From positions 1 to 63,401 of IMG/VR virus record IMGVR_UViG_3300025154_000092: 63,401 nucleotides of DNA. The stretch is one strand, 5' to 3'. This DNA is from a virus. The position numbers and the translations under genes are program-made. The notes beneath the pieces are model-generated. The model saw only the letters and a list, made by a program, of their open reading frames with translations. It had not been told where the DNA came from and did not search any database. Positions 1 to 63,401 of the stretch are shown here, one piece after another; the first letter of the stretch is position 1; every line of letters begins with the position of its first letter.

Positions 1-584
1 CCCGAAATTCCGGTGGGGTCTCCACCGATATAGCGGGAGTTGCGGTAGGAGATTCGCTGACGGCCAACGGGACGTATGTAACCAACGTGTCCGATAGGTG
101 CTGCGGCCCGACGATCACGAATTTCGGGATCGGGAGTCAGACAACAACTCAGATTCTTTCGGGGGTGACAACGGCCCTTGCATCGTCTCCCGATTTTATC
201 CTGATACAGGGTGGGGTAAATGACATTGCTTCGGCAGTGTCAGATCCTAATGCAACCATACAGTCAAACATCGCTACAATTTGTGATGCTGCTGTTCTCG
301 CTGGGGCCACACCGATACTTGTTAATATCAGTCCGTGGAAAGGGAGCGGAGGTTGGACGGCAGATAGACAGACATGGACGGACACCTACAATGCATGGCT
401 GGCCGGATATGCCACTGCGAACGGGTATCAGATGGCCGATGTTTATGCGGTCCTGGAAGATCCTGCAAACCCAGATACGCTGCTCCCTGCTTTTGACAGT
501 GACCACATCCATCCAAACACAGAGGGATACAAAATAATGGGCCTGGCGGTGTCTATCGCGGTACAGAATGCAGGACCGTGGTAA
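1..584 (+). CDS. SGNH/GDSL hydrolase domain (C-terminal half of a gene that wraps across the window ends)
   Basis: The open frame begins before the window and continues from the right end. It carries the SGNH esterase blocks: GDSLT (block I, catalytic Ser, about base 48), a block II glycine in NFGIGSQ, GGVND (block III) and DHIHPN (block V, Asp-x-x-His), ending in TAA at 582-584. Such domains are esterases or deacetylases; on phage tails they typically strip acetyl groups from surface glycans. No ATG or GTG lies in this frame between the upstream UGA (63265-63267) and the catalytic serine. A start at GTG 87 would lose block I. The domain therefore seems to be translated as an extension of the 62224 gene through that UGA, adding about 195 residues. 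Confidence 0.85.
   Translation, partial: RNSGGVSTDIAGVAVGDSLTANGTYVTNVSDRCCGPTITNFGIGSQTTTQILSGVTTALASSPDFILIQGGVNDIASAVSDPNATIQSNIATICDAAVLAGATPILVNISPWKGSGGWTADRQTWTDTYNAWLAGYATANGYQMADVYAVLEDPANPDTLLPAFDSDHIHPNTEGYKIMGLAVSIAVQNAGPW
5..130. repeat. Left copy of the 126-bp end repeat
   Basis: Bases 5-130 are identical to 63276-63401. Such an exact end overlap normally means a circular or circularly permuted molecule, giving a unique length of about 63,271 bp. The first four bases (CCCG) disagree with the equivalent bases before the right copy (GGAT). The contig start (CCCGAAATT) is the reverse complement of bases 120-128, so those four bases may be an assembly fold-back artefact. Confidence 0.9.
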
Positions 585-673
585 GGCACGCAGTTATGTG
601 CACAGCGATCCAAAAATGTCCCAGCGGGTCATTGCGCGCTGCCAGCCGGCGTATTTGTAGGGGGTACGGAAAT

Positions 674-738
674 GGGACAGGGCCGGACCGGAGCTAGGCC
701 CTCCGGCCCGGACGAGCGAAGGCTCTCCCTGCCCTGGG
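674..738. other. GC-rich nested inverted repeat in the gap before the lysis genes
   Basis: The 585-781 gap contains GGGCCGGA (680-687) pairing with TCCGGCCC (702-709), inside a weaker outer pairing of GGGACAGG with CCTGCCC. No U-run follows, so it is not a standard intrinsic terminator. It could be an mRNA-stabilising structure between the tail-fibre and lysis genes. No gene is seen in the gap. Confidence 0.4.
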
Positions 739-781
739 AACATAAACTGCAATTAACGGGCCATTGAAAGGGTGTGCGGCC

Positions 782-1105
782 ATGGCTCTTTCAGCCGAAG
801 ACAAATCCGAGATTGTGTTGATCATCACGAACACGCTCAAGGGCGGCTGTCTCTGCGGCTTGAAGCAGGAAACGACTCAGGAGGTCGGGCATTTCTTTGC
901 CCGCCTGAAGGACTTGGGCGGCGGTAACCTCAACAGGGGCATCGAATGCTTCTCCGATGCTGTGGAGATGGTGGCTGGCGTCCGTGAGTTCGGTGCTAAG
1001 GTGGGCGGGGCAGTGGCCGTTGCGATCTGCCTGGCTCTCGTCGGCGGCGCGGGAACACTTTTGGTGCTGGGGATAAGAGCCTGGATCAAAAAGGTTGGAG
1101 GGTAA
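782..1105 (+). CDS. Small membrane protein, holin-like candidate
   Basis: A 107-residue protein with a soluble helical N-terminal part and one strong hydrophobic segment near the C-terminus (about residues 74-97, Gly/Ala/Val/Leu rich), then a short basic tail. ATG 782 is preferred over TTG 764 because GAAAGGG sits 9 nt upstream. It lies 2 nt before the endolysin gene, so a role in membrane permeabilisation is inferred from position. There is no family-specific motif. Confidence 0.6.
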   Translation: MALSAEDKSEIVLIITNTLKGGCLCGLKQETTQEVGHFFARLKDLGGGNLNRGIECFSDAVEMVAGVREFGAKVGGAVAVAICLALVGGAGTLLVLGIRAWIKKVGG

Positions 1106-1107
1106 AA

Positions 1108-1581
1108 ATGGCCAGCAGAAAGATAGAGGATCTGACCGACACGCTTCAGGACCTGTATTACAAATTCGAATCAGCAATGGACGAAGCGGGGTTGCCGTTT
1201 GTGGTGACTCGCACGCTGTGCACTGCCAGGGAGCAGTTTGCGCTCTATGCGCAGGGTCGGTGCCCTCTGGTGATTACCAATCACCTACGCGAAATGGCCG
1301 ACCTGCCCCGGATCGCCGAGGCGGAGAACGGGCGCGTGGTCACCTGGACCTTGAAGTCGAACCACCTGCCGGTTTATCCAAGCGGCAAGGCGCGAGCCTT
1401 CGATATCGTGCTGCTAAACGGCGAAAGCAAGGCCAATTGGGATATAAAAGCCGACGTGAACGAGAACGAGATTCCAGACTACGAAGAGGCCGGGCGGATT
1501 GGAGAGGCGATAGGGCTCAAATGGGGCGGCCGCTTTTCCACTCCGGACCGGCCGCATTTCGAAGGTCCGGCAATGGCGTGA
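1108..1581 (+). CDS. Endolysin, M15 (VanY/L-Ala-D-Glu peptidase-like)
   Basis: A 157-residue protein with the layout of M15 peptidoglycan peptidases used as phage endolysins: an N-terminal 'TRTLCTAREQFALYAQG' segment typical of phage members, a zinc-ligand region SNHLPVYPSGKARAFDI matching the S-x-H-(n)-G-x-A-x-D pattern, and a C-terminal WGGRF...DRPHFE with the second His. It cleaves the peptide stem of peptidoglycan. There is no signal peptide, so it needs a holin; membrane proteins flank it on both sides. Confidence 0.88.
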   Translation: MASRKIEDLTDTLQDLYYKFESAMDEAGLPFVVTRTLCTAREQFALYAQGRCPLVITNHLREMADLPRIAEAENGRVVTWTLKSNHLPVYPSGKARAFDIVLLNGESKANWDIKADVNENEIPDYEEAGRIGEAIGLKWGGRFSTPDRPHFEGPAMA

Positions 1582-1630
1582 AAGTGAGAAACAGGAGAGT
1601 TGTGAACAACCTAAACGAAGGGAGGCTTTT

Positions 1631-2194
1631 ATGTCAGGAAAGAGTTTTCTTGTCAGTAAGACGTTCTGGGTCAATATTATCGCGCTGCTCGTGATGCTGG
1701 TGCAGACGCAAACGGGCTTTATCATCGATGTGGAGGAGCAGGCTGTAATACTCGGGGTGATCAACCTGATTCTCCGCTTTATCACAAAAGGGCCTGTAGG
1801 GTGGAAGAGCGAGGATTCGCAAAGCGGATTCGCCAACCTCGGGCTCGTGATACTTCTTTTTGCCCTGGTAGGCTTCATGTGCCAGTTCCAAGGGTGCACG
1901 AAGAACCTCCAGCTGGAGGATCCCCGATCGATGTCCGTGCAGGACGTCCGCCTGATCGCCACTACGACCTATAACAACATGTACGATTACCACGTGATGA
2001 AAAGCGGCATGGCGGGGCTCACCCAACAGGAAAAGGATGCGCTGAATGATGTGAAAAAGGCGCTGCAGGCAATCCGTGATCCGTTGAGGGAGTTCCAGCT
2101 CCTGGTGGACCGGGATATGAACCCCTCGCCGGAGTTGAGGAATAAGATCATCTTGTTCCTGGATCACTGGATGTACAAGCAACTGAGTCAATAA
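1631..2194 (+). CDS. Membrane protein with holin-like N-terminus and lipobox-like third segment
   Basis: A 187-residue protein. Residues 1-55 contain two hydrophobic segments around 'FWVNIIALLVMLVQTQTG' and 'AVILGVINLILRFITKGP', a pattern common in small phage holins. A third hydrophobic segment (about 75-94) ends in LVGFMCQFQGC, resembling a lipobox, and is followed by a 90-residue helical soluble tail. It could be a holin fused to a spanin-like part, but that is inference. GGAGG lies 7 nt before ATG 1631. Confidence 0.65.
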   Translation: MSGKSFLVSKTFWVNIIALLVMLVQTQTGFIIDVEEQAVILGVINLILRFITKGPVGWKSEDSQSGFANLGLVILLFALVGFMCQFQGCTKNLQLEDPRSMSVQDVRLIATTTYNNMYDYHVMKSGMAGLTQQEKDALNDVKKALQAIRDPLREFQLLVDRDMNPSPELRNKIILFLDHWMYKQLSQ

Positions 2195-2220
2195 TCCTGG
2201 ACGAAAGGGGGGAATGGCCA

Positions 2221-2373
2221 ATGGATTACGTGATGATAGCCCAAGGACTGCTTCAGCTTTTCTTTGCGGCGACTGCGGCCGCGAACATGAGCGAAGACGA
2301 AAAAAAGGCGATGTACGAGGAAGAAAAGAGGAAGTTCGACGAGAAGGATCCGGCGCTGCTCGAGGACCACTGA
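2221..2373 (+). CDS. Small membrane peptide of the lysis cassette (50 aa)
   Basis: ATG 2221 is preceded by GGGGGG 8 nt upstream. The product has an N-terminal hydrophobic stretch (MDYVMIAQGLLQLFFAATA), then a highly charged tail ending ALLEDH. Single N-terminal membrane anchor plus charged coil fits an accessory holin, antiholin or i-spanin-like role, but there is no diagnostic motif. It is the last gene before attP. Confidence 0.6.
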   Translation: MDYVMIAQGLLQLFFAATAAANMSEDEKKAMYEEEKRKFDEKDPALLEDH

Positions 2374-2385
2374 GGGGCCGCGTTA

Positions 2386-2405
2386 TTAGACAAAAGTATT
2401 AGACA
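2386..2405. promoter_or_regulatory. Left pair of putative integrase arm-type sites
   Basis: Two direct copies of TTAGACA at 2386-2392 and 2399-2405 (13 bp apart), each within ATTAGACAA. Two more copies occur on the other side of the attP core at 2615-2621 and 2625-2631. Direct repeats flanking a core are how lambda-type integrases use their arm-binding domain. Confidence 0.65.
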
Positions 2406-2409
2406 ATGA

Positions 2410-2445
2410 AAAAGGCCACTTTCCGGTAAGTGGCCTTTTGTTTGT
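2410..2445. terminator. Bidirectional intrinsic terminator after the lysis genes
   Basis: AAAAGGCCACTT (2410-2421) pairs perfectly with AAGTGGCCTTTT (2428-2439) around a 6-nt loop and is T-rich on both strands. It separates the rightward late operon from the leftward integrase-repressor operon. Confidence 0.85.
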
Positions 2446-2462
2446 TCTTTCAGCGCTTTAAC

Positions 2463-2510
2463 TGGTGGAGCTGGACGGGATCGAACCGACGACCTCTTGA
2501 ATGCCATTCA
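2463..2510 (-). other. attP: attP core: 3' half of tRNA-Ala(GGC)
   Basis: Read on the minus strand this is the anticodon arm (AATGGCATT, anticodon GGC at 2503-2505), variable region, T-arm (GGTTCGATCCC) and a 3' end AGCTCCACCA. It matches tRNA-Ala(GGC) from the anticodon to the CCA; the 5' half is absent. Phages that insert into tRNA genes carry exactly such a 3' half so the gene is rebuilt after integration. One T-T mismatch is present in the T-stem (GTCGG/CCGTC), so the crossover may lie nearer the anticodon. Integrase lies 115 bp away. Confidence 0.85.
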
Positions 2511-2614
2511 TTCCACGTATTGACGCGGATTTACAACCTGTTGAAATTACTGCGTTGAAGTTGTCGGAATTTGACGCAGGATCAATATGGTTCCCGGTTG
2601 TTCACACCGTGTCA

Positions 2615-2631
2615 TTAGACAATGTTAGACA
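2615..2631. promoter_or_regulatory. Right pair of putative integrase arm-type sites
   Basis: TTAGACA at 2615-2621 and 2625-2631, in the same orientation as the left pair. The last copy overlaps the integrase stop codon (2625-2627 on the minus strand). TTGACGC also repeats at about 2519 and 2571 between core and arm, a possible site for an excision factor. Confidence 0.6.
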
Positions 2632-3737
2632 GCGGCCGGAGAATTTCTCCGGCGTTTTTGTTTGCGCGGGTGGAGATCGGGCAGTTTGGTAGCCTGGGTT
2701 TTACGGATATCCCGGGCGAGGTGGGTGTAGACCTTGATGATCATGCTGACGTCGACGTGGCCGACTGTTTCGGCGAGCTCCATGATGTCCGTGCCGGCGG
2801 CCAGGGCATAGGTGATGTAGTAGTGGCGGATATCCTGGAGGCGGATCCGGCGGGCGATGCCGGCGGCCGTCTTTGCCTCGGTCCAGGCGCGTTTGACGGA
2901 TTTGACCGGGCGGCCGTTGAAGTGGCAGATGTAGGGGCAATTGGGGAAGTCCTTCGTTTGTGCCTTCTGCCGGGCCCTGAGACGGCGCAGGAAGGCTTTA
3001 TCGATCGGAACGGTACGGAAGCTGCCTGCCGTTTTGGATCCGCGGACCCTGAGCCTGCCTGTTTTAAAATCGAGATCGCTCCAGAGGAGTGCGAAGAGCT
3101 CGCTTTTGCCTGTGCGGACCCCTGTGTAGTAGGCAACCTCCATGATCCAGGCGAGGTGCGCGGGCGCCTGGGCGAGAATGCGGCGGAATTCATCGATGGA
3201 GAAGAGCTCGAGCTTGAATTTCTGGTGCTTGGTGCGCAGGTTCTTGCGTTCGCTCCAGGGGTTTTGGTGGATGGCGATGTCGGGCCGGCTTGCTGCCCAA
3301 TCCCATATTTTGCGGAGATAGTGCATGTAGGTGTTGATGGTGCGGTTTGTGAGGGGCGCCTTGTAGATATGGGTCTGCCGGCCCTTCATGGAGTCTTCGA
3401 CCAGGGCGCAGTCGAGCATGGCGATGGCGCTGATGGGCTTCTTGAACAGGTGAGTGGTGTAGGTGTTGACGGCATAGAGGATGCCGTAGCGGGTGCTTTT
3501 GCTGAGCTCGTTCTTGCGGTCGATGATGTAGAGCTGCACGAGCTCCTGCCAGGTTAAGGAGGAAGACGGCCGCTGGATGGGCCGTGATTTTCGTTTCTGC
3601 AGCTTGATTTCAAGGTCGCGGGTTTCGGCGGCATGCGTCGACTCGGGATCCCTGCCGAACGATTCCCAGACTTGCTTGCCCTTATCGTCGTAGTAGACGC
3701 AGAAGACCCTGCCGTCGGGCTTGGTGTGGACGGACAC
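2625..3737 (-). CDS. int: Tyrosine-type phage integrase
   Basis: A 370-residue recombinase. The N-terminal region (1-65) resembles an arm-binding domain, residues about 75-180 form the SAM-like core-binding domain, and the catalytic domain follows. Visible catalytic elements are YYTGVRTGKSE (Arg I), a strand with SKTAGSFRTVPI (Lys), LQDIRHYY (Arg II, with Gln where His is common), ETVGHVD and the nucleophile in VYTHLA. The basic tail ends in RKQKRRRN. It starts 6 bp after the repressor stop, so the two probably form one leftward operon. The adjacent tRNA-Ala half and TTAGACA sites fit its role in integration. Confidence 0.95.
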   Translation of the reverse strand: MSVHTKPDGRVFCVYYDDKGKQVWESFGRDPESTHAAETRDLEIKLQKRKSRPIQRPSSSLTWQELVQLYIIDRKNELSKSTRYGILYAVNTYTTHLFKKPISAIAMLDCALVEDSMKGRQTHIYKAPLTNRTINTYMHYLRKIWDWAASRPDIAIHQNPWSERKNLRTKHQKFKLELFSIDEFRRILAQAPAHLAWIMEVAYYTGVRTGKSELFALLWSDLDFKTGRLRVRGSKTAGSFRTVPIDKAFLRRLRARQKAQTKDFPNCPYICHFNGRPVKSVKRAWTEAKTAAGIARRIRLQDIRHYYITYALAAGTDIMELAETVGHVDVSMIIKVYTHLARDIRKTQATKLPDLHPRKQKRRRNSPAAV

Positions 3738-3743
3738 GGCTCG

Positions 3744-4205
3744 CTACTCCCCGTTTGCGCGGTTCTTTGGCCGGAGAGCCACAATGAGACCGTCGAGAAC
3801 GCCTTTGACGTAGATGAGCTTTTCGGGATCGATGGATTCGAGCGCCAGGAGCCGGGCGTTGATCTCTCTGGCCAGGTCTTTGTTTTGGAATCGCTGGATG
3901 ATGTCAGTGTGTGCGATCCGATCGGCCAGGGAAAGCACGTTGTTCGACTCTGCTGCAGGCGGCGGGTCTTGCGATTCGGGGCTGCAGAGCCATTCTTGAC
4001 TCACGTTAAACACAACACATATTCGATCGAGGGTGTCCGGATCCGGCCGGTTCATGTCTTTGCGGTAGATGTTCCACTTGCCGATCCGGGCGCTGAAGTC
4101 CCGCTTTTTCAGGCCTGCGCGGAATCTGAGTGTGTCGAGCTTGGCAAAGAAGATCGCCCATTCTTCTTTTTTCCACACCGGCTTCTGGCAAAAAGATACT
4201 TTCAT
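3744..4205 (-). CDS. Short CI-like HTH repressor without protease domain
   Basis: A 153-residue protein from the ATG at 4205. An N-terminal helix-turn-helix-like region (FFAKLDTLRFRAGLKKRDFS... through NVSQEWLCSPES) resembles phage XRE/CI DNA-binding domains. The C-terminal half is helical and lacks the S24 Ala-Gly site and Ser/Lys dyad, so it is not expected to self-cleave upon SOS. The hydrophobic extension encoded upstream (to 4403) overlaps the rightward promoter and is unlikely to be translated. It is transcribed divergently from the 4282 gene, as CI and Cro are, and likely maintains lysogeny. Confidence 0.75.
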   Translation of the reverse strand: MKVSFCQKPVWKKEEWAIFFAKLDTLRFRAGLKKRDFSARIGKWNIYRKDMNRPDPDTLDRICVVFNVSQEWLCSPESQDPPPAAESNNVLSLADRIAHTDIIQRFQNKDLAREINARLLALESIDPEKLIYVKGVLDGLIVALRPKNRANGE

Positions 4206-4217
4206 GGCATTTTCCGC

Positions 4218-4247
4218 TTGACACATGTTTAACGCATGCTGTATATA
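4218..4247 (+). promoter_or_regulatory. Rightward early promoter (PR-like)
   Basis: Consensus -35 TTGACA (4218-4223) and -10 TATATA (4242-4247) with an 18-bp spacer, 35 bp before the Cro-like gene and just upstream of the divergent repressor gene. The spacer contains ACATGT and GCATGC palindromes that could be operator parts. Confidence 0.75.
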
Positions 4248-4281
4248 CGCTGTGTAATAATCAAAACTTGGAGCAGATTGT

Positions 4282-4578
4282 ATGTGTAACACAAATAGCA
4301 CAAAGACAAAAGGCGAAATCAACACGGAAACCCTGCGGTTTCTGAAGCAGCGGTATCCGTGGAAGACGGTGCGCCAGGTTATGCCGATGCTGGCCGGCTT
4401 CACAATCCGGGCGATGGCAAAGGAGCTCGGAAAGTCGCAGCCTCAAATTTCCCAGCATATTCATATGCTCAAATACCGGAGCAACGCCGAGCTGCGGTCG
4501 AGCATTGCGCGGCTGATTGAGGTGCCGAGGGAAGAGTTGTTCGAAAAGGATGACGGAGACCATGGGCCGCATGAATAG
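4282..4578 (+). CDS. Cro-position DNA-binding protein
   Basis: A 98-residue basic protein. Residues about 37-65 (FTIRAMAKELGKSQPQISQH) read as a helix-turn-helix with the recognition helix in KSQPQISQHIHML. GGAG lies 8 nt before the ATG. As first gene of the rightward early operon and divergent from the repressor, it probably acts as Cro. The family itself is not recognised. Confidence 0.7.
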   Translation: MCNTNSTKTKGEINTETLRFLKQRYPWKTVRQVMPMLAGFTIRAMAKELGKSQPQISQHIHMLKYRSNAELRSSIARLIEVPREELFEKDDGDHGPHE

Positions 4579-4612
4579 CCTCTTTGTTTCGGGCTGTCAG
4601 CACCAAAGGTAA

Positions 4613-4677
4613 GCGCGGATTTGGACTCCGGATTTGTAGCGCAAATTTCCAGCACGAATTTCGGGCACTAATTTGGA
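4613..4677 (+). repeat. Five tandem 13-bp repeats
   Basis: Units start at 4613, 4626, 4639, 4652 and 4665. Their first ten bases are GCGCGGATTT, CTCCGGATTT, GCGCAAATTT, GCACGAATTT and GCACTAATTT (consensus GCrCrAATTT followed by three bases). They lie between the Cro-like and CII-position genes. An operator array or a small iteron array are both possible. Confidence 0.75.
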
Positions 4678-4708
4678 TGCGGTTTTTTGTGTCGAGGGGG
4701 AGACAAGC

Positions 4709-5053
4709 ATGCGGGAAACCTACGGGGAGCTCCTTACGGATCTGGTGGACAGCATGGCCCGATACGAAGAGCGGGCCGAGATCTTTCGCCGGAACGACAT
4801 TTCACGAAACCACTTTTACAACGTAACCAACCCCAACCGTGAATCGAGCGGCGGGAAGCCCTACCCCTGCCCCACAGAATGGGGAGTGCGGCTGACCCGG
4901 GACAGTGCGAACTTTGTATGGATCAAGGCTGTCGCAAAGGACTGCGGCGGCCTTTTTATTTCTCCGGAAGACATCGAGGGCCTCCAGGAGGTGGAGCCGG
5001 AAAAGGCGCTGGAGGTGCTCAAGAAGATCGTGAGCGTTTTGAAGAAGCGATAA
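4709..5053 (+). CDS. CII-like regulatory protein (tentative)
   Basis: A 114-residue protein from ATG 4709, with GAGGGGGAGA just upstream. The central part (IFRRNDISRNHFYNVTNPNR) looks like a DNA-binding helix pair followed by 'WGVRLTRDSANFVWIKAVAK', and the order resembles the phage regulatory CII (CP76-type) family, in which a helix-turn-helix precedes a 'two-helix plus GG(V/L)F' segment (here CGGLFI). Position after Cro fits an activator. The assignment is tentative. Confidence 0.5.
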   Translation: MRETYGELLTDLVDSMARYEERAEIFRRNDISRNHFYNVTNPNRESSGGKPYPCPTEWGVRLTRDSANFVWIKAVAKDCGGLFISPEDIEGLQEVEPEKALEVLKKIVSVLKKR

Positions 5054-5067
5054 GGCGGAGACCGCGC

Positions 5068-5253
5068 ATGAAGATGCTCAAAGACAAGACTTCCGACAGG
5101 AATTCACAGGTCCAGAAAGATGCCGAGGCACAACTCAGCTTCGACGACGTGCACCAATTCCGGGGGTTGTTGACGGCCCTGTTGTCCCTTTATGTTCCGC
5201 CGCGTTTGTGGGCGGAACTTGTCAGGAAGAGCGCGGAGTATCTGGGGAAGTAA
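5068..5253 (+). CDS. Hypothetical small early protein (61 aa)
   Basis: ATG 5068 has AAGGCGGAG upstream. Polar N-terminus, then a hydrophobic-helical C-terminal half (FRGLLTALLSLYVPPRLWAE). No family recognised. It follows the CII-like gene by 14 nt and is probably co-transcribed. Confidence 0.6.
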   Translation: MKMLKDKTSDRNSQVQKDAEAQLSFDDVHQFRGLLTALLSLYVPPRLWAELVRKSAEYLGK

Positions 5254-5270
5254 AAGGGCGTGGGGCTGAA

Positions 5271-5361
5271 GTTATCCGGACTGAGGAACCATGGGGCAGT
5301 GCCCCAAAAAATTTTTACCTAAATTCATACGTACATAGAAACCCTACTATCCGGACTACAT
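5271..5361 (+). promoter_or_regulatory. Intergenic copies of the TATCCGGACT motif
   Basis: GTTATCCGGACTGAGGAAC at 5271-5289 recurs exactly at 15409-15427, and related CTATCCGGACTAC at 5347-5359 and GTTATCCGGGCTACTG at 20545-20560. All are in gene gaps. They are probably shared transcriptional or RNA-level control sites of the early operons. Confidence 0.5.
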
Positions 5362-5378
5362 AGCGCAGGGAAAGCGTA

Positions 5379-5603
5379 GTGCTTAAAGAAAGCGAATTGC
5401 TCAAATCCTTACGCTTTGACGGTCCCATAGACCCCGATGGGGTCCCAAAAGTGAGAAGGAGGCTGGAGGATCGACTCCGGAAATCGGATCCCCAGATAAT
5501 CCTCGGGCTGGCCAGAGAATTTGGCTGCCTATTCCCGCCACAAAAGAAAGGAGAAGAACCCCATGATCATGATCGACGTAAGGAGAAGGATCGCCTCCGA
5601 TAG
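5379..5603 (+). CDS. Hypothetical small basic protein (74 aa)
   Basis: GTG start at 5379 with AGGGAAAG 7-8 nt upstream. It is rich in Arg, Lys and Asp with no recognisable domain. Its end overlaps the next gene by 41 nt. Confidence 0.5.
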   Translation: MLKESELLKSLRFDGPIDPDGVPKVRRRLEDRLRKSDPQIILGLAREFGCLFPPQKKGEEPHDHDRRKEKDRLR

Positions 5604-5796
5604 CTGCGCGACAGAGCTGCACGTGTTTGCGCAGAGGATCGGCCTCGGACAGAGGGAGTTTGACACCGACGGCCGGATCCTGAAAGGCAAACCTGTTTAT
5701 TTGCTGCCCCTGAGGCATCGGCTGCGGCTGGCCATTCAGGCGGGGGCGTCGCCCGTGGCCATAGCTGAGCTGGAGAAGAGGGCGGTGGAACGATGA
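5563..5796 (+). CDS. Hypothetical protein, weakly DUF4031-like (77 aa)
   Basis: ATG 5563 follows AAAGGAGAAG. The segment ELHVFAQRIGLGQREFD followed by HRLRLAIQAGASPV resembles the short DUF4031 phage family (a helix with 'ELHxFAxRIGL' and a later 'RAxAxxxGA'), but the conserved N-terminus of that family is missing. Function unknown. It overlaps the next gene by 4 nt. Confidence 0.55.
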   Translation: MIMIDVRRRIASDSCATELHVFAQRIGLGQREFDTDGRILKGKPVYLLPLRHRLRLAIQAGASPVAIAELEKRAVER

Positions 5797-6188
5797 TGGA
5801 GCGACGCGCTTTCCTGAAACTGACAGGCATGGCGGCTATTACGGCAGCACTACCCCGCTGGATGATAGCAGATGCCGCCAAGTCGGTTGATGATGCCTTC
5901 CGTGAAATCAAGTTCAACCCAGGATGCGAGTATAGCCGTGCAGTAGCCTTTTACGGAAATTTTGATCAGGCCTATGTAATTTCGTGCCTAGCAAAAAACC
6001 TTCAACAATATGTTCCCGGGCGATACCTGTTGAAGGTGCAGTTCAGAAGGTTGATGCCCGCAGACTTCGGAAGATATCACAAGATAGCCTGGGTCTACTC
6101 TCCTGGGAATCCTAAAGGTTACCTGGGTGTGCACGGCAAATGGGCTTATCAGGCTTCGGACGGGTATTTCCTTTGGGTCAAGGCGTGA
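5793..6188 (+). CDS. Exported protein with twin-arginine (Tat) signal
   Basis: A 131-residue protein starting MMERRAFLKLTGMAAITAALP: an RR-x-F-L-K motif with a hydrophobic core, the classic Tat signal. The mature part (about 105 residues) has aromatic-rich strands (RAVAFYGNFDQAYVISC, YHKIAWVYSPGNPKGYLGV) and no recognised domain. A Tat signal in the early region of a phage is unusual. It may be a lysogenic-conversion protein acting in the periplasm after folding in the cytoplasm. ATGATG start overlaps the previous stop. Confidence 0.7.
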   Translation: MMERRAFLKLTGMAAITAALPRWMIADAAKSVDDAFREIKFNPGCEYSRAVAFYGNFDQAYVISCLAKNLQQYVPGRYLLKVQFRRLMPADFGRYHKIAWVYSPGNPKGYLGVHGKWAYQASDGYFLWVKA

Positions 6189-6201
6189 AAGGAGAAACTA
6201 C

Positions 6202-6357
6202 ATGGAAGAATTGGAAGAGGACGGAGGACAAACCAAGCGGCCGTGTGAGCGATGCCATGAGGAAGCGTGGTGTGAAGAGATCCCCATGCACGGCTACACC
6301 GAGTTCTTATGTAGGAAGTGCGCTGCTGCGGCTTATCACTGCGGGGACGCTGTATGA
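6202..6357 (+). CDS. Small zinc-finger-like protein (51 aa)
   Basis: ATG 6202 after AAAGGAGAAA. It contains CERCHEEAWC and CRKCAAAAYHC, consistent with one zinc-ribbon. The stop overlaps the start of the next gene (ATGA at 6354). Confidence 0.65.
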   Translation: MEELEEDGGQTKRPCERCHEEAWCEEIPMHGYTEFLCRKCAAAAYHCGDAV

Positions 6358-6737
6358 ACTTTGTCCGGGTCCATAAGCCTCCACGAAGATGCCGCATGCT
6401 GATGAGATTGGGACCTATCGGCACATGGAGCGCCAAATGTAGGTGGCTTTTCTACCGGTCGCTTTTCAGGTACCTGCGGGAACCGTCCCAGCAATTGCTC
6501 TTCCACGATGTGTTGGAGGCGTTGCGGGGCGGAGAGTTCGGAACGATAGAGAACTTTCGAATTGTTACCCACTACTCACCGCCGGTGATCGACAGGGAGA
6601 TTTTGGGAGAACTTTCTGAACCACCAAGGAGGAAACCATGTTGCAAGTTGAAATCGAATACAGGGCAACGGGCCCGCTCTCGCGCAAGAGAACGCTATAT
6701 GCCCTCGAAGAGGTTGTGGAGAAGGCAGTATCGTTAG
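6354..6737 (+). CDS. Hypothetical basic protein with a doubtful C-terminus
   Basis: Starts at an ATGA overlap with the previous gene. The first 90 residues look protein-like (WRLFYRSLFRYLREPSQQLL style helices). The last 33, Arg/Lys-rich, overlap the well-supported 6638 gene by 100 nt. That long overlap suggests a recent frameshift that extended it or a true overlap. Function unknown. Confidence 0.45.
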   Translation: MNFVRVHKPPRRCRMLMRLGPIGTWSAKCRWLFYRSLFRYLREPSQQLLFHDVLEALRGGEFGTIENFRIVTHYSPPVIDREILGELSEPPRRKPCCKLKSNTGQRARSRARERYMPSKRLWRRQYR

Positions 6738-6877
6738 AGGAAGCGGCAAGGGCAGTGAACGGGATCCCGATGCTCGCGGCATACCGGGGCGGCAGCCATG
6801 TTGCGGTGCATCCGGCGAATGGCATGGGCGGATTTGAGAACGGTAGCCGTAGGTTGGCGATTGTGACGGAGGGATAA
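6638..6877 (+). CDS. Hypothetical protein (79 aa)
   Basis: Excellent Shine-Dalgarno (AAGGAGG) before ATG 6638. Alternating beta-like N-terminus (LQVEIEYRATG) then helices. No family recognised. Confidence 0.6.
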   Translation: MLQVEIEYRATGPLSRKRTLYALEEVVEKAVSLEEAARAVNGIPMLAAYRGGSHVAVHPANGMGGFENGSRRLAIVTEG

Positions 6878-6882
6878 CCCCC

Positions 6883-6993
6883 ATGATGAACAACGGAACG
6901 CGGGCTTTGGTTAGGGCGAGCATCGAGGGAGCGATCGAGCTGGCACTTAGGGTATTTCTTCTGATTGCGCTGCTGAAATACATTTTTTCGTGA
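6883..6993 (+). CDS. Single-pass membrane peptide (36 aa)
   Basis: ATG 6883 is preceded by GGAGGGAT. It has a basic N-terminus then the hydrophobic segment LALRVFLLIALLKYIFS, and ends TGA 9 nt before the methyltransferase gene. Role unknown. Confidence 0.5.
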   Translation: MMNNGTRALVRASIEGAIELALRVFLLIALLKYIFS

Positions 6994-7002
6994 GGGCAGG
7001 AC

Positions 7003-8463
7003 ATGGGCGAGGTGATCAGGGCGGCGGATTTATTTTGCGGGGCGGGCGGAACGTCGACCGGGTTGGTAGAGGCGTGCAAGGCGATGGGGAGGAAGCTGGA
7101 CCTGGTCGCAATCAATCATTGGGAAATTGCCCTCCTGAGCCATAAGCAGAATCATCCCGATGCGCGGCACATATGGGCGTACCTGGAAAGCCTGAACCCG
7201 CGCGAAGTTGTTCCCGGGCAGGCGCTGGATATCCTCGTGGCGTCGCCGGAGTGCATCTTTCACTCCAATGCCCGGGGTGGAAAACCGATTCAGGAGCAAT
7301 TGAGGGCCTCGGCCTGGTGCGTGCTGCGCTGGGCCGAGGCTTTGCAGCCTAAGAGCGTGCTGATCGAGAACGTGCCGGAGTTCCGGAAATGGGGTCCGCT
7401 TGGGACTGATGGGAAGCCGATCAAGGGCAGGGAGGGTGAAACGTATCAGGCGTACCTGAATGCCCTGCGGTCGCTTGGGTATGCGGTGGATGACAGCATC
7501 CTCAATGCTGCGAACTATGGGGATGCAACCAGCAGGCGCAGGCTCTTCATCATGGCCAGCAAAAGCGCGGAGCGGGTTGAATGGCCGAAGCATACGCACA
7601 GCGAACACGGTGAAAACGGTTTGCCGCGGTGGAAGTCGGCCCGGGAGATCATTGATTGGTGCGTGAAGGGGGAGAGCATATTCCATCGTGCCCGGCCGTT
7701 GGCGCCCAGGACAATCGACCGCATAGCGCATGGGCTGCGTAAGTTCGGCGGCGCCAACGCGGAACCCTTTCTTGTCATGCTTTACGGCAGCAATAACGTC
7801 CGGTCGGTTTATCGGCCCCTGCCCACTGTGACGGCCGGCGGGAATCACATCGGACTCTGCGAACCCTTTCTGTGTTCGGTGAATCATGGCGGAGGCGGGG
7901 ACCGGAGTTATGGCCTGGGGAAACCTCTGCCCACTGTGACCACCAAGAACGGCTATGCCCTTGTTGAGCCGTTCATCCTGCCCCATGCCCACGGCAAAGA
8001 CCTGGATGAGATCCTGCGCAATACGCCTGCCAGGAGCATCGATCGGCCGCTGCAGACAATTACCGCCAACAGCTCGAATCATATCGGCCTGGTGGAGCCC
8101 TTCATTACGATCATGAAGGGAAAAAGCACGGTCCGTGCGATCGATGACCCTTTGCCTACGGTTACGACTCAAGGGCACCTGTATCTGTGTGAGCCGTTTC
8201 TTGTCAAATACAACGGGACAGGGAAGGCGAATTCTGTTCATGAGCCGTTGGATACGATCACTACCAAACATCGCTTCGGCCTCGTGGAGCCTGTGCGGAT
8301 GGATATCCTTTTCCGGATGCTGCAGCCTCACGAGCTCGCGGCCGCGATGTCGCTGAAGGGGTACAAGTTTGCGGGAAGCAAGAGGGACGTAATCAAACAG
8401 ATTGGGAATGCGGTGCCTGCAGAGATGGCGCAGAAGCTGTGTGAAGCGCTGTTGGCGGCGTGA
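7003..8463 (+). CDS. DNA (cytosine-5) methyltransferase with a repeated C-terminal half
   Basis: A 486-residue enzyme transferring methyl from SAM to cytosine C5. Motif I is DLFCGAGGTSTGL (residues 9-21). The catalytic loop is ASPECIFHSNARGG, with the Cys in a P-E-C variant of the usual PCQ, a form seen in some phage enzymes. ENV (motif VI), GDATSRRRLF (motif VIII) and QIGNAVPAEMA (motif X) follow. Between VIII and X, five units of the form x-P-L-P-T-V-T-T...L-x-E-P-F lie at about residues 271, 307, 348, 383 and 414, where the target-recognition domain should be. A cognate restriction enzyme is absent, so it likely protects phage DNA or regulates. Confidence 0.93.
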   Translation: MGEVIRAADLFCGAGGTSTGLVEACKAMGRKLDLVAINHWEIALLSHKQNHPDARHIWAYLESLNPREVVPGQALDILVASPECIFHSNARGGKPIQEQLRASAWCVLRWAEALQPKSVLIENVPEFRKWGPLGTDGKPIKGREGETYQAYLNALRSLGYAVDDSILNAANYGDATSRRRLFIMASKSAERVEWPKHTHSEHGENGLPRWKSAREIIDWCVKGESIFHRARPLAPRTIDRIAHGLRKFGGANAEPFLVMLYGSNNVRSVYRPLPTVTAGGNHIGLCEPFLCSVNHGGGGDRSYGLGKPLPTVTTKNGYALVEPFILPHAHGKDLDEILRNTPARSIDRPLQTITANSSNHIGLVEPFITIMKGKSTVRAIDDPLPTVTTQGHLYLCEPFLVKYNGTGKANSVHEPLDTITTKHRFGLVEPVRMDILFRMLQPHELAAAMSLKGYKFAGSKRDVIKQIGNAVPAEMAQKLCEALLAA

Positions 8464-8474
8464 GGAGGGAGAGC

Positions 8475-8783
8475 ATGGGGCTACGAAACTTTGCAAGGAC
8501 CTTTCTTAGTGATGTTCGGTATTTGTTTCGGCAGCCGGATGAGCCCGGGCGGTCGCTGGCCGAGCATGTGCTTGCGCTGGCCGATGACGCCTATCTAGCC
8601 GGGCATCCGGAGTGGCGCGAGATTGTAAGGGAGGCTGTAGGCGTGCTGAACATCGACAGATCCTGGGATGAGTGCCAGATATGCGGTGAGCCGGTAAGAC
8701 ATGCACCCGGCCCGCGCAATCCTCAGCCATATTACTGCCTGAGACATCGGCATCTTATGCCCAGGAAGAGGGAGTTTGCTTAG
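8475..8783 (+). CDS. Hypothetical protein with C-terminal zinc-binding motif
   Basis: A 102-residue protein from ATG 8475 (GGAGGGAG upstream). The helical N-terminal part is followed by CQICGEPVRH...YYCLRHRHL, a likely Cys/His zinc site. It may bind nucleic acid. Family not recognised. Confidence 0.65.
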   Translation: MGLRNFARTFLSDVRYLFRQPDEPGRSLAEHVLALADDAYLAGHPEWREIVREAVGVLNIDRSWDECQICGEPVRHAPGPRNPQPYYCLRHRHLMPRKREFA

Positions 8784-8827
8784 CGAAGCGCCTATGAACC
8801 GTTCCGGTCCGGAGAAAGGAGAGCTAA

Positions 8828-9040
8828 TTGGGAACTCAGATAATCGGTGATCCGAAGTGCGATCATTGCCACAAGAAGAGCCCTGTGTTTACAGAGGTTA
8901 AGCTGTTTGGAAAGAAGTGGCTGCTATGCCCTGAGTGCGGAAGCGCGCTCGGGGTTTTGTTTTCTCGGCGGGTAGCGGAGATCGTTGGCGGGCGGGAATA
9001 TTTGCTTCAGGACCTCAAGGATATGGCGGAAGGCCACTGA
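8828..9040 (+). CDS. Small zinc-ribbon protein (70 aa)
   Basis: TTG start at 8828 with AAAGGAGAG upstream. Two CxxC knuckles (CDHC at residues 11-14 and CPEC at about 35-38) form a complete zinc ribbon, followed by a C-terminal helix. Role unknown; zinc ribbons of this size are common in phage early regions. Confidence 0.65.
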   Translation: MGTQIIGDPKCDHCHKKSPVFTEVKLFGKKWLLCPECGSALGVLFSRRVAEIVGGREYLLQDLKDMAEGH

Positions 9041-9068
9041 CTGAGGCTTTTGAAGCTACGGGGGGAAC

Positions 9069-9902
9069 ATGGAAAATACAAATGCGTATTGGGACAAAGA
9101 AGATTTCGAGGATTCGATTGTGAAGGCTTTCATTGGCCTTTACGAAGATCGCAATATTATCAAGGGCAGGTTTCCGGAAATGATGCCGACGCGTCGAGAT
9201 ATAGATGAAGTGCGGCGGTTTGGTTGCTATTTCCCTCCATCGGACCGCTTGGTTACTACCGGTGGTCTTGATCCTGAGAATGACGGATTTCCGGCATTTG
9301 CGGCATTCGCATATATAAATAATCGAACAAAGCCGGTAGAGGAAGACATTAGAGACTATATCGACCTCATGTGGGTGAAGCGGTTAAAACGCTTACCGGG
9401 TGGGTTCAAGACCGTTGGACATAAAGCCTATTATCAGTTGCTGATTTGGTGCCCGCAAATAGAAGGCGGTTCGTTTATTTCAAAGGAGTTCCTTGGTTTC
9501 GACAACAAAGGAAACCCTCATCTTGCAACCCATGGAAATGTGCTTGCCTACGAAAGAGCAGCGATTGAATGCTTTCAATTGAGGGCGTCTACCACGATAC
9601 AGTTCTACCAGGATCGCCGGTATCTTTGGAACGTGGCCGCGCAAGAGGGAGCTGCCAAGGCGCAGTTTGGGGTGTACGAGGAGCAGGTGAAAAGCCTCTT
9701 TTATGCTCGACAACTCCCGATGACCGACACTGGAAGAAAGAGACCAATTCTTCATTGGGTTCGGGCACATCGTCGGCGGTTGAAGGCGGGAACCGATATA
9801 TCTATCGAGAAGTTCCTGCGCGGAGTGACAAAGTTCGAGATGAATGGCACGGTCTTCGAGATCACCAGACCAACGAAGCAGCTACCTGGAGAGAGCGCGT
9901 AA
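9069..9902 (+). CDS. Hypothetical early protein with a DNA-binding-like C-terminal segment (277 aa)
   Basis: The body is rich in aromatic residues (FPAFAAFAYINN, YYQLLIWCP). The C-terminal stretch 'RPILHWVRAHRRRLKAGTD' followed by 'IEKFLRGVTKFEMNG' resembles a tail found on various phage replication- or regulation-associated proteins. No catalytic motif is visible. Lower-GC, AT-richer codons at 9300-9560 than in neighbours hint at separate acquisition. Function unknown. Confidence 0.6.
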   Translation: MENTNAYWDKEDFEDSIVKAFIGLYEDRNIIKGRFPEMMPTRRDIDEVRRFGCYFPPSDRLVTTGGLDPENDGFPAFAAFAYINNRTKPVEEDIRDYIDLMWVKRLKRLPGGFKTVGHKAYYQLLIWCPQIEGGSFISKEFLGFDNKGNPHLATHGNVLAYERAAIECFQLRASTTIQFYQDRRYLWNVAAQEGAAKAQFGVYEEQVKSLFYARQLPMTDTGRKRPILHWVRAHRRRLKAGTDISIEKFLRGVTKFEMNGTVFEITRPTKQLPGESA

Positions 9903-9929
9903 GTTATCAGACTTACGAGATGGGGAGTG

Positions 9930-10142
9930 ATGGAAGAGAACCGCATAGTGAAACTGATCCTGGACCTGCGGATTGATTTCGAGCTGACACAGGAGGGCCT
10001 GGCCGCACGGTTGGGAGTGAGCGGTTCGATGGTGTCGCGGTGGGAGTCGGGCGAGTGTGTGCCAAGCCGTGTGCATTGGCGGGCGCTGCAGAAGTGTTTC
10101 GAGGGGATTGTGTCGTTGCCGGATCTGGAGAGTCTGAGATGA
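9930..10142 (+). CDS. XRE-family HTH regulator (70 aa)
   Basis: Residues 18-45 contain the classic XRE motif LTQEGLAARLGVSGSMVSRWESG. Too short for an effector domain, so a Cro-like role is likely. Its stop overlaps the next start (ATGA, 10139-10142). Confidence 0.8.
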   Translation: MEENRIVKLILDLRIDFELTQEGLAARLGVSGSMVSRWESGECVPSRVHWRALQKCFEGIVSLPDLESLR

Positions 10143-10462
10143 AAGAACTTATCCTGGATAAAAACCGCAAGATCATTACGCCATGGCTGACGAGCGACGA
10201 GGCGGCGCTCTACTGCGGGATCCACCGCAACACATTCGACCTGCATTCGGTTGGAGTGCCCTTCGGCGGCAGCAGGAGCCACAGGCGATGGCATGCCCGA
10301 ACGCTCGACAAGTGGGTGAACAACGAACTCGACACCCCCTTCTCCCCGCATCCCCGGGAAGGCCGTTCACGAATTAGTGAAAGCCGGAGGAAAAAAGCGA
10401 TCGGGAAACGGAGTGAGGAAGTCGGGTTGGTGGATCCCGGGACAGGAAAGGTGTTCGCATGA
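10139..10462 (+). CDS. HTH_17/MerR-like DNA-binding protein
   Basis: A 107-residue protein with LTSDEAALYCGIHRNTF... near residues 17-33 and a 'RSHRRWHARTLDKWV' wing, the excisionase/MerR-type winged helix pattern. A directionality factor or regulator is possible. Basic C-terminal tail. Confidence 0.7.
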   Translation: MKELILDKNRKIITPWLTSDEAALYCGIHRNTFDLHSVGVPFGGSRSHRRWHARTLDKWVNNELDTPFSPHPREGRSRISESRRKKAIGKRSEEVGLVDPGTGKVFA

Positions 10463-10644
10463 ATGTTCAATCGTATATGTGCCCGTACAAAGGGAAACCG
10501 CGGCCGGTGCATCCGGCAGTGTGCGAGTGGCACATCCGGGAGCGGGATCCGGAGTGTTTGAAACAAGACTGCGCAGTCTACAAGGAGGGAGTGGCCAAGG
10601 ATGGAGGAAACAAAACAACCGGTTCTGACGCCGGTAATCGATAA
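10459..10644 (+). CDS. Small Cys-rich protein (61 aa)
   Basis: ATGA overlap with the previous gene. Cys at CPYKG, VCEWH, ECLKQDC suggest a metal site (C...C...H...C...C). The next gene overlaps its end by 44 nt. Confidence 0.55.
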   Translation: MNVQSYMCPYKGKPRPVHPAVCEWHIRERDPECLKQDCAVYKEGVAKDGGNKTTGSDAGNR

Positions 10645-10822
10645 GAAGATGCAAGCGCCGGAAGTGCCCCTGGATCCAAATGGCTTTGAGAGCACTCTCG
10701 CGTTTCTGGACAAGGTGATGGAGCGAAACGAGCGGATCAAGATCTGGGGGGCTGTTTTCAAGGTAATGAAGGTGCGGGCCGGCAAGGTCGTGCTGAAGTG
10801 CGTGAGGGACAAGAGCCCGTGA
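10601..10822 (+). CDS. Hypothetical protein (73 aa)
   Basis: AAGGAGGGAG upstream of ATG 10601. Proline-rich N-terminus then a helix (FESTLAFLDKVMERNERI) and a short beta-like end. No family recognised. Confidence 0.55.
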   Translation: MEETKQPVLTPVIDKKMQAPEVPLDPNGFESTLAFLDKVMERNERIKIWGAVFKVMKVRAGKVVLKCVRDKSP

Positions 10823-10868
10823 GTCGGGTGAGAGCGGCCCGCTGAAACCTCAATGGGGAGGTTGAGCG

Positions 10869-11072
10869 ATGGGAAACAGGATCCTGGACATTGATTTTTA
10901 TGAAAACCCCAGAGGCAAAGTGTATCCGGTGACCCTGAAGGATGGCCAGAGAGTTTTTGTGCCGGTGCGCGGGGTGGTCGACGCGGTGCCCGGCGGCCTG
11001 GTTTTGCAGGAATGGTGTTACCGGTTCGTCATGAAGCAGAAACAGAAACAAAAGCAGGAGGCGACGGCGTGA
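10869..11072 (+). CDS. Hypothetical protein (67 aa)
   Basis: GGGGAGG precedes ATG 10869. Beta-rich body, with a C-terminal 'MKQKQKQKQEATA' low-complexity tail. GTGA overlap with the next gene. Confidence 0.55.
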   Translation: MGNRILDIDFYENPRGKVYPVTLKDGQRVFVPVRGVVDAVPGGLVLQEWCYRFVMKQKQKQKQEATA

Positions 11073-11278
11073 AGAAAGAAAAACCTCCGTTGGGCATTAT
11101 GCCGGCACGGCTTTGGAGAGAGACAAGGATGCAGGGGTTGGCCGCGGCCATAGAACGGCGGACACGTGCGGGGTTGTTTGATGAAACGGTTGTGAGATGG
11201 TGTGATGAATTGACGGGGATGATCAGGGAACGGAATGGAATAGTGGAACTCGATCTGGGCACGGGATTTGTTCGTTAA
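11069..11278 (+). CDS. Hypothetical protein (69 aa)
   Basis: GTG start at 11069 overlapping the previous TGA. Helical, with MPARLWRETRMQGLAAAI and a conserved-looking 'WCDELTGMIRER' helix. Function unknown. Confidence 0.5.
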   Translation: MKKEKPPLGIMPARLWRETRMQGLAAAIERRTRAGLFDETVVRWCDELTGMIRERNGIVELDLGTGFVR

Positions 11279-11333
11279 GTCCCATGCAGAAGCGGTGATG
11301 ACGAATTCGACCGAATGAGGAGGAAAAAAACAG

Positions 11334-12254
11334 ATGAGAAGACTGATTTTGCACCACAACGACGCGGACGGAAAATGCGCGGCAGCGATCGCGGCCAGGT
11401 GGATGAACGAGCTAAAGGAGATTGATGTGCACTGCGAACGGGTGAACTACGGTGAGGAACCGCCGTGGGGCCTGCTCGAAAAGCTTGGGCCTGACGATCC
11501 GGTGTGGATTGTGGATTTTTCGTATGAGCCGGAGCAAATGCTTGAGATAGCCAGGAAGTATGGGCACAGGCTGTATTGGTTCGACCACCATGGGACATCG
11601 ATCGACAAGCTGCAGGCGATCATGGACCCATTTGGCATTGAGGGCCGGCGGCAAGTGGGCATTGCCGGGTGCATGCTTGTTTGGCAATTCTGCCACAGGA
11701 GCAGGCGCCCGCCGCTGGCCGTGGAGTACATTGCGGACCGGGATTTGTGGAAGTTCGCGCATGGGGACAGGACCCGGTGGTTCTATGAAAAGTATCTCCT
11801 GGAGCAGGCGACTCATCCGCTTGCAAAAGTATGGGACACCTGGTTCGAGATGACGGAGTGGCAGTACGAGAACTACCTGCGAAGCGGCGAAGAGCTCCAC
11901 CGGGCCCGAAGAGGCATGCTGCAGGGGATTGCCCGGCGGATAGGGTATGAGTGCAACCTTCTTTATCTTCCGGGTGATTTTTCGCCGCTTCAGCCACCCG
12001 GCAAGCCGGATGAAAAAGTACCGGCAAAACAACTGAAGGTGCTGAAAGTCAATTTCCCGGGATCCGGCGACATGGGCGAGGTGATTCGGGAGATGGGCTA
12101 TGACCTTGCCTGGGTGTACTGCGAGGAGTACCGCAACGGCAAGATGGGAAGGGTGAACAGCCTCTACAGTGAGAAGGTGGACGTGGGCGAGATCGCCAAG
12201 GGGCATGGCGGCGGCGGGCACAAGGGCGCGGCCGGGTTTGTGGAGGTGATATGA
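11334..12254 (+). CDS. DHH-family phosphoesterase
   Basis: A 306-residue phosphoesterase of the RecJ/NrnA superfamily. Motifs: HHNDADGKCAA (motif I, residues 7-17), WIVDFSYEP (motif II region), FDHHGTS (the DHH motif, about 84-90), YIADRDLW (motif IV), and a C-terminal DHHA1 signature GHGGGGHKGAAGF. These enzymes hydrolyse short RNA, nanoRNA or DNA ends with Mn. In a phage early operon it could recycle oligonucleotides or degrade cyclic-dinucleotide products; the latter is speculative. AGGAGG precedes the ATG. Stop overlaps the following gene (ATGA). Confidence 0.9.
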   Translation: MRRLILHHNDADGKCAAAIAARWMNELKEIDVHCERVNYGEEPPWGLLEKLGPDDPVWIVDFSYEPEQMLEIARKYGHRLYWFDHHGTSIDKLQAIMDPFGIEGRRQVGIAGCMLVWQFCHRSRRPPLAVEYIADRDLWKFAHGDRTRWFYEKYLLEQATHPLAKVWDTWFEMTEWQYENYLRSGEELHRARRGMLQGIARRIGYECNLLYLPGDFSPLQPPGKPDEKVPAKQLKVLKVNFPGSGDMGEVIREMGYDLAWVYCEEYRNGKMGRVNSLYSEKVDVGEIAKGHGGGGHKGAAGFVEVI

Positions 12255-12625
12255 AAGCGATGATCATCATGGGACCTGCCGGATCGGGCAAAACCAAGAG
12301 AGCCGAGGAAGAGGCGCGGAAGAGAGGCGGCAAGTTCGTGGTTGTCTTCTGGGAAGACCTGAGACGTAATCGTTTCACCCTTGGCGCAGCTATGGCTTCG
12401 GAACCGGAGACCATAATAGTTGAAGGGCTCTCAGTCACGAAGGCAGCCGAGAGAGCGTACCTGAAACAGCTCGTGGCAGAAGATGAGCTCCTGGTCGAAG
12501 AGAGCTATACCCCGCGGCGCGCTGTTCGGGCACCATGGTTTATTTTCACTATGCAAAGCCCGCTGAAAATGGATTTAACGACATTGTTTGACGAACGGCG
12601 GTTTGAAGTCGTGGAGGTGCTGTGA
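12251..12625 (+). CDS. Small P-loop NTPase
   Basis: A 124-residue protein with Walker A GPAGSGKT at residues 8-15, a strand ETIIVEG as candidate Walker B region, and a short C-terminal ending. It looks like a minimal kinase-type P-loop fold with no lid domain recognised. Translationally coupled to the DHH gene (ATGA) and to the next gene (TGATG). Confidence 0.75.
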   Translation: MKAMIIMGPAGSGKTKRAEEEARKRGGKFVVVFWEDLRRNRFTLGAAMASEPETIIVEGLSVTKAAERAYLKQLVAEDELLVEESYTPRRAVRAPWFIFTMQSPLKMDLTTLFDERRFEVVEVL

Positions 12626-12951
12626 TGGGAAAGGCGGTGTTCAGCGGGTTGGGGAATACGGATCTGGTGGTGGCTAAGCTCGTGAGCGTGACAGCTATAG
12701 CCACTGGAGACCTGCTAAAAATCATGAGCTTGGGGCTCGACTCGAACGAAGTAGATCATGTTTATGGCCTGAGGCTGGTCATTGAAGGTAGCGATAAGCC
12801 GATGGAGTTCTACGACAAGGATAGATCGGTGATCGAGGCGAAGCGACTGGATCTGCTGGCTGCGATCGAGGCGTACTATGCGGGATATGAGGAACAAGTC
12901 GAAATCAAGATCCCGGTCGCGGATCTGGGGCAGGCAATAGGAGGTGAGTAA
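12625..12951 (+). CDS. Hypothetical protein (108 aa)
   Basis: Start at the TGATG overlap. Soluble alpha/beta-type composition (LVVAKLVSVTAIATGDLL, VYGLRLVIEG). No family recognised. Coupled to the P-loop gene and the ASCH-like gene, so the three are probably one unit. Confidence 0.6.
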   Translation: MGKAVFSGLGNTDLVVAKLVSVTAIATGDLLKIMSLGLDSNEVDHVYGLRLVIEGSDKPMEFYDKDRSVIEAKRLDLLAAIEAYYAGYEEQVEIKIPVADLGQAIGGE

Positions 12952-13526
12952 TGGCTGAATTCTGGATGATGTCGAACCGGCAACCGTGGGTGGAGGCGTT
13001 GCTGCGCGGGCTGATCACGACGAAGACAAGGGATCACGGTGTGGCGCTGCCACCTGTGGGCGCCACGGTGTTCCTGCATGCGGGAAAGAAGCTGTGGGAC
13101 GGCTGGCAGTTTTTGAAATGGATCCGGGGCGAGGTCTTGGAAATGAGCAGCCTGCCTGTGGGCGGAGTATGCGGAGTGGCCAGGGTCCGGGCTCGTGGCC
13201 CCACAAACGCATGTATGCCGGCAGAGGACAGGCCGTTCTTCGAATACACGATCGGTGGTGGAAGCTGCGCAGGGGTGATGTGTGTGGTGTTCGAGGACGT
13301 GAGGAGGATGCAGTTTATCCCATGCAGAGGCACGCAGCAGGCCACCAGGCGAGTCCCCGAGGCGGTGATGAAGGCCTACGAGGAGGGGCGCGTTAGCTCT
13401 CTCGCGGCCGATCAGGAGATTGTCTCCGGGAGCATCAAGCTGCCAATGACGCGGGATCATGAAAGGGAGATGCGGGCGTACTATGATTTTTCGAAGGGCG
13501 TAAGGGGGAAGCATCATCGTGGTTAG
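12951..13526 (+). CDS. ASCH-domain-like protein
   Basis: A 191-residue protein starting with a helix NRQPWVEALLRGLITTKTRD and a strand TVFLHAGKKLWDGW, the order and wording of ASCH domains (N-terminal 'QPWA..I..G.K..E.R' and 'G..v.iHas'). ASCH proteins are RNA-binding or act on modified nucleosides. Arg at the conserved end of the first helix is kept. GGAGG precedes ATG 12951. Confidence 0.65.
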   Translation: MAEFWMMSNRQPWVEALLRGLITTKTRDHGVALPPVGATVFLHAGKKLWDGWQFLKWIRGEVLEMSSLPVGGVCGVARVRARGPTNACMPAEDRPFFEYTIGGGSCAGVMCVVFEDVRRMQFIPCRGTQQATRRVPEAVMKAYEEGRVSSLAADQEIVSGSIKLPMTRDHEREMRAYYDFSKGVRGKHHRG

Positions 13527-13554
13527 TTTACGGACACTACGGAAGGAGAAAAGA

Positions 13555-13746
13555 ATGGCTCTGAAGCAGATAGTGTATGAGATGTGTCAGAGATGCGGCG
13601 AGAAGCAGGTTACAGAAGATGGTGAGTATTTGCACTATGGGCATAATTGCAAAAAAGCTCCCCCTGGCCCGCCGAACCCACCAAGAAGAGTCAAGAAAAG
13701 CGCTGTAATGTTTGTGAGGCAGGGCGATGAACCATCCAGGTATTAA
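13555..13746 (+). CDS. Small zinc-ribbon protein (63 aa)
   Basis: GGAAGGAGAA precedes ATG 13555. CQRCGEKQ and HYGHNCKK give a probable Cys/His metal site, then PPGPPNPPRR. A longer GTG start at 13519 would cross the TACGGACACTAC repeat, so 13555 is preferred. Overlaps the next gene by 20 nt. Confidence 0.6.
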   Translation: MALKQIVYEMCQRCGEKQVTEDGEYLHYGHNCKKAPPGPPNPPRRVKKSAVMFVRQGDEPSRY

Positions 13747-13975
13747 CATAAAACTACTTAGGAAATCACGAGGTATCAGTCAATCTGACCTAGCGTTACT
13801 GACTGGCATGAGTAAGAGTTTCCTTTCGGAAGTGGAAAACTGCAAAACCGAAATCAGCGCTAGGAGATTGTGGCAGATAGCGCACTACCTGGAGACCACG
13901 ATGGATGCACTTATGGAGATGAATATCCCCCCACCGCACCCACGCAAGGCGGACGGGCACAGGAGAAAAGCATGA
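13727..13975 (+). CDS. XRE-family HTH regulator (82 aa)
   Basis: NIKLLRKSRGISQSDLALLTGMSKSFLSEVENCKTEIS is split here as IKLLRKSRGISQSDLALLTG and SKSFLSEVEN, the full XRE helix-turn-helix, followed by LWQIAHYLETTMDAL. Third small HTH protein in the early operon; target unknown. Confidence 0.85.
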   Translation: MNHPGINIKLLRKSRGISQSDLALLTGMSKSFLSEVENCKTEISARRLWQIAHYLETTMDALMEMNIPPPHPRKADGHRRKA

Positions 13976-14172
13976 TCTACATCGGTATCCTAATAGGCAT
14001 TACCGTTACCCTGATCGCAATACAAATTACTGCGGTAGTGGTCAACGTCAAGCGGGAATCAAGGACAATCGACTATAACGAGCGCACCCTTGCCGCCCTG
14101 GAGCGGAGGAACGAGATCGGGGTAACAATGAATGAATACCTTTACTTCATTAGTGAGGGGTTGAAAAAATGA
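13972..14172 (+). CDS. Single-pass membrane protein (66 aa)
   Basis: ATGA overlap with the HTH gene. N-terminal hydrophobic helix (IGILIGITVTLIAIQITAVVV) then a charged cytoplasmic-type helix. Possibly a superinfection or regulatory membrane peptide; no family recognised. Confidence 0.55.
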   Translation: MIYIGILIGITVTLIAIQITAVVVNVKRESRTIDYNERTLAALERRNEIGVTMNEYLYFISEGLKK

Positions 14173-14501
14173 CCGACGCTGAACGGATTCGCAAACTCAC
14201 GGAGTGGATGGAATGGGAATGGATTGACCCGTTGCACATCAAGGACAAAGGTGGGTATGTATTTGATGGTACGCACTGGAACCCCCTCACGCGCATACAG
14301 GACGTGGACATGCTTGAGGGTGAAGTATTCAAAAGAGGTCTTGAATGGAAGTATGTTCCGGCTCTCATTAAGGTCATCCACGGTCCCCATACGAAATACC
14401 ATGACCTCACTGTAAGGGGAGTCTGGTTTCTGATTCGCGCCACACCTGAACAACGCTGCGCAGCCATAGAAGCACTCATGGAGGACAAATGCAAACAGTA
14501 A
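14169..14501 (+). CDS. Phage ABA-sandwich-like protein
   Basis: A 110-residue protein. 'RKLTEWMEWEW' followed by 'GTHWNPLTRIQDVDML' and later ATPEQRCAAIEALM matches the wording of the phage ABA-sandwich family (W..pP..W.PsTd...A..v...). Function of that family unknown. ATGA-type overlaps on both sides. Confidence 0.6.
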   Translation: MTDAERIRKLTEWMEWEWIDPLHIKDKGGYVFDGTHWNPLTRIQDVDMLEGEVFKRGLEWKYVPALIKVIHGPHTKYHDLTVRGVWFLIRATPEQRCAAIEALMEDKCKQ

Positions 14502-14845
14502 GCCGTGAGATGGCAAAGAAGCTGAAGGATGCGGGGTGGGAGAAGACTACCGCTTTTATCTACAATAGCTTGGGTCATCTGATTTATTTTCCGCGGGGCC
14601 CAGAAGATCCACTATCGCCCTGGGACATCCTAGCCCCCACTCTTGACGAGGTGCTGGAGGAGGTAAGTTTGGAGACTCTTGTTGCTTTTTATACGCAAAA
14701 AAGACACATGGATTTGCCATTTGACCGCACTGCCCACGGCTTAGTGTGGACTTACTTCATTAAATGGCTCTACACCACCATGCGCTCTGCCGACGCAGCT
14801 TCCGAGGTGTGGCTGCGGATTAAGGAGCCCCCATGCCCTACCTAA
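14489..14845 (+). CDS. Hypothetical phage protein (118 aa)
   Basis: N-terminal 'AKKLKDAGWEKTTAFIY' and 'DILAPTLDEVLEEV' are typical of a small phage family that often follows the ABA-sandwich gene, as here. Function unknown. Overlaps the upstream gene by 13 nt. Confidence 0.6.
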   Translation: MQTVSREMAKKLKDAGWEKTTAFIYNSLGHLIYFPRGPEDPLSPWDILAPTLDEVLEEVSLETLVAFYTQKRHMDLPFDRTAHGLVWTYFIKWLYTTMRSADAASEVWLRIKEPPCPT

Positions 14846-14901
14846 TCCTATTGGCAGTAATCGTGCTGCTGGCGTGGTGTGCGAAGGAGGAGACCAAATG
14901 A
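14833..14901 (+). CDS. Tiny membrane peptide (22 aa), possible
   Basis: AAGGAG lies 5 nt before ATG 14833. The product is a hydrophobic segment (PYLILLAVIVLLAWC) plus a charged end AKEETK. Too short for strong support, but the start signal and composition are good. Confidence 0.35.
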   Translation: MPYLILLAVIVLLAWCAKEETK

Positions 14902-14994
14902 ACCAGATTCCGAGCGAAGGGTAGTTCTGTGGAACATGCCCGTGTTTAGGGGAGCAGTGTAAATTACGCCCATTACGGGCGTCGGAGAAATGAA

Positions 14995-15225
14995 ATGGCT
15001 TTTGCTCAAATCTATGTGTGTTCGGAACACGGTGAAACTTGGCATCCCGAGCAGGTGGAGGAGATCGACACACAAAACGATGAGGTCTACCACTGGATGC
15101 GCTGTCCAGTGATGGACTGCCACCGAGAGGTTACGCCACTCATGCAGGACGGGAAATTGGTGTTCCATGCGCTCACAGGTGAAGAATTGTTTTGGGAGTC
15201 ATGTGAGCATGATAGCGAGGAATGA
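14995..15225 (+). CDS. Small Cys/His protein (76 aa)
   Basis: CSEHGETWH and CPVMDCHRE suggest a zinc ribbon with a following beta-hairpin. CGGAGAAA precedes the start. The 14902-14994 gap contains a CGCCC/GGGCG hairpin. Confidence 0.55.
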   Translation: MAFAQIYVCSEHGETWHPEQVEEIDTQNDEVYHWMRCPVMDCHREVTPLMQDGKLVFHALTGEELFWESCEHDSEE

Positions 15226-15409
15226 AGCAGTAAAGATTCAAGAAGGTGACTACGTGGAAACCCCCGACCATTTCCCGATCAGGACTGGCATCGTAAGGGT
15301 GGTGAGTCCGTGCGGAAGGTACGCAGTCGTTGAAAAGCAGTATGGCAGGAAGACATGGAAGAATCGCTATCGCATTGAGGAATTGAAATTCTGGAAAAGG
15401 ATTCTGTAG
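15209..15409 (+). CDS. Small beta-rich protein (66 aa)
   Basis: Alternating strands (GDYVETPDHFPIRTGIVRVV, YAVVEKQYG) like an SH3/KOW-type fold that reads nucleic acid. Start choice uncertain (15209 or upstream). Overlaps the previous gene by 17 nt. Confidence 0.45.
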   Translation: MIARNEAVKIQEGDYVETPDHFPIRTGIVRVVSPCGRYAVVEKQYGRKTWKNRYRIEELKFWKRIL

Positions 15410-15427
15410 TTATCCGGACTGAGGAAC
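15409..15427 (+). promoter_or_regulatory. TATCCGGACT motif before the replication genes
   Basis: Exact 19-bp copy of the sequence at 5271-5289, 24 bp before the primase start, with a related copy at 20545. Its reuse in front of the replication operon suggests common control. Confidence 0.5.
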
Positions 15428-15450
15428 TCAGCGAAAGGAAAGAGTGATCG

Positions 15451-16173
15451 ATGCCGAAACGAGTATACGAACTGATGTTCAATCCGGGCGAGGTTGTGGA
15501 GATCCGGGCGATCGGTGGGCTGAAGGGCCGGAATAAGGCCTGGGAAGGGGCGTGTTTCGGGGCGAAGGGCACAGTGTCGGGCTATTTCGATAATGCCGAG
15601 GCGTTCGGCGCCTCGGCGAAGGCCCTGGACGATGCCGGCGCCCACGGGGTCTATTACACCCTGAACCCCTGCCGGCCGGCGCTGATTGCCAGGGCATATA
15701 ACCGGCTGAAGGCCAACATCCATACGACAACCGATGGCGAGATTGAGCTGATACGCTGGCTGCCGATCGATCTGGATCCGCGGCGCCCTACCGGCATTTC
15801 CTCTTCGCAGGCGGAATTGGATGCGGCCGTCTCAACGGCCAAGCTTGTTGCCGAGCACCTGGAGGGTGATCTGAAATGGGCCAGAGGACTGCGAGCCTTC
15901 AGCGGGAACGGCTACCATCTGATGTATCGGCTGCCAGACTACCGGAACAGCGAGGAGTATATCCAGAAAATCAGGGATATCCTCGCCTATCTGTCTGGGA
16001 AGTTCACCAGCGATCGTGTGATCATTGATGAGGTGGTGCATAATCCCGCACGAATTTGGAAGTGCTATGGGACGCACGCACGGAAGGGAGACAGCATACC
16101 GGAGCGACCACATCGCGTGAGTAGGATTCTGTCAAAGGAGCAGAAACTGGCGGATGTGGAAGTGACGGAATGA
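15451..16173 (+). CDS. AEP-type primase (PrimPol-like)
   Basis: A 240-residue catalytic domain of the archaeo-eukaryotic primase superfamily. Motif I is LPIDLDPRRP (Asp-x-Asp, metal binding), motif II is SGNGYHLMYRL (nucleotide-binding His), and motif III is DRVIIDEVVHNPARIWKCYGT with its Asp. 'ARKGD...ERPHR' completes the family ending. It makes primers for replication. Its stop overlaps the helicase start (ATGA, 16170-16173), so primase and helicase work as a split primase-helicase pair. Confidence 0.9.
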   Translation: MPKRVYELMFNPGEVVEIRAIGGLKGRNKAWEGACFGAKGTVSGYFDNAEAFGASAKALDDAGAHGVYYTLNPCRPALIARAYNRLKANIHTTTDGEIELIRWLPIDLDPRRPTGISSSQAELDAAVSTAKLVAEHLEGDLKWARGLRAFSGNGYHLMYRLPDYRNSEEYIQKIRDILAYLSGKFTSDRVIIDEVVHNPARIWKCYGTHARKGDSIPERPHRVSRILSKEQKLADVEVTE

Positions 16174-18050
16174 GCAAAATCGACGAGACCGCAAAGCGTG
16201 CTCCTAAGAAGGAGACGTCACAGGCGCCTGCAGGAAAAGCCCGAGGTGTAGGCAAGGGCAACCTCGGGATGATGGACCTGGGCGCGTACCTGCGGGACCA
16301 CGGGCAGCCATTCCACGAAAAAAAGCTGCGAGACAAAGAGAAAGCCCACCTCACATACTTCGTACTCGAGAACGGGTGACTCTTCGACGAGAATCACCGG
16401 GGCGGTGAAGCGGCAATAGTGCAGTCACCTGAAAAGCCGTTCCTCTTCTACTTCTGCTATCACACCAGTTGCAAGAAGCACACATTCAAGGAAGCGCGGG
16501 CGAAGATCTCCGGCCAGGAGTCGCTGGCCAAGTATTACCCGGGGTATGACCCCAGCAAGCGGAGCAAGAAGCCAGGCACGGAGCTCGGCGCCGTGCTGGC
16601 AAAGTCAAGCATACCTTACCAGATTGAGTTTGAGTGCCTTTCACCCCGCATCCCCCCTCCCCACGAAGTAGACCCGTACACCTTCTTCGAAGAAGGTGCC
16701 AGGGGTACGCTGTCGTTTGTGCCGAAGCGGCTGGCGGATTACATGGCCGTGCTCCTGGGCCCCTTGTACGAGACCCTGGGGACCTGGTGGAGGTATGAAA
16801 ACGGGGTTTACCGGCGGATGGACGTTGGGGAGCTGCAGCACGTGGCGACAGTGGCATTGAGGGACCATGCTCGGCCGAACCAGGTGAACGCGGCCGTGGA
16901 GATTCTGGGGAACCTGGTTCGGCGCAGGCCCTCGGATTGGCCCAAGGAGAAACTCATAAACTGCCTGACGGGTATGTTGAACCCGGAGACGGGAAAGCTT
17001 GAGCCACACAGTCCTGCGTACCTGAGCCGGGTGCAGATAAAGTGCAAATATGACTGGAAGTATTTAGACGCGGCACAGCCGTTTATGGAGTTCCTGGAGG
17101 GGGCCCAGCCTGGAAAGGATAATGAGGCGTGCCGGACCATCCTGCACCGGTTTGGCGGGTATGTGCTGCTGCCTGACAACCGGTATGAGAAGGTGCTGCT
17201 CCTGAAGGGTGAGGGCGGGAATGGCAAAGGGACCTTTATCAACATCCTCAGCATGGTGATTGGAGAGGAGCACGTAAGCGCGTTGTCGCTGCATGACCTG
17301 GGAGAGCGGTTTAACACATACCGGCTGGAAACCTCGATCTTGAATGTTTCGACAGAGGTGAACCCTAAGAAGAGCGTTGAGACCGAGACGCTGAAGCAAG
17401 TGGTTTCCGGTGATCTGATCAAGGGCGAAGAGAAGTTCGGCAAGCAGTTCGAATTCAGGCCTAGGACGAAATGTATCTTCTCTCTGAACAAGAAGCCGAT
17501 CCTTCAGGACGTGGGGTATGCCCTGGAGCGCCGGCTGATTGTTGTGCCGTTTGACACGACATTCGAGGGCAAAACGAAGGTGGAAAGCATCTGGGACAGG
17601 TGCGTGGAAGGTGATGGGCGCCATGGCGTGTTTATGTGGATGGTGCTGGGCCTGGAGGAGCTGCTCAAGAACGGATTTGAGCTGACAGGCAGGGTGAAGA
17701 GCACAACGACGGCATTCCTGCGATCGCTAAACCCGGTGATGATTTTTGTCCAGGACGTATGTCGCCTACGACCTGGGGACAATAAGGTGTTTGTGGGCAC
17801 GGTAGAACTCTACAAGAGGTACGTGCAATGGTGCGGCCACACAAAGCACAAAGAGATGGCCAGGACGAACTTCTGGGACATCATTGAGAGCATTCCGGGA
17901 GTACGGCGGGGGTTGCACCATAAGACAAGGCAGGCGAATTTCTTTGGAATCGAAATTAAGCCTGAAGACCTGGGTGAAGAGGCAGAAGGTTATGATGATC
18001 TTGAGGAGGTCGACCCCTCGACCCCTCAACCCCGTACCCCCTCTTCTTAG
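16170..18050 (+). CDS. Zinc-finger SF3 (D5/P4-type) helicase, interrupted by an in-frame UGA at 16377
   Basis: One open frame of 626 residues if the UGA is read. Before it, 69 residues end in LTYFVLENG. After it come LFDENHRGGEAAIVQ, then FYFCYHTSC, i.e. a (Cys/Sec)-x5-His...Cys-x4-Cys zinc finger whose first ligand is the UGA. Then the D5-N region, Walker A LLKGEGGNGKGTF, a Walker B-type strand (TSILNVSTEV), the SF3 B' and C motifs (FRPRTKCIFSLNKKP) and the arginine-finger region YALERRLIVVPFD. GTG 16419 has no convincing ribosome site and lies inside the conserved finger, so separate translation is unlikely. Alternatives are a nonsense mutation or base error. Confidence 0.88.
16377..16408 (+). 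promoter_or_regulatory. In-frame UGA with SECIS-like hairpin
   Basis: UGA 16377-16379, 14 nt gap, then stem UCACCG (16394-16399) / CGGUGA (16403-16408) with loop GGG. The loop begins 21 nt after the UGA. Bacterial SECIS elements lie just downstream of the UGA with a short stem and a G among the first loop bases. The same geometry recurs at 63265. Confidence 0.6.
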
Positions 18051-18064
18051 TTCGCCTTACTGTT

Positions 18065-18355
18065 ACCTTCACGAAGGTTTGGGCGAAGGGTAAACGAAGG
18101 TTTTGCGAAGGTTTTGCGAGTTGGCAAGTGTCTGAAAACATTAATGAACGAAGGTTGCGAAGGTTTTCAGTGAGGTTAGTCCTTACTATTATGCACATAC
18201 TATCTCCTATTTATTCTCTTTTTGTCACTCCGTGCGAAAGGAGTAGCTCAGAAACCTTCGCAACCTTCGTAGTGGAGGAAGATCAAACACTTAGAAGACA
18301 AAAAACCTTCGTAAAAACCTTCGGGAAACCTTCGGAATGGGGGGTAAAAACCTTC
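18065..18355. other. ori: Putative replication origin: 6 + 6 inverted iterons around an AT-rich core
   Basis: Rightward CGAAGGTTT-type iterons start at 18072, 18084 (variant CGAAGGG), 18095, 18106, 18149 and 18158. Leftward AAACCTTCG-type iterons start at 18252, 18262, 18301, 18312, 18325 and 18345. The 18168-18251 centre is AT-rich with TTATTCTCTTTTTG. It directly follows the helicase gene. Inverted iteron arrays around an unwinding element are typical of initiator-dependent origins. The 18051-18820 stretch holds no convincing gene. Confidence 0.8.
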
Positions 18356-18644
18356 GTAACCGGTCCTGAAGTGACGTTAAGTAGGTGCATGAAATGATGG
18401 CTGGCGAGTGCATTATTCGGCCAGCGACGGGATCGGCCGCGGTATAAGGCGAAGGATAGTGAATGGAAGCGAAGGTAGCCAGGTGGGCTACCTTCAGAAA
18501 GGGGGGTGGGGGGCACGGGTGAACGCTTGAATCATGGTGCCGAAAACCCACGAAGAATGGGAAATGAATGGAAAGGTGGTGGTGGAAGTGAACCTGGATG
18601 GATTCGAGGTGTGAACCGGTGGATGTTTGTCAATTTTTAACGAA

Positions 18645-18684
18645 CACGACTTGCTAACTTTAGTGGATAAGTTAGCAAGTCGTG
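18645..18684. repeat. loxP-like 16-8-16 bp palindrome
   Basis: CACGACTTGCTAACTT (18645-18660) and its exact inverted copy AAGTTAGCAAGTCGTG (18669-18684) flank an asymmetric 8-bp spacer TAGTGGAT. This is the architecture of a tyrosine-recombinase crossover site (arms + 8-bp spacer). No U-run follows, so it is not a terminator. A small tyrosine recombinase starts 137 bp downstream. Confidence 0.75.
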
Positions 18685-18751
18685 AAAACGCGGAGAAGCA
18701 GGAACAACAAGGCTCTTGGGTGTTTTGGGGGATTCGGTTAAAAAATAGGCC

Positions 18752-18801
18752 TTGACAGATTGCCAACTAATAATGATGATACGGCAGAAAGTTGGCAAAT
18801 C
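18752..18801 (+). promoter_or_regulatory. Promoter with second pair of TTGC-AACT half-sites
   Basis: A consensus -35 TTGACA lies at 18752-18757. Half-sites TTGCCAACT (18760-18768) and AGTTGGCAA (18790-18798) resemble those of the palindrome upstream (TTGCTAACT, AGTTAGCAA). Centre spacing is 30 bp here and 19 bp there, one helical turn apart. The recombinase, or another protein, may autoregulate here. Confidence 0.55.
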
Positions 18802-18820
18802 TCGAAAGGGGGAAAACGGG

Positions 18821-19417
18821 ATGAAAAAGAGCAGAAATCCGAATCACCCGAGGGCCGGATCCAGGATCAAGGTGGAACCGATCAAAACGCTGAAGGACAT
18901 CAAGTCGATCAAGAAGCTGCTGGCAGATAACCCGCGGGACCTGGCGCTGTTCGTGGTCGGGATCAATACGAACCTGAGGGCCGGCGATCTGCTCGGGATC
19001 CGTGCCGGCATGGTCCGGGGCCTGCGGCCGATGGATGAGATCGAGCTCAGGGAGGGGAAAACCGGGAAGCTGCGCCGGATCAGCCTGAACGGAAGCGCTA
19101 TAGAGGCCGTCCAGGGGCTTTTGGCTTCTCAGGCATACCAGGACAAGGACTTCCTTTTCAGGAGCCAGCGGGGCGAGGTCCTGACAGTGCCGTCGCTCCA
19201 CCGACTGGTAAAGGGCTGGTGTTCGACGATCAACCTGCGGGGCAACTTCGGCAGCCACACGCTTCGGAAGACATGGGGATATCACCAGCGGGTGACCTTC
19301 GGCATGGGATTGCCTGAGCTGATGGTCTGTTTCAACCATTCGAGTCAGAGGCAAACCCTGGATTACCTCTGCATCCAACCCGAAGAGGTGAGGTCGGTCT
19401 ATGCGAACGAGCTGTGA
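18821..19417 (+). CDS. Minimal tyrosine recombinase (catalytic domain only)
   Basis: A 198-residue stand-alone catalytic domain. INTNLRAGDLLGI carries Arg I, EGKTGKLRRI the beta-hairpin Lys, GSHTLRKTWGYH the His-x-x-Arg box, FNHSSQRQTLDYLCI the final His and the nucleophilic Tyr. No arm-binding domain and almost no core-binding domain. The ATG at 18821 has AAAGGGGG upstream. It is the second recombinase of this phage. Next to the origin and a loxP-like site it is more likely to resolve multimers or circularise than to integrate. Confidence 0.88.
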   Translation: MKKSRNPNHPRAGSRIKVEPIKTLKDIKSIKKLLADNPRDLALFVVGINTNLRAGDLLGIRAGMVRGLRPMDEIELREGKTGKLRRISLNGSAIEAVQGLLASQAYQDKDFLFRSQRGEVLTVPSLHRLVKGWCSTINLRGNFGSHTLRKTWGYHQRVTFGMGLPELMVCFNHSSQRQTLDYLCIQPEEVRSVYANEL

Positions 19418-19730
19418 CCTGGCGAAAGCGGAGATCCCGGGAAGGGAGGAGGAGCGATCGAGGCGAGGTGGACGGATCGGGCCGGCTGCCTCGCCGAGTC
19501 GGGCCGACCGACGGCGCAGGCCTGGGGCAAGAAGGGCAATCGGGAGATCGCAAATCCGGAAATCCCGGGATTGGAGTCCCGTCCCCCCTCTATCACCTAG
19601 GCACATAGATAATTTTCCCGATTTTGAGGCAAGTCAGCGACGTGGACCGATAACTTGATGGGGGGTGCGGGGTGGAATGGAACACTATGGGAAACAGAAA
19701 ACTGATAGCTGAAGCTAGGGAGGCTACGGA
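19418..19730. other. GC-rich gap with no convincing gene
   Basis: Contains two ATCCCGGGA palindromes (about 19434 and 19564) and a sequence resembling a tRNA T-arm (GGGATTGGAGTCCCG) that does not fold as one. A 22-codon reading frame (19687-19755) overlaps the next gene and has a weak start signal. No promoter identified with confidence. Confidence 0.5.
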
Positions 19731-19949
19731 ATGGCAGAAGAAAAGAAGCCCCTAAAGGAAAGAGTTGAGGCGTTCAACATGATGGAACTTCCTGGGCAAC
19801 CCAGGATGATGCACATGGGAACGTCCTACCTCGTCAACGATCTATGGCGGGAAGTGGAAAGGCTTAGAGAGGAGATCAAGGGCCATGAGGCTTTTCAGGC
19901 CGGAGTGAATGAGGCCCTCTCGATAGCCTGCAAATTGTCCGGCTTGTAA
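19731..19949 (+). CDS. Small helical protein (72 aa)
   Basis: AGGGAGG precedes ATG 19731. Charged, Met-rich, with a C-terminal coiled-coil-like helix (LWREVERLREEIKGHEAF). No family recognised. Confidence 0.55.
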   Translation: MAEEKKPLKERVEAFNMMELPGQPRMMHMGTSYLVNDLWREVERLREEIKGHEAFQAGVNEALSIACKLSGL

Positions 19950-20018
19950 AAGCAGCAATAGAGGGGACGGTTCATATCGCCCCTAGCTACGGACACTACA
20001 AACGAAGGTGATGATCTA

Positions 20019-20546
20019 ATGGATACGACAGACCCTTGGTACAAAAGCGCATATTCCAAAGAAGACCATGAATTTCTGGAAGGTGTTTTTGGAGAACTCC
20101 AGCAAAGAGGCTTGAGGTGGTCTAACGAGAAAGGGGCCGACGGGAAGTATATTATTCATCTCCGTGGTATCAAAACATGGCTCTCCGGGAAAGCAGCACA
20201 AACCGAGAAATTTGTTCTTGCTTGCTGGAGACTCAAAAGGGCGCACCGAGATCTGTTGACCGAAAAAGTGAAGCTCGTGAGGAAGTTAGAGGCCGTAGCT
20301 GGAACCTCTGAAATAGTGGATCTTGAAAAGGTTAGCGGTCTCCATATTTGGATTCGGGATGAATTCAGGGGTGTAATGGTGCCCAAAGAACATGCTGAGC
20401 GGCTTGCCGAAGCGATCAATAAGGTCGCGCACGAGATGCGGCAGCACGGCTTTGAAGAGGGAAGCAATATCCTGCATAGGCTGGGCACTGGAGATATATC
20501 TGTTTTGGATTTTGAAAAAGAGAAAGCAAAAATGCAGGACACGTAG
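20019..20546 (+). CDS. Hypothetical protein (175 aa)
   Basis: Soluble helical protein with no Cys-rich or catalytic motif. 'KSAYSKEDHEFLEGVFGELQ' and 'EHAERLAEAINKVAHEM' are amphipathic helices. A TACGGACACTAC motif, also at 13528-13539, sits about 30 bp upstream. Function unknown. Confidence 0.55.
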   Translation: MDTTDPWYKSAYSKEDHEFLEGVFGELQQRGLRWSNEKGADGKYIIHLRGIKTWLSGKAAQTEKFVLACWRLKRAHRDLLTEKVKLVRKLEAVAGTSEIVDLEKVSGLHIWIRDEFRGVMVPKEHAERLAEAINKVAHEMRQHGFEEGSNILHRLGTGDISVLDFEKEKAKMQDT

Positions 20547-20560
20547 TTATCCGGGCTACT
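20545..20560 (+). promoter_or_regulatory. Variant TATCCGGGCT motif
   Basis: GTTATCCGGGCTACTG overlaps the stop of the previous gene and precedes the DUF5131 gene by 26 bp; it is a related copy of the 5271 and 15409 motif. Confidence 0.4.
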
Positions 20561-20585
20561 GAAGCCGGCTTTGGGGGAGGGGAGA

Positions 20586-21395
20586 ATGGGGAAGGGGAAT
20601 ACGTATTGGGATCGGGCGTGGTCGTTGGTGGATGGGTGCACGAAGTGTTCGCCTGGGTGTTTAAACTGCTGGAGTGAGGAGATTTATGGGCGGTTTCATG
20701 AGGACGGGCTGATTTCGCCGGAGAAGAAGTGGACGGGGCAGATACTGACTCGAAGCAGCAGGCTCGATATTCCCAGGATTGCCAACAAGTCAACCGTGTT
20801 CGCGGTTTGGAATGACTTGGCTCATGAGGCCGTCCCGGATGTGTTCAGAGCACTGGCCTATGCGGTGATGCAGGAATGCAGGCGCCATACTTATCTCGTG
20901 CTCACGAAGCGGATTCACGAGTTGGGCTATTCACTGCGGGCCAACCTTTCCCCGCTCCGCACTAGACCCTTCGGGATCTTTCCCGGTGTGACCGTTTGCA
21001 CACAGGAGGAGGCGGATAAGAACATCCCGGAGCTGCTGAGGCTGAAGGAGTTTTTCCCGTGGATGAGGGTATGGGTGAGTCTGGAGCCGATACTCGAGGA
21101 GATAAGCCTCTTGCGGTGGATACCCATACCTTCATGTTCTCCGTCCACTGCCGGAATCAACGCCGTGATCATCGGAGGTGAATCGGGTTCTCCGAGAAAA
21201 GTGCGGCCAATTAGAGAATACTGGTTTGAGAAGACCGTGAATGACTGCCGGGCTTCACTGGTACCGGTCTTTGTGAAGCAGATGGGGACCTCGTGGGCCA
21301 TGAGGAACGGTGTCTGGAAGCTTGGTGACCACCAGGGGGCGGATATGCAGTATTGGCCGGAATCTTTGAGAGTGAGGGAGCTGATATGGAGATAG
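20586..21395 (+). CDS. DUF5131 (phage Gp37/Gp68) family protein
   Basis: A 269-residue protein. The N-terminus 'TYWDRAWSLVDGCTKCSPG' continues CLNCWSE, giving the family's Cys cluster (C-x2-C-x3-C-x2-C). 'TVFAVWNDLAHEAVPD', VLTKRI, VTVCTQEEAD, RVWVSLEPIL and VIIGGESG follow in the usual order. The fold is TIM-barrel-like with a metal or iron-sulfur site. Its reaction is not established to my knowledge. Common in phages and mobile islands. ATG 20586 follows GGGGGAGGGGAG. Confidence 0.9.
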   Translation: MGKGNTYWDRAWSLVDGCTKCSPGCLNCWSEEIYGRFHEDGLISPEKKWTGQILTRSSRLDIPRIANKSTVFAVWNDLAHEAVPDVFRALAYAVMQECRRHTYLVLTKRIHELGYSLRANLSPLRTRPFGIFPGVTVCTQEEADKNIPELLRLKEFFPWMRVWVSLEPILEEISLLRWIPIPSCSPSTAGINAVIIGGESGSPRKVRPIREYWFEKTVNDCRASLVPVFVKQMGTSWAMRNGVWKLGDHQGADMQYWPESLRVRELIWR

Positions 21396-21598
21396 AACTT
21401 TGCCCGCGGTGTGGGGGTGAGATGGAGTGGGTGGAGTGCTGGAACTGTGGCGGGGATGGTGTGGACGGGCATGATTGCGGGGAGGATTGCTGCAGCTGCC
21501 TTGAGCCTGAGGACAATGTTCGGTGCGACATCTGCAAGGGTAGGGGTGGGTGGTACGCATGCGACGGGTGCACTGAGGCCAGGGAGCATGGGGTGTAG
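21386..21598 (+). CDS. DnaJ-type zinc-finger protein (70 aa)
   Basis: Cys-rich: CPRCGGEM, CWNCGGDG, CSC, CDICKGRGG, CDGC, matching the CxxCxGxG repeats of DnaJ-like domains. Overlaps the DUF5131 gene by 10 nt and is probably its partner. Binding target unknown. Confidence 0.75.
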   Translation: MEIELCPRCGGEMEWVECWNCGGDGVDGHDCGEDCCSCLEPEDNVRCDICKGRGGWYACDGCTEAREHGV

Positions 21599-21684
21599 GG
21601 TTTTGGAGGGCGGCGGCGGGGAATTGACGCTGATAAATCGGCAAAATGAAGGGTATTTCGTACCCACAAAGTAGGAGGAAAGGT

Positions 21685-21975
21685 ATGGCGGCGAAGGTGC
21701 TTGGGTTTCCGGGGTTCAAGAATCCAAAGGTGTTGGAGTTGAGCGATGAGCGATGGTTATGGACTTTGCCTGTCGAGATCAGCTACCGGGACGCCCTGTT
21801 CCTGGTGTCGCAACTCTGCCTGGCGCTGAAGCATCCGCAGAACAATGGGGTGGTTGCGGATTTCGCCCGGGCGCTCGGTAAAGACCTTATCCGGCGGTTC
21901 ATGGAGGAGATCCCGGAGTTTACCATGGATGTGGTCCGCCTGCTGGAATTGGACAAGACGTTCGGTCTCGATTGA
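21685..21975 (+). CDS. Hypothetical helical protein (96 aa)
   Basis: GTAGGAGGAAAG precedes ATG 21685. An N-terminal beta-like segment and a long helical region (DALFLVSQLCLALKHP). No family recognised. Confidence 0.6.
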   Translation: MAAKVLGFPGFKNPKVLELSDERWLWTLPVEISYRDALFLVSQLCLALKHPQNNGVVADFARALGKDLIRRFMEEIPEFTMDVVRLLELDKTFGLD

Positions 21976-22058
21976 ACTGGCACGGGAATTGTATTGGAGT
22001 TTCCCTTGGCGTAATGGTAATGTTAGTTGCCGTTAACCTGAGCGAAAGAGAGGACTGG

Positions 22059-22238
22059 ATGGCACTGAGCGCTTCGGAGGAAAAGACCATTGTCTCTTTG
22101 TTCACGAATCTACAAAACATCGATTCAAGGTATTATGCGGCTGCCTATTACTTCGTTTCCGGATTCCTCAGGTGTTTGGCTTTGAGCGTTGAATCCTTTG
22201 AGGGCATTGAAATGCCAGGAAAGGAGAAGCTTGCATGA
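22059..22238 (+). CDS. Small helical protein, paralogue of 24776 gene
   Basis: 59 residues from ATG 22059. It aligns without gaps to the N-terminal 55 residues of the 24776 product (roughly 40-45% identity by eye: shared F-T-x-L-x-N, A-A-x-Y-F-V-x-G-F, M-P-G). A shared role with the two accessory blocks is likely; function unknown. Overlaps the next start by 4 nt. Confidence 0.6.
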   Translation: MALSASEEKTIVSLFTNLQNIDSRYYAAAYYFVSGFLRCLALSVESFEGIEMPGKEKLA

Positions 22239-22990
22239 AAAGACGATTCGTGGTTCTTCTAACTGCGCTCTTGGTCATCGCCGGATGTGCTGCGGTAGAT
22301 CAGGGAGTAAGGCTCTCTGAGTCGGGTGAGCAACTTGAATTTCAGTGCGACTTTTGGCCCGATCGTGACGTAATGAGCCGTGCAAAGCGGCTTTACGATT
22401 TGACGGACCATGCAAAGGATCTGCGCGTGGATATCTGTTTCATCTCGGCATCGGCCCCACTTGCATTGACCTTTCCAAAGAACGGGGGATATATCATTGT
22501 CCTGGCCAGTGGTTTGACAAAGGGCAGACCTCACGAAGAGATGCTTCTGTGTTCCATCGCCCACGAGCTTGCGCATATCGACCTGGGACACACGGAGGAA
22601 TTGGCCGAAATACTAAAAAGAACAAAGACCTTAGGTAGTCGTGAGTTGCGGAATGTTATCGACAGACAGGAAATCGAGGCAGACTCGGGGGCGGTTCGTA
22701 TATTGGAGAAGTTTGGAATAAAAGATGCGCACCTGTGGATGGCAAGGACCCTTGACTGGCTTGAGGAATACACTCCTTCCAGTGCGGAACGTGGAGAATT
22801 CAGGCGAATGCTTGCCGGACACAACAAGCCTGAACTGCAAGCCTGGGGGGAGATGATGCTTAGGGCTGGTGCGGATATTGACGGCAGAATCCGTAACCTG
22901 CTGGGGGATGAGGCTTTCAAATCGTGGCAAAGCATCCCGCGGGTTGGATATGGGCGGATATCGCCAAACAAATGGAACAGTAAGCCATGA
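22235..22990 (+). CDS. M48-like zinc metalloprotease lipoprotein
   Basis: A 251-residue protein. Signal peptide with lipobox LLVIAGC (Cys 18), so probably lipid-anchored in the periplasm. HELAH (zinc ligands plus catalytic Glu) at about residues 110-114 and the third ligand in RQEIEAD (about 149) give the M48 order. M48 enzymes cut misfolded membrane or outer-membrane proteins. As phage cargo it may modify the envelope of the lysogen. Coupled by ATGA to the upstream small gene. Confidence 0.88.
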   Translation: MKRRFVVLLTALLVIAGCAAVDQGVRLSESGEQLEFQCDFWPDRDVMSRAKRLYDLTDHAKDLRVDICFISASAPLALTFPKNGGYIIVLASGLTKGRPHEEMLLCSIAHELAHIDLGHTEELAEILKRTKTLGSRELRNVIDRQEIEADSGAVRILEKFGIKDAHLWMARTLDWLEEYTPSSAERGEFRRMLAGHNKPELQAWGEMMLRAGADIDGRIRNLLGDEAFKSWQSIPRVGYGRISPNKWNSKP

Positions 22991-23002
22991 AGGCGCAGGG
23001 AT

Positions 23003-23329
23003 TCAGTCGTCAAGAATACTATCTAAGCCTAGTGACCTTTTTCTCTCGAAGGGACTTGAATTAGATGGGAAGAGTTCTTTTGAGCTGTCGCGGTGAGGTG
23101 TGAATTCGCCCCTATTTGGATTGTAATTTCCCGGGTAGCTGAAGTTGTCGGTTCTGGAGCTATTCGGGTTGGTCCTGGTGTAAGAGTCAACGTAAGTGTC
23201 CTTGACGCCGTCGCGGTCGGTATCCCGCCAGTGACCTCTTACACGATGGCTGGATTGAGCAAATGCGGAAGGCACGGAGAAAACAACGAATAAAGCAATA
23301 AGCGCCGTGATTACGATGATCCGTTTCAT
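23003..23329 (-). CDS. Secreted small protein with calcium-site-like motif
   Basis: A 108-residue protein from ATG 23329 (AAGGAGG upstream on the minus strand). Signal peptide MKRIIVITALIALF...SAFA. The mature part has DTDRDGVKD, like a dockerin or thrombospondin-3 calcium loop, and 'TRTNPNSSRTDNFSYPGN', a motif of many small exported bacterial and phage proteins. Transcribed divergently from the antirepressor region with its own operator, so it is probably expressed in lysogens. Confidence 0.75.
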   Translation of the reverse strand: MKRIIVITALIALFVVFSVPSAFAQSSHRVRGHWRDTDRDGVKDTYVDSYTRTNPNSSRTDNFSYPGNYNPNRGEFTPHRDSSKELFPSNSSPFERKRSLGLDSILDD

Positions 23330-23367
23330 GCGTAGCCTCCTTGCCAAAGGTTTAAATAAGGTATGCG

Positions 23368-23383
23368 TGTAATACTGATTACA
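23368..23383. promoter_or_regulatory. Operator copy 1 (TGTAAT-N4-ATTACA)
   Basis: Palindrome TGTAATACTGATTACA, placed where the start region of the leftward secreted-protein promoter should be. Same palindrome as at 23439. Confidence 0.65.
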
Positions 23384-23420
23384 TAAATATGGATATGAAG
23401 CAAGAAAAAAAATTAGGAGT

Positions 23421-23454
23421 TGACAATACAGAAAACATGTAATATGAATTACAC
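23421..23454 (+). promoter_or_regulatory. Antirepressor promoter with operator copy 2
   Basis: -35 TTGACA (23421-23426), 17-bp spacer, -10 TATGAA (23444-23449). The operator TGTAATATGAATTACA (23439-23454) covers the -10 box, so binding would block transcription. The matching operator copy at 23368 suggests one regulator for both divergent transcripts. Confidence 0.75.
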
Positions 23455-23470
23455 ATCTGAGAACTACAAG

Positions 23471-23590
23471 GCGGTTACGCCCCCGACAGCGGCTATTTTT
23501 GTCGGAAGGTCATTTTTGCGTGAGACTCCCCGTGTCCGTGAGGTCGGGGGCGCTTCCTTGTAAGCGTTCAGAGGTCTCACGCTTTTTTTG
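23471..23590 (+). ncRNA. C4-type antisense RNA/attenuator leader
   Basis: Two complementary pairs are interleaved: A1 CGCCCCCGAC (23478-23487) with A2 GTCGGGGGCG (23543-23552), and B1 GCGTGAGAC (23518-23526) with B2 GTCTCACGC (23574-23582), which is followed by a T7 run. Order A1-B1-A2-B2 makes the pairings mutually exclusive. A1 can also fold locally (CCGAC/GTCGG around AGCGGCTATTTTT). This matches the C4 antisense RNA of P1/P7-type antirepressor operons, where processed C4 pairs with the ant leader to stop expression. Confidence 0.8.
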
Positions 23591-23630
23591 TTGTGTTACA
23601 AAATCTGAAACCTACAAGGAGGACAACAAG

Positions 23631-24779
23631 ATGGAAATGGAGTTGGTTCGTGTAACAAAGCGTGCATTAGGAGGAAATACCATCCAAACTGTCAACGCGC
23701 GAGAGTTGTACGAGTTCTTGGAATCAAAACAGGAATTTGCTAATTGGATCAAAGGCAGGGTCGAGGAGTACGGTTATACCGAAGGAGAGGAGTTTTTGAC
23801 AATTTTATCAAAAACCCCGTCTGACGCGGGTGGCAGGCCTTCCAGGGAGTATTTCATCTCCCTCGACATGGCCAAGGAGTTGGCCATGGTGGAGCGGACG
23901 GAGAAAGGGAGGCAGGCCAGGAAGTATTTCATTGAGTGTGAGCGGCGGTTGCGGGAGATGACGAGCGAGCTGCGGGCGCTGCCTGCGCCTGCCGGGACGG
24001 CGATGCAGGAGGGGATTCAGCGCGGGATCGGGTTGATGATGGCGGCAGGCAGGTATTCGCTGAAGGTGGCCGACCTGGAGAAATACTTTTACTTCCGCAA
24101 GCTTGGTCTGGACACGGCACAGGCGGAGGCTGCCTTCGGGATGGCTCCAGGCGCGGCGGCTGCCTTCGAGCAGGAGCTTGGCCATGCGGGCATCCGGATC
24201 CGTCCGGACCGAAAGGGACTGGAGGCCGTCGCGGGCCGGTTGGCGGAGATGGTGGCGGGCGAAGAGGTGTCTTTGAAGCAGCTGCCGGTTTCCGACGCTC
24301 TTTCGGATTTCGGTGGCGAGATCTGCCTCCTGGACAGAGCGGCGGCGATCAGGACCCTGGTGCTTTACGCCAAGTACAGGGACTGGGCCATTGAAAACCA
24401 CCGCTATCTGCTGGGGTTCAATGATTTCAGGCGCGAACTCACCTCGCGTTTCCCGGTAACAAAGCAAAGCGCTTACGGGAAAGAGCGGCGGGCGCACTTT
24501 CTTGGAATTACACTCAAAAACCCCCAACCGGCAGGCACGATCGAGGAGTTCGTGGAGAAGTGCTGCGTTCTCGACCCAAGGGCCAGCGTTCTAACCAGGG
24601 ATCTTTACATTGCGTTCAGGAACTGGTGTTATTCCAAGGGCGGCGGGCATATCGGCCGCCAGCTCTTCTTCAAGAGCATGGAAAGCAAATACGCCGGCAG
24701 GATAGCGGTAAAGAAGGCGGCCCGTAAAATGAGCTTTTTCGGAATCACCCTGAAGGGCGAGGGAGGTGAGCGGCTATGA
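23631..24779 (+). CDS. AntA/AntB-type antirepressor with tandem wHTH domains
   Basis: A 382-residue protein from ATG 23631 (AAGGAGG). Residues about 14-100 are an AntA domain (VNARELYEFLESKQEFANWI, EYFISLDMAKELAMVER, KGRQARKYFIECER). The C-terminal half has two copies of a ~75-residue unit: 'LVLYAKYRDWAIENHRYLL...AHFLGITLK' and 'RDLYIAFRNWCYSKGGGHI...MSFFGITLK'. These resemble the winged helix at the end of D5/P4 primases. It likely inactivates the repressor. Ends with ATGA overlap. Confidence 0.85.
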   Translation: MEMELVRVTKRALGGNTIQTVNARELYEFLESKQEFANWIKGRVEEYGYTEGEEFLTILSKTPSDAGGRPSREYFISLDMAKELAMVERTEKGRQARKYFIECERRLREMTSELRALPAPAGTAMQEGIQRGIGLMMAAGRYSLKVADLEKYFYFRKLGLDTAQAEAAFGMAPGAAAAFEQELGHAGIRIRPDRKGLEAVAGRLAEMVAGEEVSLKQLPVSDALSDFGGEICLLDRAAAIRTLVLYAKYRDWAIENHRYLLGFNDFRRELTSRFPVTKQSAYGKERRAHFLGITLKNPQPAGTIEEFVEKCCVLDPRASVLTRDLYIAFRNWCYSKGGGHIGRQLFFKSMESKYAGRIAVKKAARKMSFFGITLKGEGGERL

Positions 24780-25024
24780 ATAGACTCACTTCCTACGAAG
24801 CAAGAGAAATCAGGAGGGTGTTCACGGAGTTGAAGAATACCAGCCGGAGGCACTTTGACGCGGCGTTTTACTTTGTGTTCGGCTTCCGCCGGGCGGCGCA
24901 GTTGAAGGCGGACCGGTTTGAGGATGTGCCGATGCCCGGAATAGCGAAGGACGAGGGGACGACCGCTTCGCTGGGACGAGGGACGAAAAAGACGAAGACT
25001 GGATTCCGGCCTACGCCGGAATGA
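24776..25024 (+). CDS. Paralogue of the 22059 protein with a repeat-derived tail
   Basis: 82 residues. The first 60 match the 22059 product. The rest (EGTTASLGRGTKKTKTGFR...) is encoded by the CCGCTTCGCT...GACGAGGGACGAAA repeat and a GGATTCCGGCC/GGCCGGAATGACGG-type palindrome. The original stop was probably displaced by repeat insertion. Confidence 0.6.
   Translation: MNRLTSYEAREIRRVFTELKNTSRRHFDAAFYFVFGFRRAAQLKADRFEDVPMPGIAKDEGTTASLGRGTKKTKTGFRPTPE
24957..25024. repeat. Purine-rich dispersed repeat plus chromosomal-type palindrome
   Basis: Carries CCGCTTCGCTxGGACGAGGGACGAAA-type sequence, also seen near 34330, 37820 and 38230, then ATTCCGGCCTACGCCGGAAT, a palindrome of a kind dispersed in many bacterial chromosomes. 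It forms the 3' end of the 24776 gene. Confidence 0.7.
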
Positions 25025-25202
25025 CGGAGGAAAAGAATCGGCCCGATAGGTCGGATAGGACGTATTGGACGATAAGAAGATGTAAAGAAAATAACAGAGT
25101 TTCATGTGAAACAATGGCTTAAAAAATAATGTCAAGAAAAATCTTTGCATAAAACTCAAGCTCTTTAGCCCGGTTTCTTCCCAATAAGGCACATTGGATC
25201 AC

Positions 25203-25236
25203 AAGCCTGTCAGGTTAGCTCCTGACAGGCTTTTTG
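25203..25236 (+). terminator. Strong intrinsic terminator before the late operon
   Basis: AAGCCTGTCAGG (25203-25214) pairs with CCTGACAGGCTT (25221-25232) and is followed by T5. The 25025-25457 gap otherwise holds only repeats and no gene. It ends early transcription or serves as an antitermination target for the packaging genes. Confidence 0.9.
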
Positions 25237-25339
25237 CGTTTAAAACCCGTGTTAATATCCGCGTGCATCTGTGTTTCTCCTTTCGCGTGAGGGGTGTGGA
25301 GGTCAACCGGAGGATCTCCACACTCCGTCCCACCAAAGA

Positions 25340-25457
25340 AAGGTTCGAGGGACGAGGTTCGAGGGACGAGGAAAGAGAAAGACCGAAGGACGAGGGACGC
25401 GGGAAGTGATGGGTCAAGACCCATCCTACAACGGCGAGGGACGAGGAAAAAAGAAAG
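25340..25457. repeat. Purine-rich repeat tract with palindrome copy 1
   Basis: Runs of GAGGGACGAGG-like units, interrupted at 25408-25429 by the palindrome GATGGGTC-AA-GACCCATC followed by CTAC. Same 22-bp sequence at 27980 and 41722. Confidence 0.8.
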
Positions 25458-26105
25458 ATGGGGAAGAAAGAGCCGTACATCGACAAACACAACCTGGGAG
25501 AGCGGGTGCTCGGGTTGTCGTTTGGGGGGATGACGGACACCAGGATTGCCGAGCAGCTCACTTCCGAAGGACACAAGATCTCACAACCCACCGTTACCCG
25601 ATGGCTCCAGGCAAAGCGTGAAGAGATGGGACCCCAGGTGAGGGGCATCATGCAGGATCACCTGCAGAGGAAGCTCCCCAGGGACTTGGAAGTCCTCGAG
25701 GAGATGGAGGTGATCACCTTCGATTGGGCCAAGGAAGAGAAACCGGCCCTGGTCGAACGGCTGATGGATCCGGCCTGGTGCGCTGCTGCGTATCTGCGAT
25801 GGAAGGCGTCGATCGTCGAGGCCAAAGAGGAAGAGCAGCAAGGGGTGATGCGGCTGATTCTCAAGGAGGCCATGGGCAGGGTCACAGAATTTTTCAATGT
25901 GCGCCGCGAAAAGCTCAATTTCATGAAGAGCACCCGGGACGATATAGCGCTGAAACTCCAGTATTCCGGCGTGATCGAGGGGGCGGAGAAGGGGAATATT
26001 TATATCGTCACGAGCAAGAAAGAGCAGGGACCGCAGGGACAAAAGGGCGGGGAGAGTAAGCCGAGGCTGCAGATGGTGCTGAAGGGGCCGAAAGATGCCA
26101 AGTGA
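25458..26105 (+). CDS. terS: Terminase small subunit-like protein
   Basis: A 215-residue protein. Residues about 12-50 read as a helix-turn-helix (GERVLGLSFGGMTDTRIAEQ and KISQPTVTRWLQ). A helical middle and a basic tail (KKEQGPQGQKGG) follow. It sits directly before the large subunit, overlapping by 11 nt, so packaging-site recognition is inferred from position and HTH. The tail sequence itself is Gln/Gly rich. Confidence 0.75.
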   Translation: MGKKEPYIDKHNLGERVLGLSFGGMTDTRIAEQLTSEGHKISQPTVTRWLQAKREEMGPQVRGIMQDHLQRKLPRDLEVLEEMEVITFDWAKEEKPALVERLMDPAWCAAAYLRWKASIVEAKEEEQQGVMRLILKEAMGRVTEFFNVRREKLNFMKSTRDDIALKLQYSGVIEGAEKGNIYIVTSKKEQGPQGQKGGESKPRLQMVLKGPKDAK

Positions 26106-27570
26106 TCTTAGATTCGACCTGAGCCCCACGCAAACGGATTTTGTTTTGTCCGAGGCCCATATCGTGCAGTTGATCGGGCCGATGGGTGAGGGAAAGACCC
26201 ATGCGGGGATTGCCGGTATGATCTACCATGCCCAACGAAACGGCAAGCCTATAGAGACTGCCCTCATTCGGGATACCTTTCAGAATATCAAGACTTCCAC
26301 CAGCAAGGATATTGCGAAGATCTGCGGCGAGTGGGCGCGTTTTACAGATGGCGGCAGGCGGTTGACGCTGATGACGACCCCAAGGGTGCACTGCGATCTC
26401 TTCGGGATAGATTCGGAGGCCGATATCAGCAAGCTGCAGGGGCCGCAGTATTCGCTGATCTGGCTCGAAGAGCCGGCGCCGATTTACGAGAAAAGCAATG
26501 CCGGGCTTCCTATCGGGGTGTTTCGCATGGCTTTGGCCAGGGCTGCGCGGCAATCGGGCGGCATGATTCCGCGGGTGCAGCTTTCGCACAACCCGTCGGA
26601 CGAAGATCACTGGACGGCGGAGCTCGCCGACGAACCCCATGAATATGTGTCGATTTACGATGAGAACAGCGGGCAATGGGTGACTGTGTACAAGGATATC
26701 TTCCGTATCCCCAGGGGCGAAAACAAGTTTCTCTCGCCCATAGCCCGTGCCATGAACGAGGCGGCGTTCAAAGGAGATCCCGGCAAGTACGCACGGTATG
26801 TGCTCGGCGAAGAGGCGATGGTCGTGCAGGGCAGGAGGGTGACCCCTGCCTATGATCAGCGGGTTCATTTCTCGGAAAGGATTCTGCCGGTGCTCAAGGG
26901 CGAAGCGATCATGATGTGGGATTCGTGGCTGGATGCGACCTGCACCATTGCGCAATACAACCCGCTCGGCCAGCTCGTGTTTCACGACGTGCTCCACGAA
27001 GAGGGACTAGGACCGGAGGAGATCATCGAGGAGAAGGTGCTGCCGCTTCTCGAAACCCCCAAATACAAGGGCAAGGTGAAGGTCGAAGGGCCGTGGCGGA
27101 TCATCGGGGACCAGAGCATGAGAAACCCGGACCAGTCGAGCAACAAGCGGAGCGCTGCAAGTCTCATTGAAGGGGTGTTTAAGGCCCGGTTCGAGCCGGG
27201 GCCTGCCCACTGGCATCGTATGCGGAACATCCCCAACCAGTGCTGCCGGGCGAGGACGCCGCACGGTTTGCCGTTGATCCTGCTCTCCAGGTCGGCGACA
27301 AAGCTTCACCGGGCCCTGAAGGGCGGCTGGCACTACAAGGTGGACGTAAGCGGCCACATTCTGGGGGATAAGCCGGAGAAAAACATTCACAGTCACCCGG
27401 GGGACACTTTTGCCAACGGGCTGGCGGTGCTGCATCCGCAGAAGCCGGACGAGCAACGGCCTCCGGTGGATCAGCGGGCGGCGCAGAAGCTGGCCAGGAG
27501 CTACGGGGGCGGGAATTTCAGTAGAAGGTTTGCGGCGGCCGGCGGGATTTCGGGGCCGTTTAATCCGTGA
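26095..27570 (+). CDS. terL: Terminase large subunit
   Basis: A 491-residue packaging motor. Walker A IGPMGEGKTHAG at about residues 27-38, Walker B SLIWLEEPAP (catalytic Glu) at about 120-129, 'QLSHNPSDEDHWTAE' resembling the coupling motif, then the nuclease domain with acidic residues (MMWDSWLDATC, IIGDQSMRNPDQSS, HPGDTFANGLAV). The length is typical of the family. Followed by small genes and the portal. Confidence 0.93.
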   Translation: MPSDLRFDLSPTQTDFVLSEAHIVQLIGPMGEGKTHAGIAGMIYHAQRNGKPIETALIRDTFQNIKTSTSKDIAKICGEWARFTDGGRRLTLMTTPRVHCDLFGIDSEADISKLQGPQYSLIWLEEPAPIYEKSNAGLPIGVFRMALARAARQSGGMIPRVQLSHNPSDEDHWTAELADEPHEYVSIYDENSGQWVTVYKDIFRIPRGENKFLSPIARAMNEAAFKGDPGKYARYVLGEEAMVVQGRRVTPAYDQRVHFSERILPVLKGEAIMMWDSWLDATCTIAQYNPLGQLVFHDVLHEEGLGPEEIIEEKVLPLLETPKYKGKVKVEGPWRIIGDQSMRNPDQSSNKRSAASLIEGVFKARFEPGPAHWHRMRNIPNQCCRARTPHGLPLILLSRSATKLHRALKGGWHYKVDVSGHILGDKPEKNIHSHPGDTFANGLAVLHPQKPDEQRPPVDQRAAQKLARSYGGGNFSRRFAAAGGISGPFNP

Positions 27571-27591
27571 GAAAAGGCCAGGGACAAAAGG

Positions 27592-27684
27592 ATGATCGGG
27601 CGCATGCGGGAGTTCGTGGAGAGAAGGTGGCCGATGTTGTTTGCGGGGTTGGCTGTTCTGGCGGCCTGGCTGATTACGTGCTGA
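27592..27684 (+). CDS. Single-pass membrane peptide (30 aa), possible
   Basis: ATG 27592 after AAAAGG. Basic N-terminus then LFAGLAVLAAWLITC. Similar tiny membrane peptides accompany packaging genes of other phages. Moderate support only. Confidence 0.4.
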   Translation: MIGRMREFVERRWPMLFAGLAVLAAWLITC

Positions 27685-27696
27685 GGTGAACGGGAG

Positions 27697-27978
27697 ATGG
27701 GGGGCAAATTCGGGAAATATTGGGAGATGACGTCTGGCGGGCCGTACAAGGACGATCCGCTCTGCCAACCGCAGGAGATGTTCAAGTGCACGAGCTGCGG
27801 GGCGGAGACGAAGCCGGAGGAAGGGTATAACGGCGAGCCGAACAGGCACATCTGCGGGCCGGATTGCAGGATGGAGCACAGCGACCTGAGGATTGGGGCG
27901 AGTGAGGCGTTTGTGAGGAATTATCCGGGGATTGATTGGAGCAAAGGGAAGAGGACGAGCTTTGCCCGGGTCAGATGA
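27697..27978 (+). CDS. Small zinc-binding protein (93 aa)
   Basis: CTSCGAETK and ICGPDCRMEH give a zinc knuckle. Gly-rich N-terminus. Lies between terminase and portal; role unknown. Its stop abuts a 22-bp palindrome. Confidence 0.55.
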   Translation: MGGKFGKYWEMTSGGPYKDDPLCQPQEMFKCTSCGAETKPEEGYNGEPNRHICGPDCRMEHSDLRIGASEAFVRNYPGIDWSKGKRTSFARVR

Positions 27979-27979
27979 C

Positions 27980-28001
27980 GATGGGTCAAGACCCATCCTA
28001 C
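27980..28001. repeat. 22-bp palindrome copy 2
   Basis: GATGGGTC-AA-GACCCATC then CTAC, identical to 25408-25429 and 41722-41743; hairpin-forming. Followed by purine-rich ACGGACGAAACAGACCAGAC-like repeats. Confidence 0.85.
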
Positions 28002-28050
28002 GCTCGGCGACGAAACAGACCAGACAGACGTAAGGACGGAATAGACCGAG

Positions 28051-30021
28051 ATGCCAGTGCCTTTGCCGAATCCGAATAGCGATGATCCTGCCGAGCTGTT
28101 GATCCAGCGGCGGCGGGAGATCGAGACGTATGAGCACAAGCCTGCGGTGGACCCCAGGGAGCTTGCGGAGCGGGAAGAGGCTGCAAAGGCCTATGCCGGT
28201 GAAAACGAGGACCATTTTGTATCCTATGTGCTGGATTGCTACAACACGTCGATTCGGGCACACCAGGATATCCGGCGGATCCAGGGGCACTGCTGGAACG
28301 CATATGAGGAAAACGAGCCGGTGAACTTCCTCGACAAGGAGGAGTGGCAGGCAAAGACGATTGTTCCAAAACCTTTTCAGACCGTGCAGTTCGGCGCTGC
28401 CGCGGTGAAGAAGGCCTTTACCCCGCAGTTTTTGAGCATCAAGAATGCCAGGAACAAGGCGAGCGAAGCGTTCTGGCAGAAGGTCATGGATTTTTATCTG
28501 AACGAGCAGCATGCCGATTTCAGGACCGTGTTTGCCGACGCCTGCCTGATGGGGCTTGCCATAGGGACATCGTCGGAGATGATTCCCATGTTCAGCTCGG
28601 CGGCCGGTCTGCAGATTCCCCTTGTGGAGCCGTGGAAGATCGTCCGGGATCCGGATGCGCTGCCGCGCGATCCGCATAGCGGCATGTACTGGATTCATGA
28701 GGAATGGCTCGACTATTACGTGCTGAAAGAGGCGGAGAAAAAGCAAAAGTATACGCAGGTGGACGCGGCGGTCGACACTACGGGCGGGTCCAATGACAAC
28801 CCCCTGACCACTGCCGAGGCCATAGCGGCACGAAAGAACATGATCATAGAGCGGTCGCGTTTCCGCAAAATGGTGCTTACCAAGGAGTTTCACGGCACTA
28901 TCCTGAGCCCGAACGGCGAGCTGCTTCTTCCTTCTGCCAAGCTCACGCTTGGCGCAAACCGGGTAATCGGGCTTCCCAAGGCTGTGGACACCGATTACCG
29001 CTTTCCCGGGATCTCGTTTTCTCCTCTGCCACACCTGCTGAGATACGACGGCCGCGGGCTGCTGGAAGGGGTGCTGAGCGTGTGGGAAGCGATGAACAAT
29101 ATCCTGTGTCTCCACCAGGATTACCTGCAATGGCTGGTCAACCCTCCCAGGGAGATCAACGTGGACGGGTTGCAGGACCCAAAGGATGCCAAGATCTTTC
29201 CCGGGAAGGATGTGCTCACGAAGGATACCGCCAACGGGCAGCAGGTGGTCCGGATCGAGCAGCGGCGGAGCAGGACCACGGACATTCTGGCGAACCTGCA
29301 GCATTTCGACCAGTTGTTCCAGCGGGGCACGTTCGTTTCGGACAGCGTGCAGGGGCTGCCGGGATGGCGGCAGGATGAACCGTACAGGCTGGCGGCCATG
29401 CACCTTGACCAGGCCCTGGGGGTTTTCGGGTTGATGGGGAGCAACGTGGAGGTGGGGGCGATCAAGGCCATTACGCAGTCGGCCCGGGTGATCAGGAAAT
29501 TTGCCACGTACAGGGATTACCAGCAGATATTCACCGACGAGGAGCTTAAAAAATTCGGTGTGGCGCTGGATCCCAGTAAACCGAACGGGGTGGGCGGTGT
29601 GCCGGAATTCGACGGCACGTTCCACGTGTCGGGGATCCAGGCCCTGATGAAGGACAATGAGTGTTTGAAAGTGATCAATGAGATCATTATTCCGCTCTCG
29701 GACAGGCCGCAGTATGCGCCGTATATCGACCCATACCGTGTGTTGAAATCGATCGAGATTCGAGCGAACCTCGAGGATGAGAAGATCATCCCAACCGATG
29801 AACAGGCGAAGATCATCCAGGTGCAGCAGATGCTTGCCGCGGCCAAGCAGCAGGAGGCCATGGAGCGGATGCAGGAGCTGCAGGAGGCGATGGGCGTAAC
29901 CGAGCTGATCAAAAAGATCGAGGAGATCGAGGCGGAGACGAAGCGGCCGGAGGAGATGGCGAAGCGGATTTTGCAAATTCAGGGCGGAAAGACGATGCAG
30001 GGGGGCGGCAATGCTCGGTAA
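28051..30021 (+). CDS. Portal protein (podovirus-like)
   Basis: A 656-residue protein. Long helical N-terminus, 'WQAKTIVPKPFQTVQFGAAA' and 'FADACLMGLAIGTSSEMIPM' follow the order of large podovirus portals, with a 'GLLEGVLSVWEAMNNILCLH' wing/clip region and a helical, charged C-terminus (QVQQMLAAAKQQEAMERMQ) suited to the barrel. It forms the dodecameric DNA gate. Position after terminase supports this. No ATPase or protease motif. Overlaps the next gene by 11 nt. Confidence 0.88.
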   Translation: MPVPLPNPNSDDPAELLIQRRREIETYEHKPAVDPRELAEREEAAKAYAGENEDHFVSYVLDCYNTSIRAHQDIRRIQGHCWNAYEENEPVNFLDKEEWQAKTIVPKPFQTVQFGAAAVKKAFTPQFLSIKNARNKASEAFWQKVMDFYLNEQHADFRTVFADACLMGLAIGTSSEMIPMFSSAAGLQIPLVEPWKIVRDPDALPRDPHSGMYWIHEEWLDYYVLKEAEKKQKYTQVDAAVDTTGGSNDNPLTTAEAIAARKNMIIERSRFRKMVLTKEFHGTILSPNGELLLPSAKLTLGANRVIGLPKAVDTDYRFPGISFSPLPHLLRYDGRGLLEGVLSVWEAMNNILCLHQDYLQWLVNPPREINVDGLQDPKDAKIFPGKDVLTKDTANGQQVVRIEQRRSRTTDILANLQHFDQLFQRGTFVSDSVQGLPGWRQDEPYRLAAMHLDQALGVFGLMGSNVEVGAIKAITQSARVIRKFATYRDYQQIFTDEELKKFGVALDPSKPNGVGGVPEFDGTFHVSGIQALMKDNECLKVINEIIIPLSDRPQYAPYIDPYRVLKSIEIRANLEDEKIIPTDEQAKIIQVQQMLAAAKQQEAMERMQELQEAMGVTELIKKIEEIEAETKRPEEMAKRILQIQGGKTMQGGGNAR

Positions 30022-30334
30022 GGGAATAGAAACCGATCCGGCGACAGGCCGGCCGCGTGTCGAGCGGGAAGAGGAAAAGAAGCAGATCAATGACAGGCGG
30101 GAAGAGGAGATTTTGCGGGCCCGGGCTGCGTATGCCGGCATGCTGGCCACTGAGCCGGGGAAGCTGCTGGTCGGGATGGTGCGGCAGAGATTGATGGACC
30201 GCATAAGAACACTCGCTGCAGCGGATCCGGAGGCGAAGACCCTTTCCGGGCTGCTAAACGACCTGGGCATTGCGGATGCCCTTGCAGATGACGCTGTACT
30301 AAAGCTGTTCGACCGGACCATGAAGAAGGAGTGA
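30011..30334 (+). CDS. Hypothetical head protein (107 aa)
   Basis: Overlaps the end of the portal gene. Helical, Arg/Glu-rich (RREEEILRARAAYAGM). Probably a portal-associated or head accessory protein by position. Confidence 0.55.
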   Translation: MLGKGIETDPATGRPRVEREEEKKQINDRREEEILRARAAYAGMLATEPGKLLVGMVRQRLMDRIRTLAAADPEAKTLSGLLNDLGIADALADDAVLKLFDRTMKKE

Positions 30335-30355
30335 GATGGGTAAAGTAACGGAAGC

Positions 30356-30375
30356 ATAAGCCACGGCAAAGTCCA
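30356..30375. repeat. Intergenic block A shared with 60067
   Basis: ATAAGCCACGGCAAAGTCCA, one mismatch from 60067-60086. Both lie just after a coding stop and 70-100 bp before a GGCGCA...TGCGCC hairpin, so the two intergenic blocks share descent. Confidence 0.65.
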
Positions 30376-30427
30376 GGAAGCATAGGACCGATAAGACATA
30401 GAGGACCTATACTTCGAGAGGCGTAGC

Positions 30428-30495
30428 AAAGGCGCACGGGGGAATTTCAGATTTGAGATTTCAAATTTGAAATTCGCAGGTGCGCCTTTTTTTAT
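30428..30495 (+). terminator. Intrinsic terminator-like hairpin in block A
   Basis: AAAGGCGCAC (30428-30437) pairs with GTGCGCCTTT (30480-30489), followed by T-rich sequence. The 42-nt loop contains AAATTTGAAATT-type inverted words. It separates the portal group from the scaffold-coat group. Confidence 0.7.
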
Positions 30496-30570
30496 TCCAG
30501 CGGCAGCCGGGATTCCCGGCCGGAAGGCAAAGGAAAAGCGGCGCTTGCCGGACAAAGCAAAGGAGGGGGT

Positions 30571-31554
30571 ATGCCAGGGGAAGAAAAGACGTTCGATCTC
30601 GACCAGGTGATCCAGGAGGGGATGCAGCAGTTCACGGGGCAGGAAGCGGTGATGAGCCTGCCTGCCGAGGGGGACGCTGGAACCCAGGGGGAAGAGGACG
30701 GCAAAGACCAGAGGACAGAAGACGGCAAGGAAACAGGGACCCAAGGGACGGAAGGGACCCAAGGGAAAGAAAAGGCTGCAGACCAGGCGGGGAAGGAAAC
30801 CGGAGACGCAGGGGCTGCAGACGCAAAGGCCCAGGAGCGCATGAGTGAGCTCGAAGAGGAAAACAGAGCACTCAAGGGCGAGAAGGCGACCGCCGAGGCG
30901 GCCGCGGCCCGGGAAAAGGCCGATGCCGATTTTGAGAAGTCTGTTGAGGAGTTCAGCCAGGCCGAGAACAGGAAAGCCCTTGCCGCCATAGATGGGCTGG
31001 ATCCGGACAGTTACGAGACTCCGGAGAAGTACCAGGAGCAAGTGGCGAAGATCTGGGCAAAGAAGGAAACCGCGGTTGCCAAGCATGTGCGTGTGGTAGG
31101 CAGCCGGACAGAGGTCAGAGATCAGAGGGCGGAGGCCGGCAAGGAGCAGAGGACAGAGGACGGTGGACAGAAATCGGAAAAAGAGCAGCTCTGGGCTGAG
31201 GTTGGCAAGATCGCGAAAGCGGAGGAACTGGATCCGGCGGATCCGGATTTCATCGTGTTTTGCCGGCAGGCCCCGGAAACGGATCCGAGCGGGAAGCCGC
31301 TCGATTTAGATGCGCAGGTGAAGTGGGCGATCAACGAGACCAAGGAGTTCAAGAGGTTGCGGAAGATCGACCAGGAGAGCAAGGGTATCACTGCCGAGCA
31401 GCTTGCAGCAAGGCGGCAGGAGACCGAGCAGCCCATGGTGCGCGGGGCGTCTACAGTGCCGGGCACCGGCAGCTTTGGCGGCGCAACTGAGAAAGCGCAA
31501 CCCGTGAGCCTTGATGATGCGCTGAATTTTGCGGCGCAGCGAAGGACGCTCTAA
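30571..31554 (+). CDS. Scaffolding-like protein with low-complexity insertions
   Basis: A 327-residue, very acidic helical protein immediately before the coat gene, the normal place and composition of a scaffold. The central coiled coil (ERMSELEEENRALKGEKAT) fits. Two blocks (about residues 33-72 and 180-205: EDGKDQRTEDGKETGTQG, EQRTEDGGQK) are encoded by CAGAGGACAGA and GGGACCCAAGG repeats identical in style to intergenic repeats, so the repeats entered coding sequence in frame. Function by position. Confidence 0.75.
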   Translation: MPGEEKTFDLDQVIQEGMQQFTGQEAVMSLPAEGDAGTQGEEDGKDQRTEDGKETGTQGTEGTQGKEKAADQAGKETGDAGAADAKAQERMSELEEENRALKGEKATAEAAAAREKADADFEKSVEEFSQAENRKALAAIDGLDPDSYETPEKYQEQVAKIWAKKETAVAKHVRVVGSRTEVRDQRAEAGKEQRTEDGGQKSEKEQLWAEVGKIAKAEELDPADPDFIVFCRQAPETDPSGKPLDLDAQVKWAINETKEFKRLRKIDQESKGITAEQLAARRQETEQPMVRGASTVPGTGSFGGATEKAQPVSLDDALNFAAQRRTL

Positions 31555-31626
31555 GGACCGAGGGACGAAAAAGACAACAAATTACGACAACAAGGAAACA
31601 GCCGGAAGGCTGAGGAGGGTTAGACG

Positions 31627-32595
31627 ATGACAGGAGCGACTTTTAGTTGGACGTACGATGCACCGGCGGGGGTTTTCAAGAACCATGGCCTGTCGGGAGA
31701 GTTGCTGAAACTTGCGGCGCTCGATTTCAAACTCGTGCCGTTTACGCGGCGCGTAACGGAGTTTCATAAGGGCATGGGCGAGAGCATTACCCTGCTCTAC
31801 TACAAGGCCCTTTCGCAGCCCTCGAGCGCATTGCTCGAAGAGAAAACCCGAATCCCCATTGATCAGCTCACGATGGGCCAGCAGACCATCACCATCGCCG
31901 AATGGGGGCGCGGCGTGGAGTACACGGATCTGATGAAGCAATTGAGCAAATACGACCCCACGAGCCCCATTCAGGAACGTTTGAAGGACCAGATGAACGA
32001 GGCCATGGACAACGCGGTGGGATCCCATTTCACGGGTACCGACGTGAAACTCGCGTTTACCCCCACTTCGCTTACCGGAGGCACCTGGGCAACCACGGGG
32101 ACGTCGGTTACCACAGCCTTGGCGAACCTGACCAAGGATCACCTGGCCGTGATCAGGGACTACATGGCCAAGGACATCCACGTGCCCTTCTTCGACGGGG
32201 ACCACTTTATCGGGCTTTTCTCCACCAAGGCCCTTCGAGGCCTTCGAAACGACCGGGTGATAGAGGCGTGGAACATGTATCTCCGCAAGGGGGATCACAT
32301 CTACAAGGGCGAGATCGGCAAGGTGGAGTCGATCCGGGCGGTGGAGATCACCAATGACACGGCCCTTTCGAACTCGGTAGGCAGCGGCGGGATCATGGGC
32401 GAGGCGGTTGTGTTCGGGAAGGATGCCCTTGCCCGGATCGAGCTGGAGTTCCCGCATCTTCGCGCACAACCCAACTACACGGCGGATTTCGGCCGGCGGC
32501 ATGCGGTTGCGTGGTACGGCACGGTGAACTTCGGCGTGTTTTTCCCCACATCGACGGACCGGGAAGCGCGGATTGTGAAGGTGGTGAGCGCGTAA
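31627..32595 (+). CDS. Major capsid protein
   Basis: A 322-residue coat protein. 'SITLLYYKALSQPSSALLEE', 'DGDHFIGLFSTKALRGLRND', GEIGKVESIRAVE and 'GRRHAVAWYGTVNFGVFF' follow the order of the N4 gp56-like, HK97-fold coat family. Length is near that family's. GGAGGGTTAGACG precedes the ATG. It forms the icosahedral shell. Confidence 0.9.
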   Translation: MTGATFSWTYDAPAGVFKNHGLSGELLKLAALDFKLVPFTRRVTEFHKGMGESITLLYYKALSQPSSALLEEKTRIPIDQLTMGQQTITIAEWGRGVEYTDLMKQLSKYDPTSPIQERLKDQMNEAMDNAVGSHFTGTDVKLAFTPTSLTGGTWATTGTSVTTALANLTKDHLAVIRDYMAKDIHVPFFDGDHFIGLFSTKALRGLRNDRVIEAWNMYLRKGDHIYKGEIGKVESIRAVEITNDTALSNSVGSGGIMGEAVVFGKDALARIELEFPHLRAQPNYTADFGRRHAVAWYGTVNFGVFFPTSTDREARIVKVVSA

Positions 32596-32669
32596 GGGAC
32601 AAGGACCAGGGACCAAAGGGACAAAAAGGGACCTAAGGAAAAAAAATATGAAGGAAGGAGGCGAAAGCC

Positions 32670-33125
32670 ATGTTTGAGATCAATCCGACTTATTTGCCTT
32701 TTATTCCGGCTGCCGTCGGAACGAGCTGGGATGAAAAAGGGATCCTGCTGACCGGTCATGGAACCGGGGACGCAGGGGTGTTTAGCGTGCCGTTCAAGTG
32801 CGAGGTGGAGCGCGCGCAGTTGACTATCACTGTGGCGACTGAGGCAGGGGCCGCAGAAGTGAAGTTCGACAAGAGGCCGACCGCGGGAAGCGATACCAGC
32901 CGCGGGGACGGAGACATAGCCGATATCAATATCGGTGTTGCCGGAGTTTCGGCCCAGGGCGAGGTGGCCTATGACCTGGTGGCCGCCGGCGTGACCCTGG
33001 AGCCGGGGCAGCAGGTCGTTGTACAGGTGATCACCGCCAATACCGGGCAGGTGATACCGGAGCTGATTGTGAGGTATCTGCCGGAGACTCTGGCCAACCT
33101 GAGCGCGCTGCAGGCGACAACGTAA
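32670..33125 (+). CDS. Head decoration-like protein
   Basis: 151 residues, all-beta composition (SVPFKCEVERAQLTITVATE, QQVVVQVITANTGQ). Directly after the coat gene with a strong GGAGG start. A decoration or head-fibre role is inferred. No family motif. Confidence 0.65.
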   Translation: MFEINPTYLPFIPAAVGTSWDEKGILLTGHGTGDAGVFSVPFKCEVERAQLTITVATEAGAAEVKFDKRPTAGSDTSRGDGDIADINIGVAGVSAQGEVAYDLVAAGVTLEPGQQVVVQVITANTGQVIPELIVRYLPETLANLSALQATT

Positions 33126-33210
33126 GAGCTAGTCGTTTGGTCTGTTTCGTCAAGACTAAATAGACGAGATGGACCAAACAGACCAGACGGACAGGAATAG
33201 GAGGTGTGTA

Positions 33211-33687
33211 ATGCCAGCATTGGCCGCAACAAATGTCACGGTGACCATGGGAACCCGTGACCGCGATTTTGCCCGTGCGGGGACGCTGAAGAACTTGAGC
33301 ATTGCCAGTATCGCGTTCGGCGATGGGGTGCTGACGTACCCAGCCGACGGGGTGCCTTTGCCTGCTCTGGGGGTGTTCGGGATTCACAGGGAAATGGACC
33401 TGCTCCCGATCGAGAGCTCGGCGAACGGCTTTGTGTACAAGTACGACCGCACGAATCATAAACTGAAAATATTTACGCAGGGGGTGACAACGGGATCGAC
33501 GCAGGTTTCGCCGCACGAACCCACGGAACCGACTGTAGCAATCGAGAATTCCGCGGGGGCGGACCAGGCGGCGCTGTTGTTCGGGGCAGCGGCAGACACG
33601 GCCTATGACTTCGGCCCGCTGAAAGAGCTGCCGGCAACCATTGCGCCGGCCGCGGTGACTATCCGGGCGCTGGTGATAGGAGAATGA
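33211..33687 (+). CDS. Beta-rich structural protein, possible head/decoration
   Basis: 158 residues from ATG 33211 (AGGAGGTG). It has the pattern 'VTMGTRDRDFARAGTLKNLS' and 'LPALGVFGIHREMDLLPI', seen in virion proteins of related phages. Function by position. Confidence 0.65.
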   Translation: MPALAATNVTVTMGTRDRDFARAGTLKNLSIASIAFGDGVLTYPADGVPLPALGVFGIHREMDLLPIESSANGFVYKYDRTNHKLKIFTQGVTTGSTQVSPHEPTEPTVAIENSAGADQAALLFGAAADTAYDFGPLKELPATIAPAAVTIRALVIGE

Positions 33688-33693
33688 AAAGCA

Positions 33694-33752
33694 GGTGCGA
33701 GGATCGAGGATCGGGGAACGAGGATTTGACCTCGGTCCCCGATCCTCGCACC
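33694..33752 (+). terminator. Long inverted repeat between structural genes
   Basis: GGTGCGAGGATC (33694-33705) pairs perfectly with GATCCTCGCACC (33741-33752), with inner GGGG/CCCC pairings. No U-run follows, so it may be an mRNA processing or stabilising hairpin rather than a true terminator. It is made of the local GACGAGG-type repeat words. Confidence 0.6.
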
Positions 33753-33773
33753 ATTGAGTAAGAAAGGAGACAT

Positions 33774-34298
33774 ATGGAGGCACAGAAGCTTTACGTGAAG
33801 GTGAAAGACAAGGACGGCAATGAAACCCAGAAAGAGGTGCGCATATTCGCGTTCTGGACGGACCGGGGCGGATCGATCTACCTGCATGAAAGCGGCGTGT
33901 ACGGGTACAAGGACGGGTCTCCTGTGCGCTCGCGGCAGGAGCTCGAGCAGATCATCAGCCAGCCTGTGCAGCTCAAGTATGCGCTGCTCTGGTGGGACAG
34001 CGTGGGCGCCAAGCTCTCGAAGGCCTTTTACGACCAGAAGGCGGAAGAAGAAGAGCAGAGGATCGGGCAGGCCATGCACGTCGATAGCCCGTCGGAGATG
34101 GCGCACCTGGACCTGGTGCAATATCAGCGCAGACCGGTGAAGGAGCGGGCCGAGAAGGCGTATTCGGATCCGTCTTCCTGGAGCACGTGGTTTTCCCAGC
34201 GGCCGGACTGGTGGGGGTTGGCCAGGACGCTCGAGATTGGGGATTGGTATTTCAGGCGGTGCGATCCGGACGGGCAGAAAGAGGAAGGGACGGAGTAA
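33774..34298 (+). CDS. Hypothetical virion protein (174 aa)
   Basis: Beta-rich N-terminus (KLYVKVKDKDGNETQKEVRI), then helical region and 'WSTWFSQRPDWWGLARTLE'. Arg/Trp-rich end. Probably a head or connector protein by position. Confidence 0.6.
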   Translation: MEAQKLYVKVKDKDGNETQKEVRIFAFWTDRGGSIYLHESGVYGYKDGSPVRSRQELEQIISQPVQLKYALLWWDSVGAKLSKAFYDQKAEEEEQRIGQAMHVDSPSEMAHLDLVQYQRRPVKERAEKAYSDPSSWSTWFSQRPDWWGLARTLEIGDWYFRRCDPDGQKEEGTE

Positions 34299-34380
34299 AA
34301 GGGACCGAGGGAGGACCGCTCCCTTTGGTCGCTAGGACGACCGCTTCGCTAGGACGAGGGACGAAAGGGATGAAAGCAGG

Positions 34381-34668
34381 ATGAGTGGAGTAACCGATTA
34401 TCCCGTAAGAACTTGTCCTTGGGCGGACTGCCGGGCTGTGTGGGTGGAAGATCCCGTGATGTACGAGGATACGGCCAGGTGCCCCAGGTGCGGGCGGGAT
34501 GCGGACAGCTTCAGTTACGGGCCGGAAAGGGATATCGGGGAATTCGCCGGCGGATCGAGCCGCTCGAAACTCTTTCTGCGGTACATGACGCAAGGGGTGA
34601 TCCCGTTTATGGAAGGCGGGTGGATCAAGACCGTGGGCGCTTTGAACGAGGCGGATTACAGAACATAG
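34381..34668 (+). CDS. Zinc-ribbon protein of the virion cluster (95 aa)
   Basis: CPWADCRAVW and CPRCGRDAD provide a four-Cys zinc ribbon. 'FSYGPERDIGEF' and 'FLRYMTQGVIPFMEGGW' follow. ATG 34381 follows a purine-rich repeat tract. Unknown role. Confidence 0.6.
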   Translation: MSGVTDYPVRTCPWADCRAVWVEDPVMYEDTARCPRCGRDADSFSYGPERDIGEFAGGSSRSKLFLRYMTQGVIPFMEGGWIKTVGALNEADYRT

Positions 34669-34705
34669 GACCGGTAGGGCATATAGGACCTATGTGAAGA
34701 GGGGA

Positions 34706-35089
34706 ATGATGGCCGGACCTAATGTGCATCAGCTTACGGAGATGACCGACACGCCTGAAGACGGCGATGAGTTTTACCTTGTAGACGGCGGGGTTGCGGA
34801 TAAGAAGGTGGCTTTCGGGACGCTTCGAGGGCCGAGGGTCACGACGCTTGTCGATTACGTGGTAACCAGGGCCGGCGAAGTGGTGTTTGCAAGCGGCACG
34901 GTGACGATCACGCTTGCTCCTGCGGCCAAAGGATGGCCCGTTAAGGTGTTCAACATCGGGACCGGAGAAGTGACGGTGCTGTGCCAGGGAAGCGACACCA
35001 TAGAGGGGGTGGCTTCCATCAAGATGGCGTACCAATACGACGCGATCTCGCTCGAGGGCGACGGCGGGACTCTTTACGTGAAGGATTAG
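34706..35089 (+). CDS. Small beta-rich tail/head protein (127 aa)
   Basis: GAAGAGGGGA precedes ATGATG. N-terminal 'LTEMTDTPEDGDEFYLVDG' is common in short tail-tip or fibre proteins. Beta-rich throughout (TVTITLAPAAKGWPVKVFN). Probably a tail fibre-associated protein. Confidence 0.6.
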   Translation: MMAGPNVHQLTEMTDTPEDGDEFYLVDGGVADKKVAFGTLRGPRVTTLVDYVVTRAGEVVFASGTVTITLAPAAKGWPVKVFNIGTGEVTVLCQGSDTIEGVASIKMAYQYDAISLEGDGGTLYVKD

Positions 35090-35094
35090 GAGTT

Positions 35095-36849
35095 ATGGCG
35101 AAGAGGCGAAAATACCGTGAGTCGGCGCTGAGCATTGCGCTCACGCTGGCGCTGCTGTTTACAGCCGGGTCGTTTTATTTCGGCGGCCCCAGGCAGCTTG
35201 TGGCCACCATTTACGAATGGGGCCGGACCAGAAACGTGAATTCGCTGGGCGGTTTTGAGGCAGCCTGCGCGAGCTTTACCTCTGGAACGCTCATTATTGC
35301 CGACACCCAAACGGTCAGCGCGGATACTGTTGTACCGTCCGGAGTGAGACTCCACTTCCAAGCGCCCGGAAACCTGGCCATGGCATCCGGGAAAAAGGTT
35401 ACGGTGACCGACGGCCCGGCCGCGATTATTGCGCCGCCTGACCTGCAAATAATCTCGGGTGCTGGAACCGTCGAATGGGGTGCAGGCGGTGAAATGTGGG
35501 CCAACTGGCTTGGACTCGTGCCGAGATTATTCGACTTTGCAGACGAAAACGCCGTCGCTTTGCAGGCGGCCTTTGACGCGGCTTACCCCAAAGGGATCAA
35601 TGTAAGGATTTGGGCAGGGACCTATTACTATGACACGACCCTCTTGCAGCGGGGAAGCAACCTGCATTTTTCAGGGGTTGGATCGTGGCAGCCCGATCTC
35701 GAGGCCGCAAAGGATACCAACTATGGAACCCGGCTTGTTTATACGGGAGTCGGCACCGGGTTTGCCAACGCCACACCGACGACTCGCTTGTTTAACCTCC
35801 AGATCCACGACATTGCCTTCGCCTGCAATAATGAGAGTAATGCCGGTTATGGGCTGGATATCACCTCAATCAACTATTTCGACATTCAGCGCGTGACTGT
35901 CTCCTATTTCGGCGGCTACGGTATGAGAGTGCAAGCTTCCACCGATAGCGGAATTGCAAATTGTCTTGCGCGGGATATCAAGATAACCAGGACCGACGGT
36001 GGATTATGGGTTAACGGCAACGGCGACGGCTCGACCGGCATGGTTGCCGATACCACGTTCCAGGACATCATGGTCAGGGATATTCAGGTTGCGGGCGGCG
36101 GGGCAACGACCAACTGGCTTTTTTACCTAGAAAAGTCCATCACCAAATGCAGATTTGACGGCCTCAGCTACAAACAGGCAGTAACGATGCCCATAGGCGG
36201 GGCAATCCATAAGGGCGACACCTACAAAAACATCCTGATCAATTGTGGCGGCGAGATTGGAGCTCAGGCCGTACCTGAGCTGAATTTGGTTGCCAGCACC
36301 GGCGCATCGTTTGACACGATTATCAACCCTAAGCTCCAGGACGCTACAAAACTGATTCGGAATGCAGGCAATAAGGACACTATTATCTCCGCTCATCACC
36401 CGTATTCAAGTTCGCCTGCGTGGCATTACACCTCGTATCAATTCTACGTCACGAACCCTGCCGCCGGACAGGCCTACAATGCGAATCAGGCCTCACTGCT
36501 GGGTGATGCGAACGTGACGAGTATTCTTACGCCCTACGCCGGTGCGGTTGTGGGACTGTCTGTCAAGCGTTGGGGTGGGGGAGCGGATACAGGTCCAGGC
36601 TACTGCAATTTCCGGCCTGCGGTGGCAGGGACTTACATTTCCAACGGACCGGTGGCGGGTTTGGGAGCAGCGGGGGGATACAATACCGACGAACAGGTCT
36701 CGGCTACCCAAACGACAAACACGGGAACAGCGGCATTTGCAGCGGGTGTCAATCTGGGGGTGACCTACGCATCTCACGCAAGTTGGAACGGCACGGGAAC
36801 GTATGTTGTCACAATGCTGGTCTGCTTCAAGCCGACCGTTTTGCAATAA
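35095..36849 (+). CDS. Right-handed beta-helix tailspike-like protein
   Basis: A 584-residue protein from ATG 35095. N-terminal hydrophobic segment (ALSIALTLALLFTAGSFYF) like a signal anchor, then 'ANWLGLVPRLFDFADENAVALQAAFDAAYP' in part, the pectate-lyase-3 entry motif, and regular parallel-beta rungs to about residue 400 (FNLQIHDIAFACNNE, FDIQRVTVSYFGGYG). A C-terminal beta domain follows. Such proteins bind and cut surface glycans as trimers. The membrane-like N-terminus is unusual in a tailspike. Confidence 0.75.
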   Translation: MAKRRKYRESALSIALTLALLFTAGSFYFGGPRQLVATIYEWGRTRNVNSLGGFEAACASFTSGTLIIADTQTVSADTVVPSGVRLHFQAPGNLAMASGKKVTVTDGPAAIIAPPDLQIISGAGTVEWGAGGEMWANWLGLVPRLFDFADENAVALQAAFDAAYPKGINVRIWAGTYYYDTTLLQRGSNLHFSGVGSWQPDLEAAKDTNYGTRLVYTGVGTGFANATPTTRLFNLQIHDIAFACNNESNAGYGLDITSINYFDIQRVTVSYFGGYGMRVQASTDSGIANCLARDIKITRTDGGLWVNGNGDGSTGMVADTTFQDIMVRDIQVAGGGATTNWLFYLEKSITKCRFDGLSYKQAVTMPIGGAIHKGDTYKNILINCGGEIGAQAVPELNLVASTGASFDTIINPKLQDATKLIRNAGNKDTIISAHHPYSSSPAWHYTSYQFYVTNPAAGQAYNANQASLLGDANVTSILTPYAGAVVGLSVKRWGGGADTGPGYCNFRPAVAGTYISNGPVAGLGAAGGYNTDEQVSATQTTNTGTAAFAAGVNLGVTYASHASWNGTGTYVVTMLVCFKPTVLQ

Positions 36850-36879
36850 GTTTTTCTGAATTGGATGGGGAGATAAGAA

Positions 36880-37776
36880 ATGCTCGGCAGGATGCTCAAG
36901 CAACTGTTTCTGGATGCCATAGACCAGGCGGAGCTGGATGCTTCCTATGCGACCGAACGGGAAGTGTGGGAAAAGCTCGACGAGGCGGCATGCATCTTCT
37001 GCAGGGAGATAAAGGACCTTCACGCAGAGGCCCAGATCACGACCGTTGCCGGCCAGCAGCGCTATGATTTGCCGGGTGGGTTCATTGGGCTTTACCTTGT
37101 GAAGAGCAACGGAAAGTTTTTTCTGAAGTATCATGATGGGGATAACTACAGTTTTCCCCTTCTTTCCACCGAGGACAAGATTTACCGCGACAACCTCCGC
37201 ACTGCGCAGACCTGGCCTAACCGATTCGCCATAGTGGACAAGAACAGCCTCGGCAGCCTGATCACCGGCACGGCCACGGCCGCGGGGACACTCGCCAACG
37301 GGCAGTGTGTACTGACCGACAGCACGAAGCTCTTTACCACAACAAACCGGGTTTGGCCCCGGGACATCGTTTATGACACGACCCAGGGCTCAATAGGGTA
37401 CGTGCTCTCGGTGACCGACGCAACCCACCTGGTGGTTGCGCTCTTCGATTCGGCCGGAGCGGCCGATGGGATAACCCTGAACGACGGTTACACCATTCAG
37501 CCGGCTTCGAAGCAGCAGATACTCCTCGATGCGCCGAGCGAGGCGAGCGGGCACACCATGTATGTGCCCTATATTTGCCTGCCTGAGCCGGTGTTCTCGG
37601 ATCTCGGGTTCTGGAGGTTCAGCCCGGAGACGGCAAAGGCGATGGTAGACGGGGCGGCCAGCCTCATGAAGATGCCGAAGCGGGAGTACCAGGAGGCCAT
37701 GCAGATCGGCGGGAAGTTTGCGCAGGAGCTCAGCAGGAAGAGGATTGAGATTGCGCGGCATGCGCTGGGGAGATGA
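36880..37776 (+). CDS. Head-to-tail adaptor-like protein
   Basis: 298 residues. 'WEKLDEAACIFCREIKDLHA', then VAGQQRYDLPGGF, 'AASLMKMPKREYQEAMQI' and a helical C-terminus follow the order of phage adaptor (gp6-like) proteins that ring the portal. A central beta insertion (about 120-200) is extra to the minimal family. GGGGAG precedes the ATG. Confidence 0.75.
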   Translation: MLGRMLKQLFLDAIDQAELDASYATEREVWEKLDEAACIFCREIKDLHAEAQITTVAGQQRYDLPGGFIGLYLVKSNGKFFLKYHDGDNYSFPLLSTEDKIYRDNLRTAQTWPNRFAIVDKNSLGSLITGTATAAGTLANGQCVLTDSTKLFTTTNRVWPRDIVYDTTQGSIGYVLSVTDATHLVVALFDSAGAADGITLNDGYTIQPASKQQILLDAPSEASGHTMYVPYICLPEPVFSDLGFWRFSPETAKAMVDGAASLMKMPKREYQEAMQIGGKFAQELSRKRIEIARHALGR

Positions 37777-37865
37777 AAGACCGAGGGACGAAAAAGACCG
37801 AGGGACGAAGGACGACCGCTTCGCTAGGACGAGGGACGAAAAAGACAGGGGACGGAAGGGACTTA
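37777..37865. repeat. Purine-rich dispersed repeat tract
   Basis: Contains GACCGAGGGACGAAAAAGAC twice and CCGCTTCGCTAGGACGAGGG; the same modules occur at 34297-34375 and 38195-38270. Confidence 0.8.
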
Positions 37866-37891
37866 AGGGACCAAAGGAAAAGGGGTAAAGC

Positions 37892-38194
37892 ATGAAAGGA
37901 GCGGGGATAGCCATGGCGACATCGGACAAAATGCCGAAGGAAAAGCCTACGGCAAACTTCAATTTTCCGAAGGACAGCAAGCCTCAGCCGTCGGGATTTA
38001 CGAGGATGGCGGCTGATGATGAAGTCACGGTGACCCTGAAGGGCCGGGTTTCCGCCTTCAGCGACAACTCGGATTATTGGGACAAGGGCAAGCGGTTCAG
38101 CGTGGAGATCTCCTCTTGTGAGATCGAGACGAAGCAGAAGGGTGTGAGCCTCGATGATGCGCTGGCTGCGGCCAAGAAGGTGGGGGAAGCGTGA
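37892..38194 (+). CDS. Hypothetical virion protein (100 aa)
   Basis: Beta-rich centre (EVTVTLKGRVSAFSDNSD, FSVEISSCEIETKQ) and a C-terminal helix (LDDALAAAKKV). Lies between repeat tracts. GGGGTAAAGC precedes ATG. Function unknown. Confidence 0.6.
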   Translation: MKGAGIAMATSDKMPKEKPTANFNFPKDSKPQPSGFTRMAADDEVTVTLKGRVSAFSDNSDYWDKGKRFSVEISSCEIETKQKGVSLDDALAAAKKVGEA

Positions 38195-38275
38195 AAGACC
38201 GAGGGACGAAAAAGAACGAGGGACGAGGGAGGTCCGCTTCGCTAGGACGAGGGACGAAAGGGACCAAAGGAGAAA
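38195..38275. repeat. Purine-rich dispersed repeat tract
   Basis: GACCGAGGGACGAAAAAGAA-, CGCTTCGCTAGGACGAGGG- and GAAAGGGACCAAAGG-type words, near-copies of 37777-37865. Confidence 0.8.
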
Positions 38276-38284
38276 GACGGAAAG

Positions 38285-38491
38285 ATGGCAGAGGATAGCA
38301 GGAAAGGCGGGGATTGGATTTCGGGGCATCAATTCGACGGGCTGAAGGAAAGCATGGGTTGGGAACAGAGCGAAGCGGCATTCGACGCGGCGCTTGTGAG
38401 GTTGGCCGAGGCAAGGGGCATAGATGAGGAATACATCAAGGATTTGAGGCCGAAAGCGCATGGCGTCGGAAGGAACAAAGTACCCGCATAA
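38285..38491 (+). CDS. Small helical protein (68 aa)
   Basis: Overlaps the following nozzle gene by 32 nt. N-terminus GGDWISGHQFDG, then a helix. Short proteins like this often act as tail-assembly accessory factors. Unknown function. Confidence 0.5.
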   Translation: MAEDSRKGGDWISGHQFDGLKESMGWEQSEAAFDAALVRLAEARGIDEEYIKDLRPKAHGVGRNKVPA

Positions 38492-41400
38492 GCAGTACCT
38501 CTTTACGGGCGAGTGGATTGCGGACCTGGATCCGCTGAAGCTCGGCGAGGCCAATTATGAGGTATTGCGGAACTGCCGCTACACCGACGCCGGTTTGGAA
38601 GGGGTGCTTGGGTACAGCAAGATCAATACGACGGCGCTTGCCGGTTTTCTCAAAGGAAGGGCGGGGATACAGCTCGCGAGCCCTTACAGCGGACAGTCGC
38701 GCGTGTTGGTTCAGATGAAAAATGCAGCCGAGACTGGCAGCAGGATCCTGGAGAACAAAACCGCCATTCCGAATCAAGGGGACTTTGAGGCAGCGACTCT
38801 CCATTCCGATGCGGCAGGCGCCGGCCCTGGCCGGTTCGGTAAGTGGCCGGGCGGGCACATTGTATACTGCAACGGCAAGGAAAGCCTCGTTTATGCGGGC
38901 AATGAGATGCGCTGCGCAGGGTGCAGGGTGTATGCGCCTGACGGGAGCTTCAACTACAACTTTACCTCCGTGATCCAGAACATGGAGACGGATAGCGCGA
39001 ACGTGGCGACGCTTCACAGGGTATCCGAGGCGGTGGATGCCGATACCCTGCTTCTGCTTCACCTGGATGACAATGTGACCGATTCCAGCCCCGCTACGCC
39101 ACACACGGTCACAAATACCAACGGGACCTTTGCCACTTCTCCCAAGAAGTTCGGGACCCATGCGCTGCGCCTGAACGGGACCGACGCTTACTTGAGCATT
39201 CCGGACGACGCCGATTTCGACTTCTCCGGCGGAACTTTCACTATTGACTGCTGGGTGAGGCTTGCTGCGTTGCCTACAGGGACGAACCGCTTTGCCCTGT
39301 ATCAGCATGAGACCGCAGGCACGGGAAACGACTGGTTCGAGTTCTATATCGATGCCAATGGCGCGGTGCGGGCAAGGGTGCGGGCTGATCATGGCGGAGC
39401 GCCCGCTTATGATGTGACGATGGCCACCACGAACAACAGGATTGTCGCCGGACAGTATTACCATATAGCGCTGGTGGAGTCGGGGGATGACTGGTGGATT
39501 TTTATCGACGGCGTGAAAAAGGCTTATGTTTCGAGCGCGAACCGGTGCGCCAACTACACAGGCAGCGTGCTGATAGGCTACAACGGAGACGGCGCCGGGA
39601 ATTATCTGGATGGATATATCGATGAATTCCGGGTCTCCAATGCGGCCAGATACACGGCCTACTTTGAACCCCCTTCCAGCGCGTACGGGGCATCCGCATA
39701 TCGCACGTACTTTTATGTGGGATCCACGCGGCCTTTGACGGCCATAAAAGGGTATGTGGGCACTGCGAACACGACGGCCGGCGCCCTCAATGTGGAATAT
39801 TGGAACGGTTCGGGTTGGGCCGGCGTGACTTCCCTGGTTGACGGGACGGCGCTTCTCGGCGTGCCCCTTGCGCAGACCGGCATCATATCGTTTTCGAGCA
39901 CTGTCTCGACGGCGAAGGTCAAGGCGATCGGCGCGGTTGTGCTCTACTGGTACAGGGTGACTGTGACGGAGTGCGACGCCACAACGACGCTTTACCATAT
40001 CTCCGTGGATGCCCCGATGCAGCCCGTTAAGGATCTCTGGGACGGTATTTACCGCACCGCCATAGCGTTTCTGGTCTATGACGGTTCTACCTATGAGGAC
40101 TACACGACCAATGTGGCGGAAGAGGATTACTCTTCCGTAAATTCGGCCACCATTGCGCCTCTGGACGCACTCGACGCAGCAAATCACGTGGTTATGGGCT
40201 TTCAGCATCCCATTATCGGCGTAAGCGTTACCGTGGTGGGCAAGGCTGCAAATGCCAATGCCGCGATGCTGGATGTGCAATATTGGAATGGTTCGGCATG
40301 GGTGAGCGTTGGATCGGTCGAAGACGGGACCCTTAAGGAAAATGCCTCGCTGGGGCAATCGGGGACCATCACCTGGAACCCGGTTGAGCACAACACGGAG
40401 TTCCCCACCGAGATCTCGAAGCGCGGGGAGCTCTATTACTACAAATTCCAGTGGTCGGCAACCCTGAGCGCAACGGTATCGATCGACTACATCGGCGGGA
40501 TCACGGCGCCAAGGAAGCTGAGCGGGGGGTATAAATTCGGGTTCATGTTCCAGGGCCACCCCATGCTGTGCTGCTTTGAGGCGGGGAAGGAAGGAAACAG
40601 GGTAGATTACGGGCAGGCGTACACGACGGAGGTCCACAATGGGGACGATACGAGCTACGGCTACGGGGGACCCATTTACTTTGGCGGGAACGAGGAGTTG
40701 ACCGCGGCATGTGAGATCTTCAACCGGTTCGGGGCGCAGATCTACAACGTGGCGGTGATGTGTAAGGCGAGCGAGACGCACCTGCTGGACGGCCAAGGCC
40801 CTGGGTCGTGGCGGGCGTATCAGATAAACTCCATCATCGGGTGCCCTGCGCCGGCAACTATGGATACCGCGGCGATCGCCTGGGGCATGGAAGGAGATGC
40901 CACCCGGAACATTGCCCTGTGGCTGAGCCATTCGGGGCCGGTCGTTTTCGATGCCGGAGTGCTCTCTGTTTACAGGCCCAGGATCTCGAACTACTTTGAC
41001 CAGACCAGGACCGATGCTATCGATCTGACCAAGATTGGGGAATCGGTCGGCTGGACCGATGCGCAATACCATGAGTACAACCTGATCATCCCTCTAAAGA
41101 CAGGCGCTCGCAAGTGGTTGTGCCTGGATCTCATCCGGAAGAGATGGTTCGAGAAATACCCTCAGGCGGCTGCGGAACCATACCCCTGGGCGGCATTTCG
41201 GGTGTGCGGATCGAATGGGATTACCTATGTTTACGCCCTGCGTGACAACGGCCACATGATGCGGCTCGAGCATGGAACCACGTGGGACGGGGTGGGCATT
41301 ACCCAGACGGTGAAGACCGGAAGACAAGCTCTCACCGGAGACGTGAAGGACGTTACGGAGATAAAGGACTTTAAATTCGTGGTGAAAGGGGTTGCCGAAG

Positions 41401-41642
41401 CGGACGTAAACGTGACGGTGAACCACTACAAGAACGACGAATCGACCGCTACCAAGGTGCGGGAGTTTTCGGCAACAGGATCGGGCTACCTGAGGCGGGT
41501 GCAGCCGGGGGGAAAGCTCTACCTGGCGTGGGCTCACCAGGTGGAGTTTATTGTGACCACCAGCGATACGGAAAAGGGAGTAGCGCTGCTCGGGTACCGG
41601 ATGGACTATGAGAAGCTGAGGGAAGAGACGAGGGATGCGTAA
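38460..41642 (+). CDS. Tail nozzle/hub protein with LamG-like lectin insert
   Basis: A 1060-residue protein. Residues 1-170 ('LDPLKLGEANYEVLRNCRYT', GLEGVLGYSKIN) have the opening of podovirus nozzle proteins of the P22 gp10 / T7 gp12 type. Residues about 195-405 form a concanavalin-like LamG domain (LLLLHLDDNVTDSS, HALRLNGTDAYLSIPDD, FTIDCWVR, WWIFIDGVKK, YIDEFRVSNAARY). Later beta-propeller-like repeats include two paralogous units (LNVEYWNGSGWAGVTSL and LDVQYWNGSAWVSVGSV). It seals the tail and may bind glycan. Confidence 0.8.
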   Translation: MASEGTKYPHKQYLFTGEWIADLDPLKLGEANYEVLRNCRYTDAGLEGVLGYSKINTTALAGFLKGRAGIQLASPYSGQSRVLVQMKNAAETGSRILENKTAIPNQGDFEAATLHSDAAGAGPGRFGKWPGGHIVYCNGKESLVYAGNEMRCAGCRVYAPDGSFNYNFTSVIQNMETDSANVATLHRVSEAVDADTLLLLHLDDNVTDSSPATPHTVTNTNGTFATSPKKFGTHALRLNGTDAYLSIPDDADFDFSGGTFTIDCWVRLAALPTGTNRFALYQHETAGTGNDWFEFYIDANGAVRARVRADHGGAPAYDVTMATTNNRIVAGQYYHIALVESGDDWWIFIDGVKKAYVSSANRCANYTGSVLIGYNGDGAGNYLDGYIDEFRVSNAARYTAYFEPPSSAYGASAYRTYFYVGSTRPLTAIKGYVGTANTTAGALNVEYWNGSGWAGVTSLVDGTALLGVPLAQTGIISFSSTVSTAKVKAIGAVVLYWYRVTVTECDATTTLYHISVDAPMQPVKDLWDGIYRTAIAFLVYDGSTYEDYTTNVAEEDYSSVNSATIAPLDALDAANHVVMGFQHPIIGVSVTVVGKAANANAAMLDVQYWNGSAWVSVGSVEDGTLKENASLGQSGTITWNPVEHNTEFPTEISKRGELYYYKFQWSATLSATVSIDYIGGITAPRKLSGGYKFGFMFQGHPMLCCFEAGKEGNRVDYGQAYTTEVHNGDDTSYGYGGPIYFGGNEELTAACEIFNRFGAQIYNVAVMCKASETHLLDGQGPGSWRAYQINSIIGCPAPATMDTAAIAWGMEGDATRNIALWLSHSGPVVFDAGVLSVYRPRISNYFDQTRTDAIDLTKIGESVGWTDAQYHEYNLIIPLKTGARKWLCLDLIRKRWFEKYPQAAAEPYPWAAFRVCGSNGITYVYALRDNGHMMRLEHGTTWDGVGITQTVKTGRQALTGDVKDVTEIKDFKFVVKGVAEADVNVTVNHYKNDESTATKVREFSATGSGYLRRVQPGGKLYLAWAHQVEFIVTTSDTEKGVALLGYRMDYEKLREETRDA

Positions 41643-41775
41643 AAGGAACGAGGGGCGAGGAACGAGGGACGAGGAATGAAAAGGACCGAGGGACGAGGAA
41701 CGAGGTTCGAGGAATGAAGGAGATGGGTCAAGACCCATCCTACGACAGACGAGGGACGAAAAAGAAGGAGAAGGG
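41643..41775. repeat. Purine-rich repeat tract with palindrome copy 3
   Basis: Repeated AACGAGG/GACGAGG words flank the 22-bp palindrome at 41722-41743 (GATGGGTC-AA-GACCCATC, CTAC). Confidence 0.85.
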
Positions 41776-42585
41776 ATGGCGACACGGGGAAGTGATTTGA
41801 GGCATTTGAATGCACCGCAGTCCGCGGCCTTGAGCTCGAGAGCGGGCGGGTTGGCGGATGTGGTGCCCACCGGGATAGTCCGGAGCAACCTGGCCAAGCG
41901 AAGGGCGGAAGGCGAGAGTTTGGCTGAGCTGGCCAGCACTCCGCGGAAGCCGGTGGATATTACGGAGACGCCGCGGGTCGATTATGGGGAGCAACCGCCG
42001 GGCGATGAGACAATGCGCGACGATGCCGGCAAAGGCGACAGCATGGCAACGCCGACGGGCGAGGCGAATCCGACTGTTTCAGCCATGGGAGCAAAAGGAT
42101 TGGGGACGGTTACAGGCATGACTGTGACGGCCGGGTTAAGTGGAGCCCTTGGACCACTCGGCACGCTTGCTGGAATAATTGCCAACTTTGCGATTAGCAC
42201 GTTGGTTGGGCAGTCGGCAAAAGGACAGGCGGCTGCGGCTGCGGTTGCCAACTCATCGTTAGGGCCGGGCATGACCGAGGGGGCAACTCTTGGTGTGACC
42301 GGCGACGATCTGGGATCATTCGGTGTGGATGCGGATGCAGCTTCCCCTGGGTCACCTGCGGGGACGTCTTCTCCTACTCTTGGTGTGACCGGCGACGATC
42401 TGGGATCGTTCGGTGTGGATGCGGATGCAGCTTCCCCTGGACTCGGAACCGGCCCGGCCGCGAGTCTTGGCGTAGCCGCGGACATAGGAAGTGAAGGCGA
42501 AGGCGGTTTCGGCGCAGAGGGCGATATGGGAGGCGGCTTTGGCGCTGCCGATGGTGGTGATGGCGGCGGCGGAGGGGGGAAGTGA
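41776..42585 (+). CDS. Internal-virion-like protein with Gly/Ala-rich and repeated tail
   Basis: 269 residues. Helical N-terminus, then a glycine-zipper-like hydrophobic stretch (MTVTAGLSGALGPLGTLAG), which could insert in a membrane, then two identical copies of 'LGVTGDDLGSFGVDADAASP' and a Gly-rich end. Membrane-active segments and position before the internal genes suggest an ejected protein. Confidence 0.6.
   Translation: MATRGSDLRHLNAPQSAALSSRAGGLADVVPTGIVRSNLAKRRAEGESLAELASTPRKPVDITETPRVDYGEQPPGDETMRDDAGKGDSMATPTGEANPTVSAMGAKGLGTVTGMTVTAGLSGALGPLGTLAGIIANFAISTLVGQSAKGQAAAAAVANSSLGPGMTEGATLGVTGDDLGSFGVDADAASPGSPAGTSSPTLGVTGDDLGSFGVDADAASPGLGTGPAASLGVAADIGSEGEGGFGAEGDMGGGFGAADGGDGGGGGGK
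42286..42440 (+). repeat. 65-bp in-frame duplication
   Basis: 42286-42350 and 42376-42440 are the same 65 bp, with one mismatch (42317 A versus G), offset 90 bp. It codes for the repeated peptide of the 41776 protein; the near-identity marks a recent event. Confidence 0.9.
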
Positions 42586-42650
42586 AGAGGAGTAAGCAGT
42601 AAGCAGTAAACAGTAAGCAGCGAAAGACAGAAGACAGAGAGGATAAGAAG

Positions 42651-43166
42651 ATGGCGGATCAGAGACTATTTCAAAGGAACTTGCGGGACCTGGTGAATGT
42701 GCCGGCTTCGCAGATGGCGACCCCGGGGGCAAAGGTAGGGGAACTTGCCGCCGCTCATTATGGCGAGAAGGCCATGGAGGATGCGCGGGCCAGGGCCGAT
42801 GAGTCGCAATCGGAGATGAAGGAGCTTTCGCTTGCACAGACGGCCGAGAAGGCCGGCAAAATCGTGGACACGCGGCAGGCTCTTCATGAGACGGAAATGG
42901 CTGCGGGAAAGAGGATGTCGGACCGGGCTACGCTTTTTGCCGGTTTGGGGACCGCGATAAAGCTCGGATCCGTCGCCATGAAGGAGAAAGAGACAAAGAA
43001 GATCATGGACCGGCTGCTTGGGCAGGTCGGGCGATACGACGAGCTGAAGGCGTGGATGACCGCGGAAAACAACAGGCTGCTGGGAATGATCGGTGAACGG
43101 GTAAAGACATTCCGGTCGGCTTTCAGGGGAGAGAGCGCGGCGAACCACGACCCGAACATATACTGA
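42651..43166 (+). CDS. Helical internal-virion-like protein (171 aa)
   Basis: Almost wholly helical, Ala/Glu/Lys-rich, coiled-coil-like (ARADESQSEMKELSLAQTAE). Ends NHDPNIY. Preceded by a simple repeat tract of GCAGTAAGCAGTAAACAGTAAG type (42590-42620). Likely core protein. Confidence 0.6.
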   Translation: MADQRLFQRNLRDLVNVPASQMATPGAKVGELAAAHYGEKAMEDARARADESQSEMKELSLAQTAEKAGKIVDTRQALHETEMAAGKRMSDRATLFAGLGTAIKLGSVAMKEKETKKIMDRLLGQVGRYDELKAWMTAENNRLLGMIGERVKTFRSAFRGESAANHDPNIY

Positions 43167-43213
43167 AAAGCCGTGACACGTGAAACGTGACACGAGACAG
43201 GAAGGAATGAAAT

Positions 43214-43750
43214 ATGGCAAATCTCGCCGAGATTGCAACCGGGCAGATGCAGGCAGTGAGCAGCCGCAGGTGGCCTAAAACCTTGCCTCTTGAAGAGGTG
43301 ATTCACGCGGAGCTTCCGGCAAAGATTGCCGAAGGGCGGGTAGTGGAAGACAGGCGGCTTTTCGAAAAGGAGCTGGCCCAGGATAAGAAGCTGTTTGAAA
43401 AGGACCTGGCCCAGCGGGAAGAGCAGAGCCTGGCGGAGCTCGCCGCAGCAGAGGAACAGGCCGGCAAGGCCGAGGGGATTCAGGCAATAGGGTTGGGGCT
43501 GCAGGGCGGAAAGCTTGCCGGCGAATGGACGAAAGACGCCGGCGCCGGCGCTGGAGAATACGCCGAGTGGATCTCGCCGGCAGCGACCGGTTTCGGGGTA
43601 GGCTACGGGATAAGCAAGCTTACCGGGAACAAGTATGCGGGGATTGGCGCGGGACTTGTTGCCGGGGGTACGGCCGCGTATATCCAGGGGGTGGATGCGG
43701 TGACCGACACGGTGGGATCGGCGGTGAGCTGGTTGAGCAGCCTCTTTTAA
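43214..43750 (+). CDS. Internal-virion-like protein with glycine-zipper segment (178 aa)
   Basis: Long charged coil (RRLFEKELAQDKKLFEKDLA) followed by a Gly/Ala membrane-like region (GFGVGYGISKLTGNKYAG, IGAGLVAGGTAAYI). Similar to ejection proteins that form a channel. GACACGTGAAACGTGACAC repeats sit just before it (43172-43195). Confidence 0.6.
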   Translation: MANLAEIATGQMQAVSSRRWPKTLPLEEVIHAELPAKIAEGRVVEDRRLFEKELAQDKKLFEKDLAQREEQSLAELAAAEEQAGKAEGIQAIGLGLQGGKLAGEWTKDAGAGAGEYAEWISPAATGFGVGYGISKLTGNKYAGIGAGLVAGGTAAYIQGVDAVTDTVGSAVSWLSSLF

Positions 43751-43789
43751 GGAACGAGGAACGAGGATCGAGGGACGAGGAAAGAGGGA

Positions 43790-44206
43790 ATGGTAATCAC
43801 AAGCTATAAGTGGCAGGAGATCGAGGGGGTGTATCCGGGCATTTTTTCGGAGTTTTTTCCGGATGAAACGCTTAATCCGGCGGATGCGCCGGCGATGGTC
43901 TATGTTGGCCAGCAAGAGGACATTATAGGTTTTCTGGCTGGGTACTTTCATAATCTTGAAACGCTGTACATTCAACGAATTGGGCTCAGGCAGGATTTGA
44001 GGGGGAAGCAGCTAACCATGGGGTTTTTTGTCGAGGCCGTTGAATACCTGAGGCGTCAGGGGATCCGGTATTCAACGGCCGCGATCGAGAACACGAACCG
44101 GGCGGCGCTGATTGCGGCGTTGAAGGCGGGATTTCTTGTGAACGGCTGCAGGGTGGACACCAGGGGAAAGCTGTTTGTGGAAATGATAATTAAAATCAAC
44201 GAATAG
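43790..44206 (+). CDS. GNAT-like acetyltransferase
   Basis: A 138-residue protein. ETLYIQRIGLRQDLRGK matches GNAT motif A (strand 4 plus the Q/RxxGxG/A-like loop, here degenerate RQDLRGKQ), then 'GFFVEAVEYLRRQGIRYST', IENTNRAALIAALKAGF (motif B) and a C-terminal strand. It would transfer an acetyl group from acetyl-CoA. Its placement amid virion genes is unusual. Substrate unknown. Confidence 0.75.
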   Translation: MVITSYKWQEIEGVYPGIFSEFFPDETLNPADAPAMVYVGQQEDIIGFLAGYFHNLETLYIQRIGLRQDLRGKQLTMGFFVEAVEYLRRQGIRYSTAAIENTNRAALIAALKAGFLVNGCRVDTRGKLFVEMIIKINE

Positions 44207-44252
44207 GACCGACAGGTCGGATAGGACCAAATAGGACCTATTTGGAGGAAAC

Positions 44253-46001
44253 ATGGGCAACCCATACGGTGGTTACACGCCGGCCGAGGCGCTGAGGGAT
44301 ACCGGGAATTCACTGGCAGACATGATGAAATCCCTCCTCGCGGTGAAGGTGGAAAATGCCAAGCTGGATGTCGAGGGCAAGCGGCTGGATCTGGAGACGG
44401 CGAAGACCCGCGGGGGCATTGAGAAAGATCTGAGCCTGCAGCAGCTCGCGGGGGAGAAGGACCTGGCGGATATACGATACAAAGGGCAGGAGCAGGAGTT
44501 GAAGAGGGAAAGCCAGGCGTCGGAGGCCGGTTACCGCGACCGTTTAGCCGGTGTGTGGGAGCGCAGAGCCGGTGTGGACGAAGCCGAGCTTGGTATGAAA
44601 CAGCGAGAGGAAACCAGGCTGAACAGGGAAGACAGTTATGGCAACATGGTGATGGGGAGCAACCTGCCTGCAGCGGTCAAGAAGATCATAAAGTCGAACG
44701 CGGATCCGGAGGAGTGGGGAAGAAAGACGACCGTGCGAGAGTTTAAGTCGGGCGTGGAAGAGTTCTTTAAGCAGAACCCGAACGTCATGCTCGGCGGCCT
44801 GGTGATGGGCCTGGGTCTCAAGCTGCGGCAAGCTGAGGAGAAGATCAAAGGGGCAAAGAGCGAAGAGGAAGTAAGTGCCATTTTCGAAAGGGAGCTCGAG
44901 CCTGCGGCCTACCACATGATGGAGCTCAGGATGATGCTGGGGGACGGTCCGGATATGAGCGAGAAGGACCGGAGCACGTATGCGCAGCTCGGGATGAAGG
45001 CCTATGCGGCAAGCCCTGAGAATTACAAGGATGCGGCAGAAGCCATACAAAAGGCGGTGACTACCGGGGCAGCACTGAAAAAGGCCTATTGGGAGGAGAA
45101 GTTTCCGGCCAAGGAGAAACGAAAGGAAAAGGCGATGGAGGCGTTCAGGGAAGGGCGCCCGGAAACCTATGGCTATGAAATCCGGGAAGTCTATCCTGGT
45201 GAGCGTGAGTATTTTAAGAAAAACCCAGAAGTTGCCGGCATGGCCACAGAGGACGGCAAAATTATACTGAACCCTAACTCCAAACTTACGGAGCGGGAGC
45301 GTAGAGCGGTAGCGCAAAACGAAGCTGTACGGTTGTATTTGCAGGAGACAAACGCTAACCCAAATTTTCAGCTTACGCCGGAGCAGAAAACATCCTTAAA
45401 GGGGACCCCTTACGAGAACGACGAAACCGCAGCGAAGCACACCATAATTGCCAGGATTGTGAGTGGCGACCCGAGCGCAAAAAACGTAACGCAGGAACAG
45501 AAGCAGTTGGCAAGCCAAGTGGAAGCAAAACTACAGCAAAGGGTAACAGGCAAATCAGATCCTAAGGCTGCGGTGATGGGCAAGCTCAATGAGCTGGAGG
45601 GGATGTCATCGCAGCTTGAGCAATCGGGGTTGAGCCTGGATAAGGTCAAGAAGAACGTGCAGAAGGCAATGGCCGCGGGCAACATGGAAAAAGCACGGAA
45701 AACCTTAGACAACGCATTTGAGGCCGCGAAGAAGGCCAAACCTGCCGGGAGTCCGCGGAATCTGGCAAAGGAAGAAGAACGGCAATTGTCGGCAATGCAG
45801 GGGGTGCCGCTCGGACTGACGGGCGGGGAGAGCATGGGGCCTGTGCTGCCGGATGTTTCGGGGAATGCTCAGGGTGTCAAGGAGAGCCTGCAGGATGTGT
45901 TGGCCGGCATGGATGAGCGAACGCAGACCTTCAAGGAGGATGTTTCGAAGAGGGTGAAGAGCGCTTCGTCGCTGAGAGATATTTTGAAGTACGGCAAATA
46001 G
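44253..46001 (+). CDS. Large coiled-coil internal virion protein (582 aa)
   Basis: Strongly helical and charged. N-terminal 'GGYTPAEALRDTGNSLADMM', coiled-coil repeats to about residue 130, then the stretch 'VAGMATEDGKIILNPNSKLT' with TPEQKTSLKGTPYEND and TIIARIVSGDPSAKN, a segment shared with large phage ejection/polyvalent proteins. Precedes the giant gene, so probably an ejected core component. GGAGGAAAC precedes ATG 44253. Confidence 0.7.
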   Translation: MGNPYGGYTPAEALRDTGNSLADMMKSLLAVKVENAKLDVEGKRLDLETAKTRGGIEKDLSLQQLAGEKDLADIRYKGQEQELKRESQASEAGYRDRLAGVWERRAGVDEAELGMKQREETRLNREDSYGNMVMGSNLPAAVKKIIKSNADPEEWGRKTTVREFKSGVEEFFKQNPNVMLGGLVMGLGLKLRQAEEKIKGAKSEEEVSAIFERELEPAAYHMMELRMMLGDGPDMSEKDRSTYAQLGMKAYAASPENYKDAAEAIQKAVTTGAALKKAYWEEKFPAKEKRKEKAMEAFREGRPETYGYEIREVYPGEREYFKKNPEVAGMATEDGKIILNPNSKLTERERRAVAQNEAVRLYLQETNANPNFQLTPEQKTSLKGTPYENDETAAKHTIIARIVSGDPSAKNVTQEQKQLASQVEAKLQQRVTGKSDPKAAVMGKLNELEGMSSQLEQSGLSLDKVKKNVQKAMAAGNMEKARKTLDNAFEAAKKAKPAGSPRNLAKEEERQLSAMQGVPLGLTGGESMGPVLPDVSGNAQGVKESLQDVLAGMDERTQTFKEDVSKRVKSASSLRDILKYGK

Positions 46002-46081
46002 AGGGTTTCCGCCGCGGAGTGAGCAGGCGCATATATTCCTGAGCGGAGTGTGCGCCTATTTTGTTACACGGGGATCTACAC

Positions 46082-49000
46082 ATGTTCAAAAGCCTAGAAG
46101 AATTCGACCGCTGGGTAGAGGAAGGCAGGCAGGAGGAAATCAGTAAGCGGGCGGCTATGTCGAAACCGCGCGGGGTGCTCAAAGAGGCTGCATCGGCCCT
46201 GGGGGCCGGTGTGGTGAGCACGGGGGAATCGATTGCCGGCGCCGGTGAGATGATCGGGATCCCCGGGGCGAGAGGCGCCAGGGAATACCTCCAGGAGGTG
46301 GGCGAGGCGGAATCTCTGGCCAGGCCTGAGGATCTACAGGAGGGCACCATTGTCGAGCATCCGGAACGGTTGGCGGATTGGCGATGGTGGGTGAGGTCCC
46401 TGGGGGAGAACATCCCGAACATGGCGGCCATGATGTTGCCGGGCGGGCTCGCGTGGAAAGGGGCCAAGGCGGCCGGCTGGGGGTACAAAGCGATCAAGAC
46501 CGCGGCGCTGAGCGGGGCGTTCTCAGGGGCTGCAACGGTGGAGGCGGGCGCCGCTTACACCCAGGCCAAGAAAGAGATGGATGAGTTCGGGTATGCCGAT
46601 GACGTGATAGAGCGCGTGGCCACTGCCGAAGGGCTGATTGTGGGGACTGCAAACGGCATTCTGGAGATGCTGCCGTTCGACAACCTCTTTCTGCGGTCTA
46701 CCGGCGCTTCCGGCATTATTCGCAGGATTGTGCGGCAGGCGGTTTTCGAGGGGTCGACCGAGATGGCCCAAGAGACGGTGAGCCTGGCTGTGGAGCAGTG
46801 GGGGCACCAGCCGGATGTGGAGCTGAAGACCGCGATAGGCCGGGTGCTGGAATCCGGGATTATAGGCGGGGTGCTCGGCGGCGGGGCAGGTGCGGTATTT
46901 CAGAGGACAGAGGACAGAGGACAGAGGACAGAAAAAGAAAAAGATCAACCCATATCCACGACGGGGCAGGAGACGACCCGGGTTGGTTTGGCGGAGATCG
47001 CCGCGGCCGAAGAGGAGCGCAAGGAGAAGGCTCGCCGGGTGGAGAAGGCCAAGGCCGATGCGCCGGCGGCGCTGGCGGAGATCCTGAAGGAAGAAGAGGA
47101 GAGTAGAGCGGAAGTGGTGGCTGCGAAGGCCATTGCGGAGATCGAAGGGACCAAAGGGACGGCAGGGACCGAAGAAGCGGAGGGTGTGGATGAAGGTGCA
47201 CAAGAAGGACGGGTGGCACGTGTACTCGGAGAAGAAGAACCCGTTGACGGGGAAGCGGCGGCATCTGGGGGGCCCGTACCCGGCGGAGAGCCAGGCGAAC
47301 GAGAGGTTGCGGCAGGTGGAGGCGGCGAAGGGGAAAAAGTAGAAACGGAGAAACGGGGAAGCGGAGAAACGGAGATCAAGGAGAAGATCGATGCGGCGGC
47401 CAATGAAGCGGCCACATCCCCGAAGAACGATTTGCCTGAACCCACCGAAGAGCAGAAGGAGAAAGAAAACTACAAGATGGGGCATCCTGACCCTAAGCTG
47501 CTGCATGGGTTGGATATCTCCATAGAGAACCCCAAAGGCTCCATTCGCAAAGGCAAGAGCAAGGCCGGCGTGGAATGGCAAACGAAGATGCAGGCGCACT
47601 ATGGTCACATAAACGGGACCGAAGGCGCGGACAGCAGCAAAAAGCTGCGGCAAGGAGTTGACGTCTTCATAGGAGAAACCCCTGAAAGTGAAATGGTGTT
47701 CATTGTCAACCAGGTGAGCCCTGATACCGGCAAGTTCGACGAACACAAGGCCATGCTCAATTACCCCAGCGAAGAAGACGCCCGTAAGGGCTACCTGGGC
47801 AACTATGAAAAGGGATGGAAGGGACTCGGATCCATTGTGCCCATGAAAATGGATGAGTTCAAGACCTGGCTCAAGGAAGGGGACACGACAAAGGAGGCAA
47901 AAGGGACACGAGGGACCAAAGGGACGGAAGGGGAGAAAGGACGGGCGGCGGAAGCGAAGACAGAGCCCACAGCGAAAGAAAAGGCTGTGTCGCAGGGGGT
48001 AGCAAGCATCACGGGGGGAAAGCCCACGGCCGCGGCGCCTGCAGAGGCAAAGGGCAAGAAGGAAGAGCCAACCCCGGCAGAGACGAAGAAAGCAGGAGAG
48101 TACGGGGTTCCTATTCCGCAGGCTTGGAGTAGGCCTACGACCGGAGCAGAAAAGAAATTTGCCAACTACAAGGGTTTTGCATCGTCTGATGAAGGCGGAT
48201 ACCTGTCCGTCGAGGCTTGGGGGGAGACGCAATCCGACGCGGAAAATAATGCACGTAAAGAATTTGAACGCCAATGGTTCAACCGGGATCAATGGAGAAA
48301 AAAGGAGAGCCCGGAGCTCAAAGCCTCAGAAGCAAGCGCAGATGATCTCCTCGCCGAGTGGGATAAGCAGGCGGCGGAGATGGAGGAACCGAAAGAACTA
48401 CGCATAAGTCAGAAGGAACTCGCTGTGCTGCGATCACGGCTGAAGATAGCACAAGAACGCGGCGCGATGGTCGCAGGCATTGAAGTGGATATCCGGCGAT
48501 ATGAGGAGAGCCCAAAGACTTCCGATCTTGATTACAGGGCAACCCTCAATGAACTGAATCAGCGGATCGCTGAGCAAGAGAAGCACGAAAAGGAAGTCAA
48601 GGCGAAGGAACAACTACCCTCCTGGGCGGCGAAGAAGGTTGGAGAGAACCGGGCCGACATTGCCCTTTATGAGGACAAGGACGGCAACCGGGTATTTCTG
48701 GACAAAGGCTTTGTGACGAGCGCTCCTCGCCCTTTAGTCTCCGGCGGCCAGGTCCTGAAGCCTTATAATCCGGAGCAGCTTTACAAGGCTGGGCGGAAAG
48801 AGTTTCTCACCAAGGAAGAGCTGGAGAAGTTCAAGGCCGAGGGAAAACCTGTTTCTGCAGGAGTGGCCAGCATAACGGGGAAGAAGCAGGAAGCGGAAGC
48901 TAAAGCGGCGGAAAAGAAGGAGTTCAAGGAAGGTGATTTTGTCGTACCGAACTCTGAAAGCGGGCTTGGGATCACTTATCGCGGCAGGATCACAAAGACT

Positions 49001-52000
49001 GAGCAAAGGTCAGATGGCCAGTATGTGAAGATTTTTGGAGCCCTCCAGTTTCAGAGATCGGAAAACTTTAAGCTCCAATCCGAGGTGGAAGAGGAAGAGA
49101 AAAAAGGGGCAAAATTCAAGAAGGGCGATCGGGTGGTGATCACCGGTTATGGAGAAGCGGAGCCGCGGCATGGGGAGATAAGCGATGTGCGCGGGTGGGC
49201 GTTTCGTCCGCTCTTCGGGGCTGGTGGGCAGTCTGCGACGGAATACGACTATGACGTGAAGACCGACCAGGGCGCTACGTGGCATGGGAATGATCAGAGG
49301 ATCGTGAAAGAGACCGAGCGGCCGGAGAAGGTTGTCCCAGACATCCTTCGGGGTAATACCTATATGGAGCCTGACTATGTTCTCCGTTCGATTGCGAGTA
49401 ATAGAAGAACGGCAAAGGAGAACAGAGCATCGGCGGGCAGGGCAAAGAAGGCCAGCAGGATCAGTGGGTACAGGAGACAGGCGGCAGAAGCGGACCAAGC
49501 TGCCGATGATCTGCAGGCGGCCTTCGATGAATGGGCGAAGAAATACCCGGAGGAGGCGGCGAAGTACCGGAAGACAGAAGGCGGAGGACAGAGGACGGCA
49601 ACCGAAAAGACAGTTGCGGGGGCAACGGAGACCCTCCGGGATTACGGCATCGATGCAACGAAGACCACGACCAAGAACGGGAAGCCGGTTTGGGAAGTCT
49701 CCGGGAATACGAAGCCCTATGCCGAAGAGATGAAGAAGGCGGGCGGGCGATGGTATGGGCCGAAGAAGGTGTGGTCTTTTTATGGGGAGGAGGATCCTAC
49801 TGCCCGGATCCTGGAGGCGCTGCCGAAGAAGGAAGGGACCCAAGGGACGGCAGAGACGAAAGGAATACCTAACCGCGGAGTGGCCAGCATCACGGGGAAG
49901 AAGCCGGAAGTGCCGGCCGAGACAGAGAAGCCTCAAACCCAAGAGGAAATGCTGGCCGCGGTGAGCGACTTCTTCAAGGGGGACAGGCCTGTTGTCTCCT
50001 GGACATTTAAGCAGTCCCTCGAGGAGTTTAACCGCAAGACGGTTGAAAGCCTTTCCTATGTGGGGAAACTCGTTTCAAGGGAAGAGCTGGCCAATGGCTG
50101 GGTGAAGGTGACCTATGAAAAGGTCGGTGAAAAACCTGTAACTCCCCAGGTGCCCACGGCCGGCGAGAAGGCACGCGAGACGGTTGACCATGTTAAGAAC
50201 GCTGTTGACAAGTTTAAAGCAATAAATAAGATATTGGGTGAGAAGGGTTCTCTCGGCGGACCGGTGGAGCAGGGGAAATACGACCTGATCCGGCCGCTCC
50301 TCAAGGAAGCATGGGATGAAATTGTTGCAGCCGGGAAATCGGCCAAGGAGTTTGTCCAGCTCGCTCTTCAAAACCTCTCACCCAAAGGCAGACCCTATTT
50401 CGAAAAGTTTGTCAGAGAGGAGATAAGCCATGCAAAGCCTGAGCCTGCAGGAACTGAAGAAGCAGAAGCCGAGCGACATCCAGATCGAGAGGCCGTGGGA
50501 AGAGCCGGAGTGGGAGGCGCACCTGCAGTACCTCCTGAACTACCACCCGGCAGCGACCTGGGAACTGTTTCAGAACGACCGGCCGGAGCTGGAGAAGAGG
50601 CTGAAACAGGCGGTGCAGAAGGGGGTGTATTACCGGGTGCTGTACCGGCTGGAGGGGAAACTGGAGCCGGACCAGATCGAGGAGAAGGTGCTCAACCTGG
50701 TGGCCCCAAGCGAGGAGCAACCAAAAGAGCCCCTTCCGGAAGAGCAGGAAAACCTCGTGCTCGCCTGGAGCCGCAATCTGCAGAGTTAGCCGAAGCCAAC
50801 CAGAACCACCGGATTGAGCCGGACGACGAGCTCGTGCCCCGCGGGGACGAGAAACGGATACAGGCGAACATCCGGGCCATAAAGCTTGTCAAGCAGCTCA
50901 TATCCGAAGAGCGAAACCCCACCAAAGCGGAAAAGAAGATCCTCGCCCAATACGTGGGCTGGGGAAAGTTTTCCGAGCGCATATTCAACAAGGAATTCGA
51001 CCGCTATGTGAGGGAGTACCGAGGGAAGACCCATACGGTGTGGGCGCCCTATGGCCAATCCGCAGAGAAGGAATATACCCCTGAGGATTTCTTCGGCAGA
51101 TACGGGGAAGAGAACGAGCGTAAGATAGAGGCTTACAAGAAGTGGGAGACAAAGTACGGCAAGGAGCTCCATCCTTTGCTCGGCGGCATGTTGACCGAAG
51201 AGGAGTGGAAGGCGGCCGAGGCCTCCACCCTGAATGCCCACTATACCAGCCGGCAGATCATCTCCTCGATGTGGGACCTGGCAGAACGGCTTGGATTCAA
51301 GAAGGGAACGGTACTCGAGCCGGCTGCCGGCGTGGGGCATTTCTTCGGGCTCATGCCGGAGAGTGTTGCCGCGGGATCGAAACTCATCGGCGTGGAGCTC
51401 GATACCATTTCGGGCGCCATTCTCTCCAAACTCTACCCTCAGGCGGATATCCGTGTAAAAGGCTTTGAGGAAAGCAACATCCCTGACAATTCCGTGGATC
51501 TCGTGATCACCAATGTCCCGTTCGGTCGCTGGGGCATATTCGATGCCAGGCATCCCGATTACTCCAACTGGTCCATTCACGACTACTTTCTTGCCCGATC
51601 GATCGATACGGCGCGGCCCGGCGGCCTGGTGATAGCGATCACCTCGCACTGGACCATGGACAAGGTTACGGGCGGAGAGAAGCGGGAATACTTTGCCAGG
51701 AAGGCCGATCTTGTCGGCGCAATCCGGCTGCCGAATACCGCTTTCCAGGAGAACGCCGGCACGGAGGTTGTGACCGACATCCTGGTGTTCCGGAAGAAGG
51801 ACAACTCATTCCGGCCGGAGATCCTGCCTTTTCGAAGCATCAAGAGCGTGCCCGTACCTGAAGGAAAGGATAAAAGCGCGGATGTAAACGAATACTTCGC
51901 CGATCATCCCGAGATGGTTCTCGGCAGACACTCCCTTTCGGGCACCATGCGGAGAGGCGGGGACGATGAATACACCCTGCTTCCGGACCCTGCAAAGCCC

Positions 52001-55000
52001 CTGGATCAAGGCATGAGGGATGCCATAAGCGCACTGCCCGAGAACATCCACGGGTATGTGGAAAAGACGGCGGAGCAACCCATTTTCTTTGCCTCTGAAG
52101 GGGCAAAGGATGGGGTGCTGTACGAAAAGGACGGCAAGCTCTACATGGTGGAAGACGGTAAATATGTTCAACCCACCTACCACAACAGCGCCGGCAAGCT
52201 GGTCCATCTGAGCGATGCGCAGATAGCGCGTGCCCGGCGATACCTGGAGCTGAAAGCGGCAACAAAGGCCCTGATCAACAAGATGAATCAGGACGAGGCT
52301 ACCGACGAGGAGATCAAGGAGCTCCAGGGGAACCTGAACGATGTGTACGACAGGTTCGTCAAGGAGTTCAACTACCTCAATCATCAGAGCAACGGCTTTC
52401 TCCGGTTGATCGACGGGGAATTCCCGATCACCGATGCCCTGGAGCAGATCGAGCAGGTTATTGAAAAGGATGAAAAGGGGCAGTCGCGGTACCGCAAGGT
52501 GTTTCACAAGATCGGGATGTTCTTCAAGAGAACGATTTTCCCCTTCAAGGAACCCGAGGCGGCGGAAAGCGTGGAGGATGGCGTCAATCTCTCCCTCATA
52601 TACCGCGGGAATATCGATCTGCATTACATTGCCAAGGTGACCGGCAAGGATCAGGACGGGGTTAGAAAGGAGATCCTGGAGAGCGGTGCTGCCTACCTGA
52701 ACCCGGTAAGCGGACTCCTGGAGGCCTCGGATGAATACCTCTCCGGCAATGTGGTGCGCAAACTGCGCGAGGCCGAGGCGGCTGTAAAGGAAAATAAAGA
52801 CTTTGAAAAGAACGTGAAGGCCCTCAAAGGTGTTCAGCCGAAATTCATCGACATCGAGCAGGCGCATTTCCGGTTGGGAACACCCTGGATCCCCACAGAA
52901 TCCGTTGAAGGCTTTCTCGAGGAAAGCCTGGGTGTGGAGGCTAAGGTAGAGCTCGTAAGGACGAAGGAGTTCACGAGGTTTCATGTCAGGATAACGAACG
53001 ACAGGTATAGCACGAAAAACGAAAAGACATGGGGGGTTTCCTGGAAACAGAAATCGCACGAGCAGGAAGATGAAGAAAAGGCGACGGGATCGGTGCGGAC
53101 GCTTCTTGGAACCGATTTGATCGAGGACGCGCTGAACCTCAAGATTGCAGAGGCCACGGATACGATCGACGTGGGGGACAGGAAGAGCATCCAGCGAAAG
53201 AACAAGAATGCGAGCATCGCCGCACAGGACAAACAGAATGAGATCCAGGACGCTTTCAGGACCTGGGCCCGGGGACACAAGAAATGGGCTTCGGAGTATG
53301 CGAAGCTTTTCAACGAAAACGAGAATCAGTACAAGGTGCGGGAATTTCCCGTTCCGACGATCACGCATTTCCCCAATGCCTCGCAGGATATCACCCTGCG
53401 CGACGAGCAGAAACGTGCGGTCATGCGCGGGCTGCGCGAATCCGCGCTGTTCGCTTACGGCGTGGGGACCGGCAAGACCTATATCATCATTACGACCGCC
53501 ATGGAGATGCGGCGGATAGGCACGGCCCGAAAGCCCTGCATTGTGGTTCAGAATTCCACCCTGGGGCAGTATGCCTCTTCTTTCAGGCGCCTTTATCCGG
53601 GTGCAACCGTTCTCATCCCGAACGAGAAACAGCGATCGGCAAAGCAGAGAAACCGCTTGATGATGCAGATTGCCCAGAACGATTGGGATGCAATCATTAT
53701 CCCCAAGAGTTTTGCCAATATGATCGCCGACGATCCGGCCCGGGAGCAGGCATACGTCCAGGAACAAATCGACATGATGGAAGAAGCCCGGTGGGCTGCC
53801 GAGCAGGAGGAAGGAAAAAACTCGTTCAAGGTAAAGGACCTCAATGCTGCAATAAGAGCCAAGGAGCAGCACCTGAAGAAACTCCTTGCCCGGCACAAAG
53901 ACAATGTGCTCACGTTCGAGCAGTTGGGCATAGATGCGCTCATTATCGATGAGGCGCACGATTACAAGCGCTCGGACTTCTTTACGAAGATGGACAAGGT
54001 TCGCGGCATCGATCGGGGATCGTCACAGCGCAGCGCTTCGATCTATCTCAAGATCAGGCACGTACAGGAGAAGACGGGCGGTAAAAACGTGATACTTGCG
54101 ACCGGAACCCCCATCAGCAACACGATGGCGGAGCTCTGGACCATGCTCAGGTATGTGCGGCCGGACATCCTTGATGAGTTTAACAGCGGGCTCTTCGATG
54201 ATTTCGCCGGCAACTTCGGCGAGGTGGAAATCAGGACCGAGGAGACGGCGGTCGGGACCTTCAAGGATATACAGCGTTTCTCGAAGTATGTGAACGGCCG
54301 TGCCTTGCTCACTATGTGGCGTGCTGCGACGGATGTGCTGCTTACCAAACATGCCGGCCTGGATCTACCCGCGGTAAAGGGCGGGAAACCGGAGATGATC
54401 AAGGTTGCACGCTCAAAGGACCTGCGGGTGTTCATGAGGGACCTGAGGGAAACGTACCGGGCGTGGGAGAATCTTTCGGGGAAGGAAAAACGGCTTAACA
54501 GGCACGTGCCCATTGTACTTTATGGCCTTGCAAAAAAGGCATCTGTGGATTTGCGGCTTGTCAACCCCATTGCGTACGGCGACGACCCGGAGAGCAAGCT
54601 CAACACGGTTGTGAAAACCGTTCACGATGTGTGGAAGAAGAGCACGCCGGAGAGCTCCACCCAGCTTGTATTCCTGGATATTTATCACGACAGCGAAAGA
54701 AAGTTCGATGCCCACGAGGACATAAAACAGAAACTCATCAAGCTGGGGATCCCGGAAGAGGAGATCGCCGTCGTCGAGCAGGTAAAGGGCGATGCCCGGA
54801 CCGAGGCCATGTGGCAGAAGGTGAGGGAAGGGAAGATCCGCGTGGCGATCGGCCACAGGGAAAAGCTCGGCGTGGGGGTGGATGTGCCTCAAAAGCTGAT
54901 CGCCGTGCACCATGTGGATCCACCTCAGAGGCCGATGGACTACGAGCAGAGCAACGGCCGGATTGTGCGGCAGGGAAACGAGAACCCGGAGGTGATGATA

Positions 55001-58000
55001 TTCAACTACGGCGTCGAAAAGACCCTGGACAGCGTTTTGTTTGACAGGCTGGCCATGAAGCAGTTCTTCATCGACCAGGTGCTTACAGGGCAGATCGAGG
55101 GGGATACCTTTGACGACCCTTTCACCGAAGAGCAGATGAATTTTTCCGCCATGCAGGCGGCGCTCATCGGGGATCCGGCGATCAATGAAAAGGTGGAGGT
55201 GGACGCAAAGTACAAGAAGCTGAAGATCGCCAAGCGTACCCACGAGCAGAGGCAATCGGATGCACGCTATAACATCAGGAGCCTTGAAGAGGATAAAATA
55301 CCGCGTAGAGAAGGGGAAGTTGCGACATACAGGAAGGAAGCCGAGGCGGTAAAGGCAGCCAGGGCGGATGCAAAGTTCTGGAAGGAGGTCACGCTTCCCG
55401 ATGGAAAGGCGGTTTCGCGGAAAGAGGCGCTTGAATGGGCGCAGGCGCAATGGGAGGCTTTTGGGAAGGAGACGAAAGATCGGGCAGCCAAGATCACGGT
55501 AAAAGACTGGAATGTGCTCCTCGAGGCGCACAAGTGGAGAGAAGCCATTCCGGAGTGGACGCAGGCGATAAAGATCGGGCACGGCTTTGTGGTGAATTTC
55601 GAGTCTGACGTTGAGTTTGTTACAACGGATATTGAACGGAACAAGCTCAAAAATAAGGACACGGTAAGGCCGATAATTGATCTGAGATGGAAGCTCAGCC
55701 ACGATGATTTCGGGGTGATGACGGTTTCGAGGCAAATTGTGGCGCCGTCCTCCGTGCAGCAGGCGATAGGGGCGGCGCTGGATGCGCCTGCCGAGCACCT
55801 TGCTTACCTGGAGCGGAACCTTCAGAAAGACAAAGAATCCCTTGCCGAATACAAAGAGATCGCCAAGGAGACCTTCGACAAAGAAGAGGAGTTGGCGGCC
55901 ACAGGGAAGCGGCAGCGTGAGCTCGAAGACTACTTGAGAACGAAGGTCATCGAGGAGGAGGATGAAGACCTGCGGGACGTGGAGGGCAGCGCCCAGGGGA
56001 TACTTGACAACATCCTGAGGGACGCGGATGAAGAGACAACCGGAGCCGCGGCGGCGCCGGAGGAGGAGGAAGAAGCGGCGGCGGCAAAGGAAAGAGCGGC
56101 GATTGATATAACACTGAAAAAGGGGGAAAGACTCTACTATTTTAACAAAGACGGCACGTTTTACCCGGTTGCGGGCCGGCCGGTCGATGTGGTGCCTTAT
56201 GGTGAATTCTTTGTTCACAAGGAAGGGAAATCCGATGTCTGGGAAGTCAGGGAAGTGCGGTCCGGTTTCAAGTGCGGCCAGGGGAACAGCATTGAAGAAG
56301 CCGTAAATATGGCCATATCGCAGTTCGAGCGCGTAGGAGAAGAAAAGGGCAAGCAGCTCATCGATGAGGCGGTGGAGGAGTCCGGCGAGTCTCCGGCTGT
56401 GAAGCAGGAGCAGTACAGCGTAGCGGGCCGGGAACGGGCCAGGGCACGGAAGCAGGTTACGCCGGCGGTGACGATCGATGATGTTCGGAAGATCTTCAAG
56501 GGGCAGCCGGTTGTGCTCACTCCTGAGGGGGAGATCAAGGTTTTCCCTCGAGAGCATAGGAGTGTGACCATCAAGTCGGTGGAGCAGATTACACCGAATA
56601 GCGTTGCCCTGAACATTGCCTATGGTGTGGAAAAGGTAAAGGGCGAAATTGCAGGGAAATACAAGGATGGCGAGATCTCGCTGCAGCGGGACGTGTCGGA
56701 CAAGTGGACGCTGACCCATGAGAGCTATCACTTCATGGAGGATGCCGGCATTGTCTCGCATGCCGACGTGGGGATCCTGAGGGCGAAGATCAGGAGCCTG
56801 GAGAATAAGGGCAAATGGACACCGGTAAACCCCAAAGACATTGGAGGCGGCGAGGACCGGGCGGCCTGGGTGACCGAGCAGCTCAAGGGGATTTACGACG
56901 TAAAGACGCTCACAGGGCAGATCCTGCAGAAGATCCGGCAGTTCATCGACCGTGTGATGGCGGCCTTCGGGATCCGGACGGCCGGCGCGGTGACCAGGGA
57001 TATTGAGACGGGAAGAGTGTTTGAGGGCAGAGGACAGAGGACAGAGGACGTAGGACAGCAAAAAGATCTTTTTGAAGTAAAGGTGTCCCCTACTGCCGGG
57101 CAGGCTAGTGCCGTGTTTCTGGGGTATCAGGAGACAGGCAGGGGAGGGAAGATTGCCCTTTTCAACATCGAGGGCGGAGAGCGCGACGGGAGCACGGTTT
57201 CGGCGGATACGCTCAAGGAGTTGGGGATTGACGTGCCTGAGGTCTCGGAAGAGCAGGAGTGGTATGCCATTGCAAAGCAGCCTCCGGGAAAGATTGTGGC
57301 GCAGGAGATCGAGCAGAACCGTTCGTTCGTGAACAAGATCTTTGAGCTTAGAGACGTGGCGAAGCTCAGAATCCAGAACCAGGTGTCGGAGCTGCAGCGG
57401 GAAGTGCAGAAGATGGCCGGCAAGGCCAGCAGGCGAAAGTTTACCCTGGGCTTTGCGCACAACAAGGAGCTCAAGCGTAGCATGGCATCGGATCAGCTCG
57501 ACCGGGCCATGATGGTTTACCGGGACCTGCAGACGAAACCTGAAAAGGCCGATGAGTTCAAGACCTGGGCCGAACAAAAACTGAAAGACAAGGACACTTC
57601 GGCAAAGGACAGGCTCACGATCAAAGGCCAATTGACACTGCTGGACCAGGCTCTTAACCTCACGCAGGAGCAAAAGGACTTTGCCATGGCCAAGTTGGGC
57701 GAGCTCTTCGAGAAGGCATTTGAGCTTGCCAAACGGACCAAGATCATCCAGACGCACAGGGACAATTACGTGCGGCGGTTGTGGAACCTGCCTGAAGGGA
57801 AAGAAGAGCAGTTTACCGGGTCCGGATCCGGGTACGGCTTTTCGGTGTACACCACTGCGGCCAAGAAGAGGACCCTGCCGACGATCCTCGACGGCTGGAT
57901 GGCGGGGTATGACCTCAAGGTAAAGGGGCTCACGAACAGCTACGAGAAGTACCTTACCGAGCTTGCGACCATCATTGCCAACAAGGCCTTCATCCAGAGG

Positions 58001-60070
58001 GGAACCGCAACGCACGACACAAACGGCAATGCCATGTTCACGACGACCAGGCGGGCCGGGTACAAGCCGCTCAAGGCGAGCGGTTTTCAGGTGTGGCGGT
58101 GGGCTGGAGAAGCAGAGGTGGAGCTATCTCTTCCCGATGAAGAGGCCCTTGCCATAAACACCTATGGCCGGAAGTTCTTTGCCACGCCGCCGGACCGGAT
58201 CCCTGAGACCTGGGCGGTTTACTCTTCGCAGACATCGAAGCGGGCCCTGAGGGTTTTCGACAACGAGGACGATGCTAAGGAGTTTGCCGATAATACCAAG
58301 CTGACCAGGATAGAGCACCGGAGGGCGGCCGACGTGAGCACGCTGTTCGAGAAGCAGCCGCTCTATGCGCCGGGGCCGATTGCGGACATGATCAATAAGA
58401 TGACTGCAACGGAAACCCTCTTCAATGCGGTGCCCGGGTTGAATTTTCTCCTGAGGCTCAACGCGGGGCTCAAATCGTGGATCCTCATGTCGTCGTTTTT
58501 CCACCATATGGCCGGCAGCCGGTCGTGGGTGTTTGCAATTCACCATGGCTGGAAAGGCGTGAACCCCGTAAAGGCGTACAAAGCGGGGCTGCAGAAGATA
58601 GAGGACCTTCATCCCCTGGTGGAGCTCGGCGTGAAGAACGGGCTCACGCTCGGGGATATTCAGGACTGGTCGGAGATGGAGCTGAGGGAGAAGAAGGGAT
58701 TCACCGAGCGGCTGGTGAACTACCTGGGGATGGAGAAAACCTCCAAGGTGATCGAATACGGTAAGTTCCGGCGGGAGAGCTGGGCGGACAGCCTTTTCAA
58801 GAAATACTTTGCGGGTCTGAAAGCCGAGGCCTTCGTGATCGAGTACACGCACGAGCTGCAGAAGGCGACGGAGAAGTTCACGGCCGGCAAGATAAAGGAA
58901 CCGCCGAATCCGGACCGGATTGCGGAGCGGGTGGCAAGGCTCATGAACGCGGATTTCGGCGGGCTGCATCTGCAGCGCATGGGCAGGAACCCAACATTGC
59001 AGAAGGTTGCAAGAATGCTGCTTCTGGCGCCGGACTGGACCGAGAGCAACTTCAGGACGGTGACCGGGATGATACCGGGGCTCAATCAGAAGATTGGGAC
59101 GCTCCTGACAGACGTTCCTCCGCCTCCTGGCATGGATCAGCTCTACCGCAAGTTCTGGGCCAGGGCTATGCTGAGAATTGGAGTGATGACGGTCATTGCA
59201 CAGTTGATGCTGAACGGGAGCGACGAGAGCGAGGAATGGCTGAAGGAGCAGGCCCTGAGCAACCAGTTCACCCGGTACCGGTGGACCGAGGTGGAGATCA
59301 CCAGGCTCTATGAGCTGCTGGGGATCGATACGGAAGAGAAGAGAAAGACGTTTTCGCTCGGCGGGCACTTCTTCGACCCGCTGAAACTGATCGACCCCTG
59401 GACCCTGGCAAAGCACAAGGGCTCGCCGCTTACCAGGGCGGCGGAATCGTTTTTCTCGGGTTCCGATTGGGCCGGACGGCCGTACACAGGAGCGGCGGAG
59501 TTCCTGGAAACCGGGAAAACCGTAAAGAAATCGTTCCATCAGCGAAAAGAAGGGGCGTACGACCGGCTGCCGGCCACGGTGGTCAACCAGGTGGTGGGCA
59601 TGCAGCCGATTCAGGTGGGGCAGGCTATCCGGTTTTTGCAGGGGGAAGAGGACGGCCTGAGCGCCCTGATGCACTCGATTGGGGCGGCAACGCATAACGC
59701 TTACCCGCCTTTTGTGGAGACCCCTATACTTTCTACTGGAAAAGCGGGTTCAGATGTGGTACAGAGCCGAATTCAGGAACTGAGGGATGCCGGTGCGCTG
59801 CACATGGGCCCCCCCAGCAGGACGGTTACCATGCGCGGAATAACCGAGCGGATGAGCCGGGAGCAGTACAGGCGGTACGTGGAGGAATCGAGCGCACTGG
59901 CGGAGGGGAAACTGGCGGCACTTATGGGTTCTGAAAAGTGGGAGCATCTGAGCCCGGAGAAACAGGCGCAGTACACCGAGAAGATAATCAGGAACGCACG
60001 AAGGAAGGCAAGAGGGAAGGCAAAGAGGACAATGGCTAGAGAAAAGAGAACAGCGGAAGCAGAAGAATAA
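46082..60070 (+). CDS. Giant polyvalent (DarB-like) protein: pyrophosphatase-like, N6-adenine MTase, SNF2 helicase, HExxH zincin
   Basis: 4,662 residues from ATG 46082, 22% of the genome. Residues about 40-210: membrane-active helices. About 483-600: inorganic-pyrophosphatase-like domain (NPKGSIRKGKSKAG... GKFDEHKAM... MKMDEFKTWL). Two GVASITG(K) linkers. About 1746: SAM motif EPAAGVGHF, with NVPFG at 1811. About 2460: Walker A GVGTGKT, DEAH at 2623 and QSNGRIVRQG at 2956. About 3546: HESYH zincin motif. C-terminus: helical with a hydrophobic segment near 4365. P1 DarB has MTase plus helicase and protects injected DNA from restriction; similar use is inferred. Linkers at 365-425 and 1450-1570 contain other genes in +1 frame. 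Confidence 0.88.
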   Translation: MFKSLEEFDRWVEEGRQEEISKRAAMSKPRGVLKEAASALGAGVVSTGESIAGAGEMIGIPGARGAREYLQEVGEAESLARPEDLQEGTIVEHPERLADWRWWVRSLGENIPNMAAMMLPGGLAWKGAKAAGWGYKAIKTAALSGAFSGAATVEAGAAYTQAKKEMDEFGYADDVIERVATAEGLIVGTANGILEMLPFDNLFLRSTGASGIIRRIVRQAVFEGSTEMAQETVSLAVEQWGHQPDVELKTAIGRVLESGIIGGVLGGGAGAVFQRTEDRGQRTEKEKDQPISTTGQETTRVGLAEIAAAEEERKEKARRVEKAKADAPAALAEILKEEEESRAEVVAAKAIAEIEGTKGTAGTEEAEGVDEGAQEGRVARVLGEEEPVDGEAAASGGPVPGGEPGEREVAAGGGGEGEKVETEKRGSGETEIKEKIDAAANEAATSPKNDLPEPTEEQKEKENYKMGHPDPKLLHGLDISIENPKGSIRKGKSKAGVEWQTKMQAHYGHINGTEGADSSKKLRQGVDVFIGETPESEMVFIVNQVSPDTGKFDEHKAMLNYPSEEDARKGYLGNYEKGWKGLGSIVPMKMDEFKTWLKEGDTTKEAKGTRGTKGTEGEKGRAAEAKTEPTAKEKAVSQGVASITGGKPTAAAPAEAKGKKEEPTPAETKKAGEYGVPIPQAWSRPTTGAEKKFANYKGFASSDEGGYLSVEAWGETQSDAENNARKEFERQWFNRDQWRKKESPELKASEASADDLLAEWDKQAAEMEEPKELRISQKELAVLRSRLKIAQERGAMVAGIEVDIRRYEESPKTSDLDYRATLNELNQRIAEQEKHEKEVKAKEQLPSWAAKKVGENRADIALYEDKDGNRVFLDKGFVTSAPRPLVSGGQVLKPYNPEQLYKAGRKEFLTKEELEKFKAEGKPVSAGVASITGKKQEAEAKAAEKKEFKEGDFVVPNSESGLGITYRGRITKTEQRSDGQYVKIFGALQFQRSENFKLQSEVEEEEKKGAKFKKGDRVVITGYGEAEPRHGEISDVRGWAFRPLFGAGGQSATEYDYDVKTDQGATWHGNDQRIVKETERPEKVVPDILRGNTYMEPDYVLRSIASNRRTAKENRASAGRAKKASRISGYRRQAAEADQAADDLQAAFDEWAKKYPEEAAKYRKTEGGGQRTATEKTVAGATETLRDYGIDATKTTTKNGKPVWEVSGNTKPYAEEMKKAGGRWYGPKKVWSFYGEEDPTARILEALPKKEGTQGTAETKGIPNRGVASITGKKPEVPAETEKPQTQEEMLAAVSDFFKGDRPVVSWTFKQSLEEFNRKTVESLSYVGKLVSREELANGWVKVTYEKVGEKPVTPQVPTAGEKARETVDHVKNAVDKFKAINKILGEKGSLGGPVEQGKYDLIRPLLKEAWDEIVAAGKSAKEFVQLALQNLSPKGRPYFEKFVREEISHAKPEPAGTEEAEAERHPDREAVGRAGVGGAPAVPPELPPGSDLGTVSERPAGAGEEAETGGAEGGVLPGAVPAGGETGAGPDRGEGAQPGGPKRGATKRAPSGRAGKPRARLEPQSAELAEANQNHRIEPDDELVPRGDEKRIQANIRAIKLVKQLISEERNPTKAEKKILAQYVGWGKFSERIFNKEFDRYVREYRGKTHTVWAPYGQSAEKEYTPEDFFGRYGEENERKIEAYKKWETKYGKELHPLLGGMLTEEEWKAAEASTLNAHYTSRQIISSMWDLAERLGFKKGTVLEPAAGVGHFFGLMPESVAAGSKLIGVELDTISGAILSKLYPQADIRVKGFEESNIPDNSVDLVITNVPFGRWGIFDARHPDYSNWSIHDYFLARSIDTARPGGLVIAITSHWTMDKVTGGEKREYFARKADLVGAIRLPNTAFQENAGTEVVTDILVFRKKDNSFRPEILPFRSIKSVPVPEGKDKSADVNEYFADHPEMVLGRHSLSGTMRRGGDDEYTLLPDPAKPLDQGMRDAISALPENIHGYVEKTAEQPIFFASEGAKDGVLYEKDGKLYMVEDGKYVQPTYHNSAGKLVHLSDAQIARARRYLELKAATKALINKMNQDEATDEEIKELQGNLNDVYDRFVKEFNYLNHQSNGFLRLIDGEFPITDALEQIEQVIEKDEKGQSRYRKVFHKIGMFFKRTIFPFKEPEAAESVEDGVNLSLIYRGNIDLHYIAKVTGKDQDGVRKEILESGAAYLNPVSGLLEASDEYLSGNVVRKLREAEAAVKENKDFEKNVKALKGVQPKFIDIEQAHFRLGTPWIPTESVEGFLEESLGVEAKVELVRTKEFTRFHVRITNDRYSTKNEKTWGVSWKQKSHEQEDEEKATGSVRTLLGTDLIEDALNLKIAEATDTIDVGDRKSIQRKNKNASIAAQDKQNEIQDAFRTWARGHKKWASEYAKLFNENENQYKVREFPVPTITHFPNASQDITLRDEQKRAVMRGLRESALFAYGVGTGKTYIIITTAMEMRRIGTARKPCIVVQNSTLGQYASSFRRLYPGATVLIPNEKQRSAKQRNRLMMQIAQNDWDAIIIPKSFANMIADDPAREQAYVQEQIDMMEEARWAAEQEEGKNSFKVKDLNAAIRAKEQHLKKLLARHKDNVLTFEQLGIDALIIDEAHDYKRSDFFTKMDKVRGIDRGSSQRSASIYLKIRHVQEKTGGKNVILATGTPISNTMAELWTMLRYVRPDILDEFNSGLFDDFAGNFGEVEIRTEETAVGTFKDIQRFSKYVNGRALLTMWRAATDVLLTKHAGLDLPAVKGGKPEMIKVARSKDLRVFMRDLRETYRAWENLSGKEKRLNRHVPIVLYGLAKKASVDLRLVNPIAYGDDPESKLNTVVKTVHDVWKKSTPESSTQLVFLDIYHDSERKFDAHEDIKQKLIKLGIPEEEIAVVEQVKGDARTEAMWQKVREGKIRVAIGHREKLGVGVDVPQKLIAVHHVDPPQRPMDYEQSNGRIVRQGNENPEVMIFNYGVEKTLDSVLFDRLAMKQFFIDQVLTGQIEGDTFDDPFTEEQMNFSAMQAALIGDPAINEKVEVDAKYKKLKIAKRTHEQRQSDARYNIRSLEEDKIPRREGEVATYRKEAEAVKAARADAKFWKEVTLPDGKAVSRKEALEWAQAQWEAFGKETKDRAAKITVKDWNVLLEAHKWREAIPEWTQAIKIGHGFVVNFESDVEFVTTDIERNKLKNKDTVRPIIDLRWKLSHDDFGVMTVSRQIVAPSSVQQAIGAALDAPAEHLAYLERNLQKDKESLAEYKEIAKETFDKEEELAATGKRQRELEDYLRTKVIEEEDEDLRDVEGSAQGILDNILRDADEETTGAAAAPEEEEEAAAAKERAAIDITLKKGERLYYFNKDGTFYPVAGRPVDVVPYGEFFVHKEGKSDVWEVREVRSGFKCGQGNSIEEAVNMAISQFERVGEEKGKQLIDEAVEESGESPAVKQEQYSVAGRERARARKQVTPAVTIDDVRKIFKGQPVVLTPEGEIKVFPREHRSVTIKSVEQITPNSVALNIAYGVEKVKGEIAGKYKDGEISLQRDVSDKWTLTHESYHFMEDAGIVSHADVGILRAKIRSLENKGKWTPVNPKDIGGGEDRAAWVTEQLKGIYDVKTLTGQILQKIRQFIDRVMAAFGIRTAGAVTRDIETGRVFEGRGQRTEDVGQQKDLFEVKVSPTAGQASAVFLGYQETGRGGKIALFNIEGGERDGSTVSADTLKELGIDVPEVSEEQEWYAIAKQPPGKIVAQEIEQNRSFVNKIFELRDVAKLRIQNQVSELQREVQKMAGKASRRKFTLGFAHNKELKRSMASDQLDRAMMVYRDLQTKPEKADEFKTWAEQKLKDKDTSAKDRLTIKGQLTLLDQALNLTQEQKDFAMAKLGELFEKAFELAKRTKIIQTHRDNYVRRLWNLPEGKEEQFTGSGSGYGFSVYTTAAKKRTLPTILDGWMAGYDLKVKGLTNSYEKYLTELATIIANKAFIQRGTATHDTNGNAMFTTTRRAGYKPLKASGFQVWRWAGEAEVELSLPDEEALAINTYGRKFFATPPDRIPETWAVYSSQTSKRALRVFDNEDDAKEFADNTKLTRIEHRRAADVSTLFEKQPLYAPGPIADMINKMTATETLFNAVPGLNFLLRLNAGLKSWILMSSFFHHMAGSRSWVFAIHHGWKGVNPVKAYKAGLQKIEDLHPLVELGVKNGLTLGDIQDWSEMELREKKGFTERLVNYLGMEKTSKVIEYGKFRRESWADSLFKKYFAGLKAEAFVIEYTHELQKATEKFTAGKIKEPPNPDRIAERVARLMNADFGGLHLQRMGRNPTLQKVARMLLLAPDWTESNFRTVTGMIPGLNQKIGTLLTDVPPPPGMDQLYRKFWARAMLRIGVMTVIAQLMLNGSDESEEWLKEQALSNQFTRYRWTEVEITRLYELLGIDTEEKRKTFSLGGHFFDPLKLIDPWTLAKHKGSPLTRAAESFFSGSDWAGRPYTGAAEFLETGKTVKKSFHQRKEGAYDRLPATVVNQVVGMQPIQVGQAIRFLQGEEDGLSALMHSIGAATHNAYPPFVETPILSTGKAGSDVVQSRIQELRDAGALHMGPPSRTVTMRGITERMSREQYRRYVEESSALAEGKLAALMGSEKWEHLSPEKQAQYTEKIIRNARRKARGKAKRTMAREKRTAEAEE
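47190..47342 (+). CDS. Nested +1-frame gene inside the giant gene (50 aa)
   Basis: ATG 47190 has GGAGGG 5 nt upstream. The product (KDGWHVYSEKKNPLTGKRR then HLGGPYPAESQANERLRQVE) is typical of a small phage family that ends in 'A..RLRQVE'. The giant frame across the same bases codes only acidic Gly/Ala/Glu filler. Dual-coding region, most likely an original stand-alone gene. Confidence 0.6.
   Translation: MKVHKKDGWHVYSEKKNPLTGKRRHLGGPYPAESQANERLRQVEAAKGKK
50430..50789 (+). CDS. Nested +1-frame gene inside the giant gene (119 aa)
   Basis: ATG 50430 follows AGAGGAGATAAGCC. The product is balanced and helical (MQSLSLQELKKQKPSDIQIE, EWEAHLQYLLNYHPAATWEL, YRVLYRLEGKLEPDQIEE), whereas the giant frame here reads Ala/Gly/Pro/Arg-rich filler. 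It sits in the linker before the methyltransferase domain. Unknown function. Confidence 0.6.
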   Translation: MQSLSLQELKKQKPSDIQIERPWEEPEWEAHLQYLLNYHPAATWELFQNDRPELEKRLKQAVQKGVYYRVLYRLEGKLEPDQIEEKVLNLVAPSEEQPKEPLPEEQENLVLAWSRNLQS

Positions 60071-60185
60071 GCCAAGGCAAAGTCCAAGGTGATTTGAAAT
60101 TTCAGATTTGAGATTTGAGATCACCTAAGAGGCGTAGCACGGGCGCATTTTCCTGGGAAATAACCGGGGGGATGCGCCTTTTTCG
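60067..60185 (+). terminator. Intergenic block B with terminator-like hairpin
   Basis: ATAAGCCAAGGCAAAGTCCA at 60067-60086 matches 30356-30375. GGTGAT...ATCACC pairs at 60088-60125, and GGCGCAT (60142-60148) pairs with ATGCGCC (60172-60178) before a T-run. Same design as the 30356-30495 block. Confidence 0.7.
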
Positions 60186-60203
60186 TTTTTTTGGGGGAAC
60201 GAA

Positions 60204-61856
60204 ATGATCATCGGTTTGATTGGGGCGATTTGTGCGGCGGGGTTCAATGTGCTCATAGGGTATTGGGTGCTGGAGCCGTACACGACGCCCAGGATGCTTT
60301 TTATATCCATTGCGGGGTTCGGTTTGCTGGCGGCATGGCTGATCTCGGGGCCCGTGCTCCATATCTCCGTGCCCGCGGCGCAGGCGGCGCTTGTGTTGCT
60401 GGGTGTATGGGTGTTCTGCTCATTCATGGCCATTCGGAGGGACATTGCTCTCAGACATTTTGTGACTTTTGGCTTTTGCGTTTTCTTCGGGCTTTTCCTT
60501 GTGCCGGCCGCGGATCCTGTTGCCGTAATCGAGATGCTTGTGGGCGTGGCGACGGTAAGCGCGGTGATCGGGTTGCTGGCGAACCTGGGGAATGTGCAGG
60601 TCTTCCCGAAGATCCGGCCGCGAAAGCACCGCGAGGTTTCCGGCATGGTGGGGAATGCCAATGCGCATGGGGCGTACCTGGCAATTCATGCCTTTCTCGC
60701 CGGCTACCTGGCCCTGTACCAGCATCCGCTTTGGGCTGCTTCGCTCGTTATTATCCTGATCGCCATATGGCGTGCGCGTGGTCTTGGTCCCGTTGTCGGG
60801 CTGCTGGCCGGCGGGCTGTTTATGACATTGGCGCTGGATCGATCCATCCTGATCCGGGTTGCTCTGTTCAACGGCATTTTCTTTTTCGCCTGGTGGTTGG
60901 TTGAACACATGAGGAGCAACCCCAGGGTGAGCATCCGGGAGCGGCGGCACTATTGGCGGGTGGCGTGGGAGATGTTTGCCGAATCGCCGCTCTGGGGCAC
61001 AGGCTTTGCCAGCTTCCCGATCCGCGTGCCGTTTATTCAGCGTGCGCTGAACGATTCGACCAGGGGCGAATTCCTGAAAAAGGAGAACTACGCGGCGTCC
61101 TGGCCGGAGCTTGCGCATAACGATTTTCTGCAGGCGCTTACGGACAACGGCACTATGGGCATGGCTGCGTTGATTGTGATGGGCGTGCTCTGTGGTGATG
61201 CCGTTATCTCGGGTATTCGGGATCCTCTCGTGGTGTTTGCAGGCGCTGCCCTGGTGTCGTTTCTTGCCTCGGGGCTTACCTGGCATTTGTTCTATGTGCT
61301 GCCTGCCAATATGACCGTGTGGTGTTTGGTGGGCATGCTGCTGAAGACATCGGCGCCCTGGAGCGTGGATGTGGGGCCTTACTGGAGTTTTCTGGCGCTC
61401 GTGCCTCTGGGGAGCATCATCTGGATGTATGTGGTACGGCATGCGGCCTTTCTGGTGCACATGCTGCGGTATTTTAAGGGCGGCGATGTGGATTACCTGA
61501 AGAGGGCGCTTCGCCTCGAGCCCCACAGCACCTTTGCAAACCAGCATGCCGTGCTTTACTGCTGGCGTCACGGCCAATATGAGACGGCCTACACGCATGC
61601 CATTACGGCCCTGCAGCACTACGACGGGAATCAGCAGATTTGGCGGCTATGGACAAGTTTGGGGAATATATGCCGGCAGCACGGATCGCTTACGCTTGCG
61701 AACGCGGCCTTCAACGAAGCGCTGAAGTTTTTGCCCTGGTTCGACCTGGCGCTGATAGGCCGCGAGCAGCTCAAGGAAACCGTTGTGCGCATAAGAGCTG
61801 TAACAAAGGACTTGGCCGGGAATGAAGGAGAAGAAGAACAAGGAGGAAGAAAATGA
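60204..61856 (+). CDS. O-antigen ligase/polymerase-like membrane protein with TPR-like tail
   Basis: A 550-residue polytopic protein with about ten hydrophobic segments. The large periplasmic loop contains WGTGFASFPIRV and 'ELAHNDFLQALTDNGTMGM', the HNDxLQ...GxxG signature of the Wzy/WaaL family. After the last membrane helix, about 110 residues look TPR-like (RALRLEPHSTFANQHAVLY, ALQHYDGNQQIWRLWTSLG). It would change or ligate surface polysaccharide, a classic serotype-converting cargo. Followed by ATGA overlap. Confidence 0.82.
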   Translation: MIIGLIGAICAAGFNVLIGYWVLEPYTTPRMLFISIAGFGLLAAWLISGPVLHISVPAAQAALVLLGVWVFCSFMAIRRDIALRHFVTFGFCVFFGLFLVPAADPVAVIEMLVGVATVSAVIGLLANLGNVQVFPKIRPRKHREVSGMVGNANAHGAYLAIHAFLAGYLALYQHPLWAASLVIILIAIWRARGLGPVVGLLAGGLFMTLALDRSILIRVALFNGIFFFAWWLVEHMRSNPRVSIRERRHYWRVAWEMFAESPLWGTGFASFPIRVPFIQRALNDSTRGEFLKKENYAASWPELAHNDFLQALTDNGTMGMAALIVMGVLCGDAVISGIRDPLVVFAGAALVSFLASGLTWHLFYVLPANMTVWCLVGMLLKTSAPWSVDVGPYWSFLALVPLGSIIWMYVVRHAAFLVHMLRYFKGGDVDYLKRALRLEPHSTFANQHAVLYCWRHGQYETAYTHAITALQHYDGNQQIWRLWTSLGNICRQHGSLTLANAAFNEALKFLPWFDLALIGREQLKETVVRIRAVTKDLAGNEGEEEQGGRK

Positions 61857-62212
61857 GAAAAGTGATGTTTTTTGTGCTGTTTGCGCTTTTTTGCTGGTGT
61901 GCGGTCGCGGTCGCCGATGACACGGAATACGAGCCGCTTGGGAAAAGCGTGGTGGCGAAGAGCGACGGGAGCGTCTCTTCTTTCACTCTCCCCACGGGAC
62001 GGGTGTACACGGCATTCATTACTCTCGAGGCCGGCGGGATACGGTTCTATTACGACGGCAGCACACCGGATCAGACAACGGGACATTATGCCCCGCCGGG
62101 GGCAAGTGTGGAGTGCCGGTCGACCGATGAGGTGAGAAACTTCAAGTGGACCATGGATTCGGCCTCGTCGGGGGTAACTGCGACGGTAACGTTTTTCGGC
62201 AAACGACAGTAA
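61853..62212 (+). CDS. Exported small beta protein (119 aa)
   Basis: Signal peptide (MRKVMFFVLFALFCWCAVAVA). Mature part has the 'FTLPTGRVYTAFITLEAGGI' and YYDGSTPDQTTGH layout of small beta-sandwich proteins linked to phage tails or fibres. Overlaps the O-antigen ligase-like gene by 4 nt and precedes the fibre gene by 11 nt, so all three are probably one operon. Confidence 0.65.
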   Translation: MRKVMFFVLFALFCWCAVAVADDTEYEPLGKSVVAKSDGSVSSFTLPTGRVYTAFITLEAGGIRFYYDGSTPDQTTGHYAPPGASVECRSTDEVRNFKWTMDSASSGVTATVTFFGKRQ

Positions 62213-62223
62213 GGGGGGGCAGC

Positions 62224-63267
62224 ATGAAGCGGATAATTTTTGCATGCTTTGTCATCCTGGCGCTCGGTGTCAGTGGGTACGTCGAGAGCCGATCATCGAG
62301 AATCAGCGTCCCAGCGACGTGGGAGGACAATGGCGACGGCTCTATATCGCCGATTGGCGGGAAGTCCGTAGCCATGCCCACTACGAATTTCGGCCCCTAC
62401 ACCGTTGCCACCCTCCCAGCGGCGTCGGAAGTTACAAACCATTATACGACCGTCACAGATGGCGCATCCTCCAGCGATTGTGCCGTTGGTGGCGGAACCG
62501 ATCAGGTTCTGTGCCGGTCAACAGGCGCGGCATGGGAGGCGGTAGGCAGCAGCCTTACACCAATTATTAAAACCCTCTCCGGCACCGAGTCGATGACCGC
62601 TATTAACGTCAGGGCGTTTTACGATCCGGGTGGAGCATCCAGGATAGTGCAATTACCTCCAGAGGCAGAGGGCGTTGTTGAAATAATCAACACGGCGGAT
62701 GCCTCCGAATCTCTCACCGTCAAGGATGACACCGGCACTACCACCTATGCAATCCTTGGACGATACGGCGGGGCGCAGTTTGTCTGCAACGGCACCACAT
62801 GGGCGGCAAATATCCCCAATTATTTTGCGGGAGATATCAATGTCCAGGGGTATATCCAGTTGCAGGGTGGAGCTGCGTACCTGACGCACATCAGCAATAA
62901 TGTAGTTATAAGTGGAGGGCAGCAGTACGATTTTCGGCCTAGCACTGGGATATTTTTGCTTGGCACACTAAACAAGCAACTCTCGCACCGCATCATCAAT
63001 GAAGCCGTGGCAGACGAAGCCGAAAAAACAATTGCAACTGGGGTTGCCGGATGGGGCTTTGCCCAGATTGGGGATGGGCAGGAGTATGCGCATTTCTCGT
63101 TTACCGCTGCTGGAGTCGTAACCCTTATCAACAACTCTGCAAATACAGTCGGGACGGATACAGATGCAAAGTTTTGCATCTATGACGCAGGAGCCGGAAT
63201 TGCCATCAAAAACAGGTTGGGGTCGGAACTGAAAATTATGGCCTCAGTTTTCTACGGCACCCCATGA
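62224..63267 (+). CDS. Tail-fibre-like protein, N-terminal half, ending at an in-frame UGA
   Basis: 347 residues to the UGA. Signal-like hydrophobic N-terminus (MKRIIFACFVILALGVSGY), then Gly/Thr/Ser-rich beta repeats (TTTYAILGRYGGAQFVCNG, NVQGYIQLQGGAAYLT), a trimeric-fibre style, then a globular beta domain (GWGFAQIGDGQEYAHFSF). Frame continues after the UGA into the SGNH hydrolase (wraps to base 584), giving a 543-residue product if read through. Without it, the hydrolase has no start codon. Confidence 0.75.
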   Translation: MKRIIFACFVILALGVSGYVESRSSRISVPATWEDNGDGSISPIGGKSVAMPTTNFGPYTVATLPAASEVTNHYTTVTDGASSSDCAVGGGTDQVLCRSTGAAWEAVGSSLTPIIKTLSGTESMTAINVRAFYDPGGASRIVQLPPEAEGVVEIINTADASESLTVKDDTGTTTYAILGRYGGAQFVCNGTTWAANIPNYFAGDINVQGYIQLQGGAAYLTHISNNVVISGGQQYDFRPSTGIFLLGTLNKQLSHRIINEAVADEAEKTIATGVAGWGFAQIGDGQEYAHFSFTAAGVVTLINNSANTVGTDTDAKFCIYDAGAGIAIKNRLGSELKIMASVFYGTP

Positions 63268-63298
63268 GCCGGGATAAATTCCGGTGGGGTCTCCACCG
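63265..63298 (+). promoter_or_regulatory. In-frame UGA with GGUCU-loop SECIS-like hairpin
   Basis: UGA 63265-63267, 14 nt, then CGGUGG (63282-63287) / CCACCG (63293-63298) around the pentaloop GGUCU (63288-63292). The loop starts 21 nt after the UGA, as at 16400. GGUCU is the apical loop of the E. coli fdhF SECIS (from memory). The hairpin is also present at 11-27 in the left repeat. Confidence 0.65.
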
Positions 63299-63401
63299 AT
63301 ATAGCGGGAGTTGCGGTAGGAGATTCGCTGACGGCCAACGGGACGTATGTAACCAACGTGTCCGATAGGTGCTGCGGCCCGACGATCACGAATTTCGGGA
63401 T
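63276..63401. repeat. Right copy of the 126-bp end repeat
   Basis: Identical to 5-130. See the left copy. It lies inside the fibre/SGNH reading frame. Confidence 0.9.

What the first reader, a model, noticed from the sequence alone, without database searches (positions are those of the whole stretch)
16170..18050. Primase-associated SF3 helicase read through an in-frame UGA at a zinc-finger cysteine position
Seen: the frame is open on both sides of UGA 16377-16379, and the codons right after it spell LFDENHRGGEAAIVQ, continuing into CYHTSC. Known (from memory of D5/P4-type primase-helicases): this segment is normally C-L/P-F-(x)-H...C-x-H-x-S-C, so the UGA stands exactly where a zinc-ligand cysteine is expected. 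Inference: UGA encodes selenocysteine (or Cys/Trp by suppression). A plain nonsense mutation would kill an essential gene in an otherwise intact phage.
Basis: partly seen in the sequence, partly recalled or inferred. Interest (0 to 1): 0.93.

Follow-up and report, generated by a model that had tools for sequence, protein, structure and literature searches.

The report
Selenocysteine in phage replication helicase
A group of viruses of deltaproteobacteria appears to write the rare amino acid selenocysteine into the zinc finger of its DNA-replication helicase, using an in-frame "stop" codon UGA plus an RNA hairpin, so that copying the virus would depend on the host's selenium supply.

Summary
UGA 16377-16379 interrupts an otherwise open 626-codon zinc-finger/D5 (P4-type) primase-helicase gene, at a column that is Cys in 21 homologues. 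Two further genes carry UGA at the same codon. One is 89% identical, in the deltaproteobacterial MAG HGW-Deltaproteobacteria-15. The other is on a 60-kb phage contig, 37% identical and 2.33 substitutions/site away. This excludes sequencing error and plain nonsense mutation. The three UGA genes form one clade (99/97). They share a UGA-proximal hairpin (UCACCG-GGG-CGGUGA, loop 20 nt after UGA) whose codons are identical even at silent positions. No Cys homologue has it. Nearly the same geometry (about 6 bp, GGA-type loop, 20-nt spacing) is the SECIS of the host lineage's own SelD. The MAG has tRNA-Sec(UCA), SelB, and UGA-containing FdhA and SelD. UGA is also an ordinary stop in this phage, so it is not reassigned genome-wide. 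In the distant phage no start codon follows for 53 codons, so two separate genes are not an explanation. I found no report of a phage selenoprotein or a Sec-containing replication protein. Expression, Sec incorporation and zinc binding remain untested.

The parts
15451..16173 (+). upstream primase-like protein (240 aa; DLDP and SGNGYH motifs, archaeo-eukaryotic-primase-like by motif only), stop TGA overlaps the next ATG
   Evidence: ORF; homologous to the N-terminal part of the single ORFs of L008 and L010 and to the gene before L004; no Pfam hit, no close solved structure
16170..18050 (+). zinc-finger + D5/P4-type SF3 primase-helicase, 626 codons with one in-frame UGA; predicted selenoprotein
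   Evidence: TIGR01613 155.7 bits vs cut-off 108.7, PF19263, PF08706, PHROG primases, SaPI5 primase-helicase 7ola by fold
16251..16550 (+). zinc-finger domain; candidate ligands U70 (16377-16379), H76 (16395-16397), C96 (16455-16457), H98 (16461-16463), C101 (16470-16472)
   Evidence: invariant columns in 8- and 10-row alignments; predicted beta strands at pLDDT about 77-89 over most of it
16377..16379 (+). UGA predicted to encode selenocysteine (Sec70)
16394..16408 (+). SECIS-like hairpin UCACCG-GGG-CGGUGA, loop 16400-16402, 20 nt after the UGA
16419..16421 (+). GTG, first possible downstream start (re-initiation rival); absent from L008, whose first start is 53 codons after the UGA
16313..16429 (+). 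117 nt around the UGA that are 100% identical to the host-MAG copy L033, against about 82% overall

Best explanation
The gene encodes a phage selenoprotein: a zinc-finger/D5-type primase-helicase in which UGA 16377-16379 is decoded as selenocysteine. Decoding would be by the host's SelB-GTP-Sec-tRNA(Sec), recruited by the mRNA hairpin 16394-16408 directly downstream. Shown here: conserved UGA at a Cys column in three genes, hairpin conserved at silent sites, absence of the hairpin from Cys homologues, and Sec machinery plus a closely similar SECIS geometry in the lineage that carries the nearest copy. Inferred: that Sec is actually inserted, that it is a zinc ligand like the Cys it replaces (with H76, C96, C101), and that the full-length helicase, and so phage replication, is made only when the host can supply Sec. 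Termination at UGA would leave only a 69-aa stub (window) or the primase-like domain without helicase (L008).
For: UGA aligns with Cys in 21 homologues. Distant UGA homologue L008 and host-MAG copy L033. UGA genes form one clade at 99/97 with 2.33 substitutions/site between window and L008. A 20-nt exact run GAGAATCACCGGGGCGGTGA is the longest in the window/L008 codon alignment, and six of six codons there are identical against about 40% over the gene, P about 0.004. The HRGGE residues encoding the hairpin are fixed in UGA genes and variable in Cys genes, which lack the hairpin. bSECIS rules from PMC13188914 are met for loop, G, stem and spacing. 15 of 17 SelD SECIS of host relatives have the loop at exactly 20 nt (GGA, GGC or AGA), and the other two have GGG at 17 nt. 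tRNA-Sec(UCA) and SelB in G007; FdhA and SelD with in-frame TGA in G007 and relatives. UGA is a normal stop in the phage.
Against: No protein, ribosome-profiling or selenium data. Only one clade (two distant lineages) has UGA; no further case turned up in the viral-contig scans, in the genomes sampled or in the phage and plasmid records searched. The hairpin alone is unremarkable: z = 0.4, core -6.5 kcal/mol against the published -7.5 limit (-7.7 and -10.3 with flanks), and about 7% of codons have one as good. The L033 copy is a decayed prophage remnant with frameshifts. The hosts of the window phage and of L008 are not known directly. Sec as a structural zinc ligand would be chemically unusual.
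Confidence: 0.92

Rival explanations
1. Two separate genes: the UGA is a true stop and the helicase restarts at GTG 16419 (translational coupling).
For: A GTG lies 14 codons downstream in the window.
Against: It would split the zinc finger between its first and second ligand pairs. The distant UGA homologue L008 has no start for 53 codons after its UGA, beyond the last ligand, yet keeps UGA and hairpin. Residues next to the UGA remain conserved.
Confidence: 0.03
2. Nonsense mutation, pseudogene or sequencing error at a Cys codon.
For: TGC/TGT to TGA is one substitution; the L033 copy is a decayed remnant.
Against: Same UGA in three separate assemblies, one 37% identical; the rest of the window and L008 genes is intact over 626 and 856 codons; silent-site conservation of the hairpin.
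Confidence: 0.02
3. UGA is read by general suppression or reassignment (Trp, Cys or Gly), or by programmed stop-codon read-through stimulated by the hairpin, without selenium.
For: A hairpin after a stop codon can stimulate read-through; the residue identity cannot be seen from DNA.
Against: UGA is the normal stop of 13 of 24 predicted genes; no tRNA gene in the window; the column is Cys, and the hairpin resembles SelD SECIS in spacing, stem and loop; the carrier lineage decodes UGA as Sec.
Confidence: 0.03

Closest known systems
Bacterial selenoproteins FdhA and SelD of the same deltaproteobacterial lineage
   Same: In-frame UGA with an immediately downstream bSECIS hairpin; SelD has the same 20-nt spacing, a 5-7-bp stem and mostly a GGA 3-nt loop; FdhA loop GGUCU at 18 nt.
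   Different: Those are host metabolic genes; here the gene is a phage replication protein and Sec sits at a predicted zinc-ligand position.
P4-family phage/plasmid primase-helicase (TIGR01613; D5_N PF08706; SaPI5 primase-helicase 7ola)
   Same: Helicase part matches above the curated cut-off and by fold.
   Different: The homologues found here have Cys at this position and no in-frame UGA.
Selenoproteins with suggested metal-binding Sec (SaoB, SaoC, UXX-star; reviewed in PMC13188914)
   Same: Sec proposed as a metal ligand rather than a redox catalyst.
   Different: Cellular proteins linked to heavy metals, no replication role; the review has no occurrence of phage, virus, primase or helicase.
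Selenoproteins of viruses of animals (poxvirus glutathione peroxidase; from my own knowledge)
   Same: Virus-encoded selenoprotein.
   Different: Eukaryotic SECIS in the 3' UTR, captured host enzyme; not a replication protein and not a phage.

Membership tests
Bacterial selenoprotein gene | single in-frame UGA, open on both sides, aligning with Cys of at least two homologues | tested here: met
   21 Cys homologues
[quoted passage not shown]
   window, L008 and L033
Bacterial selenoprotein gene | bSECIS: 3-9 nt loop, 4-16 bp stem, G in first two loop positions, 16-37 nt spacing (PMC13188914) | tested here: met
   6 bp, GGG, 20 nt
Bacterial selenoprotein gene | bSECIS minimum free energy at most -7.5 kcal/mol | tested here: inconclusive
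   core -6.5; with flanks -7.7 (window), -10.3 (L008); host SelD cores range -4.6 to -9.9
Bacterial selenoprotein gene | host has tRNA-Sec and SelB | tested here: met
   for the MAG holding the 89% copy; the hosts of window and L008 are not known
Bacterial selenoprotein gene | selenium present in the protein | not testable with these tools
   needs 75Se labelling or MS
P4-family primase-helicase (TIGR01613) | score above curated cut-off | tested here: met
   155.7, 175.4 and 219.6 bits vs 108.7
CHC2/zinc-ribbon zinc finger | four conserved Cys/His ligands in two knuckles | tested here: met
   C/U70, H76, C96, H98, C101 invariant; zinc itself not tested
CHC2/zinc-ribbon zinc finger | match to a named family model | tested here: not met
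   no Pfam match for the domain; so it is called a zinc finger by its residues only
Phage with genome-wide UGA reassignment (code 4 type) | UGA not used as stop | tested here: not met
   13 of 24 predicted genes end in TGA, including the ATGA overlap at 16170-16173

The most novel reading that the evidence does not exclude
A natural zinc finger with selenocysteine as a zinc ligand sits in the replicative primase-helicase of a phage lineage. The UGA acts as a selenium gate: with Sec the phage makes primase-helicase and replicates, without it only the primase part or a stub. Phage replication would then be coupled to the host's selenium and redox state.
Probability: 0.35. Interest if true: 0.93.

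Novelty: new variant of a known kind. Interest (0 to 1): 0.84.

Why it matters
Known bacterial selenoproteins are mostly redox enzymes of the cell, and I found no report of a selenoprotein encoded by a phage. A Sec codon in a core replication protein would extend genetic-code expansion to phage DNA replication, make phage growth depend on host selenium supply, and provide a natural test of Sec as a structural zinc ligand. It also warns that phage gene callers will split such genes: read by standard rules, the UGA copies give a truncated product and an N-terminally cut helicase.

Tried and rejected
Direct DNA search of phage records: no match. Close-relative protein scan: none, so relatives were reached through the terminase-like gene 26095-27567 and degenerate DNA patterns. 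Patterns with TGAC/TGAG/TGAT before the full zinc-finger signature gave only hits that do not encode this protein, besides L008. Further UGA homologues sought in 395 genomes of the phylum and 85 of the order/class: only Cys forms plus L033; plasmids none; phage records only weak hits. Considered genome-wide UGA reassignment (rejected), re-initiation (rejected), sequencing error or nonsense (rejected), phage-borne tRNA (none in window). Window/relatives tblastx was looked through for other in-frame UGA/Cys pairs; none was evident, but the printed output was cut. Structure models are only locally reliable: window model mean pLDDT 61.8 with the zinc finger mostly about 77-89, L008 model 51, so no ligand geometry is claimed. 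Literature searches found nothing on phage selenoproteins or Sec in primases, within an open-access library only.

Full report
OBSERVATION. The window is a virus record of 63,401 bases. From ATG 16170 the frame runs to TAG 18048-18050 with a single internal stop, TGA 16377-16379. The read-through protein (626 residues) scores above the curated cut-off of TIGR01613, the P4-family phage/plasmid primase C-terminal domain, matches D5_N, DUF5906 and several PHROG primases, and its model best matches the SaPI5 primase-helicase. The gene overlaps (ATGA) a 240-aa upstream gene, 15451-16173, which carries DLDP and SGNGYH motifs. I call it primase-like by motif only; no family or structure search named it.

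CYS HOMOLOGUES. A relative phage reached through the terminase-like gene encodes the same protein at about 36-38% identity with TGC exactly at the UGA column: LLKECVFDPNHS against VLENG(UGA)LFDENHR. Further homologues from viral contigs and deltaproteobacterial genomes, some sharing only the zinc finger, bring the Cys genes to 21. The column is invariant in the aligned family, together with H76, C96, H98 and C101.

CONSERVED UGA. A degenerate DNA pattern for UGA followed by the zinc-finger residues, run over 2.9 million viral contigs, found L008 (60,110-base contig). It is a homologue with TGA at the same codon and an intact frame otherwise. In L008 the primase-like domain and the helicase are one ORF of 856 codons. 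The genome scan found L033, in the MAG Deltaproteobacteria bacterium HGW-Deltaproteobacteria-15: 89% protein and 82% DNA identity, again with TGA. The L033 copy is a decayed prophage remnant (primase gene mostly lost, frameshifts), but its UGA region is intact. A maximum-likelihood tree puts the three UGA genes in one clade (99/97), with 2.33 substitutions per site between window and L008; the program warns that long branches meet there, so the single origin is less certain than the support suggests. Window and L008 phages share many structural genes. A stop codon kept in place over such divergence, with the rest of the frame open, is not an error or a fresh nonsense mutation.

HAIRPIN. Directly after the UGA, window, L033 and L008 share UCACCG-GGG-CGGUGA with the loop 20 nt after the UGA. 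The exact 20-nt run GAGAATCACCGGGGCGGTGA is the longest in the whole window/L008 codon alignment, where codons of identical residues agree in only 83 of 208 cases. Six of six agree in the block, P about 0.004 given the residues. The residues written by the hairpin (H-R-G-G-E) are fixed in UGA genes, while Cys genes have SPYE, KQE, GKKD, KGKE, GPWQ, GKNE and so on and no such hairpin. This is the expected trace of a coding-region SECIS. Limits: the fold is not unusually stable (z = 0.4), about 7% of codons in the window's genes have an equally good hairpin, and the core energy is -6.5 kcal/mol against a published limit of -7.5, reached only with flanks.

HOST MACHINERY. The MAG with the 89% copy has a tRNA-Sec with UCA anticodon and full-length SelB. 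It and its relatives have FdhA and SelD genes with in-frame TGA. Their FdhA SECIS has loop GGUCU at 18 nt. In 15 of 17 SelD genes the loop is at exactly 20 nt, mostly GGA on a 5-7-bp stem; two others have GGG at 17 nt. The phage hairpin (6 bp, GGG, 20 nt) is thus close to the host SelD type. It also meets the loop, stem, G and spacing rules of the published bacterial SECIS model quoted in PMC13188914, and the gene meets the criterion of PMC1088965 (at least two different UGA sequences plus Cys homologues).

RIVALS. Re-initiation at GTG 16419 would cut the zinc finger in two, and L008 has no counterpart: its first start codon is 53 codons downstream. Genome-wide UGA reassignment is excluded by UGA being the stop of 13 of 24 predicted genes, including the gene just upstream. 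Non-Sec read-through cannot be excluded from sequence, but it does not explain the Cys column together with a SelD-type SECIS.

MECHANISM. Shown: conserved UGA, Cys column, conserved hairpin, Sec machinery in the carrier lineage. Inferred: on infection of a Sec-decoding deltaproteobacterium, SelB brings Sec-tRNA to UGA 16377 with the help of the hairpin 16394-16408. Sec70 then takes the place of the first Cys ligand of the zinc finger between the primase-like and helicase parts. Full-length helicase, and so replication, depends on that event. Without Sec, L008 would make only its primase-like part and the window phage a 69-aa stub. Whether this is a regulatory gate or simply a tolerated or redox-favourable replacement is open.

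NOVELTY. Sec insertion is a known mechanism and the helicase is a known family; the combination is new as far as I could find. A 2026 review of the prokaryotic selenoproteome contains no occurrence of phage, virus, primase or helicase, and full-text searches found no phage selenoprotein. The library is open-access only, so a subscription paper could have been missed. I file it as a new variant of a known kind.

Noticed in passing
window 16313-16429 and the matching part of L033: 117 nt around the UGA are identical between the window phage and the MAG remnant although the gene is about 82% identical overall (98 of 270 downstream codons differ silently). Either recent recombination or constraint reaching upstream of the UGA; L008 is not conserved upstream.
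   Followed up: partly
window 18071-18313: Just after the helicase gene: direct copies of ACGAAGGTTT/GCGAAGGTTT and inverted copies AAACCTTCGCAA, including a 19-nt perfect inverted repeat 85 nt apart; looks like iterons of a replication origin.
   Followed up: partly
window 23499-24779; L021 (G002:2615-2878): AntA-type antirepressor whose C-terminus matches the Pox_D5 C-terminal domain of the helicase; the L008 phage also has a second stretch like the helicase C-terminus.
   Followed up: no
window 46061-60070: A 4669-aa ORF with inorganic-pyrophosphatase and SNF2-type helicase matches, and DarB-like antirestriction and virion-RNA-polymerase-like matches in its first 500 residues: a giant multi-domain protein.
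   Followed up: no
window 60204-61856 and 20571-21395: O-antigen ligase (Wzy_C) with TPR repeats, and a DUF5131 protein, in a phage genome.
   Followed up: no
L014, L015: The same Cys zinc finger occurs in phage ORFs that match the query only over the finger and are far outliers in the tree, so the finger may be a movable module.
   Followed up: no

What the first reader, a model, noticed from the sequence alone, without database searches (positions are those of the whole stretch)
18645..19417. Minimal tyrosine recombinase next to a loxP-like 16-8-16 site
A 198-residue catalytic-only recombinase lies 137 bp after two 16-bp inverted arms with an asymmetric 8-bp spacer (TAGTGGAT). Related half-sites (TTGCCAACT/AGTTGGCAA) overlap its promoter with centre spacing one helical turn longer. 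This looks like a compact Cre/lox-like pair that controls its own gene. The phage already has an integrase, so multimer resolution or circularisation is the likely job.
Basis: partly seen in the sequence, partly recalled or inferred. Interest (0 to 1): 0.75.

Follow-up and report, generated by a model that had tools for sequence, protein, structure and literature searches.

The report
Catalytic-only recombinase with lox-like site
This circular phage genome carries a very small DNA-cutting-and-joining enzyme next to its own target site, a compact unit found here also on many unrelated plasmids and on some transposons, which most likely keeps these circles from getting stuck together as multimers and switches its own gene off.

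Summary
A perfect 16-8-16 palindrome (18645-18684) lies 136 bp upstream of a 198-aa tyrosine recombinase that consists of a catalytic domain only (18821-19417). A second pair of the same half-sites, spaced 11 bp wider, flanks the -10 of its promoter. It is not chance and not private to this phage. In the >=40%-identity clade the palindrome recurs about 150-200 bp upstream with a fixed 8-bp variable spacer (43 of 77 non-redundant loci), while neighbouring genes are unrelated. Complete plasmids carry the same unit, one of them a 9.6-kb plasmid with RepB and ParA. Three distant relatives sit divergently beside a Tn3-family transposase with a palindrome in between, the arrangement of a cointegrate resolvase. 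In Enterococcus plasmids, closely similar modules are joined to five unrelated left flanks exactly at the palindrome's edge, and one site looks like a hybrid of two arm types: natural signatures of recombination there. Best explanation: an autoregulated Cre/lox- or TnpI/IRS-like resolution module, here next to an iteron origin in a phage that also has an ordinary integrase. A MobK-like relaxase is the main rival. No wet-lab proof exists; I found no published description. New variant of a known kind.

The parts
18645..18684 (.). core (lox-like) recombination site: 16-bp inverted arms, asymmetric 8-bp spacer TAGTGGAT
   Evidence: family-wide conservation of the 8-bp spacing
18760..18798 (.). second, wider pair of the same half-sites (TTGCCAACT...AGTTGGCAA; spacer 19 in core register = 8+11), predicted operator flanking the -10
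18752..18780 (+). predicted sigma-70-type promoter of the recombinase (TTGACA-17-GATGAT)
   Evidence: consensus match only
18821..19417 (+). catalytic-domain-only tyrosine recombinase, 198 aa, R53 K80 H146 R149 H173 Y182
18072..18356 (.). probable iteron replication origin: 5 copies of CGAAGGTT then 6 copies of AACCTTCG in opposite orientation around an AT-rich stretch; no other copies in the window
   Evidence: function inferred
16419..18050 (+). primase/helicase (D5_N, DUF5906, VapE-like) adjacent to the iterons
2625..3737 (-). the phage's ordinary, full-length tyrosine integrase (not part of the module)

Best explanation
It is a self-contained, autoregulated site-specific recombination module. 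Two protomers of the 198-aa catalytic-only tyrosine recombinase bind the two arms of 18645-18684; two such sites on a dimeric or multimeric circle synapse, and Tyr182 cleaves at the edges of the 8-bp spacer and exchanges strands, turning multimers into monomers. The asymmetric spacer should give direct-repeat resolution rather than inversion. The same protein binds the wider half-site pair at 18760-18798, where the protomers lie one turn further apart and flank the -10, and represses its own promoter. In this circular temperate phage the module sits about 290 bp from an iteron origin and is separate from the integrase, so its most likely job is to keep the replicating circle monomeric, with circularisation of incoming DNA as a possible second use. 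SHOWN by sequence: site, operator-like pair, full catalytic set, absence of a core-binding domain, conservation as a unit, homology junctions at the site edge in relatives. INFERRED: binding, strand exchange, autorepression, multimer resolution in this phage.
For: Conservation: among 77 non-redundant loci with >=40% identity, half-site pairs with an 8-bp spacer upstream in 43, against 0-15 at other spacers from 4 to 12 and 2 in downstream controls; 26 have >=10/11 arm matches with spacer 8, against 1 with spacer 7, 0 with spacer 9 and 1 downstream. Pairing profile around the centre: pairs 1-4 at 0.35-0.58, pairs 5-15 at 0.88-1.00, then background. The second pair peaks at spacer 18-19 (16 of 26 loci score >=17/22) and tends to match that locus's own core arms better than other loci's (mean rank 0.13). 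Neighbour genes are unrelated (no family shared by more than 3 of 47 loci), so the palindrome belongs to the recombinase. Full catalytic set; AF2 model pLDDT 90, nearest solved folds XerA, XerH, Tn1549 Int, Cre. Context: the unit on eight complete plasmids, one being 9.6 kb with RepB, ParA and a single site; relatives divergent from a Tn3-family transposase with a palindrome between. Junctions: nine Enterococcus plasmids, five unrelated left flanks, all 26 pairs with different flanks start at -164 to -168 = left edge of the palindrome, at about 87-96% identity on the right; three Acaryochloris plasmids at -153 to -156 = site edge. E. gallinarum pEG001 has a left arm of the E. casseliflavus type and a right arm of the common type, as a crossover in the spacer would give. 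Here: iterons and circular genome ends (126-bp terminal repeat).
Against: No biochemical or genetic test exists for this protein or, in the papers I could search, for any member. 34 of 77 relatives lack a family-type upstream site by the PWM test (two of these have palindromes with divergent arms), and five phage relatives whose gene sits inside an operon show no clear 8-bp-spacer palindrome related to the family site anywhere on the contig, so the site is not indispensable in every lineage. The junction evidence comes from relatives, the Enterococcus ones only 33% identical. The phage has an integrase, and no ParA was found, so a resolution system is not obviously needed. One plasmid and one other locus hold a second core site with a different spacer, which simple dimer resolution does not require.
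Confidence: 0.66

Rival explanations
1. Tyrosine-recombinase-like relaxase: the protein nicks the palindrome as an origin of transfer for mobilisation, like MobK of pIGRK, MpsA of SGI1 and TcpM of pCW3.
For: MobK is also a tyrosine-recombinase-like protein without core-binding domain, with its nucleophile at Y179 and its oriT with inverted repeats just upstream of its promoter, and is suspected of autoregulation (PMC8152469). Plasmids are a main habitat of this family.
Against: Two-fold arms with a fixed 8-bp variable spacer and junctions at the site edge are what strand exchange predicts. The unit occurs in phages, beside Tn3 transposases, on plasmids typed non-mobilizable and on plasmids with a standard relaxase. 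pIGRK itself was not in the collections, so direct homology could not be tested.
Confidence: 0.12
2. DNA-binding regulator only: the protein has kept binding to both palindromes for gene control and no longer recombines.
For: The wider pair flanks the -10 of its own promoter; some family members lack the core site.
Against: The catalytic set is kept: R53, H146, R149 and Y182 are invariant and K80 and H173 nearly so in 65 diverse members; a core site with arms away from the promoter is kept too; homology junctions at the site.
Confidence: 0.07
3. Integration module: the palindrome is an attP-like site for insertion into other replicons bearing a similar site, i.e. cointegrate formation or cassette exchange rather than resolution.
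For: Unrelated left flanks joined at the site in Enterococcus and Acaryochloris plasmids; Spartinivicinus pC and one Verrucomicrobia locus hold a second core site about 3 kb away with a different spacer; a free-standing site without recombinase in an E. casseliflavus plasmid.
Against: Most replicons tested hold a single site with both arms intact; here there is an ordinary integrase; the exact site occurs in no other IMG/VR contig.
Confidence: 0.1
4. The palindrome is an RNA or transcription feature (terminator or attenuator hairpin) or an operator of an unrelated regulator.
For: A 16-bp perfect inverted repeat with an 8-nt loop would fold as RNA.
Against: No T-run and no terminator call; fixed 8-bp spacing with co-changing arms and position tied to the recombinase gene although neighbours differ.
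Confidence: 0.03

Closest known systems
Cre/loxP of phage P1
   Same: tyrosine recombinase with its own palindromic site: inverted arms around an asymmetric 8-bp spacer; phage-borne; presumed multimer resolution or circularisation; Cre is among the nearest folds
   Different: Cre has a core-binding domain and about 340 residues; here 198 residues, catalytic domain only, about 17% identity in structural alignment; the site lies in the promoter region with a second, wider pair of half-sites
TnpI/IRS of Tn4430 and Tn5401 (Tn3-family cointegrate resolution; PMC7157771)
   Same: core inverted-repeat site upstream of the recombinase gene, extra binding sites in the same intergenic region, control of the gene by its product; distant relatives here also sit beside Tn3-family transposases
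   Different: accessory sites here are an inverted pair spaced +10/11 bp, not direct repeats DR1/DR2; from my own knowledge TnpI is a longer enzyme with a core-binding domain; no sequence comparison with TnpI was made
TnpS/TnpT rst of Tn4651-group transposons (PMC7157771)
   Same: two pairs of inverted repeats, one of them the recombination core
   Different: needs a helper protein TnpT; divergent gene pair
FimB/FimE-type invertases
   Same: about 200 aa, catalytic domain only
   Different: invert a segment between two sites; Fim-type NCBIfam models do not reach E 0.001 with the window protein; one core site here
MobK (pIGRK) tyrosine-recombinase-like relaxase
   Same: no core-binding domain, inverted repeats upstream of the promoter, possible autoregulation
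   Different: described as nicking oriT for conjugation; minimal oriT needs a G-rich element; homology not testable here
XerA and XerH single-recombinase systems
   Same: best profile and fold matches
   Different: full two-domain proteins acting on chromosomal dif sites; far below the NCBIfam cut-offs (40.8 against 220 bits)

Membership tests
tyrosine recombinase superfamily (PF00589) | catalytic set R-K-H-R-H/W-Y in the DNA_BRE_C fold | tested here: met
Cre/lox-type system | inverted arms around a 6-8 bp asymmetric crossover spacer, tied to the recombinase | tested here: met
Cre/lox-type system | recombinase with N-terminal core-binding domain plus catalytic domain | tested here: not met
   198 aa; model and profile alignments cover only the catalytic domain
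Cre/lox-type system | recombination between two sites without accessory factors | not testable with these tools
   needs an assay; homology junctions at the site in relatives are indirect support
TnpI/IRS-type resolution system | core site plus extra binding sites in the promoter region of the recombinase gene | tested here: met
   second pair with spacer 18-19; its form differs (inverted, not direct, repeats)
TnpI/IRS-type resolution system | linkage to a Tn3-family transposase | tested here: not met
   no Tn3 transposase was seen beside the window gene; met in three distant relatives
tyrosine-recombinase-like relaxase (MobK, MpsA, TcpM) | lack of core-binding and arm-binding domains | tested here: met
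   description of the group in PMC8152469
tyrosine-recombinase-like relaxase (MobK, MpsA, TcpM) | mobilises its replicon from an adjacent oriT | not testable with these tools
   needs a mating assay; present on phage and on plasmids with their own relaxase
Fim-type DNA invertases | two inverted sites flanking an invertible segment | tested here: not met
   a single core site in the window
Xer/dif | match to Xer equivalog models above cut-off | tested here: not met

The most novel reading that the evidence does not exclude
A large, so far undescribed class of stand-alone 'mini-lox' modules: catalytic-only recombinases with their own lox-like site and self-regulating operator, which move as a unit between phages, plasmids and Tn3-family transposons across many bacterial phyla, serve as the resolution system of each, and let plasmids exchange flanks at the site. 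It would show that a tyrosine recombinase needs no core-binding domain for specific, autonomous recombination at a compact site of about 30-40 bp.
Probability: 0.45. Interest if true: 0.75.

Novelty: new variant of a known kind. Interest (0 to 1): 0.62.

Why it matters
Annotation calls these proteins 'integrase', although their anatomy, contexts and homology junctions point to resolution. If right, hundreds of plasmid records (924 matched), many phages and some Tn3-family transposons gain an assigned multimer- or cointegrate-resolution system and a mapped hot spot for plasmid mosaicism, including in Enterococcus plasmids. Small enzymes of about 200 aa with differing compact sites would also be new candidates for genome engineering, and they test how a tyrosine recombinase gains specificity without a core-binding domain.

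Tried and rejected
Terminator or hairpin reading: no terminator call. Operator of a neighbouring gene: neighbours not shared. Exact window site elsewhere: none in IMG/VR; a sister arm pattern found only two already known relatives. Relatives of the primase in IMG/VR: none confirmed. Distant Firmicutes homologues (Sporosarcina, Listeria, Streptococcus phages, B. subtilis natto plasmid, Caldicellulosiruptor) checked upstream: no strong core site in any of these five, so the 8-bp-spacer site is a clade feature; other Firmicutes members (Peribacillus, Enterococcus, Alicyclobacillus) have palindromes of other spacing at the same place. Operon-embedded phage members: no clear site on the whole contig. 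pIGRK (MobK) was not available; pCW3 was left alone. ParA in this phage: none. Literature: ten searches found no description of this family with its site; only openly licensed PMC papers were searchable. My first gene list (longest ORF first) wrongly preferred several antisense ORFs, among them one over this gene and one over the head genes; it was corrected.

Full report
WHAT IS THERE. The window is an IMG/VR virus record of 63,401 bp. Bases 5-130 equal 63276-63401 exactly (126 bp), so the assembly closes on itself and the genome is probably complete and circular. Phage genes are present: terminase large subunit (26095-27570), head-tail adaptor (28051-30021), major head protein (31627-32595), antirepressor (23499-24779), repressor-like protein (3744-4403, -) and a full-length integrase (2625-3737, -). 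The palindrome CACGACTTGCTAACTT-TAGTGGAT-AAGTTAGCAAGTCGTG spans 18645-18684 and is the only perfect 16-bp-arm palindrome with a 3-12 bp spacer (expected 0.00015). The ORF 18821-19417 encodes 198 residues with Pfam Phage_integrase and PHROG 216 matches. The best profile and fold relatives are XerA, XerH, Tn1549 Int and Cre. The AF2 model (pLDDT 90) holds only the catalytic domain after a loosely predicted N-terminal tail of about 20 residues.

THE SITE BELONGS TO THE GENE. I collected relatives from IMG/VR, one-genome-per-species contigs and plasmids. Of 77 non-redundant members with >=40% identity, 43 have a pair of family half-sites with an 8-bp spacer upstream; other spacers from 4 to 12 give 0-15 and downstream controls 2. 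The PWM was built from 26 of these loci, so the model-free count matters more: >=10/11 arm complementarity with spacer 8 in 26, with spacer 7 in 1, with spacer 9 in 0, downstream in 1. Around the centre, base pairs 1-4 are complementary in 35-58% of sites, pairs 5-15 in 88-100%, and beyond 16 the level falls to background: the anatomy of arms around a crossover spacer. Arms differ between lineages (CTTGCTAACTT here; CTCGTTAACTT, AATCTTAACTT, TTCGTCGTCTT elsewhere) but remain palindromic. Flanking genes are unrelated (no family in more than 3 of 47 loci). The tree shows the site scattered over Desulfobacterota, Cyanobacteria, Proteobacteria, Nitrospirota, Planctomycetes, Verrucomicrobia and others, with repeated gains or losses.

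THE OPERATOR. Near -40 (relative to the gene start; range about -32 to -80) most core loci have a second, imperfect pair of the same half-sites with a spacer of 18-19, i.e. 8 plus one helical turn (16 of 26 at >=17/22). They tend to match the locus's own core arms better than other loci's (mean rank 0.13). Here the pair flanks the -10 of a TTGACA-17-GATGAT promoter. In several loci the left half-site reads AAGTT instead of AACTT, which might make it a binding-only site (inference). Binding there would occlude the promoter (inference).

RECOMBINATION. Three lines go beyond anatomy. (i) Habitat: eight complete plasmids carry the unit, including 9.6-kb pDCAR5 whose recognised genes are RepB, ParA and the recombinase, with one core site. 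(ii) Tn3 link: in two Alicyclobacillus plasmids and one Desulfosporosinus contig the gene is divergent from a Tn3-family transposase with a palindrome between, as resolvase genes are in that transposon family (PMC7157771). (iii) Junctions: nine Enterococcus plasmids share modules at about 87-97% identity whose homology, in all 26 pairs with different left flanks, starts at -164 to -168, the left edge of the palindrome; there are five unrelated left flanks (database-wide picture, where many plasmids share one common left flank, so records must not be counted as independent events). In pEG001 the left arm AATGAGACAC is of the E. casseliflavus type and the right arm of the common type, as expected after a crossover in the spacer; this is one case and a point mutation cannot be excluded. 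Three Acaryochloris plasmids with modules 86-89% identical also diverge exactly at the site's left edge. A caveat: a module boundary at the site could also arise if the unit is copied as a block by another mechanism.

HOW IT WORKS HERE. Eleven copies of AACCTTCG, five in one orientation and six in the other around an AT-rich centre, lie at 18072-18356 beside the primase/helicase gene and nowhere else: a probable iteron origin about 290 bp from the core site. The plausible cycle is: circular replication and homologous recombination yield multimers; the recombinase resolves them at 18645-18684; excess protein shuts its own promoter. Integration is left to the 2625-3737 integrase, which is barely similar to the small protein. 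Circularisation of incoming DNA is a possible second role.

RIVALS AND LIMITS. The MobK, MpsA and TcpM relaxases also lack the core-binding domain, and MobK's oriT lies just upstream of its promoter (PMC8152469). The occurrence in phages, beside Tn3 transposases and on plasmids with their own relaxase argues against this, but only a mating test can settle it. Thirty-four relatives lack a family-type upstream site by the PWM test, and operon-embedded phage members show none on the contig, so some members may have changed job. Spartinivicinus pC and a Verrucomicrobia locus have a second core site with a different spacer, reminiscent of flanked modules. The Enterococcus proteins are only 33% identical to the window protein.

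VERDICT. Observation confirmed, interpretation supported and widened. A new variant of a known kind: Cre/lox- and TnpI-like in logic, unlike them in domain make-up and site layout.

Noticed in passing
46061-60070: One ORF of 4669 codons, 22% of the genome, with an InPase domain (1.9e-48) and SNF2/ResIII helicase domains: a giant polyvalent phage protein.
   Followed up: partly
18072-18356: Eleven AACCTTCG/CGAAGGTT repeats in two opposed arrays around an AT-rich centre, none elsewhere in the window: probable origin beside the primase.
   Followed up: partly
5-130 and 63276-63401: 126-bp exact terminal repeat: the contig closes into a circle, so the genome is probably complete.
   Followed up: yes
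L026 about 5907-5930 (NZ_CP048881.1 71046-71069) and L072 about +3406 from the gene: A second lox-like core site with the same or similar arms and a different spacer about 3 kb from the first.
   Followed up: partly
L214, L215, L087: Catalytic-only recombinase divergent from a Tn3-family transposase with a palindrome between: apparently a Tn3 resolution system with a different type of tyrosine resolvase.
   Followed up: partly
L220-L222, L226-L229: The palindrome is a junction hot spot in Enterococcus plasmids: five unrelated left flanks at one edge.
   Followed up: yes
L230 1201-1289 (NZ_CP068127.1): Free-standing copy of the Enterococcus site plus about 60 bp without the recombinase gene.
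   Followed up: no
L213 (NZ_CP071726.1): Acaryochloris pMB09 has two divergent small tyrosine recombinases on either side of one core site.
   Followed up: no
60204-61856: O-antigen-ligase-like (Wzy_C) protein with TPR repeats at the end of the phage genome, a possible surface-modification gene.
   Followed up: no
core loci L023, L028, L046, L056, L063 and others: The operator's left half-site often reads AAGTT where the core site reads AACTT, a systematic C-to-G difference.
   Followed up: partly
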